DNA of 64,000 bases from Liolophura sinensis. Lineage: Eukaryota; Mollusca; Polyplacophora; Chitonida; Chitonidae. This document shows, piece after piece, positions 1 through 64,000 of the stretch. Below the pieces are notes generated by a model, which saw only the letters and a program-made list of their open reading frames with translations, was not told where the DNA came from and ran no database searches. Each line of letters opens with the position of its first letter. Within the stretch, counting starts at the first letter, position 1. The translations under genes were made by a program, and so were the position numbers. The stretch is taken from contig NC_088295.1 of assembly GCF_032854445.1 (NCBI RefSeq), forward strand, positions 37,745,385-37,809,384, written 5' to 3'.

Positions 1-467
1 CATTGACTGCACCATGGCGTGTGTTTCCGGAGTTAGTGAAACTGGAAAAAAGAATGTTTCTTGAACTTGAAACAAGGTGCCATGCTGCAAAGTAACGCGT
101 CTATAACTTAGTCGCTTCTGTTCGCGTATAAGTGTGGCACCTACGAATTATGTTTAAAAAAAAAACCCCACTAAATTCATAATACTTTTATTACCAAGAT
201 GGGACTGAAATGACTGGGAAAGTCGTCAGTCAGCCTATGTAGTGGAGAGCTGGACCTATAACGCCAGGCAATGACAATGTATACTTTGTGGTTCATGAAG
301 TGCTTTGAGCCAACATTGGAGGAATTACAAAAGGGGTAGGGACTATGTTCTCAGAAGGGAAGAACATATAGGTCTGTTTGCAGATTGATGTATCGGCCTA
401 TATATATAGGCTATACGTGAGAATATTAATCCATGATATCGATGCCCATGTCTGTCAGTATTACCAA

Positions 468-636
468 ACTGACTTCCTCTCCGGCCGTACGTGAGAAGGT
501 CTTCCACCAAACTGCCGATAGTCGTGGGGTTTTCCCGGGCTTTGCCCCATTTCCTCTCACAATAATGTTTGCCACTGCACGGTAAAAGTGAGATATTCTT
601 GTGTAAAGCACTAATCAAATAAATAAATCAATATCA
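468..636 (+). repeat. tRNA-derived SINE, family A, 5'-truncated copy
   Basis: The segment carries the family A body (CTTCCTCTCCGGCCGTACGT) and ends in AATCAAATAAATAAAT. The tRNA-like head has been lost and many positions have diverged, so this is an old copy. It is assigned by similarity to the intact copies at 15744, 39067 and 42998. Confidence 0.75.
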
Positions 637-845
637 ACAACGCGTAGCATTCCAGGTAGTAAATCAGAAACGGTAGGCGTACATTCACCAATCAGTCGCT
701 CGGCCTAACCAAGAAGATGACTGTAGTGGTATGCAGGAAAATATCTGGGATAGTTTGCAGAGAGAATTATTACCGTGGGTGGAAACACGTGCAGCTTTGT
801 GGGCGTGCGAGAGTTCTTTTTCAACGTTTACTTCTTCATACAATT

Positions 846-1043
846 CTATCGGAGCGGTGCATGTTGTTCCGCGTGAATCTCATATGGAAGCTTAATTTCT
901 TCTTGCATGCGCCTCAATAAAAAAAGGCTCCAACGACAGATTGTCTCCGTGTTTGGGAAGAGATTGAAATTCGATGGTCCTAACTCTGGAGAATATGGTG
1001 TATGATGAAAATATCTGAAGCCAGAGTCATGCACAGCGGTCAT
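846..1043 (-). pseudogene. Mariner-type transposase relic (C-terminal fragment)
   Basis: A 65-codon open stretch contains HHTPYSPELGPSNFNLFPN, which matches the HPPYSPDLAPSDxxLFP signature near the third catalytic aspartate of Tc1/mariner (mariner, SETMAR-like) transposases. The Asp of SPD is Glu here and the Asp of APSD is Asn, so catalysis would be lost. I see no flanking transposase frame or terminal inverted repeat. This is a dead fragment rather than a gene. The call rests on one motif block. Confidence 0.6.
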
Positions 1044-1622
1044 TACAACGACAGGCTGAAGGCTACTGGAAAATTTTGTCGTCCGTCAGTAGGGGCATGC
1101 GTTTAGTTCATGATTTGAAAACTGAAAATATAGGAGGACTATGAATCTCAGTAGTTAGGCATACACTGATTCACCATTTATTTTAGGGAGGGTGTGTAAA
1201 TGTTGGCCATCATGTATCATGCCTTCTTGTATGGGCCTATCACCCTCAAATTAGCATAACTGGATACAGACATATAAATTAGGCCAGCGTGTGATATGCT
1301 GTATGGCCTATGCATGGTTATCAAAAGCATAGTTTGGAGAATTGCTTGATAGGCTACACGCAATTTTTCATTGTAACTCATAAATGACTTATAGTTGGAG
1401 TTAAACTGTAGGGTCATATGGGGTCTATATCTCAGTGGTATTAACCATAGGCTACACCATGGACGAGATACGTGAAATAAATGAGGCCTACTACTTCAGC
1501 CTCACGATTTCGCATTCTGGCCGCTTTTACCTTTTCAAGAACGCCTTACGTAAGAAGCGCCACAGACAGCTTGAGTTGAAACTGTCCCAGACGAAAGACA
1601 TCTTCAGGGTTTTTTGTTTTTG

Positions 1623-1640
1623 TTTTTTTTTTTTTTTTTT
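1623..1640 (+). repeat. Poly-T tract (T18)
   Basis: Eighteen uninterrupted T follow a T-rich lead-in at 1611-1621. It may be the poly-A tail of an old minus-strand retroelement insertion, but no recognisable element body adjoins it. Confidence 0.7.
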
Positions 1641-1839
1641 GTTTCACCACCGAAAAGGTCTGGTTAAACGTCTCTTGGCCCAAATACCCAATTCAACGAC
1701 CCAACGCAGACCGCTTACAATGTGGTCGAAGGGAGAGAACTTTGTCAAATGTTTCCATTTAGCTAGTGCATTGTGGGAGATACCTTGTGTGCCACGTTGG
1801 TTTGCAAGTTGACGTGTAGTAGCGGGGTCGTTTTCGCTT

Positions 1840-1940
1840 GACGTGGAACCGATGCAGCGTAAATTACGAGTCAAAGTTGGTATGTTGTGATTTATTAAAG
1901 CTGATTTGTTCAAACCAGTCACAAGATTTCAAGAGAAAAG
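1840..1940 (+). promoter_or_regulatory. Probable 5' UTR exon and promoter region of SEC31
   Basis: A good 5' splice site (AAAAG then GTAAGAAC) ends a possible exon at 1940. The next acceptor (TCTTTTGCAG, ending at 2880) leads 21 bases upstream of the SEC31 start codon. A non-coding first exon spliced across 1941-2880 is the simplest reading. The upstream exon boundary and the transcription start cannot be fixed from sequence alone. Confidence 0.35.
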
Positions 1941-2901
1941 GTAAGAACTTCTCTCATTTTATCATTGTTTATGTGACTGAAGTCAAGCTTTCCGTAGCCG
2001 GTTTTTACTCGGATGTATCGGCATCTGGATGCCATCTCAACAACAACAACAACAGCTGTACAGTGTACAGCCGGTTGTTCAAATTGCGCTAGACTTTGTT
2101 TCGTGCGGAAGATGCATTTGCAAGCGCGGGTGTTAGCGAAGCTGGGAACGTAATTTGTCATGAGTTATCAGTTTATTATGTCAGGAAGTGTAAGGATAAA
2201 GTTCCTAAGTGTAGACCGGTGTCCTGTCATTGTCATTTGGACGCAACTGTGGACGGTCAGTGTTTTGAAAGCTGTAGGCCCTATTGCTATCAAATCAATA
2301 TGTAGACTTAGTACTTGTTGGGATGATTTGCATTGGTTCTCAGGTCAAGTAAAGTAAATGATTGAATGCAAATAATTTATGAATCACCGTCATAAATGCC
2401 ATTTGGCTAAAAGATGGTATTTGAGACCATGGACGTACAGGAATTCGCCCCAGATTCGTCTGTGCGGCGGTGAAAACATTGCCTGATTAAATAATGTGGG
2501 AGTTAATACAAAACTCTGCTTCACAGACTCCAAAACCAGCTTTTGTTAACATTCACATTTCACCTTTGGTGTGCAAATTGTTCATGTTCTATAATTTTCA
2601 GTTATTAGTTATTATCAGCTGTAGCTCTCATAAATTCATCCAGAGCTGTTCATTTATTTATATCACCTCATTGTCTTATTGCCACTGCCTCATGAGAGTG
2701 AAGTGTGCGGATGTGCATGGTCTCGAATATGACCTGTATATTTCAATTTACTCCAGGTATCACTCTAACTGAGCTCTATGACATGTGAATACCTTATGAA
2801 ACCCATTGCCCTATACAGTATGATTCTGTTTTGTAGTTCTTACTTAATGAGGGAAAGGCCACATTGAATGTCTTTTGCAGATTAGTAAATAACAGGAAAA
2901 G

Positions 2902-5900
2902 ATGAGGGTGAAGGAAGTTGAGCGTACTGCCAATGTGGCCTGGTCCCCATCAGATCAACACCCAATCTACCTGGCTGCTGGAACGGCTGCTCAGCAGCTT
3001 GATGCCACATTCAGGTAAAGCCAGGTTGATCAGAAAGATAAATACATGTACTATAGTTATTCCCATGTGTCATGAAGATAAAAAAATGTGAACATGTAAA
3101 GTATACTCTTAGTACAGTTTATGAGAACAGGATCTTCAGAAGATCATAATAATAATTGTACACCTGAGACTGAAGAATTCTTTGTGAGCTTAAATGGGTA
3201 AGTCCACTGAGACTAATCAGTTTCATTCGCTTCCAGCTCAGTCATGTTACTTGTGTAAAATAGATCAAATGAACGAAAATTCAAGGCAGTGGGATAATTA
3301 TTTAATGCAGTCTTCTTTAGTCAATGGCTTCTTGCTAGTTATAATCATCATTCGTTTATTGCAGTACAAATGCAGCATTGGAGGTGTATAGCCTCAACCT
3401 GGCAGACTCTGACCTAGAGATGCCTGTAGCTGTCACAGTTCCATCAGAAAACAGGTAAGCCCCAAACCCACCCCCCTACCCCCACACAGCCCAGCCCAGC
3501 CCAGTGTATTTATATATACTGGTACATACATACTAAGAAGAGTGAACTGATTTGAATTCGAAACCTTAATTGGTATCAGTTAAATTGGATATTTTTATAA
3601 GATTCTGTGTACCAGGACGTGAAGTCCCGTTGTTTGAAGTGTGCAAGTCCTTGTTAGAGATACATGTACTTGTTGGTTTTTACCTATAGAACATTATTGT
3701 TCTAAGGGTATTATCTTACAGGTTGGCGTCAGTGTGTCCATGGGTTCATCTATCTGTCATTTTCATGTAAATACTTTAACTCGTGAAGCCAGATAAGGTT
3801 TACTACACTTAAAGCATAATACTACACGTACACCTATAGACTGTATAAGCACAGTAAGTGGAACTATCACCACACAGTGGTACTTTTTGTTTCATCCTTT
3901 TTTTCATTAGTGCTAAAGACCTGTATTGCATGGTATTTTATTTCATATTTTTGTTGTTCAGGTTTCATAAGGTGCTGTGGGGAAGTCATGGAATGGCCGA
4001 CTCTAGTATGCCATCTGGTGTGATTGTAGCAGGCACAGACAATGGTCAGCTGAAAGGCTGGGATGCGGCCAAACTTTTAAACGGAAAACTTGAGGAGGCA
4101 GAAGTGTTTTCACTAGATAAACACACAGGATCTGTCAAAGCCCTGGACTTCAATCCCTTTCAGGTATGGGAAAGATTTAAAATCAGATCAGTGGAGGAAT
4201 CAAGTTTCTTTGGTGCTTATATGAATAACTTTTTTCTTCTCATTGACAAAGCACTGTTATGTGCCCAGGCCATTTCATATATCCCAAGAAAACAGCATGA
4301 CAACCTAAAAAACAATATTAATAGCAAGGACTAATGTCTTATTGAAACTATTAAGTTTTCATGTTCGCATTGGTATTGTTCAGGTCAAATATCACAGAAT
4401 GTTATTTTGAATTCCTCTTTGAATAACTGAGTGGTATAGTTACACATCAGTTACAGATGATACAGTTGATGGGACATGCTGGTTGTTGTTGTACATGTAT
4501 TAACTACATGTATTCATTCGATTTGAATCAAGACATTATCCCTTTGTGTACATAGTCTGTAAAGTTTGTAATGTGTGTTTTTTGTTGGAACAGACTAATT
4601 TATTGGCATCAGGAGCAGGTGAATCAGAAATCTACATCTGGGATCTGAACAATATCACCACACCAATGACACCTGGAGCTAAATCCCAGGTGAGTCTGTG
4701 TTTTAAATATAAACATCACAGGTATGCTTCAAACTATTCTAATAAAACATGGGTACATCAGTTTGCCTTCAGATACATGTTAAGAAATTCATCAAAAACA
4801 AAAATATTAGCCTTATGTAAGGACAGGTATGCATGTAATCCGTAAATAGGTGTCCATAACAGAGAATGTTTCAAGCATTTAACCTGGATGTGTGTCTATA
4901 CCATATCCCAGCTTTACAAAGTCATTGTACTCTAGGTTGCGTTGCGTCTAAAATGTAATATGGCAGAAGTGTCAGTAGCATACATATGCTGTTATAAATC
5001 ATCCTGTTTTTCCTTCCAAACCTCCTCTAAATTTGGGTCTTCATCTGTTTATCTGACAATGCCCGCATTCAGGGAGCTCTTCAGGTGAGATAATGGTGGT
5101 GAGCACACATACTCATTCAATATGGCTGCGGTATTTTATGATTATAGAAATCTACTTTTTGGTGACTGTAACATGTAGGTACATTAATGAGGGAGTAGGG
5201 AAGTCACGTCGTAGTTATTGTGTTGGGACACAGTGATGATAGGAAGCTGTGATGTTTTCACAAATTCAGGATACTGATTTAACTTGAAAACTTAAACAGA
5301 CTGGGTCTAAAATATATGACTACAGGAAAATACGTGACCACATGAAATGTGTAATCAGGGGAAGTAATCCTGTTGTTTAACACGGTGATGGTTTATGTTA
5401 TTGGTACATTTTATGATGTTGTGTACAGCTTAATTAAATCATGAGCTTTTGGCAGTGTCTAGTCAAATTTTCAAACAGACCTGTGTCAATTTCGTGAAAT
5501 ACATTCTGAATATAACACAATACACATGTATCTGTATTAAAATAATAGATAGATATTCTAATGAGACAGTAGTCGGAATAGAGAAGCCTCATAGCAGGAT
5601 TATTTTCCAATGTTCCCATTGGATGTCTCCACTGTCAATGATCGTCATAACATGATAAGTAGTGTGTAGTGTCAATCAGCCATGACAGGTTTCATCTATT
5701 ATCTTTACATGATAGCTGGAACAAATGATAGGTATGCACCGATACATGTTCAGTATCCATTCAGAAACTATCTGCATGTCACTATTGGAAATGTATCTCT
5801 CTTTCTTTAAAAAGGTAGTACTTCATTGTCTGACTACTCCTGTTGCCATTTCTCTCTTTTTATAGCCCCCGGAAGAGGTAGCCTGTGTGGCCTGGAACAG

Positions 5901-8900
5901 GCAGGTACAGCACATTCTGGCCTCTACCTTCACTGCCCGCTGCGTGGTCTGGGACCTGAGGAAGAATGAACCTGTCATCAAGATCAGTGACAGTATGTCA
6001 CGGGTAAGGTGCTGCAGCAGAATTACTTGGCCTGTGTCCTGTGGCCACTATTGGAAAATCTTGATATTTTTCATTGTCAGACTTCATGTAAATGGATTGT
6101 ATCATCACAAATTAAAAGAAAGTGAGATGATGGAAAGAAGGTGATAGGGATGCACGGGTGCCCTGTAGCCAGGCTCATCTACACGTCTCAGCAAATAATT
6201 GACCGATCGAAAGCAGAGAACTTTCCTGAGCACTGGCAACTCGGAGCCAAGCCAAATTGGCCATCGTTCTCTTGCAGTGCATGAGTAGTAGGTTAGTAGT
6301 ATTACATACAATAGACTAGACAACTCAGGCTTAGGTCTCACATTAAGCATTCCCAAGCAAAACAAGGGAGATAACTTTAGTTAGACCTGTTTCAGGACCA
6401 TGTTTTCGAGACCGGTTTTCAGGATCCTTCAAGATGTACATAAGCTGATGCTAAGCATCCCCCCATAATTGTATCCAATTTATGCCCTTTTTTCCACTGC
6501 TGCCGGGTGTAGGGAATGCAACATATGATGCCCCATCAGATACGTTTTCTGATAATTGATTACTTGTGCTACAGGTTTCCTATCACCACTATTAAATCTT
6601 CCATTTTGGACAGCTATTTGATAAGCAACATGACAAACAAAATTGCCTGTCTTGCTTCCTGATGGGCTAAAGATCATTTTGAGGTGTGATTTTCAATTGT
6701 TCTATTCGGTAGCTAACTAAAATGGAGTGGTAAATTAAGTTATTCACTTGGACGTGTAGTATACATTTATTTCTCTCCAAAGTGAAAATGTCAGCACTGT
6801 AAGACATGTACTTGGTTGTGTCTTCATTTCCTTCTTTTCGGTGCTGTGTTGTAGATCAAGTGTAAGACTGTGGCCTGGCACCCTGACGTGGCCACTCAGC
6901 TGTGTCTGTCCTCAGAGGATGACCACACCCCTGTCATACAACTCTGGGACCTCAGGTTTGCTACCTCTCCGCTCAAGGTGTTTGAAAACCACCAGAGGTA
7001 AGCTCCAGAGTTGGTTGTGAGCCATGTTATTAAAATAATGTCATAATAATGCTATGCCTTACACGGTATTAATTTTAAAAGGTGTTATTCAAGTATTTTA
7101 TCCTTTTACCTACTATAAAGTTTGATTCTCGTATTCTTCAAAAAGTTTACTGTCTGGTATCATATCCATTTTTAATTTTAATGTATCCACAAGGATGTGA
7201 ATTAAAAAAAAATACATATGTACATGTATATGTGAAAATGTATGCAAATTAGATATGACAATAATGTGCTTCTGATGGCTCCCTTACAGGTACATTAAGA
7301 ATTGATATCATTTGATTGCAGTTTACACACAATTCATGGTGCTATGAAATGTTGTGATCTATTACTTATGCCAGTTGTTGCTGTTCTTGTTATGACAGGG
7401 GTATCCTGAGCATGGCCTGGTGTCTGAGAGATCCTGACATGCTGCTTAGCTGTGGCAAAGACAACAGGATTCTCTGCTGGAACCCCAACACAAATGTACA
7501 AGGGGGTGAGGTAAAGTTGCCGCCTACAGTCCCAGACTGTCACTAGTAATATTTTACTAACAACTGCACAGATTAATCTGAGCTTGATTTTACTTTTTAT
7601 TAAGGCAAGACTTTTAGTGGAACCAGCATCTCTATCAGTGTATAGATTGAACTTTATTTAAATATTGACCTTCAAGCATGTATCAAAAGTTGTGTATAAA
7701 AGTTAATAAGTTGACTTTGTTATAAGTAGATAGCTTTGTGAAAGACAGTATATGTAATTTAAAAGCAAAAGTTTAGCACATTTCCCTCTGTAAAATGTTA
7801 CTGAGATCATTTTGCTGAAAACAAGCATTCACATTTGGTTTAGAATACTTTGTTTTACACTGCTGATACAGGTATTGTGAAATGATACTCTCATTGTGAC
7901 ATTCAGGTGATCTATGAGTTACCAACTAGTAACCAGTGGAGCTTTGATGTCCAGTGGTGTCCTCGTAACCCCAACATCATCTCCAGCTCTTCATTTGATG
8001 GTCACATCACAGTGTTTTCCCTCATGGGCGGTGGCCATCCACTCCAGCCCAGCAATAGGGTAAGTCTACCACTCCAGCCCAGTAATACTTATTTCATGAT
8101 GCTTGGTTTTTTACGCTGTACTCCAGAATATTTCACTCATAAAACGATGGCCAGCATTATGTTGGGGGAGGGGGGAAACCGGGCAGAGAGGGAGAGTTAA
8201 ACACACGACCATCCTCATCCAACCCAGTAATAGGGCCTGTTATCCACTCCAGCCCAGTGATAAGGTAGGTCATCCACTCTAGCCCAGTAATAAGGTGGGT
8301 CATCGAGTCCAGCCCAGTAATAGGGTAGGTCATCCTCCTGAGCCCAGTCATAGGGTAGGTCACCCACTCCAGCCAAGTAATAAGTTAGGTCACTCACTCC
8401 AGCCCAGTGGTGTTAAGCCATAATCATTCATTCATTCATTCACTCCAGCCCAGTAATAGGTTAGACCATCCACTCCACTAATAAGGTAGTCACCCACTCC
8501 AGCCCAGTAATAGGTTAGGTCATCCACTCCAACACAGGAAAAGGATAGGTCATCTACTCCAGCCCAGAAATAGGGTAGGTTATCCACTCCAGCCCAGTAA
8601 TAGGGTAGGTTATCCATTCCAGGACAGTACTAGGGCAGGTCATCAACTCCATCCCAGTAATAGGGTAGGTCATCCATTCCAGGACAGTACTAGGGCAGGT
8701 CATCAACTCCAGGACAGTAATATGGTAGGTCATCCACTCTAGCCCAATAATAGGGTAGGTCACCCACTCCAGCCAAGTAATAAGTTAGGTCACTCACTCC
8801 AGCCCAGTGGCGTTAAGCCATAATCATTCATTCATTCATTCACTCCAGCCCAGTAATAGGTTAGACCATCCACCCCACTAATAAGGTAGTCACCCACTCC

Positions 8901-11900
8901 AGCCCAGTAATAGGATAGGTCATCCACTCCAACACAGTAAAAGGATAAGTCATCTACTCCAGCCCAGTAATAGGGTAGGTCTCTAGGTCATCGACTCTAG
9001 CCCAGTAATAGGGTAGGTCATCCACTCCAGCTCAGTACTAGGGCAGGTCATCAAATGTGAAAAATCCTCTCCGACCATACATGGGAAGGTCCGTCGACAA
9101 CCTGCGGATGGTTGTGAGTTTCCTTTGGGCTCTGCCTGGTTTCCTCCCACCATAATGCTGAGTACAGCGTAAAACACCAATCAAATATATAAATTAAAAA
9201 AAGGTGAAAAAAATTGTTCTTGCCAGAAAAGCATTAGTGTGTCATCAAAGTATATGGTTAGGCCTGAAAGTGCATGTTTACATACCAAACTATAGGTGAA
9301 CTGCAGTAATTACGAAGTAGTCAGAAATGGTCTCATTTAAAGCAGGTTGGAATTTTGTTAGCTTTTCCCTTATACTGAGCTTTATGTTTGTGTCCGCAGA
9401 TAGCAGCCTCATTTGACACGGACCTGTTCGGTCAGATGCCTCCTGCCCCTGTTGCTCAGACAGAGGAACAGTCTGTGGCACCCCTCACAAAGCCCCCCAA
9501 GTGGCTCAGAAAACCTGTGGGAGCCTCTTTTGCTGTATGTACATTACTTTATCATAGAATTGGATAAGATTTTTCACTGATTGTTATTTTGAGGTATAGC
9601 CATGTTGTGTTTGTAAAATCAACATTTATTTATAATCCACTTAATCTGTCCTGCACACTGGACTGTTCATAGTCGTGTGGGATTTAACAAGAATATAATT
9701 TGCCTCTCTCTTTTCTTTAATATGTATGTTCTTCATCCTTTTTTCTAGTTTGGAGGAAAATTAGTCACATTTGAACATACCAAGCCACAAAATCCACAAC
9801 AACCTCCTCAGCGATTGGTCAACATCAGCCAGGTTGTGACGGAAACGGATTTGCTCTCTAGATCCACCCAATTAGAGCAGGCTTTACAAAGTGGGCAGCT
9901 TTTGGAATTCTGCTCTATGAAAGCGTCAAACAGTGAAAATGATTTCCAGGAAAACATCTGGAATTTCCTGCGAGTAAATTTTGAAACCGAGCCCCGTCCA
10001 AGATATTTACAATTGCTTGGATACGACCAAACAGATTTAGCAAAAAGGGTGAGTTATGTAACTGATGTGTGTTTCAGTGTCTGTCTTCTGTGAGGCACCA
10101 CTCCTGGGACATGTTCTGGAGTAAATTGTCAGCTATCTTTTGTTGTCTAAAAATCAAAGGGCATGGCAGTGAAACAAAAAACAACTGGTAAACTTGGCCA
10201 TATATTCCCCTGCACTAAATTTAAGCTGAAGCGATTTTGCGTTCATTTCATTTCTAAAGTCATTTCACTTGTCGTTTAAAACTGTCAGTTATGCTTCCAT
10301 GAATATATTTCATAAGTCAAGTAGTTATGTTCAGCCCCTAAATTAATTCATGCTGATGAAATTGTTAAGTACGACGTTAAACCACAAGCACTCACACACT
10401 CACTCATTAGCTTGTTACCTTGATCAGATGGTTAATGCACTGGCATTAAGTATGTAAATGTTTATGTGTAGAATAACACTAACTGTGAGAACTGGTCAAT
10501 CTCAGGTTGCTGAGCAGACAGGGGAGGCAATCGCTGCAGCCCAAGGTGTGGATGCTTCAGAACTGGCTCGTAAAATGTCCCAGTTAGGAACAGAGGTTAG
10601 TGACTCTTATACAGGTACTTGTGTTTGGGTTCAGGTTACTGCCACTCACTGCGTTAATGTTATGTGTCATGTAATAAAATAAGGAAAAAAAAGTGAGGTT
10701 TATAACTGCTTTTATAAAACAATATTGACAACTGCTGGGTGTGAATGTGTCTACATGCTATAGAATAAACAACATTTGTAGATTAGGATTATTGGGGTGG
10801 GGGAGGAGGAGGCCAGTTTCATTACCTGATAAGGGATCAGTTGTCCAGATTCCCTCATACTAAGGTTATTCCTGTGGTGTCAAGTCTTCACACTAGTAAA
10901 ATAGTCTTCAGTGTGACAGGAGAGAACTTTGATCTGTCAGTGGCTGTGATTTATTGTTACAGGATTTAAAACCAGGAACGTTGTCACTTAGTGGACAAGC
11001 ATCTCCAAGCGTTGAATCTAAGGTATCTACATTTCGTGTTTTTCCAGTTATTTATTTTTTATGTATATTTAAAATCTTAATTTGTACATGTAGCTGTGCA
11101 TGTATGTAATACAAGCTAATACCCTTTGCAAATACACAAGATGTATCTTTGGGGGCATATTTTTTAAGCTCTCGAGGTGCCAGTGTGTAGCAGGGCCTCA
11201 GAGCGATTATTACATCAAAACTTAATTGTCTCGCAAAATCTGCAAGGTTTTCATGTATCAGCTCCTCTTTTGTATGAGTAAAAAATTCTTGGGTAAAGTG
11301 TTGAACACCAGTCATATTCAGAAAATGTATGTTTCTTGCCGACTTCATACAAATAAGTAAATATATCTTGCTGTCTCTACCCAGACTCCCAATGACTCGA
11401 GCAGTCGTGATGAGCTGTCCGACCAATCCTCAGCGTTTGATGAGATTGCTATGAACCAGCAGGGTCAGCCCCAACAAACAGGGGTATCAGGATCATCCAC
11501 ACCTCTGGTCATTCCAGGACTAAAAGGTACAGATCAAGGTTTTTTTCTACGTGTAATTTAGTGATTTTTTAGATGGAGACCCATACATTCATCTCTACTT
11601 TGGAAAGCACTATATAAACAGTGCAACAAAGGTGCTCCCAGTAATTCAGCGGATGTGGTATATCAAGGATTAACGTGCAGGTGCAGTTGTGCGCTAATGG
11701 GCATGCACAAAATGAAAATCTGTCAATTTTGAAAATTGCACGAAAGGAGTCAACCAGATTTTTCACTGCCAATTTTTGATTTCATCGGAGAATTGGTGTT
11801 ACCAGTCCTGAAATATTCGTGCGGGTGGGCATTAAGGAAGAGTGGTTAGCCATCCCGCAATGTAGGATCGTAGCCTCTTCAACACAATGCGAGCGCGTTG

Positions 11901-14900
11901 TCCAAATGTGAAAATGATCAAATTCTGTGATAAAGTAAAGAATTGCCGTTAAAAAATCTGGTTGACTCCTTTTATGAAATTTTCAAAATCAACAGATTTT
12001 CAGTTTGCGCACAACTGCACCTGCATGTTAATCCTTGATATACCACGTCCTCTGGATTATTGGGATAGTGTGTGTTGAATTTCATTGCAATACATTGGTA
12101 CATACCACAGGAGATACCAAACAACGTTTTGAGGGGAACTTACTTTTGTTGTACTGTATCTGTCTAGATCTGTGTTTCGTTGAGGTCGTACCTATCTGAT
12201 CTAGCAAGTAGCATGGATTACTGCTACTCTTCATCCATTGCTTGTTGTTCTGAAAAGGCATATCATCTGTAGATTTGGAAGTATACATATGAGTGAATGA
12301 GTTGGGGAAAAAATTCATATGTAATGTATTTTAAAGATGTAAATTGTATATTACATTAACGGAATTTCAAATGGAGCTCCCCGTTGGTTTGACAGCTTTT
12401 GGCGAGAGAGTTTGTTGGTAGACTTGCTGCTGGAGTAATTTTCTGTGGATTTTGCAATCTTGGAAAAAAATACACAAAAAGTCAACTGCAAAAATTGTGT
12501 TGAAATCATTAGAAGAAGACTTATGTTGTCTGTTGCTAGATAAAGAAGGCTTGATGACCCAGGCACTGTTGATGGGGAACTTTGAGGCAGCTGTGGAGAT
12601 GTGTCTCCATGAGAACAACATGGCTGAGGCTATACTACTGGCTATAGCAGGAGGACCAGAACTGCTGGCCAGAACACAAAAAAAGTTCTTCCAGAGAAAC
12701 AAGAGCAAGACTAATAAAGTGAGTCACATCATCTTTTTTAGTTTGAATTTCTGTATGTAAGAGCCTTTAATCATTAATTAATTTCTTTACAATTAAAGGA
12801 AAATATTTGAAAGACAGCATTTCCAATATATGTGGCAAAGTTTTGTTAATGTTCAATTCTGAGGTTGTTCATGTCCATAGATCCAAAAATGTACTCCAGA
12901 TCAGTCTTTTTACAGGATTAATTTTATTATTGTCATTTTATGTATTTTCACTCAATGTTGATCTGGATCATCACGGAATATTTTTACCGGTCTCTTTCTA
13001 TCTATTGCCTACACATCTGTTTACAAGCTTAACTGCTGATGTGTAATCTACATGTATCTGTAACTGATTCTCTGTCGTATTAATCCTGCAGCTTGTGGCT
13101 TCTATCCTGAGTCGTGACTGGCGACAGATTGTGGAGGGCTGTGATCTGAACAACTGGAAGGAAGCACTGGCTGTCATCGTCACATACGCTTCTAATGATG
13201 AGTTTACTGCTCTCTGTGGTATGTACCAATGGTTATACTGTGTTCACATAACTTACCAATGAATGTTAATCTTGTTCACCTTGGTAATATTACACATGTA
13301 TTAAAGTAATAGTACAGCTGATATAGAATCTTTTGAAATGCAGAGTTAACATTTTTGTTACTACATGTAGCTCCTTTTGTCCCAAAGAGTTTGACACTAT
13401 ATTTTGAAAATCAGTGCATTAAGTTAAGGTTTCTTAATATCAGAAAATATTCCAGCCCAAATAAGCCTACTGAAAGGATGCCCAAATTTAAAAAATAGGC
13501 TATAGTTTGCCCTGCATTAGGGTAGTAGTTTACTAGTCAAAGACGTATTTACTGAAACAAGACCTACAAATCTAAACTCTTCAATTAATGTTGGTTTTTT
13601 ATTGTTGCAGATATGTTGGGTTCTCGCCTGGAGAAAGAGCGCAGAGGAGAGTTCTCTGGATATGCCAGCCTTTGTTACATCTGCTCAGGGAATGTCAATA
13701 AACTGGTGGATAACTGGATGAAAATCACACCTGCTACAAACACACCAGGCTCATTACAGGTGTGTGAAGGATGACACTCAGTGAACTGTCTCAGTGAAGT
13801 TTGTCCCTGTTTAAAATCTGATATGTTGTTGTTGTCAAGATTAATCTGAAACATTTTCACCCTCTCAGACTTTATTTCTCATGATAGGAACAGTTGACAT
13901 ATTTTCCAAGCCAATTGCATTTTAATGTATCCCATTGGCGTATCCCATTGTAATTGGTCAGCACTGTAATTAACACAGTGGATATGAAGAACTTATCTAT
14001 ACACATGTATACACACATGTAAGTTCTAGCTTGGGCCTGTTGAATCTATCCGTGATCTTATTGGCTTAATGTGGTAGAACATCTTGTATTAGAACAAGGG
14101 GTGCTGTCTAGGATATAGTTCATATTTAAGTAACACAGTTTTAATGACCACTTGCCAGGATCTGGTGGAGAAGGTGATGATCTTGAGGAAAGCTGTGGAG
14201 ATTGCCAAAGGACAGGCCCCAGAGGTGACGACAGGTACCCTTGCCTCCCAGCTCAGCTCCTACTCAGGCATATTGGCTGCCCAGGGCAGTCTGACCACTG
14301 CGATGAACTACCTGGGCAACTCCTCAGAGGTGAGTGCGAGGGGAAGTGCGGCAGTAGGGATGAGCATTACAAGCACATCACAGCTAAATGAAAGTATTAT
14401 TGATGACACAGTACAAGCATGAAGCAATCATGTCAGCTGATTTAAGTACTGTACATTGTCCGATATCAGATAGAATAGTACTGTTATTATAATATTAGTG
14501 TAAATTTAATTAGTTGTCTTTTTTCATGTTGTTGAGCAGTAACAAGTGAGAAAATTGAAGGTTGCCTTTAAAACAAATACTACTATGATAATATATTTGG
14601 ATGATTAGGCCTACTGAAAACTTACTGCACAGTTTGAGATTAGGAAATTGGTTCACAGATAATTAATGGTCGTGGGTTTCCACCAGGCCCTGTAGGTTTC
14701 CTCCCACGATAATTGGGGCCATTATCGTATAAGTGAAATATTTTTGAGCATGATGTTAAACTCTGATCAAATAAAACACACAGGTAACAAATAAAAAGTA
14801 AAAACAAGCTGGATCATTAATGAATCCTCATTTGCTGACCACTCTGCTTTGACAGGTGTCCCTGGCGATCCTGCGTGACCGTCTGTACAAAGCCTTAGGT

Positions 14901-17900
14901 CCTCTGGCCCAGGGGTATGAGGCCCCGCCCTTCCCCTTCCAGAGGAGAGATGTGAATGCAGCAGGGATAAGGCAGACACAACAGGCCGCCCAGGCCCCTC
15001 AACAACAACAACAACAACAGAGGAAAGCCCCACACACCTACCAGGTCAGACTTACTTGTTTTATTTCTGTACTGATGTTATGTGTGGTTTGTTTGTTCAC
15101 TACACTTTGATTAGTACCTGAACAACACACTTACATAGGGTACATGTATTTGAGGCTTTTGATGTCATTATCATACCTGATGTAAAAGACCAGGAGTGTG
15201 ATTTGCACGCTTAAATTCCTTCTCCCCAGACTTAGGATTTTGCCAGGTGTGTTTTACAAGTCTTTCCCTCGGGCTCTGTCCGGTTTCCTCCCACGATAAT
15301 GCTGGCTGCTGTAGTATAAGTGGAATATTCTTGAGTACAACGTATAACCCCAATCAAAGAAATAATTAATCAATCACTTAAAGAATATTATGGTATACAT
15401 ATGATGTTCATAGAATATGATGATTTCTGAGCATAAAATGCTTTTGATAAGAAGGAGGAAATGACAATGATTAGCGCATTTGTATACAGGTATAATGTTT
15501 GTTACTGTGCTCGTGTTTACAGACGCAGGCTGTAAGTGGCTTCCAAACAACAACAACACCAAGTGTCAGCTCTTATTACAACCCTACCCAGTACACAAAC
15601 ATGAATGGAGGTGTGTCGTCAGCCTCTGTGTACAACCCTACGGTGTCCTCTTACTCAGACAGCAGTGCTTCCTCCTCTGCAGGATATTCAGCTAAAGGTA
15701 ACAACAACAACTCCCTAATGGCTGCTGTTTACTTTGAATGCAGTTGGGGCCTCCGTGGCTCAGTCGGTTAGCGCGCTAGCGCAGCGTAATGACCCAGGAG
15801 CCTCTCACCAATGCGGTCGCTGTGAGTTCAAGTCCAGCTCATGCTGGCTTCCTCTCCGGCCGTAAGTGGGAAGGTCTGCCAGCAACCTGCGGATGGTCGT
15901 GGGTTTCCCCCGGGCTGTGCCCGGTTTCCACCCACCATAATGCTGGCCGCCTTCGTATAAGTGAAATATTCTTGAGTGCGGTGTAAAACACCAATCAAAT
16001 AAATAAATAAAACAAATTGAATGCAGCTGGAGGTTGAAGTCACAATTCATCTGAAACTATATTTTTAATTGGTGAAGCTTAGTCCTACCTTTTGTATTTG
16101 GCAATACTCTTTATTTTAGTAATGAATAAATTTTTCTGTCAGGTCATTGAAAACTTGGTGTTAGCCAGCCAACATTGCTGAACAGTTTTTGTCTCCCAAT
16201 TTTACGACTGAAATTATCACATGACAAGCGTGACAAAAGTTAACATTGCAGAGATAGGAGATGGACTTCTAAATTTATAAAACTTGTCTAGGATGAACAC
16301 ACATTCTGTTAATTTCTGGTGAACGCACTGGTTGAAAAACAGTCAGCGATTTGCCTCTCATCAGCATATTGTCCGCATCCTTCATATGCATATATAGGTA
16401 TTTAAAAAAATAAAGCTTGCCGGTAGAGAAATTTTTTTTTCCTTTAATTTTGGCCAATGAAATGGATAGGGCTTTTAAAAGAAATAACCATGATAGCAAT
16501 ACAAAAAATGAAGAAATTCCGTTTAAAGCCACACAAAAAATTCTAGAGTAGGACCCTTTTTTGGAGGGTACGTCTGGTTCATCCCAGTGAACATATTTTT
16601 TTGGTGATGGCCTGAACTTCCTCTTTACAGGTGGCCTGGGTCATCGTTACCCGTCCTACCCTCAGTCTGCAGCCCAGTACGGGATAGACACATACTCTCC
16701 ACAGCAGGGTTACAACCAAACCAGTCAAGCGCAGACAGGCTACAACTCAACCAGTCAAGGGCAGACAGGCTACAACCAGCAGACACCTTATTCTCAACAA
16801 TCTGCCTTCTACAAGTGAGTCAAACCATGATGTGCTTCAGTAAAAACGTCACATGTTTTGAGTGGGAAAAACTTGTTTATTGAGGAATGTTTAAATAATA
16901 CTTAGTATGGAAAAAAAGTAAGAAAATAGACTTGGGAACTAAAAGATGCTACAACATATGTTTGAATGATGAGTAAACATTTAAAGTATTTGATTTCAAA
17001 TGTTAAACTTCAAGGGATACAGAGTCACCACTGGCTCCTGTTAGAGATGAGAAAGACCAGACTGAGCTGAATTTTAAGTGCTGTGTTTCTTATTCAAGCT
17101 TGACCAAAGTAGAAGGATTGAACTCGGGAAATCCTATCTCCATTGTCAGCCAATCAGCAGCTATTCTGTGTGCCCATTAGCAGAAGTTTTATTATGTCAA
17201 TTAATGTGTAAATAAATACCTGTCTGTTTTCTCTTCCTCAGTCCAAGTGGTTATAATGCCCCTGTCAGCTTGCCCAATGTCAATAGTTACACACAGAACC
17301 AGACCCCAGGTGAGCCCATTAGTAAACATGCACAATTGATCTGGGCCCGCTTCCACAAATGAATCATACACAACTTTTTGAGACAATAAAACTGCACATC
17401 TTTGTAAATTGAGTCGAAAATTACTAAGTACCAGTTTATGTAAGGCAAAAAATTTGTACTTGCTGTAATTCTTCAACCTTTTCCAATGTTTGCAAGCTGT
17501 TTATTCAAGGATATTTTAAAAGCATTATTCAGTGTTAACTGATAAAACTATACTTTTTGTGAAGCCCTGAAATTGGCTAATCCAACCATTGTTGTTTTGT
17601 TCCAAAAATCAAATTAAAAATGTGCATAAATTGCACTGAAAGTTGCCCTTTCATGTGCAGAATGGTTGAGGAATTAGGGTAACACTGTTTTAGGGTGATG
17701 ATAAATATTTACAACAGGATCAAGCTGATTGTAATTTTTGATTGTAAATCACAGCTATTGTAGCTTACACTCCATTGTGCAAGAAGGTTTCCAGCGGTGT
17801 TAGTGATTTGCAATCAACTTAGGCAAACGATCCCTTTGTCTAAGTGGACCCAAAGAAATAATATCCAGCTTAACTAGTATTTAAGCTCATAACATGTATG

Positions 17901-20462
17901 GGATACTCTTTTCTGATTATATGCAGACTTTCGTACACATATTGAGATGATATCTTTGATACATTGATGTTGAGAGACCATTGTAAATATTTTTGAGCAC
18001 TGTGTAAAACTCCAATCAAATAAATCAAATCAATTTATCCATTATTGTCCATACCGAGCTGTGTTAAACTTCATACTCACTGAGCTAAGGACACAAAAAC
18101 ATGATATTTGAGAAGATGTAATGTTGAAAAAGCTTTGTAATCATTGTTAAAACATTTTTTATTATCAGTAGTGCAGCCAAGCTCTGATCCTCTGTTTTGT
18201 AACTATTCAGGAGGGCCATACAGTCAAGCAAACAGTGCTCCGTTACGGCCTGCTTACCAGGATGTGAAACCAGTGTCAGCCTGGAATGATCCTCCCATAG
18301 TGGGATCTAAAAAGGTAAGGCAACAATTTCATTTTATGTTTTGTTATGTTTTTGATGAGCCAACACAAAAGAATTAAAAAGTAATGTCTGAAGCCTGCCT
18401 TTTTATCTTGACCCTTTTTGTTTTGTAAGAAAGTAAGAACATTGGAAGCCTTCAATACCCAAATGTTACCCTATTATTTTAACAGGCTGCCCAATATGAG
18501 GCACCGAACCCCATTACAAATCCCATCTTTGGATCAAATCAGCCTCAGGCCCCAGAGCAAGGCCCGCCTGGAGCACCAAACTACTCACAGTTCTACAACC
18601 CAGCAGAGCACCAGCCAGCACCGCAGGTAGGTGGAAGTACACCTGCAATCATCAGTACACAAATTCTTCTGTGAAAATACAAACCCTTCTCGAATACAGC
18701 AAATGACTCAAAATTTCACTCACAACTCTAAAGAAGACTTTTCCTGATGCTAAGATCTAGTGATCTAGTGATCTTAGAAAGTGGTTTTGAGGTTTGTTTT
18801 AAAGGTAGGGTGGCATTCTGATGGAAAGTTTCAACCATTCAAGTATTTTATGACATTTATTTGCCATTATTTTTTCGTTCGTAATTTTAGGTCATTTATT
18901 GTCTCCATATAATTTGACTGAGAGCCTAAATGTTTAGAATTTTCCAGGTTTTGCTCATGGTTAATTGTGTGCAATTGTGATCTCCACCTGTGGAGATCTG
19001 TGTAGTTTTGCAAACTATGATACACGGCAAATATGGAAGCAGTGCAAAATTTCCTATCCACAGGCTTGAGCAAGCTTGCATGTGTTCTGGTTTTAAACTA
19101 GATTAAACTTCTGTTTTTCAGCCTGCCAAGCCAGTAGAACCTCCCAAGCCTGTAGAGAAGGGACCTATCCCACAAGAACATGTTGTTTTGAAAGAAATAT
19201 TTGATGGATTAGTTAATGGTTGTATGAACTCAGCTACAAATGCGGTAAGCGTTTGTCAGATATGCACTATGTGTACCACATCTTTTCTTCCCATTTTGTG
19301 GTGTGCAGATGTGTAACTGCTACCCTTTGATTTATATTTTGTTTTTATTGCTGGTTTAAAGGTTCCATTAGCCTACACCATAACTCATTAAATTTATCCA
19401 AGCTACTCTTTGTGTACAACATGAATGCATTTACAGAAGATCCGCATATGATTGTTCTTGGTGGTGTACAGTAAATAGTATTAGTAAATGTATTAGTGTG
19501 TTTGAATACTTTTCTGTTTCTTTTTTATTAATAATAAGAGTGCAAAATTCATAAGTTTTGAAGGACAGAACTCAGAGGCTTTTTATGTCTATGATATTGG
19601 CAGCTTTTCTATTGGATACAAAATTACAAACTCATGTGAACTTCATCATATGATTTTTGCCTTTTTATTTATTTTTAGCAAGTGAAAAGAAAACTAGAAG
19701 ATGTTATAAGGAAGCTAGAAATTTTATATGACAGACTAAGGGAAAGTTCAGTAAGTATCAATGTTTTTTGCTTTAGTTTGGATTTGTAATATAAAGCAAG
19801 ATATTGGTGGGGTTTTTCCTTGCCTTTTAATCATATAATGGTCTTAAGCTGTGCTAGCGATGAAGATATTTTGTTTTCATATTTCAGTACGCTGTTTTAG
19901 ATGCATGTGCAAGCAGTTTTAATTGTTTACACTGGAAGTAAATGCATATAAAAACAGTTAACTGTTGGCACTAGTAAACATTGAAAACTTCATGAAGATG
20001 CATTTACTTTTTTGTCAGTAACTTTTTGTGAAATTTCATTGAAGTTATCCTATATACATGCAGGTATATATTGACCGTCATGAATGTCAACCCCTGAAAA
20101 CCTAGCAGTTTTCTACTTTCTACATTTTGCTGTTTAATACAGGCTGGAGGTGTAAATGCACAAAGCTTGCACATCGGGATTTAACACTTGCCTTCTGCAG
20201 TTATCTACATGCAGACTGAAGGCCTGAACACACACAGCTTATATGTGTATAACTTTTGCCTTTTCTTTCTCAGTTATCCCAGAATGTGACGTTGGGTCTT
20301 CACCAGATTATCCAGTCTGTACAACAGGGGGACTACAACACTGGACTGGCTATCTACACTCAGATGATCTCACAGGGCAACTTCTCCGAGATCAGCAGTT
20401 TTATGCCAGCATTGAAGGTGCTTCTCCAAACATCCGCGCATTTACAAGTCTATGTACAGTAA
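2902..20462 (+). CDS. SEC31A: Protein transport protein Sec31 (COPII outer-coat subunit), complete, 26 coding exons
   Basis: Sec31 pairs with Sec13 to build the outer cage of COPII vesicles that leave the endoplasmic reticulum, and it stimulates Sar1 GTPase through Sec23. Coding exons: 2902-3014, 3365-3454, 3962-4163, 4594-4689, 5866-6003, 6855-6997, 7399-7510, 7907-8059, 9400-9534, 9749-10048, 10506-10595, 10963-11022, 11385-11526, 12540-12718, 13092-13218, 13611-13759, 14159-14329, 14856-15044, 15523-15697, 16631-16814, 17242-17309, 18211-18314, 18486-18626, 19122-19244, 19679-19750, 20274-20462. All introns are GT-AG and the exons join to 1214 codons, against about 1220 in human SEC31A. 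Residues 1-350 form the WD40 propeller ([36 protein letters not shown]). [19 protein letters not shown] (from about 381) is the blade lent to Sec13. About 400-800 is the alpha-solenoid ([20 protein letters not shown]). About 820-1090 is Pro/Gln/Tyr-rich and holds WNDPP (W1030, N1031), the Sec23/Sar1-contacting motif. The C-terminal helical domain ends at 1214. The start ATG opens [16 protein letters not shown], matching the family N-terminus. Confidence 0.96.
8042..9056 (+). repeat. 30-bp minisatellite seeded by the exon/intron boundary of SEC31
   Basis: The unit core is CTCCAGCCCAGTAATAGGGT, and the full period of 30 bp recurs with substitutions through most of 8216-9056. The last 24 bases of the SEC31 exon ending at 8059 plus the first 6 intron bases match the consensus at 28 of 30 positions, so the exon end is itself a unit. 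Each unit carries a donor-like AGG/GTAGGT. Two units carry an inserted GTTAAGCCATAATCATTCAT SINE tail (8411-8441 and 8811-8841). The segment 8361-8570 recurs at 8761-8970, a shift of exactly 400 bp. Confidence 0.92.
8107..8190 (-). repeat. SINE family A fragment (minus)
   Basis: It reads as the reverse complement of the family A 3' half: a diverged form of the gTAAAACACCAAT end, the GAATATT block and the CATAATGCTGGCC block. It sits between the first two minisatellite units and the main array in the SEC31 intron. Confidence 0.6.
9066..9203 (+). repeat. SINE family A fragment (plus)
   Basis: Body and tail of family A (CAACCTGCGGATGGT, CCTCCCACCATAATGCTG, AAAACACCAATCAAAT) lie directly against the 3' end of the 30-bp array. 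The tRNA-like head is missing. Confidence 0.75.
10352..10408 (+). repeat. SINE family B tail fragment
   Basis: AAATTGTTAAGTACGACGTT followed by AAACCACAAGCACTCAC matches the 3' end of the intact family B element at 23519-23872, read on its own strand. It lies in a SEC31 intron. Confidence 0.6.
11637..12072. mobile_element. Fold-back element with ~135-bp inverted arms in a SEC31 intron
   Basis: The left arm (about 11637-11771) and right arm (about 11940-12072) are inverted copies. For example, GGTATATCAAGGATTAACGT on the left meets TTAATCCTTGATATACCAC on the right, and AGGAGTCAACCAGATTTTT meets AAAAATCTGGTTGACTCCT. About 170 bases of unrelated loop separate them. The whole unit sits within the intron 11527-12539. 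It resembles a fold-back MITE. No transposase frame lies inside. Confidence 0.8.
14667..14777 (+). repeat. SINE family A 3' fragment
   Basis: GGTCGTGGGTTTCC, CCTCCCACGATAAT and the TAAGTGAAATATTTTTGAG to ATCAAATAAAAC end identify a 5'-truncated, diverged copy inside a SEC31 intron. Confidence 0.7.
15255..15378 (+). repeat. SINE family A 3' fragment
   Basis: GGCTCTGTCCGGTTTCCTCC, TAATGCTGGCTGCTGTAGTA and TGGAATATTCTTGAGTAC match family A. The copy is 5'-truncated and ends in AATCAAAGAAATAATTAAT. Confidence 0.7.
15744..16016 (+). mobile_element. Full-length tRNA-derived SINE, family A, with target-site duplication
   Basis: The element begins GGGGCCTCCGTGGCTCAGTC after two junction bases. It has a pol III A box (TGGCTCAGTCGG) and B box (GTTCAAGTCC), a conserved body, and an AATCAAATAAATAAATAAAA tail. 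The 10-bp sequence TTGAATGCAG flanks it perfectly at 15734-15743 and 16017-16026. It inserted in a SEC31 intron in the sense orientation. Confidence 0.92.
16711..16770 (+). repeat. In-frame 30-nt coding duplication in SEC31
   Basis: Two adjacent 30-nt units (16711-16740 and 16741-16770) encode [10 protein letters not shown] and [10 protein letters not shown], followed by a partial third unit (YNQQT). They lie in the disordered Pro/Gln/Tyr-rich linker, where length change is tolerated. Confidence 0.8.
17458..17695 (+). mobile_element. Interspersed MITE-like repeat, copy 1
   Basis: About 230 bp resembles 50653-50885 in direct orientation, for example GTTTATTCAAGGATATT against GTTTATTCAAGCATATT and AAAATGTGCATAAATTGCA against AAAATGTGCACAAATTACA. 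The ends are imperfect inverted repeats: TGTAATTCTTCAACC at the start, and CCTAATTCCTCAACC on the reverse strand at the end. It lies in a SEC31 intron. Confidence 0.7.
17990..18032 (+). repeat. SINE family A tail remnant
   Basis: TTTTTGAGCACTGTGTAAAA followed by CTCCAATCAAATAAATC is the 3' end of family A only. The rest of the element is gone or unrecognisable. Confidence 0.6.
18169..18210 (+). other. Alternative in-frame 3' splice region of SEC31
   Basis: Two acceptors 42 nt apart (TTTTTTATTATCAG ending at 18168, and TGTAACTATTCAG ending at 18210) both fit the incoming phase 1 without a stop. The upstream site would add 14 residues, [14 protein letters not shown], before GGPYSQ. Sequence alone does not say which site is used. 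Confidence 0.6.
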
Positions 20463-20563
20463 GATTATAAATATAGGATACAGTCATCCAGTAGTGATTT
20501 TTTAGATCTAATCATGTGTGTTAAAGCTATTATTAACTAAAGTATTTAGCACAATGCATGTTT

Positions 20564-20974
20564 GCAGAGGTGTTTTTCACTGCTATGTAAAGATGATTTT
20601 CACCATCTTGGACAGATTTGTTTTTAACCATCTTGGACAGAAGTGTTTTTGACCATCTTGGATAAAGGTGTATTCACCATCCTGGACATTTGTTTTTCAC
20701 CATCCTGGACAGCTGTTTTTCGCTTTCCTGGAGATGATGTTTTCACTACCTTGGATGAGGATGTTTTTCACCTTTATGGATGGGATGGGTCATTATCTTG
20801 AACAAATATGTTTCTCAGGATCCAGGGTAGAGGTGATTTTCACCATCTTCAGCAGAGGTGCTTTTCAGCATTTTGAACAGGTTTTTTTTTTTCACTATCC
20901 TGGATAATGGTGTATTTCACCATGCTGGACAGAGGTGTTTTTACTATCTTGAACAGAATTGTTTCTGACCATCT
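20564..20974 (+). repeat. Degenerate ~26-bp minisatellite in the SEC31 3' UTR
   Basis: Variants of TTTTCACCATCTTGGACAGA recur about 15 times with indels, starting about 100 bases after the SEC31 stop codon. The units have diverged, so the array is old. If the poly(A) signal at 21300 is used, the array is part of the mature mRNA. Confidence 0.8.
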
Positions 20975-21299
20975 GGTACGTGGGTGCTGTTTGTGCATCT
21001 TGTGATGTTGTAAAACGCTGATTTGTCCTCATTTAGGTTCCAAGACTAGCCATAAAGTGTTTAACATGAAAATGAACATGATATAAGAAGCATTGTTTGG
21101 ACACATATATGATAAGGTTGAAAAAGAACATGTTGTTCACATCGTCATCTCAGCCTTGCAGGTGTGGCTTACCAGTACCAACTTTCTTTGTCTAGGTCAT
21201 AGTATTGTTTTTATAAGCATGGCTTGTAAAAGTTAGAGGATACGATTGACAAGAGCTATGAGAAATTGGTTGACAGAATTTTAAGAACGTGTTCTGTAC

Positions 21300-21305
21300 A
21301 ATAAA
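21300..21305 (+). terminator. Candidate poly(A) signal of SEC31
   Basis: AATAAA lies about 840 bases after the SEC31 stop. It is a plausible polyadenylation signal on this strand, but I cannot identify the cleavage site. Confidence 0.45.
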
Positions 21306-23518
21306 AACGCTTCCAAGCAATTCATGCTGTCATTTGTGGCTTAACTTAATTCGTATTTTATAAGAATCAATTTCATCCCCAATGTCGCTACTGCATGCAT
21401 AAAAATGTTCAGATGAATGACGTGAAAAATAAAAATGCCGTTTATGTAAAGGTATTTAGAACACGTTCTTTCCCGGGTGAAGATAATTATGATGAAAGCA
21501 TTAATAATATAAGATGTATAAACATTGGCAGATATTTATTCATCATTATAAAGGTGCGTGTATCACAATGTACATAATCCTATATCTTAACGAGACCTCC
21601 TCAAGGTGTGTGTGTTGAATCATAAAAAACAATTACTAACCAATTTTTTTGTAAACAAAATTTTACCCGTTATTTGAACGTAGTGCCAAATGTACTCTTC
21701 GCAAGCCTAACCCTCAGACGTTAACACACTTGACTGGCACTATACGCAATAGTTTTTAAATGAGTCATTTGGAGAATGTTTTTGCTTTGGTCCCTTCGAG
21801 TACATGTACATGTATTTACATTTTAACGCTTCTGAACGAAACAACTTGGAGCATGTAAATCCTGAACGTTATAAGCGTTGTCATCTGTAAATATTATGCC
21901 TTTTCGCCTAGCCCAAAAGTCATTACTAACAGTCTATTGGCGTATTGTGTAAATAACTGCATGTTAATGTCTAGACTAGAAAATATAACATATTGTCATG
22001 TAATCCACAGTTTATTGTTATACCAAAGTGTTATGCTAATTACAAATTATAAGGATTGAAATCAAATGCCTACGGACGAAGAAGTGCACTTTAAATTTCG
22101 TCATTGCAGACTGATGCAGTCACATGCAAATGAGTATATTTTACTACTCATGATATTCATTATGAAATTGGCTTATTTATAAGTACATGTATTTACGTGT
22201 GATGTACAGGTCCATTATGCATATAGATTGTTTGCTGGAAAAATTTATCATTTAAGGGTCTGTATTGCTAAACTACGGATATCGCTTCATCGTGATTTGT
22301 ATCGGTTGCCGAGTTCCCTCTCAATATGACTGAGTTATCTCTTGATAATACCGAGTTGGCTCCTCGCTTGCTGCAGAATTTTCCTAATATTACCGGGCTT
22401 TCTGTCAATATGGCAGAATTCCTTGTCAGTGTGTCAATATTGCTCAGTTCTCTCTCAGGAGAATGGTTCTCTAATTCTGACCTGGCCATAAACCTTGTAT
22501 GGACTTTGCATTCTTGGATGTATTGAAGCACCACAGCTATTTTAAAGCACTGTTTGATGACGTCACAACAGCTAATACTATGAATAAAATTAAAATACTA
22601 TCCAGTACATAAATTTGTTGTGTTTTTTCACCTAGACCTAATCGATATCGGATTTCCGGCCTTTACTCCTAACTTTTGAGCATGTAGAATGCCAGACAAT
22701 GGCAAATGCAATATGAATATAACAGATTTGTGCATACCTCGTTCTGGTGATCTCTCCTTAAAGGTTATCAGAAATTTATGTATTGGAATAACGGATTGTT
22801 TAAGTCACGCCGTGTCCGATCCAGTTTTAAATTTATGTTTTGTGCGGCGTTGGTCAATATATCCGTATATACAGGCGAGATCTTGCACCTACACTGGGCT
22901 GTAAGTTGCTCGCTGAGAAGGCTCTGAGCCATGCAGCAACTGTGGTGTCAACATTTCTAGGACTAGGCGCTAAAGTGGCCAAACCTCTTTATGTTTAGTG
23001 TATACAAGCTTCTGGCGAGAAGTTAAAGGATACATATCAAGGCACTATAAAAAATAAGAGTGTGCCATAAAAAGTAAGTTGAGAAAAGTTTTGTACTTTT
23101 ACATGTAAGGCCACCTAATACATTCCGCATTAAGATTCCGTCCCTTGAAGAAGATATCAAGGCACAAGCTGCAAGGTACGGGTCCATAAGAAACTTTAAA
23201 CTATCATCATCTTGTTTATTTCTATTTGAATAAGGTAATACATCTTGATAAAGAATTGTTCATTATTTGATGTCGACATCCTTGTTATTGATGGTGGTAT
23301 GAAACCAGACACCACCTAGCGGAAACCATTACTCTTCGCCTGCTATAGCTTTGCGAATAGAGAACATTCAGTGCGGGAAACACAGGACTCCCCATATAGA
23401 TGTTTGATCCTCCATGTGGAGGTGGGGGGTGGGGGGCTTCTCTCGTTAATACAGTTTTTGCTGGCTCCGCCTACTCTGCCTAGCGCCCCCTTGTTGGAGA
23501 CCACAGACCCCTAGATGA

Positions 23519-23872
23519 GTGAGTGCTTGGGGTTTAACGTCGTACTCAACAATTTTTCAGTCATATGACGACGAAGGAATCATTAGGGTGCATGTACGTG
23601 TAATGTGCCTCCTTGTTGCAGGACGGATTTCCACCGCTCTTTTATTTAGTGCTGCTTCACTGAGACGACTTACCGAAGGCAAGTAAGCCGCCCCGCCCGA
23701 GCCATTATACTGATACGGGTCAACCAATCGTTGCACTATCCCCTTCATGCTGAACGCCAAGCGAGGAAGTTACAACTTCCTCTTTTAAAGTCTTAGGTGT
23801 GACTCGACCCAGGATTAATCGTGGATCTACCGCTCCCGAAGCGGTCTACCAACTGTGCTATCCGGGCCGGTA
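23519..23872 (-). mobile_element. Full-length tRNA-derived SINE, family B, with 12-bp target-site duplication
   Basis: Read on the minus strand it begins with a tRNA-like head, GGCCCGGATAGCACAGTTGG (A box TAGCACAGTTGG), has a B-box-like GGTCGAGTC, and ends near GTACGACGTTAAACCCCAAG with a CACTCACT tail. ACCCCTAGATGA occurs perfectly at 23507-23518 and 23873-23884. Head and body differ from family A. The fragments at 10352 and 36026 belong to it. Confidence 0.9.
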
Positions 23873-25813
23873 ACCCCTAGATGAAAAAGATATTGTCTTC
23901 TAACATCAGGTAGTGAAACGTTGTGCTCTGACAGTCGATACTTTTTCATATTTTTACCGCAGGACGCAAGTCAACCAAAGGTTGACTGAAGGTACAGCAT
24001 ACATTACTGAGAACTAGGCTAGACGGAAGAAATACGCATTTGCATGGGCCACTGCAAACAAAGGCTGAAACCATGTAAACTTATCAGCTGGGACAGTATA
24101 TTTATAAGTAACTTTACGATATGTGAGTTTCTTGATGTTATACGCAGTTATACCGAATTGCGATCAAACGAAATCTTTACACTATACGAGAAAATGTCTA
24201 GTCAATTACAAAATCAGGAGAAAAAAGCCTTTTGTGTTCACAAAATGTCTTTGAAGCACTTGTCTGATTTATTACTTAACCATCTTGTAAATTCCAGCTG
24301 GAAGAGAAAAGCCCTAAGGTCCATGGAATATATGGTTTCCCATTATGCCAAAGCGGCGATGCAGTATTGATTTGCTCATTTTTAGGCTTCGTCGCATAAA
24401 TTCCAAACCATACATTTCTTCCGGGCCTTTAAACATTTACAAACGTACCCAAGCAAGAATTCCAGGATTAATACTTGCCTGTATTGTCCGGTAATAAATT
24501 TAGTTTAAGTGAAAATATTTTAATTTTTTTATCTTCCTGAAATACCGATAGTTTTGCAGTTATTTGACTGAAATCTTCTTTGGTTAGTAAAAGCGGTTCA
24601 ATTCCGACGTGGTTCATGGCTAAAACATGTAGGCAGTTTTGGTACAGCCTCTCTCTATGCTTAGTATAGCGGGATATATAGATCAAGACTTTGTATTCCT
24701 GGAATGGGTCTTCGGCTTCATGAAAGTTGTCGATATAGCGTGCAGTGTATAATATATATAAATTCGGTCGTCTTGACACCGATCTGCTAAGAGCTAGGTG
24801 ACATTGTATAGCTGTACTATGATAAATATGACAGACGTGTACAAATTAAAAAGTACACGTATACTCTCCGTAAGCAACATGGATTGTAATCGCTCCGTAA
24901 TAAATTATAAGCTGAAAAAATGAGCACAGAGATTTTCTTAAAACGCTGCAATATATATAGGCCAACTTGTAGCCTACAAGTTAATTAATACGAGCAAAAC
25001 GTCACCGAAAGTCAACAGTTAGCTAAGTTTAATTTAAGTCAAACCTTTTGACCATCCGTGCACTTTTGGTAACCCTTGCCATAATCATATAATCATATAC
25101 ATGCAACCATCTGTTGAAGTTTTGAAAAACAGCAATAAATTCCAGCACATGACTGAAAGTTTGTCTTTGGTCTTTACATGTATACATGGTTGTTACGGTT
25201 GTTGTTCCTAGGGAAACATCGCTGCCTGTGGCTTTAAGTCAGGAGGTTTGTCCAGTACCTTGCGGTTTACTCCAGTTCGTACGAAACAACACATACATTC
25301 AAACAGCATTACTCGGTTGTCAGCGAGAGGCATGCACCTGAGTGCAATGAAGTCTTCAAGAAGCGTGATTTTTGTCATTTCTGTAACCATAGAGATTTTT
25401 CAAATCGATACTTGGACATAGTAAACAGGTTTAAGAACCACCGGATTTTGATCCCCAACAAACACTTAATGTAGCACATATAAAGACGATGCCGTGCGTT
25501 CGTTTTTAGTTTTCAGCTAATCGTGCCTGAATATATTATAACACGAATTCTTGAAATACATCTTTTATTTGCTATAACATTGCTTTTCAAACAATAGCTG
25601 AATGAGTCAAAAAGTACGTGTAAGCCGACCTACAAGTAGGCCTATTGTTATCTACAACCATAATTCAGATTAAAATATTGATGAAACAGGGGGCCTTTAC
25701 ATATACATACAACACACTGAAAGAACGTTAAGTGCATTCGCATCCATGGGTCTGCCATGTGCGCCATCATAACAAGCAACTCATTTATTACCAAAAATCG
25801 ATAATAATTCATC

Positions 25814-25860
25814 AGAGTACTGCGTAAAACACCCATCAAATAAATAAATAAATAAATAAG
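25814..25860 (+). repeat. SINE family A tail with (AAAT)n
   Basis: GAGTACTGCGTAAAACACCC followed by ATCAAATAAATAAATAAAT is the 3' end of family A. No body is recognisable upstream. Confidence 0.6.
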
Positions 25861-26576
25861 TCATCATTATCATCATATATACACAGGTATACACTGCCTT
25901 TTGAGCCGTGAAAGTCTTTTCTCGATGTTTAAGTACAGGCTTGCCTTACACTTTACACATTAGCATAGTGCCCAGTTTTCCATGCGAATCTTCATTCTTC
26001 CAGCTCAGTGGGTAAATTCGAAATCTGGCAGAATCCCCATGATTATTACATGGATGTAGGCATACTTGACCAAATATATCCTGTAGAAGATCTTATATAG
26101 GTATTTGTCACAGACTGAGGAAATTTGAAGAACTGAGCTAACCAAAGGAGCTAGATTACGGATGAATGGCTAGGAGAATTAATCACCAGAGGCCGGTTAA
26201 TTATTTGAAAGCATATTTAAAAAAATTATACACAAATTACAAAATATAGCACATAATCCGAGTGGGTAAAACGGTATAACATATATAGAATTGATAGCAT
26301 TTAACCCAGTTGGGATCGGATCTTGAATTCACGGCAAAACATGTAATTGGCATATAGAGTCCTTAATACGTATATGTCTACTTTTGACTTTTGACGCGTG
26401 TCAGTTTGATACACCTCATGCATAAGATCAAAGAAAGTGGGATGAAAAGAGCTTTAATTCATCCACCGTTTGCCTTCCCATCCATGAAGTAGAACAATTA
26501 TTCTATAATCTTGTCGTTAGACTAAACCATTGTTTTGCTTCTTTTCCTCTGAGACAAAAATTTTTTTTGGGTGTGA

Positions 26577-26601
26577 GAGCTATACATTTAATGTATAGCT
26601 C
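26577..26601. other. Perfect short hairpin
   Basis: GAGCTATACAT and ATGTATAGCTC are exact inverted copies around a TTA loop. No gene or terminator context is evident. Confidence 0.5.
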
Positions 26602-27742
26602 CCAGTGACACGTCATTTGACAGAATTGAGTTTTTAAAGGCAATTCATTTGTGCACGTACAGAATTTAGCTGATGTAGTAATTTTCCGTCGATTTTGTCG
26701 CATTTCCATCTGGAAGTATCCGTGTATTTAGGACCATTAAAGAACGCTGACTAACCAGTCAGTGTGCTGCTTCTGCTTCTGTTGCGTCATTCCCAAATAC
26801 CAACTGTCACAGCTTCCTACTGGTTACAGAAATGACTGATGCACTGTTCTGGACGGAAGTCACTTAGCCATTTGAGGCTCTAAAATCCACTGGTTACATA
26901 GCAAACGAAAATCACGACGACTGTATTCCGCCTGCTACAAGGAGATATCGTCGCTTATTATTATCAAAATAATTTTTAAAACGAATCACAAATGAACAAA
27001 GACAAAAACAATCCACAAGAACCCACGCTTAGATATGATTTCAGAAAAAATGGTAACCATACTTAATTACGATTTTAATCTGATATGATTTTAACAAAAC
27101 TGCTTCTAAGCCTGTCAAATAACTTGCTTTTAATTTGTCATGGATAAGAAATGACAATTCTAATATGCCTCTATATACAGACTACAGAACATACACACAA
27201 CACATCTATGGCCATTGGACATTTTCAGTTTCCATGCTGCTTGGATCAGCTGTCCATATTTCCCACGATAGTCTCACGTGGTTTAACTTGATAAATGATA
27301 CTGTTTTGGGATATGCTAATAGTATCTCGTTGTCATTCTTGTGTTAAATCTATGGTTAATGCATGTGCAATACTGTCCTGCACACGGCTGCGTGGCTGAA
27401 ACGCATGATCGATGCATTTCAATGTATATATTTCAGCAGCGCCTAACACCGTTCTGCTGATATATGCTGAGCACTAAATATACTATAAACTTGTGAAAAT
27501 GTGACTAAAACTGTCAGCTACACCAGAACCTAATCAAGCCCTTATTAATAAAAAGACATAAACTTGAAAGCAAGTAACGGTGTACACGTGGCGTGAAGCC
27601 ATACTGAATGGTGATAGCTGATGCTGATAGCCTAAGTCTAAGTCATCTGTACTGATAGCCTAAGTCAGCCGAATCCTACTGAAGAATGAACACTATGATC
27701 CCTTGGGGTAGAGTTATTTGATGTATGTTAATCCCATCGTCC

Positions 27743-27748
27743 TTTATT
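27743..27748 (-). terminator. Candidate poly(A) signal of the GPCR gene
   Basis: TTTATT on the plus strand reads AATAAA on the minus strand, about 320 bases after the GPCR stop codon. Confidence 0.35.
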
Positions 27749-28070
27749 TACAAAGTCATTGTAGTTTTCACTCAGCCATGTCACCTTATGTATATAACCG
27801 GCTACATGTTTCGATGATGCCTGCTATTGTTTGAAATCGACATTAGAATCGATAACGAAATGTTACTACAAATAAGCCAAGGAGTTGCTATCCATTAGTT
27901 AACGTTCCTGTTCTTCGATCCCAGCTTGTAGATGCATATTAAGGGAAGGAAACCCTGTGCAAAATGCATTCACATTTGTCATCCAGTGATTGGCTTTGCT
28001 TTACATTCGCAGCAAAACACACGATTACGAAAGGCCACAATATAGAGAACACATATTAATAAAGTTATTG

Positions 28071-29270
28071 TTACGTTTCTGTCTGTGACGCCGGAAGCGA
28101 AGTGTTTTCCGCGGGGACCACAGCGTTTCGAGACGGTTCGACCATGGTCTCGTTCAGCAATGGCTGGGCTTTGAGGCCGAACAATCGCCGGAGATTATAC
28201 CGAAACCTGGCTCCTGAGGACGAAAACACATATAGGAAAAAGTTAACGGCGAAATTTATTTGGTAGAAGAAGAAGAAAAATGCTCTGACCCACTTCAGTT
28301 TAATTTTTACAATTCTGTTGTCGACATAATCCGGATCGGTAACCACCGATGAGTTCACCTTGGCGTTCCAGAAAAGCTCGATTGTTTGGATTACACCTAG
28401 AGGAAACACTAATAGAAGGTAGGCAAAGGAAACTGTAAGAAGGAGGCGAGTTGCTTTAGCGTCCGTTCTGGAGGTTGTTGTTGTCATTGTCTCCCTTTTG
28501 GCTTGGTGGATTTTGATTGCTCGAATAATGGCGATGTTGAACGTCATGATAATGATTGTTGGCAGCCAGGTATTGAAGGCTACGTAGAAATAAACGATTC
28601 CAGGTATCCTAGCGCGATCTGTCTGGCAGCCTTTGTACCCGAACACCGAATCCCCTTCAAAACCCGTGACGAAAATCTTATGACAAGAGAATATCAGAAC
28701 AGCCATGGAGACGCAGCCGATGATCAACAGCGTCTTGACTGTGGTGAATAGTTTTGCTTTCAGCGGGAACTTGACGATGATGAACCGCTCTATGGTGAAG
28801 GCCACGATGGTCCAGACGGAAAGCAGGTTAAAAACTTCCACCAGAACTCCATGAAATTTGCACAAGAACTGGCTATCCATGAAGTTCTGGTTTGCCCCTG
28901 GATTTTGCCCACGAATAACGCCGATCATAAAGTTTAACAGAAGAGCTAACGAGTCGTAAATGGCTAACACCGACAGAAACAGGCTAGAGGCCGAACGTCG
29001 CATGTTCTTTTGAAGTAAGACGACAAATGACACAGCGTTTAAAACGACGCCAATTGCTACGATCACTGACGTCCCGTAATGCAGAAGGAATCTGACAAAT
29101 TCTATGAACGGCAAAAATTGTGAGGTGAAAGCTTCGATGTGACACGTTGCTTGAGCTTTTAGAATGTCCAGCTGCCTTAGGGTTTCATTGCTACTGACGT
29201 CGTTTTTCAAATCGTCCAGGCCTACTTGAATTTTGAGAAGTTCTTTACATACAAGCAGCGATGTGTTCAT
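28071..29270 (-). CDS. Rhodopsin-class (class A) G protein-coupled receptor, orphan, peptide-receptor-like
   Basis: A single-exon frame of 399 residues encodes seven hydrophobic spans: about residues 65-86, 93-117, 138-162, 177-199, 224-250, 275-297 and 329-350. C137 (before TM3) and C215 (extracellular loop 2) form the usual disulfide pair. The TM3 end is ERF (161-163) in place of DRY. TM6 has FAYLLLVFPLG with no CWxP tryptophan, and TM7 has NFFLY in place of NPxxY. Loop 3 is short and basic. Potential N-glycosylation sites lie at N2 and N28. The architecture resembles invertebrate neuropeptide-type receptors, but the ligand cannot be inferred. I start at the ATG at 29270, because upstream in-frame codons reach a TGA with only a GTG between. 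A good acceptor (CTCTTTACTTCCGCAG) just upstream, with the exon starting at 29317, suggests a spliced 5' UTR. Confidence 0.88.
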   Translation of the reverse strand: MNTSLLVCKELLKIQVGLDDLKNDVSSNETLRQLDILKAQATCHIEAFTSQFLPFIEFVRFLLHYGTSVIVAIGVVLNAVSFVVLLQKNMRRSASSLFLSVLAIYDSLALLLNFMIGVIRGQNPGANQNFMDSQFLCKFHGVLVEVFNLLSVWTIVAFTIERFIIVKFPLKAKLFTTVKTLLIIGCVSMAVLIFSCHKIFVTGFEGDSVFGYKGCQTDRARIPGIVYFYVAFNTWLPTIIIMTFNIAIIRAIKIHQAKRETMTTTTSRTDAKATRLLLTVSFAYLLLVFPLGVIQTIELFWNAKVNSSVVTDPDYVDNRIVKIKLKWVRAFFFFFYQINFAVNFFLYVFSSSGARFRYNLRRLFGLKAQPLLNETMVEPSRNAVVPAENTSLPASQTET

Positions 29271-30006
29271 TTCTTTGTGCTGAATCCCCACTCACGTGAA
29301 CTTTGATCACTTCTAATCTGCGGAAGTAAAGAGAAAAGTCATAAATCATAGTCATTAATCACATTGATCATAATCGCAGATGGTACAACGCTAAATCATC
29401 CAGTCGTTTCCTTTGATACAGATATGAAGTAACTCACATTTGTGTTAATAAGAAGAATGAGTGACGTCACCGTTATTTGTGCAATTGCGTCACATTTGAC
29501 TGATGTATCTTGTCTATATAAACTAAGCTTAGCGTGATGCAGCCCGTGGGTCACTTCTTGAAAACTTAATAAATAAAATACATTAGCCAAGTGTTACGTT
29601 TAAGTGTACAAAAATAGCTCGGTCGTTACCTGTGGCACGAATAAAAGTTCCTTAACATCTCTCTTCACCAATTACCCGGTGGACAATGTATATAAGTAAT
29701 AGCGAAATAACAATACATCAGATGTCTGCCAAACATTCATGATAAAAACCATCTGTTTCCAGTATATGAGACTTGTCAACATGCAGAGGTCAGTATTGAA
29801 TACACGCCATTCTGGGCAGTGTTTGAATTGATTCTGGACGGTCTGCTCATGGACTAAGCATCCCAGAGGCCTGGTCCCTTTGCATTGTTTTAATGTGATT
29901 GTATGTTAAATGTGATGACAACACAGCAATTTCAGTAATTCTAAACTAGTGATCTTTTATAAATTGTAATTAACATCACTGCATACATTTACCTAATTCT
30001 ATTTAA

Positions 30007-30165
30007 GCCATGGTGCTATGAGGGGGTATAAATTGCTACTATTTATGCATTTACACGAACAGTTAGAATAAAACCCTGACTGAGGTAAATTGACAAGAGG
30101 CCGTGTTTCACCTGTTACGTGTGACCATTTGCCATCTATCACACTGTCGTCGCTGCTCTGATCTA
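30007..30165 (+). repeat. Unclassified interspersed repeat E, copy 1
   Basis: AACAGTTAGAATAAAACCCT and the GAGGTAAA...CAAGA...TGTTTCA blocks match 44484-44692 in direct orientation. This copy is uninterrupted. Copy 2 carries an insertion. Confidence 0.65.
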
Positions 30166-30999
30166 ACTCTATGCTGTACGTCTTAATTATTTTGAATCGA
30201 TGTACCATGTACGGTCAGTAATCAGCACATATTTCAGTTATTACGCCACTAATGTTGGGTACACAGTGCTGCAGGCAAATTAAATCAATCGTAATACATT
30301 GAAAAATGCATGATTCTTGATAAGCGATAACAGCACACCTCTTATTTGATGATTACAATGAGTGTTCCTGTTTTGTTTGTTTTCCCTGAGGTCGTCGTTG
30401 GCCTGCTAAAACACGCACTAAGCTAGGTCACTATCGCTAGACTGGGTGGGTCAAACCGCGGAGAACACAAAAAATGTGCATAGTTGGTTAAATGTTAAGT
30501 AGACTTGTTAAGGTGCATTTTACAGCTATTTGACTTTTTTAAATACTTTCATCACATCTACTTATTAATGTCATTGAACTTGTCTATCCCGGTGGCTGGT
30601 CGTGCATGATCACGTGGTTGAGATGTTCGTCTTTCACTCGCTATCATCCAAGCGTCAAGTCCAATATTCATACACCACTCGTACGCTATGAAATGGGATT
30701 CAAGTCGATAATAGGGAGACACATTGTTAACACAACCTGAAGCGCCAGTAACCAAAATGATATGTAACAAATAATATATAAATAGTAAATAAAGCTCGTA
30801 AAATGTCAGCAAGAATCGGTCGCTGTGCGCGTGTCATTGTGACAGGAGCACAAAGGGGATATACATTATGCATTGAGCAGTTGACAACATGCATGCACAT
30901 GTATCAAACAGAATTGGAGATATGTCCATAGTTTATTGAATCAAGTTTTATCAACGTAGGAGTTTCGATGCTACCATCTTGCTATTGAACAATGAAGTC

Positions 31000-31163
31000 G
31001 CGTGTTCAAATCTAGCTCTTGATGTTTCTGCCGAGCTTTAAGTCAGAAAGGTTTATCAGGTACCTTATCAGGGTCGGTGGTTTACTGCGGCTATTCCAGT
31101 TTCATGTATCCGTAAACCTGACCATCACCGGCGTTAAGCATCAGTCAAATAAAGAAATAATTT
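31000..31163 (+). repeat. Degenerate tRNA-derived SINE
   Basis: A B-box-like GTTCAAATCTAGC is followed by a body (GCTTTAAGTCAGAAAGG, GGTTTACTGCGGC) and a GGCGTTAAGCATCAGTCAAA tail. A related body fragment (GGCTTTAAGTCAGGAGG, CCTTGCGGTTTACTCCAG) lies at 25228-25276. It is probably a fourth SINE type or an old variant. Confidence 0.5.
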
Positions 31164-31213
31164 TTTTCAATTTATTTCAGGAAAACGGTCACTATTGTGG
31201 ACTACAGCATGGT

Positions 31214-31278
31214 AGACTTATTTACTTGATTGGTGTTTTACGCCGGACTCAAGAATATTTCACCTGTACGTCGGCGGG
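31214..31278 (-). repeat. SINE family A fragment (minus)
   Basis: GATTGGTGTTTTACGCCGGA followed by CTCAAGAATATTTCAC is the reverse complement of the family A 3' end. Confidence 0.65.
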
Positions 31279-32406
31279 CACGAGGACAAACCTACAAAGT
31301 AACTTAATCAATCAACGAGTCTTCGGTTCCTTCAGGAGCACTAAATCACTAACATACCTTGAACAGAGACAGCGCAGTATTCCCGTCAGGTGTAATACAC
31401 TGATACAAGGGCAAATCTAAACCGGATCTAAACCGGATGTCACACGGCTGTAATGATTCTGTAATTTTCGATCAGATGTGCCACACTGCTCTGCCGTGGC
31501 TGCTCTGCACAGTCTATCCAGCTTTCAACTGCCAAGGGAAACAGAGGGATTTGAATTACAAGAATGCTTGCTGAGTATACGTTTGCAATGTTCTAGCAGA
31601 ACAATCCATGTTTTAAAGATACTGAAGTTTTCATTGTGGACCAGTGCTAACCACATTAAGGTTGCATATGGGCCTACCTGATACTGGACCAATGACGCCA
31701 ACAGCTCCTTATGACAATCTAATATATACACTACAAAAGTCGAGTATACCATAAAATTACAATAACATATGTGGCCTGTTGACATCAACAGCAACCTGAC
31801 GGATATTATATCCTTCCCTTTGACCGTCTATTGATAAATGATCTGTAAAGACAGCACAAAGCTCCACAGGTAACCAATTGAAGCGTTTCCGGAAGGCTTT
31901 ATGCGCTTTACTTCATGCTTCCATACAGCGTACAGAGAGCAGTGTATAAATAGCATTACTAATATAATGCACTGAGAAATTCTTGTTTCTCTGCAGATCT
32001 ATATATGGTTACATTAGAAGAACTAAGATAAGTTTTCCTGAACGATTTTAAGAAGCATTTTGATTTTTAAGCATTGCACAGTGTATTTCACTATCACTCA
32101 GTGATGGTTTGTTAGATAAATACATCGGTCGGTGAACATTCAGTATAAATATAGAAAGCTTATATTGAAAGAAGAGGCATGTAGATAGCAAAACCAGAGC
32201 AGCAACGATAGTATGATATCTGGCAAATGATCATTCGAAACTGGTCAAATAGAGAATCATGCCAAAAAGCGACTTCATGTTGTGGTCAAAGTCGCGACCA
32301 GAATTATTTGAGCAGAGTACAATGACAGTCAGTGGAGCAAAATGGAGTATCCGGAGTAAACCACTGTTCTGTGGAAAGTTACTGACAAAATTTCCCACAC
32401 GCGACG

Positions 32407-32612
32407 TACAGATGTGAACACCACATTGGTGGAAGACAAGTGGTCTTCAACAAACATTAGACTAGGCAAACAGCCTCACGAGCGTCGTCGGCAGCTTACT
32501 GTCACTAAGGCCTTACAAAAATGGAGAGACGGGGTGTCTACAAATTCTCTGTCCACGGCCGGTTTTGAACCCGCGCATCGTATGCTCTTTTCGAAACCCT
32601 ACTGTACACAGC
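32407..32612 (-). repeat. tRNA-derived SINE, family C (minus)
   Basis: Read on the minus strand it has a B box (GGGTTCAAAACC) followed by a body ending GACCACTTGTCTTCCACC. The body matches 37215-37345 (plus) and, more loosely, 44754-44920 (minus). No target-site duplication was found. Confidence 0.6.
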
Positions 32613-33295
32613 CACTCTGTACATAATTATCACAGCCACTTTATACTTTGTACATACTCATTCAACCAGTTAGTCCGTTTCTCTACTTTCTGTAAGAGGA
32701 CCAGAAGAAAGTTGACCACATATATACAATACGACAAACCCTTTTGAATTTTTCATGAGAGAGAGCTTTAACAAGAAGAATACGCGATCCAAATCTTCAG
32801 GACTCAGATTACCGAAACAAGGATAACAAGTACAAAGCTGAAGGAAAGCCGGTTACCATTCTGGACAATTCTCCCACATTTTAATACCAAGAAGTAACAA
32901 TAAAAAAAACTGCCTAACCCCTGTAAAATAGATGGCACTCACTAAGCCGAAGTGTGTCCGAAAAGGCAGCTGCAGTCATTGACGTGTATATAGTTGTATT
33001 GTACATAAGTGAATACGGAAATAGCCGTTCACAATAATCGAACTAAAGGACATTGCTCCAGGTGTAATCCCCAGGACAATGATTAATCAGATCGTGAGTT
33101 CGAATCCAGCTTCAGGTGGTTCAGCATGGATGCTTGCTCATGGTCCTACTCTATTTCCTCTGCCAGTAAAGACGAAGTCATGTAAGTGAAATTTTCGTCA
33201 CTACCATGCAGCACACATCCGGATTCCACTTAATACGTTGCAGTATATATGTGAGCTGATTAATAAGCATGCCCGTGCATCCCCTACGACCACGA

Positions 33296-33550
33296 GCTCA
33301 GATTGTTAGCGCGCTAGTGCTGCGTAATGACCCAGGAGCCTCTCACCAATGCGGTCTCTGTGAGTTCAAGTCCAGCTCATGTTGGCTTCCTCTCCGGCTG
33401 CACGTGGGAAGGTCTGCAGCAAACTGCGGGTTGTCGTGAGTTTCCCCCGGACTGCGCTCGGTTTCCTCCCACCATAATGCTGGTCGCTATCATATCAGTG
33501 AAATATTCTTGAGTACGGCGTAAAACACCAATCAAATAAATAAATAAATA
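33296..33550 (+). mobile_element. SINE family A, nearly full length
   Basis: Head (TTAGCGCGCTAGTGCTGCGT), B box (GTTCAAGTCC), body and an AATCAAATAAATAAATAAAT tail are present. The first ~12 bases of the head are lost. TACGACCACGA at 33285-33295 and TACGACCATGA at 33551-33561 form a one-mismatch target-site duplication. Confidence 0.85.
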
Positions 33551-35572
33551 TACGACCATGACGACGAAGACGACATTCCACGAAAACTGTATTAAAGCAA
33601 CCCCATGTTGACATACAAGTGAGATTTAACACAAAAACCTCGACAGTCAAATCTAGGCGTCCATTACAAACATTGCAGTCTTCACCAATAATGGACCTTC
33701 CATTTTACTGATCGCAAGATAAATTTCCAAGATAACCTTCGACACAGATCAACAAAGAACTAAGAAAGCATATATATAAAGTAAAGTCAATGAACATGTC
33801 AGGTTTAGAATCAATGGCTTTATTGTCACTAAATAAAGCACTGAAGTAAGATGCAGTTCATTATGTATGCATGTAAGCATATGTAAGCATGCACTTGCAA
33901 TGGATAAAGCAGTCTAACCATCATTAACAAAGGCTGTGTTCACCTCCGCATCGATGGCTTCGTCTTGTGAAAATGTCTTGCTTAAGAACGCTTCCATTGA
34001 CCTGTGTTGAGTTTCATGATCAAAGGGTCACCCCCAACCCCACCCTGCTCACTTTTCTTCAAAAAGAGGTAGAACCGTTAGCTGTATATTCACAGACAAA
34101 ATTACACCACAATTCTGAATCTGCTGTCTGTAACGGAGGCTGATCCATAGCGAGAAAGTGTATAAGGGTTGGATTGACAACAAGACTAAATGGAACAAAT
34201 AGCCAAAGACAAGGTGCACCAAGTAACGGAAATCTAAGGAAAAGGCTGTTGTGATAAAGAACGACTGAACGTCTATAAGGACCTGAGAATTAGTTCCGCT
34301 ATGTACCTTCTCGCATACAGCATCAAAGCATTTTACTCAAATATTTATTCTGAATTCAATGAAATCATTTTCACACCATTTCCCAATTACAATAGTAGTC
34401 TGCATAGGTGCCTTCCTAAAAAGAAAGAGATACAAAATATATATACTTACCTTGAAGTCCACTTTCAAACTTATACGGTAAAGTAAAGGAATGGCAATCT
34501 CCGGTCTGTTATACCACCGTCTAAAGATGGTGCCACACAGGATCTATTAGCAGACATCGATTATCATCGCTTTATATCGCCTTTCGTCGTCTTTTAATGG
34601 ATTTAACTATGCCTTCCTAGTGGGTTTCCGCAACAAATGAGATTTGATTCCGAGTTTTCCGTTAATTTGTCTCATTTTTCTCTGACCACTGACAGCGACT
34701 ATCATAGGTAACTAATAGACGTCACCAAAGGAATTCCGTGATCACGTTTCAGGTGTGGTCACGCTATACTCGCTCGACATCTTTGGGAAAAGTATGCTGC
34801 GCATGACGATGAAACATTGAGCCACTGCAAGCAAAATGAATCCCATAATCTTTACAGCGCATGCGTCGCTCTCTACATTCGCTTTATAACACCGCCACCA
34901 CTAGCAAATTTTGTACAACAATCTTGAACAACACCTAGTCACTGGGAATTGATGTAAAAAAATACAAACAATCCATCTCAAACTTTCTCTCTAATAATAC
35001 TTTATGCACATGCATTCTCTTAAAGCCGGGGAGGGATTTTTTCGCTTGTAGGAATGAACTTAATTGCCAACAAAATACGCTGACGAAATTCAGCATATAC
35101 AGTTGCAGACACACTAGGCAGATTTGTTCGTTAATAGTGCTCATTAGGTTGTGTCATGGGACCTAGTAAATAGTGTGACAAAAAAAGATGTCTAAGATCA
35201 ACATAATTCCGTGTTGTCTGATTGGTCGGCTCGAACGTCTCCGTCGCCGAAATTCGATGGAGTGGACAAACGACGTGGATAGAGCGAAATCACCGGTGTT
35301 TCTCTTCCCTAGAATCTGACATGTTACAAGCGAATTTTGGAGCGGACAAGATCGCCTGCGAAATACGCCGTCGCCGGCTCGGACACGCTACAGGCGGATT
35401 TTTAAAAACTCACCAAATACGATTTTACGAGCGAAATAATGTGTGTCTAGTCTACTCTAGTGTGTCCCCCGCTTTACTTAAACATGTACAACATGATTGT
35501 AACCAAAACAAATTTATTAATGAATGATGATTAAATAGTTTCACGCAAGGACACACGTGGTGAGGTTAAGTC

Positions 35573-35646
35573 TATAAAAACCTACGTGCGTCTCACAGGC
35601 TCCATTACTCTCGTTAGGCAGAGATTGCAGGGGTCTGTCGTAGAGT
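35573..35646 (+). promoter_or_regulatory. Isolated TATA box with possible start site and donor
   Basis: TATAAAA at 35573-35579 precedes a CTCCATTAC start-like sequence whose A (35604) is 31 bases downstream. A donor-like GTGAGT follows near 35645. No known gene follows, so this would be an unannotated transcript. Chance occurrence is quite possible. Confidence 0.2.
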
Positions 35647-36025
35647 GAGTAAGGTTTCATCAATGGCCAAGTTGCTTAGTGATGGCAGTGACGGAAAGCG
35701 AGCGCAGAGAGTGGCACATATGCTGTAAGGAGTATGACTGGAGCCATTATTATCCGGTGCGAATGGAGAAGCCAAGATCCAGTATCAGATCTTCCATTGT
35801 TCATTCCTTATTTTTAGATATGCTAATGAATCTCCGTAGGCAATGATGTTACCATCGTTTATGAGCTGAAGAAACAAATAGATTGGAATTAAAATGGATT
35901 TGAAGTTTTGTGTGCTGTAGAACAATGGTGTCTTCGGCATGATACTTCATCGGCGGCAGCACTTTGGCAGCATGAACTCGCCCTGTCACAGGAAGACACA
36001 GTATATGTACACACACCTAATGATT

Positions 36026-36068
36026 CCTCGTCGTCACATGGCTGAAAAATTGTTAAAAACAATGTAAC
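36026..36068 (+). repeat. SINE family B fragment
   Basis: TCCTCGTCGTCACATGGCTG followed by AAAAATTGTTAA matches the 3' third of the family B element at 23519-23872. Confidence 0.5.
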
Positions 36069-37214
36069 ATTATCTACAGTTATATGGTTGACCAGTGTTT
36101 TGCGATTTAATTGGTTGGTTGGCTTGCTTCGAGGTGGCTAGATCGATTTGTAACTGGATATTAATTGGCCAGTTGCTTAATGATCCCTGTGGCTGTAAAT
36201 TTCACTGGCTGGCGTTGTAACTGCATGATTAACTGGAATGAGACTTGCTTTCTGACTGGTTTGTTGACCTTCTAGTTGTTTGAGCGGCTTGCTTACTAAA
36301 TTGTTTACTTGAATTTGCTGATTATTTGAAAACAAAGCTAACTTTGTAATTGCTAAGTTGATTTAGTATGGCTGTTGACTCTATTGTTGGATGCTTAGCT
36401 GTGAATTTTTGGTTAATTGATTGCTTGGTTGGTTACGTGGATGGTTGGTGTCACTGATTCTCATCAAAGATATCCAGTCAAATATAGTGACGTCCAAAGG
36501 AAACTTTACCAAGGCTTTGGGAGACGACCGAACAAAAGCAACCACATGTTGCATCTGCAAAAGATATGTATTCAAGAGAGTGATGTTTTAGGATGGTGTG
36601 AACTAGATGAGACTTCATGATAGGAGAAACATTTTCATGAACAGTCACACAAAGACGCATGTGTGTCCAAATGAAACATTTGAAAGTTAAAATCGCATTT
36701 GTAAAGTTTCTTTTAGACGTCAGTATATGTGAAATATTAATCGAACCCAGATGTCCGAGACATGACACGGCACGTTCATACATAATTATTATAGATAGAA
36801 ACTCTCTTTCCTGTGCTGTTTTTCAGGCGTGTTCCTTAAAGGCTGTAACTGTCACTGATTCTGGCTAATGAGAAATCATGTTATAGTGTGGCTTCAAAAT
36901 AAGATTTCTAAAGGACACATCAAGGTTTCTTTAGCTTTGATGTCCTTTCCGCAGACTCAATCTGATATGTGTATGTCAGGAACTGGGGGTTTCTAACCTT
37001 TTTAAATCAATAACTGTACTGGTACCAAGTTAATTTGTATAACTATTTCACATTGTATGAAGCTCAAAGTCATTATCCCTGTGAGACACCTTAAAGTGTC
37101 ATGGTTATTTTCATACAGAATGTTTCATACCAGAATATGCCTTGGAATTATACACAGAACCAGTCGTATACATATGATTTGGGAGTGATTTTGTGGTCAA
37201 AACTGTCACTGTAT

Positions 37215-37345
37215 ATTCGGGTTCAAATCCAGGTATTGTAGGGCTTTGATAACAAAATACCCAGTCGACGACACTCGCGTGGCTGTTCGCATAGTCTAAT
37301 GTTCACTGAAGACATTTTGCCTTCCGCCAATATGGTAGGCATGTG
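37215..37345 (+). repeat. SINE family C fragment
   Basis: The B box GGGTTCAAATCC (37219-37230) is followed by a body containing CATAGTCTAATGTTCACTGA and AGACATTTTGCCTTCCGCC. That is the counterpart of the 32407-32612 element in the opposite orientation. Confidence 0.6.
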
Positions 37346-38182
37346 TGTAAGCCGCAGGTGAGGAATTTTTTCAGTAATTGCCAGAGGGCGGTGGTATTTC
37401 CAAAATTTCTGTTTCTTAAACTCATCATCTATCGTATTTGAGAAAGATTTGTTAATAAGTATGGTGTTAATTGCAACTTTCAAATAATCAAATGTACATA
37501 CAATTTCATATTTTGTATTTTTTTTCCAATATAACCGGCTAAAAAGTAGGAGAAAGCCAAGAATATATAGCCTTAAATCCTTTCTTTGTATCATATTTGG
37601 CCGAAAACGTTATATTTGCTGTAAACGAATTGTCTCGGTCTCTTGCAACCCTTCTGAAGCTTTGAAATATGACAATGCCGTTAACCCATTAGAAAACTGA
37701 CCTGCAAAAGACAAAAGTTTAAAAAAAACCAACAGAATATGTTGTCGCCGGTTAAGGCCATCATCGTACCATTGTTTCAATGCAGTTTTCGCCCGTCAAT
37801 GTTACGAAGCGATTGAGAAAAGTGGAAACGTTGACATGATGGTCATGGCTTCGTAGCTCGCTTTTCGCTATGTGCCATCGAGCCATCGATCGAGACCTCT
37901 GTGGCTCAGGTCGTCAAAGCGTTGTCACGCTGCGACTAAAAACCATCATCTTACCATAGCTTCGTCCCGTCCTTACGTCTCATCGCCCCTATTCCTTGGT
38001 ATCACCGTATCATCTTTTCGTAACCTCAAGCCATTGTCTCGATAGTGCATGGTATTTTATTTCTAATTTCGCATCATGTGCGTCATTCTCTGATTCCACA
38101 AAGCTTGTCTGTAGGTATAGATAACGATAAAGGCCACAATGCAAGGCTTCGGCCATATGAGAATATTTCAGGGCGGAGGATT

Positions 38183-38199
38183 GGGGGGGGGGGGGGGGG
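38183..38199 (+). repeat. G17 homopolymer
   Basis: Seventeen consecutive G stand in an otherwise mixed region. The tract could form a G-quadruplex, and it is a place where assembly length is unreliable. Confidence 0.85.
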
Positions 38200-38260
38200 C
38201 GGTGGCACGAAGCGATATAGTATGATAATACGAAGTCATGGCTCTATGCTACGATCATAC

Positions 38261-38442
38261 GATTTATTTATTCATTTATCTGATTGGTGTTTTATGCCGT
38301 ACTCAAGAATATTTCACTTATACGACGGCGACCAGCATTATGGTGGGTGGAAACCGAGCAGAGCCAGGGAAAACCTACGACCATCCGCAGGTTACTGGCA
38401 GACCTTCCCACGTGCGGCCGGAGAGGAAGCCAGCATGAGCCG
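38261..38442 (-). mobile_element. SINE family A, 5'-truncated (minus), with target-site duplication
   Basis: It is the reverse complement of the family A body and tail. CGATCATAC occurs at 38252-38260 and 38443-38451, marking the insertion. The tRNA-like head is missing, consistent with incomplete reverse transcription. Confidence 0.85.
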
Positions 38443-38830
38443 CGATCATACAATGATACGAAGCTGTGGCACGATAACACGAAGTGATGATGCGAAGTGA
38501 TGACGCGACGAACAGTTGCAATCAAAGCGACTGAGAAGAGACTGAGATTCTTATATTTGTATTCGACCTTATCCACACACTGTGACTTTAAAACTTGAGT
38601 TTGATGTCATGCCTAGAGCATCGACTGCATCACTGTAAACTCGTGACTGTCTCTCTCTTACATGTTAAGAGCTTTGTTTGCTATTGATGATATTATTTCT
38701 TATATACTTGTATTCCTTTGGGAGCGGGAGGTATAAGCTACTTTGGAAACGATCGCGCGATTATCGTCCGTTCATGGTTCACGAGTGGTGTACGAAAGTT
38801 GGATTTACTGCTTAGATTCATACAATGCAA

Positions 38831-39053
38831 CGGAGCCTCCGTGGCCGAGTGGTTAACCGGTAACGCAGCATAATGAATTAGGAGCCGCTTGCCAATGCCT
38901 TCACTATATGAGTTCAAGTCATCTTCAAGCTAGCTTCGTCTCGGGTACGTTATAAGGTCTTCCAGCAACCTGCTGATGGTGGTGGGTTTCCCCCGGGCTG
39001 TCTAGTTTCATCCAACTATAGCGGTGATAAATGTAATACTCTTGAGTACTGCG
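38831..39053 (+). mobile_element. Diverged SINE family A variant
   Basis: The head reads GGAGCCTCCGTGGCCGAGTG with a GTTCAAGTCATC B-box region. The body keeps CAGCAACCTGCTGATGGT and GGGTTTCCCCCGGGCTGT. It ends at a tail (CGTCAAACAACAATT) that served as the target for the next SINE. Confidence 0.8.
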
Positions 39054-39066
39054 TCAAACAACAATT

Positions 39067-39296
39067 GGGGCCTCCGTGGCTCAGTTGGTTAGCGCGCTAG
39101 CGCAGCGTAATGACCCAGGAGTCTCTCACCAATGCGGGTCGCTGTGAGTTCAAGTCCAACTCATGCTGGCTTCCTCTCGGTTGTACGTGGGAAGGTCTGT
39201 CCAGCAACCTGGCCCTGCCCAGTTTCCACCAACATAATGCTGGCCGCCGTCATATAAGTGAAATATTCTTGAGTGCGGCGTAAAACACCAATCAAA
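39067..39296 (+). mobile_element. SINE family A inserted in the tail of another SINE, 13-bp target-site duplication
   Basis: The head (GGGGCCTCCGTGGCTCAGTT), A and B boxes and tail are intact. A ~25-bp internal stretch of the body is missing. TCAAACAACAATT is perfect at 39054-39066 and 39297-39309, so this copy is younger than its upstream neighbour. Confidence 0.92.
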
Positions 39297-40678
39297 TCAA
39301 ACAACAATTAAGTCAAAATTTTAAATCAAACAATGTGGTGAACAGCATGTCGTTGAACCAAAAAGTGCGAGCTACCGAAGGGAGGTAGGATATCGGTGGA
39401 TTTTGTTCTGTATAGTTTAATACACTCATAAATAATAGGTTCCTTTTATACGTTCTTCCGCCTAAGCCCGGCTTTGGAGATTAGACTAATATTGACCCGG
39501 GGGACTCGTTCATATCGGCTCTCATTTTATCTGACGACTCGTCTTACATTGATGATAAGCTTTCTACTTTACCGATGATACAATTTTTCTTCTTACATGG
39601 GATTAATATAATTAAGCAAGGGATACGCTTTTGCTAAACCCATGCATGTTATGCAGAGCATCTAAAAACATTTATGGTTGACATGTTAAAACCAGCATAG
39701 GCATATGGGTTTATCGATATATCCAGAGCCGACTTAAAATGTCATACAACTAGGGGATTACATTAAGTGTAAGTTTTCTTACTCTACCTGGAATTCATCA
39801 AAGCCACTTTTGTCCCAAGAGGCATTGAGCTCTGCCGTACTCTTTAATTATGCACAGAAGAACTAAGCTGCGCCTATTTGCCTGACTTGATAGCCTGACG
39901 GAGTTTAACGGTTGTATTCATGTGCATGTCTATAAACACTGACAGCATATTTATTGTAGAATGATTCTTTACCCTCACTGACAGTGATGGGCAGGTGTAA
40001 CTTGGGAGGAATAACTTGATCAACATCACACCTGTTTTATGTTCTCTTTCGGCCTGTTCACAGTAACAGTGTATATATGCAGTAAATGACATGAATAAAA
40101 TAACAAGGTCCACAGACATAATCTTGGTTATATATCCTTTCTCTTCCCACCACTTTCACTTGCGCAGTGAGCAGTGGTACGATGGTATTATATATTACCG
40201 GTACTATATATGATATAGGATACAGGTACAACATGACGGTATATACGAATCGATGGTACGATACGATTGCATATATCACAATTTACATCGCGATGGTACG
40301 ATATAATGGTACGATACGGTGGTACGATAGTGCAGGCTGCGTGAAATTCGCTTCACAATCTCTGCCAAAATGTCAGGCGCTGCCATGATGCCTCAGATTT
40401 TTGGCTTTCGTTTGTGTTTAACACTGTGATCAAAACTTGTATGTATAAGTTGCAGCCGAATCAAAAAGGACTGGATTTGAAGACTCGACTTTTGGTCAGG
40501 TGTCTAATAGTTGCAGCGCTTTAACCATGCAGGTGGATACTAATACATATGCGCAAACTTCTGCTTTGTAGCATAATATGCCACGCTCATATACCGTTAC
40601 GGAATGTTGAAGTCGCTCTGATGGCGAGCATGCATATAGCAGCTTTTAATTCCTGTGACACGACAATAACACTTGTAC

Positions 40679-41652
40679 ATGCACAATGGTTTGAGCACCT
40701 GTGTTAACACTGCGCAGTATTTACAAAAGTGCATACTCAATGGTTTGAGCACCTGTGTTAACACTGAGCAGTATTTACAGAAGTGCATGCACAATGGTTT
40801 GAGCACCTGTGTTCACACTGAGCAGTATTTACAGAAGTGCATGCACAATGGTTTGAGCACCTGTGTTAACACTGAGCAGTATTTACAGGAGTGCATGCAC
40901 AATGGTTTGAGCACCTGTGTTAACACTGAGCAGTATTTACAAAAGTGCATACTCAATGGTTTGAGCACCTGTGTTAACACTGAGCAGTATTTACAGAAGT
41001 GCATGCACAATGGTTTGAGCACCTGTGTTCACACTGAGCAGTATTTACAGAAGTGCATGCACAATGGTTTGAGCACCTGTGTTCACACTGAGCAATATTT
41101 ACAGGAGTGCATGCACAATGGTTTGAGCACCTGTGTTCACACTGAGCAGTATTTACAGAAGTGCATGCACAATGGTTTGAGCACCTGTGTTAACACTGAG
41201 CAGTATTTACAGAAGTGCATGCACAATGGTTTGAGCACCTGTGTTAACACTGAGCAGTATTTACAGAAGTGCATGCACAATGGTTTGAGCACCTGTGTTC
41301 ATACTGAGCAGTATTTACAGAAGTGCATGCACAATGGTTTGAGCACCTGTGTTCATACTGAGCAGTATTTACAGAAGTGCATGCACAATGGTTTGAGCAC
41401 CTGTGTTAACACTGAGCAATATTTACAGGAGTGCATGCACAATGGTTTGAGCACCTGTGTTAACACTGAGCAGTATTTACAGGGGTGCATGTACAATGGC
41501 TTGAGCACCTGTGTTAACACTAAGCAGTATTTACAGGAGTGCATGCACAATGGTTTGAGCACCTGTGTTAACACTGAGCAATATTTACAGGAGTGCATGC
41601 ACAATGGTTTGAGCACCTGTGTTAACACTGCGCGGTATTTACAGGAGTGCAT
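40679..41652 (+). repeat. 54-bp minisatellite, 18 tandem units
   Basis: Units contain TGCATGCACAATGGTTTGAG and CACCTGTGTTAACACTGAGC, with few substitutions. Variants include GTTCACAC and GTTCATAC for GTTAACAC, and AAAAG, GAAG or GGAG at the end. Since 54 is divisible by 3, the array stays open in one plus frame through its whole length (18-residue repeats such as MHNGLSTCVNTEQYLQKC) and in long runs on the minus strand. I see no signal peptide, promoter or splice context. Units 1-3 and 5-7 share the same variant order, which shows a 4-unit (216-bp) duplication. Confidence 0.93.
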
Positions 41653-42997
41653 GATAATGATCAGATTACACTCCTCGATTGTGTGAGTCCATGACGTTAG
41701 TTATATTAGATTATATTAGGTGCTAGAATTACTAAAATATATACACTGTCTACTATTTAAGGAAAAAATACTTCGTATGAACTTAGTCGACTCAGCTCTT
41801 AACAGATTTGTTCTGTTGGTCCACTTTATTAACTTCATAAAAGTTCACTGCTAGGAGAAACACAATATAAAATTTTCCATTTACGGTGGTTTCTTTTCTG
41901 TTTTTGACTGATTATTCATTTTTTCTGTATGTGGCATATACAAGTACACTTCCTGTTTCGGCCAATCGTCATATTCACTCACTTGTGTTCATATTTTAGA
42001 CATTGCAAACGCGGAATACATAAATATATGAATTCTAGTTCATTCCGAATCTCGACTTTGTGTTCAGCCACACGCATCGTGCGAATTTAATTTGTGTCTG
42101 TCAGTCTACGTTTTCACTGGATCATGCATGAAATGCGATTAGCGTATTTACATGTCTCCTATATCCTATATGACCTTTCCTTTGCCATTTAAACAAATAT
42201 CTCAGGTTGTCCGTAGATTTCTTAATCAGTTTATCCAATTTACTAATTGTCTGATAATCTGTTTTGAAGACATGATATCTACGAAATTTTGCTAAGATGC
42301 AAGTTTGGTTCCTTCGGATCATTGTTCAAAAGAACAACAACGTTTGTGAAATCGTAGGGCTTGATAGGACGTCTAAAACCCAACTTTTGAAATAATCGTA
42401 CCTGCATGGTTGAGCATATTAAAGACTCCTTATCTAAATACCTTATCTAAAGCAGAAAACTCCGGCTGATTAGAAAGCTCGGACCGTGGTCATGTAGCCA
42501 AGGTAAAAAATCCTATAATCCGTAATCATGCATGTACCCATGGGTTTTCAACGATCCTATATACTAAGTCATGTTGTGATGGAGTCCACGATAAGGCATG
42601 TCTATGGCCGGCTTCAGGTGGGTAATATTTGGCTTGGTTTATTATTACATGTTTCACATTGCAAACTAATATGGTGCTATGAGACTGAAATCAAACGAGA
42701 CGTCATAAGTTGATTCGTGTTCTTTATAGGCAAGGAACCTTGCCAATGCCATATGACTGCCTGTGTCTGTATTAGTAGTTTATACTCAACAAACAATATA
42801 AACGCACGAAACAATTTTATATTGTTTTCTCTCAGTATTAAATAACGTGGCAACTCAACAATTAGGGTAAGTGTCCAGTATTAATTGTGGCTTCAATTTC
42901 CACCAGATTTTTATATTTTACGGCAATAATCCAGAGGCTATCGCTTCTTGAAAACAGAATGGTCGGTAATCAGAGTTCATGCTCTTCGTATTAAATG

Positions 42998-43265
42998 GGG
43001 GGCCTCCGTGGCTCAGTTGGTTAGCGCGCTAGCGCAGCGTAATGATCCAGGAGTCTCTCACCAATGCGGTCGTTGTGAGTTCAAGTCCAGTTCATGCTGG
43101 CTTCCTCTCCGGCCGTACGTGGGAAGGTCCGACAGCAGCCTGCAGATGGTCGTGGGTTTCCCCTCGGGCGCTGCCCGGTTTCCTCTTACGTTAATGCTGG
43201 TCGCTGTCGTATAACTGAAATATTCTTGAGTACGGCGTAAAACACCAATCAAATAAATAAATAAA
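42998..43265 (+). mobile_element. Full-length SINE family A with 12-bp target-site duplication
   Basis: Head, A box (TGGCTCAGTTGG), B box (GTTCAAGTCC), body and an (AAAT)n tail are all present. TCGTATTAAATG flanks it perfectly at 42986-42997 and 43266-43277. Confidence 0.93.
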
Positions 43266-44483
43266 TCGTATTAAATGTTAACAGTGAACACAGTCGGTAC
43301 TGGATGTTGTGAGTATATACTACAGCTATCAGGTACCCAGTGGGCACATAAACTGAAGCTTCGTATGCGTCAAAAATCAGAAAATATTTAAAGCAAATGT
43401 TGGTCACAATTAATGAAGTTGGAGCAGCAAAATTTCATAATCCTATAGTAACATGCGTTAACCCTTAACCGAAGGCAATATAAGCGACTGGACAACCCAA
43501 GCATGACTGACTATAATCGTCCTGCACAAGGGTAGTATCTCTCGTGTATATAAAGTAAGTGACAATCCAATTTCTTAATGAATGATTGTTTTAGCAAACA
43601 ATGCAATAGAATACCTGTTTGGCCATTGACAATGGTTGGCATATTTTCTTCCAATGTTAATTGTTTATGTTTATGTCCTGATTTTGCATATTGTTCGCCA
43701 AGGTACGTATATATATATAAGCATAACTGTTTTTGGCCATGCCCCTTTTCTATTCCATCGAATTACATATATAGGAGAGCCCCACATGACCACATGTTCT
43801 GAAAACAATTTCAGTTAAATTTCTTATTTTTAATTTATATCGCATATTTTTTCTTGTCTATTTTAAATTATACATTCTGTTGTTTCGTCAGTTGATGTGA
43901 TTAATGAACAGTGTGGCCTAATTTATCTTGGGCAATGGGATCTAAATTATCATGTCTTGGGCAGTATGATCTATTTTAGATACAAGCTGACAAAAAACAT
44001 TGTTTGCGCACTATATATGCATAAATAATTGAATTATCCTTCTCGTCCGGAAATAATCAGCTGGACATAGACACAATATCGGCTTGTCGTTTTTGATGGA
44101 TTTATTACATCTGCTAATGACATGGCAATATCCGGTGTGTGGAAAAAACAGGAAATAATACCATGATCACAAAAAATTCCTTAAAACTAATCACACACAT
44201 CGTAAAAAGCTGAAACTTAATCCTTAACTTGTTTCTTCCCGTCGTCTAGGTAATTTATCTACATTTTTCCTAAAAGATCGGAATGTTACCGAAAGAGAAC
44301 GACATCCACTGACAGCTATTTTGAATTCCATCAAATATATGGGATATGGTTTAAGTGTGATAATGCCGTTATTTAGTTACTAACGTGACATGCATTTTGA
44401 ACACGGGGGTCAGGAATTTAAATGTATTTTACATAAATAATTTAATAACGTGTCCCTGTCCTGTCGGGTCCTAATTCTGCTTA

Positions 44484-44692
44484 AGGCATGGCGCTAAAGG
44501 GCGCGTAACTTATATTAACAGTTAGAATAAAACCCTAAAAGAGGTAAACAAGAAGCTGTTTTTCATCAGATACGTGGCATCGACATGGCTGAAATACTGT
44601 CGATGTGGCGTTAAGCCATTATCATTCATTCAGTCAGTCATCATATATGTGTAACCACTTGTCAACTAACTAAAACACCGCTGCTCTACTTT
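44484..44692 (+). repeat. Unclassified interspersed repeat E, copy 2, interrupted by a SINE tail
   Basis: Both flanks match 30007-30165. Between them, about 44577-44650 holds a SINE 3' end (GGCGTTAAGCCATTATCATT and CATTCAGTCAGTCA) that is absent from copy 1. Confidence 0.6.
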
Positions 44693-44753
44693 TACTCCCT
44701 TTGGCAAGTTGGTGACCAGCTTTTGCACATGTCACGTACATGAGAACACAATA

Positions 44754-44920
44754 TTGATGCAGGACAACTGGTCCATAGTGAGCGTTTACGAACACCCCAC
44801 GAGCAGAGCGAGCGGCATAATTTACAAATCCCTGTCCATGACTGGCATCAAACGCACACCACGTATATCCATCTCGATTGAAAGGCAGGTACGTTTAACC
44901 ACTAGACCACGACCACTAGA
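44754..44920 (-). repeat. tRNA-derived SINE, family C-like (minus)
   Basis: Read on the minus strand it begins GTGGTCTAGTGGTTAAACGT, a classic tRNA-like A-box region. Its body end (reverse of GATGCAGGACAACTGGTCC) resembles family C. A further head-like fragment in the same orientation lies at about 48905-49050 (reverse of GATTGAAAGGCAAGCAACC). Confidence 0.55.
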
Positions 44921-45389
44921 CTTCTCCGAGATTTGGAATTTTAAACATCGTGCACATTTGTCTTGCATTGTAAACATGAACTGTATTTTTGTATGTACAA
45001 TCATATTTTGTATCACTGGGGACCAGTGGTTTGTTACCAATAAAATCCAGCGTTCAAATTGAGCTGCAGGACAAACGGATTATCCCCACCTACATATACA
45101 AACCCGTAAACATAACCTGGAGTTCGTCGCAAAACACCATGCAGCCTGTGATGGAGAAACAATTTCAGAAAAATGTCACAGAAGAAGAAACCGAGTAGGT
45201 TTGCGTGATGCTAAAAGCATTTAATTACATCGTCATTGTCCGGAAACATTTGCCAACAGAATTAACAGCTTTAAGAAGATGGTGGGGAAATAGTGATTGA
45301 TCAATCACTAAATGAAGATGTGTGTAAAACGCAATGTGTATATATGATCAGGACTATTGAACGAGATAACTTTCACTTTGGGCTTTACG

Positions 45390-45452
45390 ATTTTTCTGAT
45401 TGATGTTTTACTGCGTGTTCAGGACAACATTTTACCTGTATGACGGTGATTA
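45390..45452 (-). repeat. SINE family A fragment (minus)
   Basis: TCTGATTGATGTTTTACTGC and the following TTTTACCTGTATGACGG resemble the reverse complement of the family A 3' end, with heavy divergence. Confidence 0.45.
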
Positions 45453-46904
45453 GGTGTATCCCGTTGTGCCACTGAACACGCTAAATATTCCACACAGCAA
45501 CGATGTCAGTTTCATTTCTGGCTTTATTGCTTTGATTTACTTAATTAACTGAATGCATCGACATTACTGTGAACCTAAAATTTTATGAAACATTTATGCA
45601 CGTCCCATACAATCATTACAATACAATCATTTTGACAATCACATAAATGTGTACAGGTAAATTTTATATGGTTTCATACTAAATCATTCACGAATGGCTT
45701 GATAAGCCACACATCCATAAATCTTGTGAATATGTCAGAAAACGACCAATAGCCTGCACACAGAGAATAAATCTGAATTATAAATAATCTGAAAATATAA
45801 TAGGGGGTAAAAGTGATATATAAAGACCTGTAAAGATCGTACACGGAAATATGTTAATAATATCGTTTTCAAGAAAACAAAACAAGTTAAACCGCATGAG
45901 TTGAAAACATTACCTCAGCAGTAATGTGGAGCTACATAAATGAAATTTCAAATGATCAGTTCCTACATACATATACCATATGCGGTGTACGATCAACATA
46001 TGTATATGGTTGAATAGATTAATTATACCCATTTTCATAAAAAAATATAACTCATTACTTTCAAAAACTATGGAACTGTAGTTTCAAAAAATATGGACTG
46101 GTTGAATAGCCACAAAATATCTGAAAATGAATAATACAACTTGCAGCAAAACACAAGAAGACTTTCGTGGAGAAGACCTCGCGTATAGTAATCTTAAGAA
46201 AAGTACAATTACCCTACAGCAGTACACAACTGGAAACTCCTCCTGTATACGTTTGGTTCATATATAGCGACTTCTGACGATCATGTTTGATGTTCTTGTA
46301 GGGTGATCCACCAAAGTCATCAAAATAACTGTCTTACCCATCCATTGGCCTCTATCAGTATACCTTTGGTTGAGTTATATTCATTAATTATATTTGACTA
46401 GGTAACCACATCAAAACTTTCAAACATTTCAATAATAATAATAATAAGACATTAATAAAAACAATATAAATTGTATATAGAGTATAACAAAAATATAAGG
46501 GTACGTTTAATGTCTATTAGCAAATGCCATTCGACAAAAGATGATGTGAGATTCTCCGAGAAATTAAATCAAAATAAAGCCATACACATATTCTGGATTG
46601 GAGTAAGCAGCTGTTTTACAAAGATATATTCCCTGACTAGTTTAGCTGTCATTTAATTCTGTACAGGAAATCTGTATACAGATGGCATTATTCATAGGGA
46701 TCTCGTTATTACCAGTCCAGTTGCGTCTTATGCCTTCCAGGCGAGCACTGGAATATACTGTTTTACTGGTTAAATGTCTAATCATCTATTCACACTTATA
46801 TATATATGGCAACTGCATTTACTTATATATATGACGCTCGCACCCGAGTGCTTATAGCTCAAACTATTCACTTACTTCACTCTGCCAAGTGTTGCATGCC
46901 CAAC

Positions 46905-47360
46905 CTTTAAAATGTCCTACACTTGGTTCTAGACCGAAGTATGCAGTAAGCATATCGTTAGTCAAAATCACACAGAATGTCCTACACTTAGACCATACTG
47001 ATGGAATGCTTTACTATATCAGTAAGAAAATAATTAATCAAAATCACAGGGAATGTCCTACACCTGGTTACAGACTAATGGAATGCTTTACTATATCAGT
47101 ACAAATCGTTAGTCATAATCATGCAGAATGCCCAACAATACCAGTAAGCAAATCGCTAGTCAAGTTCACACAGAATGTCTTACACTTGGTCACAGACTGA
47201 TGAAAGGCTTTATGATATCAGTAAGCAAATCGTCGGTCATAATCACGCAGAATGTCCAACACTTAGCTCCAGGCTGATGTTTAAGCTTACCTTCACCAGT
47301 TAACATATCGTTAGTCATCTACTCAAGATGTTCTACGCTTGGTTGCAGACAAGCCTATAT
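46905..47360 (+). repeat. Tandem repeat of about 76 bp, ~6 diverged units
   Basis: Units share TAGTCAAAATCACACAGAAT, GTCCTACACTTGGT and CTATATCAGTAAGCAAATCG. One unit (about 47130-47178) is internally deleted to about 47 bp. The 46889-47200 open frame is a by-product of the repeat. Confidence 0.8.
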
Positions 47361-47531
47361 GAATCGCTTGAAGCACAGTTAGCCCGAACCTCAATTTCAC
47401 TTCATTTCTTCAGAAGATTATACGTTTTCCCAGAGGGTAACTACAGGCTTAATCATCACATATAGAGCTGTCTATATACACAGAATATACATAATCACAT
47501 TTCAATTGATCCAGTCACAAAAGCCACATGA

Positions 47532-50500
47532 TTATATTTCATAGTTTCGAAATCTTCTCAAGGATTCACTTGGTGTGTCTCTCTGCCACAGAATGTTGCC
47601 TGGAAAGTATTAAAAGGTAGAAATCAAGGTAAACAGACTTGTTCATCGGTGTCCACTAAATCATAATAACACAAGGTGAAATAAAGATTAAACACATTTA
47701 TTTGTACCGGTACTACAAAAGTGGTCGTGAAATGTTTCTCGAACTCAATAAAATTACACAGCGATAGTGACTTTCGGTGGGAAGTCAGTCGAAGCTGAAA
47801 AAGAATTTAGTTTTAAAGTTCGAGTTTATAAGATAAATCTGAATAAGCCTACGTGAATGAATTTTATGGAAACTGGTGGTCACGTGAGTGATATGTAAAG
47901 GTACATTAAATCTATTCAAACTAAAACATACATTATTATGAATGTTATCTTTTTACCCTGTGTAATCGTTTGAGCCGCATCTTCGCATTGGATTGATCAG
48001 AAGTGCTTCCATCTTGAACATCTGGGCGATTGGTGGTGGTTCCTTGCCGGCCTCAAGCATTGGGTCCGTCTGTTTCCTGACACCCCCAGTGCATTGACTG
48101 TTAATAAAGAAACAGTGAGTTATCTTGTATGTGTCTCGCAATACCAAATCCACGCCAGTCATACAGAGGTCTTAAAGTTTTAGTGACGCGGTTAGCTAAA
48201 CAACAATCTAACAACAATATTCACGTGATCTCTCAGTGTAAAAAAAATGGAGCATGGATATCTCAACCCGATATACTTCAGTTTACCTTATGTTAAAATA
48301 CTGGGGATTTTTTTTTAAAATCATATTCTCTGCCTATAGTGAAATCAAACTTTCTGTATTTACCAAGTTTAGCTTAAATTATTGTCTTTCAGTAAATATA
48401 AGACTCACACCTGAAATATTCATAGCGTTAAACTGATTCTAAAGTTTGATAAAGTAACAATGCGATTCGCCTTATAAATTTTAGGAACTTTATTACCGAT
48501 TTTGAGCAGCACAGGCTAACGTATGACGTCCGTTTGTATTAGAACGCTCGTTTTCCGCCAACGTGAATTATATGTCCGTAGGTGACACGTGAGAAGATTC
48601 TTCAATAACTTGCCGATCATGAATTCGGAGTTTTATTCGGGATTTATGCCGGGCACTCCCGTTTCCTCTATCCATTACACTCACCACCATTGTCTAAGAT
48701 TAGGCCTATCTTTTCTTTTCCCTTTTGTTTACGCCGTACGATTTATCACTTGTACAATGGCAACCAATGTGCTCTGAGTCGAGAAATGCAAATAGCCCGA
48801 TATAAGCAAGTGATCTTTGACAAGTTAGTGGCTAGTGGTGAAGACTTCCATGTGTTTATGTCATACTGGAGGACGGTTAGTGGTCCCTAGAGAACTTTAT
48901 GTAAGACTTCACCAAATCACCGTCGACAGCTTCATCTATAGCCACCAAGACCGCCAAAACACCAGAAGTTGGGGATTTTGTCCGAGAATGATATTGAACT
49001 CACGTGTCGTTCGTGTGACCTTGCGATTGAAAGGCAAGCAACCTTAACCTCTTACCTGTACCCATTGCTAGCTAGCCTAACAGTAATGTTATCTTCATGA
49101 GGAATTCTCATAGATATGGATGGTCCAACGTCTCAAGAAGCATCTCATATAAACTTCGAAATTTCTTTAGGTATTCCTCAGGCAAAATACACACCAGCTC
49201 TGCCTAACTAAAGTCTTCACATTCTGCTTTCATTTTTTACAGTGTATGGTTTCCTAAACCACATAATTCGCGGCAGTGTCCATGAATTTTCACGTGAATA
49301 ATTCTTACAACGCACCTGTCTCGTTTGTACTTCAGCCGATTTACTTTAACACCTGACCGTAGTTGGAGTATCGATGGTCTGGTTTATCTCTAATACGTAT
49401 TAAGTTAGAGTCAGTGAAAGACTCAGGGTAAAGATAATAATGCACGGTGTTATTATGTATGCAGGCCTACAACGAATATATCCCCATAGTCGGCATGTAG
49501 GCATATAGGTAGGGATATGGGTCTTGTGGGAATCGCTCATTTCATTTCCAAATGCATGATTTACACAACTTGGTCTTGGATAACTAAATAAAACAAACAT
49601 ATAGGTTGAATGCCATTTTCAGAGACAATCTCACATTATTATTTATACGGCTTCTGACATAGTCAAGGGGAGATAACTCTCCGACATACACGACAGAAAG
49701 GCCGGATACCCACAAACCGAACGTCACTTTCAATTTATAGTGTTCACTGCAATTCTATTCCATTCTTTTAATCTTGGTATGATTGGTCAATGTAAAAAAA
49801 AAAAAAAAATTCCAAAAACTTCAAAAACATTTGACTAAACCACTTATGCAGGATGCAAAGCCAAGTTAATATTTCTGTATCATATTCCATAAATTTGATG
49901 ATAATAAGGGTAACAGAGCCATTTATGTACCGGGTATATGCACTTTGAGACACAACTTTAATATGCAAATAATCCACTCACAGATAATAATATCCTTTAT
50001 AATATGCATTATTAACAAGCAAATCAAAATAATAAATACCGCAATATTACTCTTTGGTAGCCTACTCTTAACTCCTTAGGACAATTAATACTTCAACAAA
50101 GTTTTAGCAAAATATCTCGGCCATACTCAAACTAATTAACTTGCCTCGCTAATGGTGAACATGATTACCTAAGGCAATACTGATGCAAAACACGGACATG
50201 CATTTGAACAAAACGAATTAAGCAAATTTTAATTAGAATGCTTGCCCTATTTAAATTACTATCACTGGAATGTAGGCCTTCAATAAGTTTAGTTTTTCTT
50301 GAAAGCTATATACTTTGTATCCTGCTAGCATAACCAAATAGAAACGCATGAATGAAGAGTAACATTAATCAAAAATGACCCATAAAAAAGACATACAAGA
50401 TACAGGTTAAACAGTAGGCTATAGTCCGACTGGGATGATCATTACCATGTGCACATTGTCCCTCAAACCTCTCCACTGTCGGTACGACATACATATCCCT

Positions 50501-51935
50501 GCTCTTCTCCACATGTCATATTTCTGTCTCTCATCTGGGTCACTCAGTACACACTTTGCTCTCTGAAGTCTTTCGAATCTGCCAGCTGCAAATCATAACA
50601 GAACTCAATATACTTGTCAGGAATGGTTCTTTCCCTCAGATTCAATGTTAAACTTACTGTAATATTTCAACCTTCTACCATGTCTGCACAGTGTTTATTC
50701 AAGCATATTGTCAAGGTATTATTCTGTGTATTCTGATAAAATTATACTTTCTGTGAAGCCTTGACACTGGCCAATCCAACCAATGTACTTCTGTCTCCAA
50801 AATCAAATCAAAAATGTGCACAAATTACATTGAAAGTTACTCTGTCATATGCAAATAGATTGAGGAATGAGGGTAGTTTTTGTACTAAATGAAGTTGATC
50901 AGAATTTAGGCATGCAAATAATTTTCCTCATATCACACATATAACATCATCAGGTTACAACCTATATACATGTGTATGTGCATTCATGAAACTAACATGT
51001 AATTAATCAACGTGTTAAAATGTATTAACTAGGTAAGAACTTCATATTTTATTAGCTTTTAAATGTTAGAAGACGCTAGTTACTTACATCCGCTTTGAAA
51101 AGATGTCACTGGCTAGGAAAAACTTACATTTTAGCAAGAAGCCATACAAATGCAATAATGTTACTGTGCACACATGCGTGCACAATCCTCAATTAGGTTT
51201 ATAGATTTGGGAATGACTTTATTGCTTCTTACCAGCAGCCTGGTCTCCTGGGTGTTTATCAGGGTGACAATGAAGCACTCGCATCTTGTATTCAGCATTG
51301 ATCTGTTCAATCTACAATATTTCAAAGATACAAATGCCAAATGTGTGTTCTAGAATAAACAAAATTAACACATTAATGATATTGACAATAAAATAAGAAA
51401 CATAATTATAAATGTGAGGGACTGCTTCTGTGGTCATGTTAGAGCAAGGAATCATCACTGGTTGGCCCGGTGTCAGAACATATAATTGATGAGGGTACCA
51501 CTGCTTTCCAACTTTCTTCAATGAATGATATGTATCCTTGTTTTTCAATTTACAATTCACCAATATTTAAAAAAAACTGAAACACTGATTATTCTATGCA
51601 GATGCTGAGACGAATATAACTGTTGTATCAAGGTAGCGCTATCACTATTAAATCCGAGGCTTAATTACTGGTCAATGACAGGTTTGTTCTGAATTAAATT
51701 TGGTAATGATCGAAATGCATGTATAAAGAACTCAATGTGAAATCTTCCCGAATGCTGCGCATTTGATAAACCTTGATATGCCGCGTAAATGAAGAGGAGC
51801 GCCATAATTATCATATCGTCTCACCGTACATGTACATTTAAATGCATTTACTTACTGTGGATCGCTCGTCACATCCTAAAATCGCATAAAAAATCATCAT
51901 CGTCCCGAACGCTCGTAGTTAAGAATCGAGTCCAT
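47532..51935 (-). CDS. DNAJC12: DNAJC12 ortholog (J-domain co-chaperone), frame broken by single-base excesses
   Basis: In vertebrates DNAJC12 assists Hsc70 in folding aromatic amino acid hydroxylases. Five minus-strand exons with GT-AG junctions are visible: 51856-51935, 51233-51311, 50446-50585, 47957-48097, 47532-47599. They encode MDSILNY; YAILGCDERST; EYKMRVLHCHPDKHPGD with the catalytic HPD; LSDPDERQKYDMWRR; SMHW then VRKQTDPMLEAGKE; and the family C-terminus DTPSESLRRFRNYEI. Exon 1 has 80 nt where 78 would match human's 26 codons. The excess is most simply one base in the A6 run (51888-51893) and one in the C3 run (51904-51906). Exon 4 needs one base fewer in C5 (48083-48087) and one fewer at C3 (47956-47958). 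Removing four bases gives 504 nt, an in-frame 167-residue protein (human 198). As written, translation could begin at an in-frame ATG at 51900 and stop at 48053-48055, giving a J-domain-only product of about 102 residues. Pseudogene, allele and assembly error all remain open. Confidence 0.82.
50653..50885 (+). mobile_element. Interspersed MITE-like repeat, copy 2
   Basis: This is the direct-orientation counterpart of 17458-17695 (GTTTATTCAAGCATATTGTC, GCCAATCCAACCAATGT, AAAATGTGCACAAATTACA). It lies in the DNAJC12 intron between 50586 and 51232, antisense to that gene. Confidence 0.7.
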
Positions 51936-52550
51936 CGCGCTCAGATTTATGCATGCCAGCTAGGGTCACTGATTAGAAAATTTACTGACAGCTAGATCTA
52001 CGATTTGTCGTTCGCCATAACCGCGTTGAACAGATACCACGCCCCCTGGCCATACGAAGCGTGCAGGATTGTTATTGTGGGGAGCAGTCAGTCTTATTAA
52101 AATGATTTGCAAGGCTGAATATGTTTACAGCTGCCGGAATAATTCAAAATATTGTACGGTAATTCTGGATATTATGGACTTCTTTGTGCAAGACCGAGAT
52201 TATATGTCTCTAATTGTGTTAGAACCAGAACCATTGTCACAATTCGTATCACCATTACGATCAAGGTGAATAAAGATAATGAGTTCTCCCAATGATGTCA
52301 TTCACGATCAAAATAAGACAATACGCATGCGTGATTATAAAATGGAAGGGATTGCGGAAGTCGAAATGCCTCCCACATTCCAAGCGTCCCGCGCCTGGAT
52401 TTTGTGGAACCAGGACTCGATTCTTCTAGATTTCATGATAAAACAACATCTCGGGCAGACAAGGGCATAAATGCGGATGCTGGATTTCAAACATGTAGTA
52501 ATGGAATTGCCGACTTTGATCCGTCGAAAAATGGCGTCATGAAAACCAAT
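51936..52550. promoter_or_regulatory. Shared divergent promoter region of DNAJC12 and SIRT1
   Basis: About 615 bases separate the two start codons on opposite strands. Visible elements are an NRF1-like palindrome ACGCATGCGT (52323-52332), a CREB/ATF-like TGATGTCA near 52293, and two ATGGCG motifs resembling YY1 sites, at about 52530 and at the SIRT1 start. No TATA box is obvious. Binding is inferred from motif shape only. Confidence 0.5.
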
Positions 52551-55500
52551 ATGGCGGACGCAGTTTCCGCTGGTAAGTCACGTGGGTAAACACAGATGCA
52601 TGGACTGGGATTGTCAAGAAGGAAATTCTTTCCACAAATGTTTAATAAGTTATATGGTGACAGTGTAAATTCTATTTATACAATGCTTTGGTGAGTTTGA
52701 AAATGTTGACCACATTTCTAAGTATTTTCCGTGTGGGCTTGCTTGTTTTGACTTGAACACAATTGAAAGTTGAAAGTAGGTCTACATAGTGCTCCGTCAA
52801 CACTCTTCTGCATCGGGTTATCTTATGCTGCTATAGTGCTATACTGCGGTGTCTAGTTGGAAGACTGATCGAGGTGGTAAGAATCTAACTACACTTTCTC
52901 TCAGGCATGACGGTTAACTGCTAAAATCAACCGTGTTTACTAGTATATCTCTTCAGAGCTTGCACTTTGTTACACCAACTTAGCCATAGTGTTTGATATT
53001 TGTCACCTCTGAAGAGGCTATTTTGGACGCATGGGCTTGTATCAAAAGACAGAGTCTGCAACCTGCGGATGGTCATGAGTTTCTGCCAGTCTTTGCCAGC
53101 TTTCCTCTCACCATGATGCTGGCCTCCATAGTATAAGTGAAATATTCTTGACTATGGTGTAAAAGACCAATCAAATAAATAAATAATTAAATCAGAAGAC
53201 AGAAGAGTACATTAAAGTAGCCTCATGTACAAGTTCTGTGTACACACTAGTAAGTAAAAGGACAAGTAACGAAGATAAAACCTCTCATTTTCCCTCTCAC
53301 ATTCCAGGTGACCTAGATTTGAATTCAGCAAGGAATGATGTTACTGATGATTCAGAGGATGGGGAAGCAGGTATGTGAAACTTACAGTATCAATGTATAG
53401 ATTGACATTCCATTTGGGTATTTTTCTGTTTTACGTTAAGGACAAAGAACAGGAAAGTCAAAGCTACGGAATATGCATTTCATAATGTGCAGTTGTCACA
53501 AAAGTCTTTGCATTCTTTCCCATGAAACATGTAACAGTGTGTTAGATATCACTTGTAGCATACATAATAAAATTATACCATTTGACGACAGGTCAAATAA
53601 TTTTACGCCAGATATTTCTGTTCATGTGAAATGGACCATGTCCTAATATTTTTATATTAAAAATTGTATGTCAGCAATTTATGAAAAGTGGTTGCCATGA
53701 TAGACATAAATACATTTTAATATACTCAAGATATCATTTCTGATAAAGAAGTTTTGTTAATCATGTGACAAAATATTTTATAATGTATGGCTAATCCAAA
53801 TTTGTTGACATGTTTTATGTAAGCAGTCCACAGAGATGGCAGACCCTGGAAATGACTCGGACAGTGATATCAGTAATATTTCAGGAGGCAGTGAAATGGC
53901 ATGGAGGCCTATGGCAGGTATGATAAATGACCTTAAATTTCGCCCATAGACTTAGAAAGTATATCCCATGAATCATTGTGTTGATTGCGGCTCTTACTGA
54001 CAAGGCATCACGAGAGGAGGCATCGGGGGTGGTGAGGATTATATGGACAGTTCCCGAATGTAATAAACAAGCTCACGCTTCACTGGGCAGTCAGTCTATT
54101 AGGCTCCCACCACCAAAAGTTCATGTTTTAATCATGATGAATTTAGTACTTACGCTTATTTCACAACGCGCGCACATTGATTGTTTCATGATCGCCCTTC
54201 TATGATGAATGAGAATTCTGAGAAAACTCCCTGGAGACTGCATGAGCATGACCACCCAATACCTTTACACATGTGGAGTGATATGTCAAATATCTTAAAA
54301 TGCAGAACTCTTCATTTACAGAGCTAGAACAGAACTTAGCACCCCTTGAATCCTTACTTGCAAACTACCATCAGATGATTTCGAACTGCATTTACAGAGA
54401 CAACTTACAATCAGCAGGGCTTGAAATATCCACATGTCTATTATACCTCTCGATGGCAGGAATTTTGCCGACGAAAGGCAAACAAAATAATCTTACCTGT
54501 CCACTGGCGATGCAAATCTACATGCCGGTAATCATAAAACATGCACTTTATTTCGATATATAGCCAGACAGTGTTTTTGCGAACGATATGTCAACAACAT
54601 GAATGTTACTTCATGGGTAATTCAAGTTTTCAGAAACCTAGCGTTGAGTATTTTTTTTTGTGTTTATTGAGAGGCTCCCAATTTCACAACACCAGAACTG
54701 AAAGGTAAGTCTTCTTCAGGAGGAGGACAATCCCGATGGTAACGAAACAAAATGTGCACATTGAGTGACATATTTCATTCAAATTATACGGGAGGTTGGT
54801 GACAGCTATTTGTCAGTGAAATCCATTTGTACTTGAAGTACATTTGTACAAATATTTGGTGCTTAACGAGGGCTCTGAACAGACAAACATTCACAAGATA
54901 ATGCTGCTGCGTGACTTCCACGTTACCCGAACCATCGTACGTTCACCTTTGTGAGGTCTGCAGTGTACATTGTTGTACATTGTAGCATTTGTACATGGCT
55001 GTTTGGCATGGCCATGGATCGAGGCAGTGTTTGCAATTTATAGGTTTCTAATAGTCTGACTTCATATTTCCTTGGGTTTAATTCATGAGTACAATTATAA
55101 ATGCACATGGGCTGGTCGGGAGACCTGTACTTGCTGCCAGTGACTTGACCCCACGTGGTGCGGATTAGAGACCATAGCTGCCATACAGAGTAAGGGAACA
55201 GGCAGAGGGATAATCACCCACTTCTCTCATCTTGTTGCTATCTCAGCCCGTGGGAAAGTTTACTACAGAAACCAACAAGTGGAACTTTACATCATTTACC
55301 ATACTGTTAATTTGTCAATTTTTTGTTCTGTTCCAATTTTGAAGACATATGCTACCAAAAGCACTGGTGATATGCTACCAAAAAGCACTGGTGATAGAAA
55401 TGTAAAGCTGTTATGTCACACATTATTGGGTAATGCGCAGTTTTAAAATACAGTATTAGGACAACATTTATTATTTTTGCAATATTTAACAACCAAGAAC

Positions 55501-58500
55501 ATAATTTAGAAGATTAATCTAATCCTGTTTAATCAGTTTATATCTACCACGTAATGCTAAATATTGTAAATTGACCCCACTATGCTGTGAAGCAATGATG
55601 TCACATTTCGCGTGGTCCTCATGTCATAACTTATCTTGAAACTTGCATATTCACAGACATTAATATATTCTCCACATTGTGTAAAATACATGTATGAAAC
55701 TGCCTTAACTCTCCATTGGAGATTGTATATTACAATTAGAACTGTGAAAAGTGCACTAACTCTCCATTCAGTTCAGTTTTACTGCCAGGGTTAAATAGTC
55801 TTGTACAGTCTGACTGATGACTCTGCTTCCATAGCAGGTCCGATGGCCTGGGTCCAGGAACAGATGATGGCAGGTAAAGATCCGCGGGTTATCCTCAGGA
55901 GGATTATCCCAGATCCGGATATTATACCTGACCATCTAGAAGATTTCATCCTGTGGAAAATTGTGGCCAGTATTGTCAGTGAACCTCCTCGTAGGAAGAA
56001 ACTGAAACACATCAACACCGTAGATGATGTTGTGACGTTGCTAAAAACCTCCAAAAAGATCATGGTGCTGACGGGTGCTGGGGTAAGTAGAATAGAATGT
56101 TCTCTATTGGCTCTATATTACAATTAGAACTGTGAAAAATTCACATGTGTGCCATGCCCAGGGCAAGGACATAGTCACATGTTACAAGACTTTTACCATA
56201 TACTAGTATCCTCACTATTGTTGTGATTGGTCAGGCATCCAAGGCTGTCATAGAGCATTAGTGGTGTTAGTGTGAAATTATTTGGAAGGAAATAGAACTG
56301 CGATGAAGTTCCTTTTGCTAAGAGCAGGGTGTGGATTATTTTGGTTAAGGAATTATGCACATGCTGAATTTAACTGTCTTATACACATAATTTTGGATGG
56401 AAATAAAACCACATACATATATAATCTTGAAAAAATACACTACATTTTTTACAGTACTTTCTGAATAATTACAGACGCGTTTTCAGAAACAGTATACCAT
56501 AGTGCCTTGCGAGGGCTGTTGTCTGAAGTGGTACACTCTTTCTGGGGAGTAGGGGATCACCAGTATTTGATTAGTGACAAGCTGTCCTCTCCTCCGTCAT
56601 GCCTCAGAGAGCCTCGCCGGCTTGGCAAGAGGGTTAGAAATACACTGTCGTTTTTTTAAAGATTCACGTTTTCCATTGAACTTTTGTAAGAGGCAGAGAT
56701 GGGCTCAGTGATAAATGTCAAGATGTAAAATAACAAAATAAAAAATGCCGTCCATGTGGCTGGACTAAGCACATGTTTGTAATTACTGGTACTGTCCCAG
56801 CAAACAGTACTTTGAAGGATGAAACCCTGCCTCTGCCTGTATATATTTCCACCCACATTGGCTCAACATTCGGACTCTTCGATTAGTATTTGAAATTGCT
56901 AGCGAATAACCACCTTTGAAGTCTTCGGTTACATTTTCTTTCACTTTTGAGGCCATTACTATCACAACAACCTGTGATGTGGGTTAGCTCCACAATCCTT
57001 ACATCTATACGTCAGAACAGACATTCGTATACCAGCCGTCAATCAGTAAGGATGTTCCAGGCCAATAATCGCAAGGCCAATTCTCAAAATGATGTATAAC
57101 CTAGCTGAAAGTTTGGGGTGGCAGCCAAAAGGACATACACATTGTCTCATAAACAGCACTAGAATTTAACTTGTGGTATATGTTTTTTTGACTTACTGCA
57201 AGGAAAATACTAACATGCAGCACTTTGTAAATGCCAAATGCAGTAAGAAGAACAAATTTTGGACAGAAATCTGTGTAACAAATAACAAAACTAATGTCTG
57301 AGTGTTTGTAACCCCTAGTGATTTTACTAGGTGGACTCAACTGATACTGAGAGCCAGGCACTTGGAGACTGTTCCATTCACCAGAGGAATGATTGACCAG
57401 TTCAAGATAAGCAGTGCTTTGAGATTCTTTCACCGAGTAGTCGCCACCCCTCTCATACTTTTAATAGACTGGCTGAAACTTGAACTTTCCATCAAGACGA
57501 AGCATATGCTGGTGTTGGAGATCCCTGCTGATCTCTTCGCGATGAATTAAAAGCTTTTATTGCCACATTAAAAATAAAACCTGGTTCAGAAGTTTTTTTT
57601 CACAGTAGCTAATCGTTCATTCACCAATATATGTACCTGCTGGCTTGTGGATAATTTGGGAAAGTTGCTTAAAAATATATTATCGTCTGGATACATACAA
57701 GCTGTGAATTTCTATATATTTTAATCACGCTTTTGTTATGCGTTTATCTAGTAATAATTTCTATTGCCTGTAACTGTAATGATTGCTCTGCATGCAGTTT
57801 TGGTTTTTGTAATCCATATGCATTTTGTATATTTTGTCACACTAACGTTCAACTAAAGAGTTAGCCAAGATACTTCAGTTTAATTGAAGTCAGGATGAAC
57901 TGAGTCAGGTTTCCAAGGCAGGGATGTTGAGGTATGTAGTAATGTATTTACTGATACCGTGTCATCCTGTGCATCATTTGTAACTATGGAGCATCACCTT
58001 TAGAGTGATTAGTAGATAAATACACATGAGATTTTTGCAATCCTTCTCTTTACTTTGGATATTTATTTATACACAGAACATACATGTATGGTCTGGAAAT
58101 CACTCGTGTCCCTGCTGGTGCCAGATGAAATCTACATGATTTGTATTCTCACCCGGGAACTGGGAAATGAGTCCTTTCATCTTTTCAGTTGGATCTAACC
58201 ACCTGAATTTTGTTTTCAGGTGGTTAGTCTTGCGAAGCCTTTCACAGGAACACATATATACTCAGACATCAATATTCTCTCCAGGTCATCTTGATATATA
58301 TAATATATATATAATGAAAGCGGACTGGTTTAGCTAATTTAGTGACATAATATACCTGAATGTACATGCACTATTAACATTTTCTTGAAACACCCATGGT
58401 AACATGCTGCAAAGTATCTTTTTTCAATCAGTCTAAAAAGGGTGTAGCCCCCACCCCTCCCTTTTCTCATGGAGACTCAGCTGTCAGATTTATGTCATGT

Positions 58501-61500
58501 TCCTGCCATAGTATACACACGGTCAGTAATAAATGGGAAGTCAACCTACAAATTGGAAGTGTGTACTACAGGTGCTTTATCCACATTTGTAAGGCAGCAT
58601 TGTTAATTCAATGATCAAACGCCAATCATATCCATGTTCCATTCCTACATGTACCCCAAACACAAGTAGCGAGGAAGACAAACGATTGGTAGATTCAAGA
58701 CAATCCTGCGATATATTACATAATGCAGTAGGGTGTTCCCGTGTAAATAATGCTATATAACCATCGACTTGAAATACCGGATAGCATAGTTTGTAAAATG
58801 CAGCCGGGAAAACGGTCTGGTTAGAGTTTTGGGTAGGCAGATTGCAAAGAGATATTTTTACTATGTTGATGTTTTGGTATCAGTATTTTTGTCTGTTTTT
58901 TTTTTTTTTTATAAACAAGCATGTATACTGAAAAATGACGTCGTGAGTTGCTGTGGACAAGCTGTTAGGAAAGCCTGGCCTTATAGGCCATGGTAGGCCT
59001 ATACTCCAACTGGGCAAGCTGGGATAGCTGGCATTCTGATATCACCCACTGTGAGCAATTCACGGGAAATTCCTCTGATCTACCCGCTCATTCCAGTGTG
59101 TCTCCTATTAGCTAGTGTCTGTAATTATTGAGAAAGTACGGTCGTTTATTAGGACAGTAAGACCATGATCTGGTGGTGAGGATGTACCATATGCTAAGTT
59201 GATTGTAACTACCCAGGATACATATAGCTTTTAACATATATGTTTGTTGCCTTGGAAAAAGTTCCAGTCAATTGATTTATTTTTTTTTTTTTGATTTGTG
59301 TTTTACTAAAGAATATTTCATTTATATGACAGCAGCCAGCATTGTGGTGGCAGGAAACCAAGCAGAGCCCAAGGGAAACCCATGACCATCTGCGGCTTAC
59401 CTGTCAGATGTGATTGGAAATTTAATAGTAGAATGTGGTACTAACCTTTGTTTGACCTACCAATGTATCTATAATAGCCGTGCATTTGTTCTTTTTGTTG
59501 TATTGACAGGTATCGGTTTCATGTGGTATCCCAGACTTCCGATCCCGTAATGGCATTTATGCTCGTCTAGCAGTGGATTTCCCAGACCTGCCAGATCCCC
59601 AAGCCATGTTTGACATCAGCTACTTCAGACATGATCCGAGACCATTCTTCAAATTTGCTAAGGTGATTATTTCATTTGACAGTCATTAGAAAACACAGGA
59701 TAGTTTTCTTTTCAACTGGTCATAAATAATGCCAACTCAGTGTTAAATATGAATCTTCCGTCTTCCTCAATTCAGAATGAAAAATGAAGAAACAAACCCA
59801 CTTTTTGAAATTGCGAAGGAAGCTAATGGCTGCAAAAGCATTATTATCTCGATATTGCCATTTGTATGTTGGGATATTTTTGTCTTCTCGGATTAAAAGA
59901 CATTATTATGGAAACTGGTGTATTTTCTCACCAGATTTCAGACCTACAAGTTTACTTACTTCCTCACTAATTATATTGTTTACAATTTTTGTAGGAAATC
60001 TACCCTGGGCAATTTGAACCATCTCGCTGTCATAAGTTTATCAGCTTGCTTGATCGCAAGGGGAAACTACTGCGTAACTACACACAAAACATTGACACAT
60101 TGGAACAGGTTGCTGGGATTAAAAATGTTATCCAATGTCATGGTAAGGCAGTCCACAGAGAGACTGAACTGTACTGTTTGTACACCACAGACCTGTTCCA
60201 TTTTAAGAGTTACCCTAATTGACTTAAAAATTCAGTCACAAAAGAGCATTTTTGTAGGCAAATAAATGTTATGAGATTTAGTCTGATGCTAAATTTACAT
60301 TTTCTCACTAGCATATCATCCTACCTTCCAAACATCTCTCAAAGCACATTTCTAAAATCAATATAATTCCCAGAATCTTGTAAAAATGAGCAACTTAAAA
60401 TGAAATTTTGAGTCATATAGGGTAATGAAAGACTCATATCGCATACACTTACAGAAATGACCTCCAAGATCATTTACACAAGAGTAATGTGAAAGTGTCA
60501 TTAATTTGGGAGGTTGGAACGTCTAACATTTGTACACAATTGACTGTCATTTTTCTGTGCCTTGAATAACCATACTCTAATCTGTTTTTTAGGTTCCTTT
60601 GCAACAGCAACTTGCATGACCTGTCGATACAAAGTGGATGCAGAAGCAGTCAGAAAGGACATATTTGATCAGGTAAGCTCAGATCAGGACAGAATGGTAT
60701 GTTACTAAATATTACGAAAAACTCCATTTAGTTGTTTAATTCATGATCTTGTCTGTGGCCTTTTGTTCTAAATCATATTGCTTTCTCTGAGAATGTATGG
60801 CAAAATTCTCTAGCTGTTTCCCCCACTCTGTATATGTAATAATTCTTACCTTTTAGGTGATCCCTCATTGTCCGCGGTGCAGCCCCTCTTCCACGGAAGC
60901 GGTCATGAAGCCAGACATTGTGTTTTTCGGGGAGAGTTTACCTGAAGAGTTCCACACCCAGATGGCAGCTGACAAAGATGTGTGTGACCTGCTCATTGTG
61001 GTTGGCTCCTCACTCAAAGTCAGACCAGTGGCACTTATACCCAGTAAGATGTCTTTGTCGTTGTCGCGTTTAATAGCTCAATCAAACACGTTTATGTATA
61101 TACATTCATTTTGTATAGAGAACAGAGAGAGTAACAGAGTGATGTTGGCTCGTACAAGAAAGGATAGTGAGCTAATTCAACTTTAATGTATGACAGGAGG
61201 AGGAATAGTATTTCATCAGTGGATTATCACCTTCTGAAGTTAGTACAGTTTTAAGCCAGGTATAGATCAACTGGGAGCAACTTGGTTATTGGCAACTGCA
61301 AGCATAGTTTTTAGTTGATTTTTTAGTTGATCTACGCGGGCTTGCGATTTCTGAGAGTTGAACACATTCTACTTTTCTGTGACTGAAAGAAGTTGTACCC
61401 AGTTCCATCGTTCTGTTTGTGCTTGTGTCCAGTTGGTTAGAGTTGCTCACGATCGCAAGTTTTTGTCAAACATAACTGTTACTGTGTTGAGTTGGTCCCA

Positions 61501-64000
61501 GTTGCTTAAGACTGTAATTGGCATTTATCTCTTCAGCTTGACAGCTGTCAAACTCAAAATTGTTATTGTGGGATAGATTAAACAAGCCAGATTACCACTG
61601 CCTGGATATGTTTGTACTACAAGACTGTCATTGTTCAGAAAAGACGAGTTAGTTGATTGAAGGCAGTTAACATTGTATTGAAGTGGAAAGAAAATGGAAC
61701 TACATGTTTTATTTTTATTGAGATGTTGATTATGCGAGGTTTCAGTTTGCCAACTTCATGAACAATATGTGGAAAAAGGCAGCTTGCTGTTTTCACAAGT
61801 TGGCGGTATTTCCAATTTGTTTGGGGAGGGGGGTGGTGAGGTTGCGGAGGGTTCATCAGGGAAATGATGGAAATGGACTAAGAAGGATGGTCTTGTGTAG
61901 TTACGTTTCAAGTATATAGATTTTGGTGAAGTAGTACATCGGTAGATTCACTGCAGGCATCTGAGGCTTCTCTATGTGTACAACACAGATAGGAGGAAAC
62001 ATTGTTATACTTTTACAGATAATTTCGAGATTATTCCATGCCCAAGTGTGACATGCGACTGCAGTAGCAATGCAGGACACTGTAAAGTTACATACATGGC
62101 CTAAAAATTTACAAAATATGGACCAGATCTTGTCAGAAACGCCCTTTGATTACAGGGGACCCAATCGTAGTCGTATGAGATTTGCTAATTCAGCAATAAC
62201 TTCTAAAAGAATAGGCCGAAGGATGAGCCATATAATATCCCCTAAAAAGGCAAACATCGAGATTTTCATTCCTTAAATGCAGAAGTTGTTCAGCTACTTG
62301 TTTGTTTGAAACAGCAAGCTGTAGCATGAACTGTAGGGAGCCGCAAACCTTTGCCCTACAACGGCCATGCAACTACAGTTTGGCCCTCCAGCTCAGTTCA
62401 TACTTCACCTACAGGCCATTTTGCAAGCATGATACACCACAGCATGTCATACCTTGAAGCCCGTAAAGGGAACCAAGACAGATTTTAAACTGACATTTCT
62501 ATGTGTTACCAATCACTGTTTCCATTTAGTATGATTCAAACTTTATTTATTTTTGCCCGTGATACATTTTAAAATATAAAATATTACCTCAATTGTTAGT
62601 TTCACCAGTTTTGAGTGACAGACTGTTGTCATCAGTGCAATTCACAATTGGCTTGCCGGATTACATGGATCCTAGTGCCACAGCTGGTATCGCTCAACTT
62701 GGCTATAAAAATTTACAATCTGATAACTGCGAAAGCATGCCATATTCTTCACAGGCACTACCATAATTGGGTGGATGTCCAATTTGTGGACGGGCATTTG
62801 TGTCATCTACATGTACATGGCCAATATGTGAGCAAAAATCGGTCATCGTATCGCACAGTTACTATGCTGTATATACATTTTCCCCGCATCAAGTAGGCCT
62901 ACAACTCCGGTAGCCAATTTTCAAAATATTTTTGTTGTGAAACTGATTTACTTATATTACTTTCAGGGAGGTGTAGTGGTAGGTACATGTACGTAGGGTT
63001 AATTATAAGTAAAGTCACACGATAGCTTCTGGAAAACCACACAGCGAGTAGGCCTAATGTATGGATTCGGCTATGCTTTGCAGGGCTTTTCAAAACATAA
63101 TCCTGGCAGGTAATCACAGCATGACATCACCTGGCCAGGCCTCTGCGGTCGATAAGATAGGCAGAAGGTCCAACTTTAATATTTTTGGTTTAAATGGAAC
63201 AGGTTAACGTAATAGTTTTTTAAGTGCAGTTTACGGACAAACTTAGCACAAATATTGTGTTTAATGAACATTTATTGTGAAGATAAAGTCGTTTTGGTTC
63301 TACTTGAAAAAGGAAAAAATTATTCAAATTATACATTTTAAAATTACACTAGTTGTCACTAGGTTTATTTAGGGAAAGTAAAAGCTCCGGGTTACTGGGA
63401 TTGTATGGAAACGGGGAAACATTCATTTTGGCTCAATAATCCCATAAGGGAACTGAAAGCTGCTTAAATTTGTGACTTTTATCATAGTATCTTCAATATG
63501 TATGTTGTTTTTTTTTTGTCAGATTCTATACCTGCAGAAATCCCACAGGTCCTAATTAACAGAGAGCCGCTCCGTCACCTGAACTTTGATGTGGAATTGT
63601 TGGGAGACTGTGACGTGATCCTGGGAGAGTTGTGCCACCGGCTTGGTGGGGAATGGAGTGATCTTTTCACTGATTACACTCGCCTAGAGGAAGTGACTAA
63701 AGGGGAACTGTCTACACCAACTGTCAGTGATTCGGACAATGGAAAAGTTTCACTGGCATCATCATCTGACCCAAGCCAACAAGCTAGTTCTACCTCGGTC
63801 CAATCTTGTTCTACCACTGAGACCAACTCTGCTTTGAATAACGCTGAAATAAGCTGCATTTCAGAAATTAAATCTGAAGGCGATGTAGCGCCCTGTGACA
63901 CCAAAGCTTTGTGCTCCTCAGATGCCAAAGCCAAAGATAATGTCAGTACCATTCCCTGTCAAAGTGGAGCTTCTAATTTGCCAGATTCAAACGGGGGAAG
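52551..64000 (+). CDS. SIRT1: NAD-dependent protein deacetylase sirtuin-1, 3' end beyond the window
   Basis: SIRT1 removes acetyl groups from lysines of histones and transcription factors, using NAD+, mainly in the nucleus. Coding exons: 52551-52572, 53308-53370, 53834-53917, 55838-56082, 59510-59662, 59995-60142, 60593-60672, 60857-61043, 63523 to beyond 64000. All join in frame, giving at least 486 residues. Exons 2-3 are acidic ([20 protein letters not shown]). The Rossmann/NAD core starts at [16 protein letters not shown] (G136 onward), with TQNIDTLE, the catalytic His238 in QCHGSFAT, zinc cysteines 246, 249, 270 and 273, and [15 protein letters not shown]. The last exon carries LINREPL and LCHRLGGEW, then a Ser/Thr-rich tail still open at 64000. 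The N-terminus is much shorter than in human, where the core starts near residue 261. I chose the ATG at 52551 for its A at -3 and G at +4. In-frame ATGs at 52404 and 52539 could extend it. Confidence 0.95.
53052..53187 (+). repeat. SINE family A, 5'-truncated, in a SIRT1 intron
   Basis: CTGCAACCTGCGGATGGTCA, CATGATGCTGGCC, TAAGTGAAATATTCTTGA and AATCAAATAAATAAATAAT identify family A. AAAAGACAGAG before it and AGAAGACAGAAG after it may be an imperfect target-site duplication. Confidence 0.75.
53918..55837 (+). other. SIRT1 intron 3
   Basis: No exon or transposon is recognisable. A 23-bp unit (TATGCTACCAAAAGCACTGG...) is duplicated in tandem at 55348-55394, and a 25-bp sequence at 55726-55750 recurs after the next exon. 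The open frame at 54300-54563 has no recognisable domain. Confidence 0.5.
55726..56138 (+). repeat. 25-bp identical direct repeats flanking SIRT1 coding exon 4
   Basis: The sequence beginning TATATTACAATTAGAACTGT is identical over 25 bases at 55726-55750 and 56114-56138, with weaker similarity just upstream of each (CTCCATTGG, CTCTATTGG). The two copies bracket exon 4 (55838-56082). Confidence 0.8.
56083..59509 (+). other. SIRT1 intron 4
   Basis: This 3.4-kb intron separates GAG from [12 protein letters not shown]. It holds a T-rich tract near 58899, an AT microsatellite near 58300 and one SINE fragment. I see no further exon. The open frames at 57101-57433 and 57302-57550 match nothing I recognise. 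Confidence 0.5.
59297..59401 (-). repeat. SINE family A fragment (minus) in a SIRT1 intron
   Basis: AGAATATTTCATTTATATGA, CAGCCAGCATTGTGGTGG and CCATGACCATCTGCGG are the reverse complement of the family A 3' half, following a T-rich start at about 59279. Confidence 0.65.
61044..63522 (+). other. SIRT1 intron 8
   Basis: Apart from the inverted-repeat element at 61268-61504, I recognise nothing in these 2.5 kb. Frames at 62070-62276 and 62615-62896 lack conserved motifs. Confidence 0.5.
61268..61504. mobile_element. Small inverted-repeat element (MITE-like) in SIRT1 intron 8
   Basis: CAACTGGGAGCAACT at 61268-61282 is matched in inverted orientation by AGTTGGTCCCAGTTG at 61490-61504 (14 of 15). 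A second inverted pair, around CTTGCGAT, lies inside. No target-site duplication was identified. Confidence 0.45.

Follow-up and report, generated by a model that had tools for sequence, protein, structure and literature searches.

We suggest that the broken reading frame of the gene at positions 47532-51935 of the window (the whole 64,000-nt stretch of Liolophura sinensis contig NC_088295.1 analyzed here) reflects local errors in the consensus rather than biology, a reading in which we place roughly even confidence. The gene lies on the minus strand and is, judging by its sequence, an ordinary DNAJC12, the J-domain co-chaperone of aromatic amino acid hydroxylases. With exon borders and phases held fixed, its minimum is three frame changes, one in exon 1 and two in exon 4. 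In the mechanism that we propose, small indel errors in two patches of the assembly would break these two exons, and the animal's real DNAJC12 would be intact.

The assignment to DNAJC12 was examined at both ends of the protein. The J-domain pieces find their best solved-structure match in 2CTQ, the human DNAJC12 J domain (E 5.1e-27, versus 2.4e-10 for the second-best solved J domain, that of DNAJC5), they match Pfam DnaJ with 66.8 bits (cut-off 27.8), and exon 2 carries the HPD motif as HCHPDKHPG. The C-terminal heptapeptide, RFRNYEI, shares six of its seven residues with KFRNYEI, for which the excerpted text of PMC11926245 reports full conservation from human to fly; the same paper states that human DNAJC12 residues 176-198, taken in isolation, match the full-length protein in binding TH. 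When the C-terminal half was compared with the PDB, the only matches were three alphaRep proteins at E 0.018 or worse. The initial ATG, the HPD motif, the stop codon and the C-terminal motif are all in place. The window gene thus resembles known DNAJC12 (JDP1) in its J domain with HPD, its exon borders and phases, the lengths of exons 2 and 3 and the terminal FRNYEI; it differs in its broken frame in exons 1 and 4, in the replacement of Lys by Arg in the last heptapeptide, and in its shorter exon 4 (141 nt, versus 205 nt in human). Rfam and tRNA searches returned nothing, and a pattern search of viral contigs for relatives gave 15 matches, none of which was a relative.

The comparison with the human gene locates the problem. 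The variant names c.79-2A>G, c.158-2A>T and c.298-968_503-2603del, taken from the excerpted text of PMC5767785, give the human exon borders and imply lengths of 78, 79, 140 and 205 nt for exons 1-4, with a last intron of phase 1. The window exons measure 80, 79, 140, 141 and 68 nt, 508 nt in all, and each of the four introns that separate them has canonical GT and AG ends (8/8 splice dinucleotides), in agreement with the original prediction of intact splice sites. Set against the human lengths known from this excerpt, exons 2 and 3 agree exactly, exon 1 exceeds its counterpart by two nucleotides, and exon 4 is 0 modulo 3 where 1 modulo 3 is required; therefore, the break is in the sequence. 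By the borders implied in PMC5767785, intron positions and phases agree with human DNAJC12, exon 5 is entered in phase 1, and exons 1 and 4 begin and end where the human ones do despite the broken frame inside them. No single open frame runs from MDSILNY to FRNYEI through the ordinary DNAJC12 exons.

Table 1. Coordinates of DNAJC12, its frame-change sites and the neighboring genes, in window positions.
Feature	Positions	Strand	Remarks
DNAJC12 exon 1	51856..51935	-	80 nt (human 78); frame broken
Exon 1 interval in which one frame change suffices	51897..51920	-	from stops by frame
DNAJC12 exon 2	51233..51311	-	79 nt, as human; frame open; HPD motif
DNAJC12 exon 3	50446..50585	-	140 nt, as human; frame open
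DNAJC12 exon 4	47957..48097	-	141 nt; two or more frame changes
G5 run (C5 on plus strand), frame-change site	48083..48087	-	between Trp103 and Met112 equivalents
Interval confining the last exon 4 frame change	47957..48000	-	from stops by frame; donor G3 (47956-47958) at its end
DNAJC12 exon 5	47532..47599	-	frame open; ends in RFRNYEI and stop
SIRT1	52551..64000	+	head to head with DNAJC12; no frame break; extends past the window end
GPCR, rhodopsin-type, single exon	28074..29270	-	one open frame; Pfam 7tm_1
SEC31	2902..18302	+	2902-14329 and 16648-18302 checked; clean frames

In exon 1, the frame of the first ATG reads MDSILNYERSGR and meets a stop after 12 codons; the J-domain frame, FYAILGCDERST, lies two frames on. 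Counted in nucleotides from 0, the stops fall at 36, 39 and 57 in frame 0, at 64 in frame 1 and at 14 in frame 2. One change from frame 0 to frame 2 is enough for this exon, and either a 2-nt insertion or a 1-nt deletion would do. The G3 run lies inside the interval in which such a change suffices, and the T6 run lies just past it. Read with two single-base excesses (DDDD before FYAILG), exon 1 scores 115.8 bits against 2CTQ, versus 107 and 106 bits for the two one-event readings tried, and on this alignment score two excesses would be the better fit to human DNAJC12 than either of those readings. We note an arrangement resembling an overlapping upstream ORF at 51894-51900, where, within GATGATGAT, the TGA that closes the first-ATG frame shares bases with an in-frame ATG of the J-domain frame.

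Exon 4 has stops at nucleotide 42 in frame 0 and 98 in frame 2, and none in frame 1. Because the exon must exit in frame 2, it passes through frame 1 and hence contains at least two changes. For the earlier of these, the human protein offers landmarks: exon 4 begins at codon 100 in human (from the excerpt of PMC5767785), and excerpts of PMC7434608 and PMC11587022 supply the numbering of His102 and Met112, respectively. On this numbering, human His102 aligns with a His in the window, and human Met112 aligns with a Met only if the frame is moved by one base at the G5 run, which supports an event at 48083. The last event is confined to a stretch of about 44 nt (roughly 48000-47957), in which the donor is just one of the positions allowed. 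Codon-usage decoding places it at nucleotide 103 (~47994), away from the donor; the statistics of this decoding are weak, and with it the true frame of exon 2 is not top-scoring (2.61 vs 4.31).

The original prediction had been of four single-base excesses at four homopolymer runs. The runs are all where it had placed them (on the strand of the gene, T6 at 51888-51893, G3 at 51904-51906, G5 at 48083-48087, donor G3 at 47956-47958), and removing four nucleotides from the 508 nt of the five exons does give the 504 nt that it had named. The broken frame in exons 1 and 4 holds up as well, and the event at G5 is supported. The count, the +1 sign and the placement at the donor go beyond the data, as the stops and phases require only three events and fix their signs modulo 3 only; a reading with four single-base excesses gives the best fit, short of proof. 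The emphasis on homopolymers was likewise too strong, given signs known modulo 3, two runs of only three bases and no local excess of repeated bases. The observation as a whole stands in substance and is partly confirmed, with its exact count and places partly conjectural. Programmed frameshifting and RNA editing were considered and rejected, as we know of no nuclear animal gene that undergoes several shifts and nothing in this locus supports either.

The neighboring genes, which had also been described as intact, serve as a control, and the parts of them that were checked are clean. Anchor chaining, which replaced a gene-finder pass that over-predicted exons, found no break in SIRT1 (9 exons, 1,460 nt) or in SEC31 (2,340 nt in 16 exons and 369 nt in 3 exons, confirming 903 of the 1,214 codons originally claimed); because it could place a splice site as much as 60 nt away from an anchor, breaks near exon edges could be missed. 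The GPCR is one open frame of 399 codons. Within the first 404 residues of SIRT1, query residues 39-393 align to human SIRT1 with just one gap, of a single residue, the first 341 residues of SEC31 match human Sec31A (7SUL) over residues 1-340 with E 2.1e-148, and a 780-residue part of SEC31 contains WD40 and a Sec16-type helical domain. A raised break rate in other genes of the contig was not seen among the 5,366 coding nucleotides checked in SIRT1, SEC31 and the GPCR, which contain no frame break at all. Against this background, the probability that all events would fall in DNAJC12 by chance is 5.6e-5 for four events and 6.5e-4 for three, and a uniformly poor assembly is therefore unlikely.

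We also note that DNAJC12 and SIRT1 stand head to head, with their ATGs (51935 and 52551, the latter opening MADAV) 616 nt apart. Human chromosome 10 presumably has the same divergent neighbors, and on that human gene order the position beside SIRT1 may be the ancestral place of DNAJC12. The interval between the two may be an ancient shared promoter region. Among the literature matches listed, judged partly by title, none dealt with DNAJC12/SIRT1 gene order.

The choice among pseudogenization, a null allele and a locally poor consensus remains the three-way one originally set out. No nonsense substitution occurs in the frames read and none of the eight splice dinucleotides is lost; with only frame lesions seen, local consensus error is mildly favored over a true null or pseudogene. 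In the codons checked, 5.3% of substitutions would give a stop, and 8.8% would be disabling once splice sites and start are added. For indel/substitution ratios of 0.05, 0.1, 0.15, 0.2, 0.3 and 0.5, neutral decay would produce four frameshifts and no disabling substitution with P of 0.004, 0.029, 0.072, 0.124, 0.227 and 0.390, respectively, and three frameshifts with P of 0.011, 0.058, 0.122, 0.188, 0.305 and 0.471; the test mildly favors error and is weak, above all with three events only. The closeness of the J-domain pieces to human DNAJC12 (E 5e-27; Pfam DnaJ 66.8 bits) also speaks for error. Long-read errors are described, in the excerpted text of PMC12007338, as mainly homopolymer-associated indels, and the DNAJC12 breaks resemble such gene-fragmenting errors in being indels of single-base scale beside short runs in an otherwise complete gene. 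They differ in that the neighboring coding sequence checked here is clean, and in that the best reading here consists entirely of insertions, whereas in one bacterial long-read assembly of that paper the false indels were mostly deletions. Also against error, the breaks would have to be confined to two patches some 3.8 kb from each other, although exons 2 and 3, which lie between the patches, and the neighbors checked are clean, and there is no repeated-base excess around DNAJC12. A search within the window for repeats covering exon 1 or 4 found none at E 1e-2.

That same concentration of breaks in one gene beside clean neighbors is what a recently disabled DNAJC12, either a unitary pseudogene that has become fixed or a null allele that entered the assembly, would produce, and we regard such a lesion as a serious possibility that falls somewhat short of an even chance. 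The change from KFRNYEI to RFRNYEI, judged by the conservation in the PMC11926245 excerpt, is conservative but may be a sign that constraint has relaxed. Like unitary pseudogenes and null alleles, the window gene carries several frame changes and has a conserved neighbor; the differences are that it has acquired three or four frame changes without any nonsense or splice lesion, that its J domain is well preserved, and that it is known here from one assembled sequence. Among the papers that mention both DNAJC12 and pseudogenes, none describes a pseudogene of DNAJC12, judged by titles and the beginnings of abstracts. If the lesion were real, ordinary splicing from the internal ATG at 51900 would give a 102-residue product that ends early in exon 4, and that could be a J-domain-only protein without the client-binding C terminus. 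Its stop lies 96 nt ahead of the last junction, so nonsense-mediated decay would probably act on the disabled transcript. An intact retrocopy or duplicate at another place in the genome, with the window copy as its dead parent, is improbable: replacements of this kind are on record in animals, as for amphioxus SYCP1 in the excerpted PMC5803294, but the window holds no second DNAJC12 copy (E up to 10; best other match E 0.74).

An exon structure that keeps the frame open, named in the original prediction as what would remove the anomaly, does exist but is unconvincing. With exons 2 and 3 and the exon 1 donor fixed, a scan of ATGs from 150 nt upstream, mini-introns of at least 30 nt in exons 1 and 4, other exon 4 donors and other exon 5 acceptors gave 88 five-prime and 297 three-prime choices, or 26,136 combinations, 176 of which are open to the FRNYEI stop; with so many, an open structure is unsurprising. 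The top-scored one starts at 52053, uses a mini-intron and loses FYAIL. The next best, scored slightly lower, joins the ATG at 51900 through a 16-nt exon 4 (48082-48097) to exon 5 and would encode 115 residues, a J domain with the RFRNYEI end, no N-terminal tail and almost no linker. This protein needs no change to the sequence, retains the J domain from Pfam position 2 and keeps the client-binding end, which in the form of human residues 176-198 binds TH by itself (PMC11926245, excerpt). We nonetheless consider it quite unlikely to be the true gene. Its donor, GGT|GTCAGG, is weak (-2.1, versus +1.1 for the ordinary donor; among 3,734 minus-strand GT sites the median is -4.3, the 75th percentile -2.1 and the 90th 0.3), and it discards both the conserved MDSILNY start and the region whose shifted frame aligns with human Met112. 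That this lineage made DNAJC12 a minimal co-chaperone, its bare J domain joined near-directly to the hydroxylase-binding C terminus by removal of the disordered linker, would be more doubtful still.

These readings differ in their consequences. If the consensus is in error, automatic annotation would log a false gene loss, and the species would wrongly seem DNAJC12-negative. If the lesion is real, the animal has lost or cut down a co-chaperone that stabilizes the enzymes making dopamine and serotonin and degrading phenylalanine, and would be a natural counterpart to human DNAJC12 deficiency.

The window also contains several repeats. A 122-bp unit occurs twice just downstream of DNAJC12 (47016-47261), a 30-bp tandem array occupies part of a SEC31 intron (8210-9052), and a run of 17 G lies on the plus strand at 38183. 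The array at 40678-41653 consists of 18 copies of a 54-bp unit with 95% matches and lies within a 338-codon open frame, in which it encodes an 18-residue repeat.
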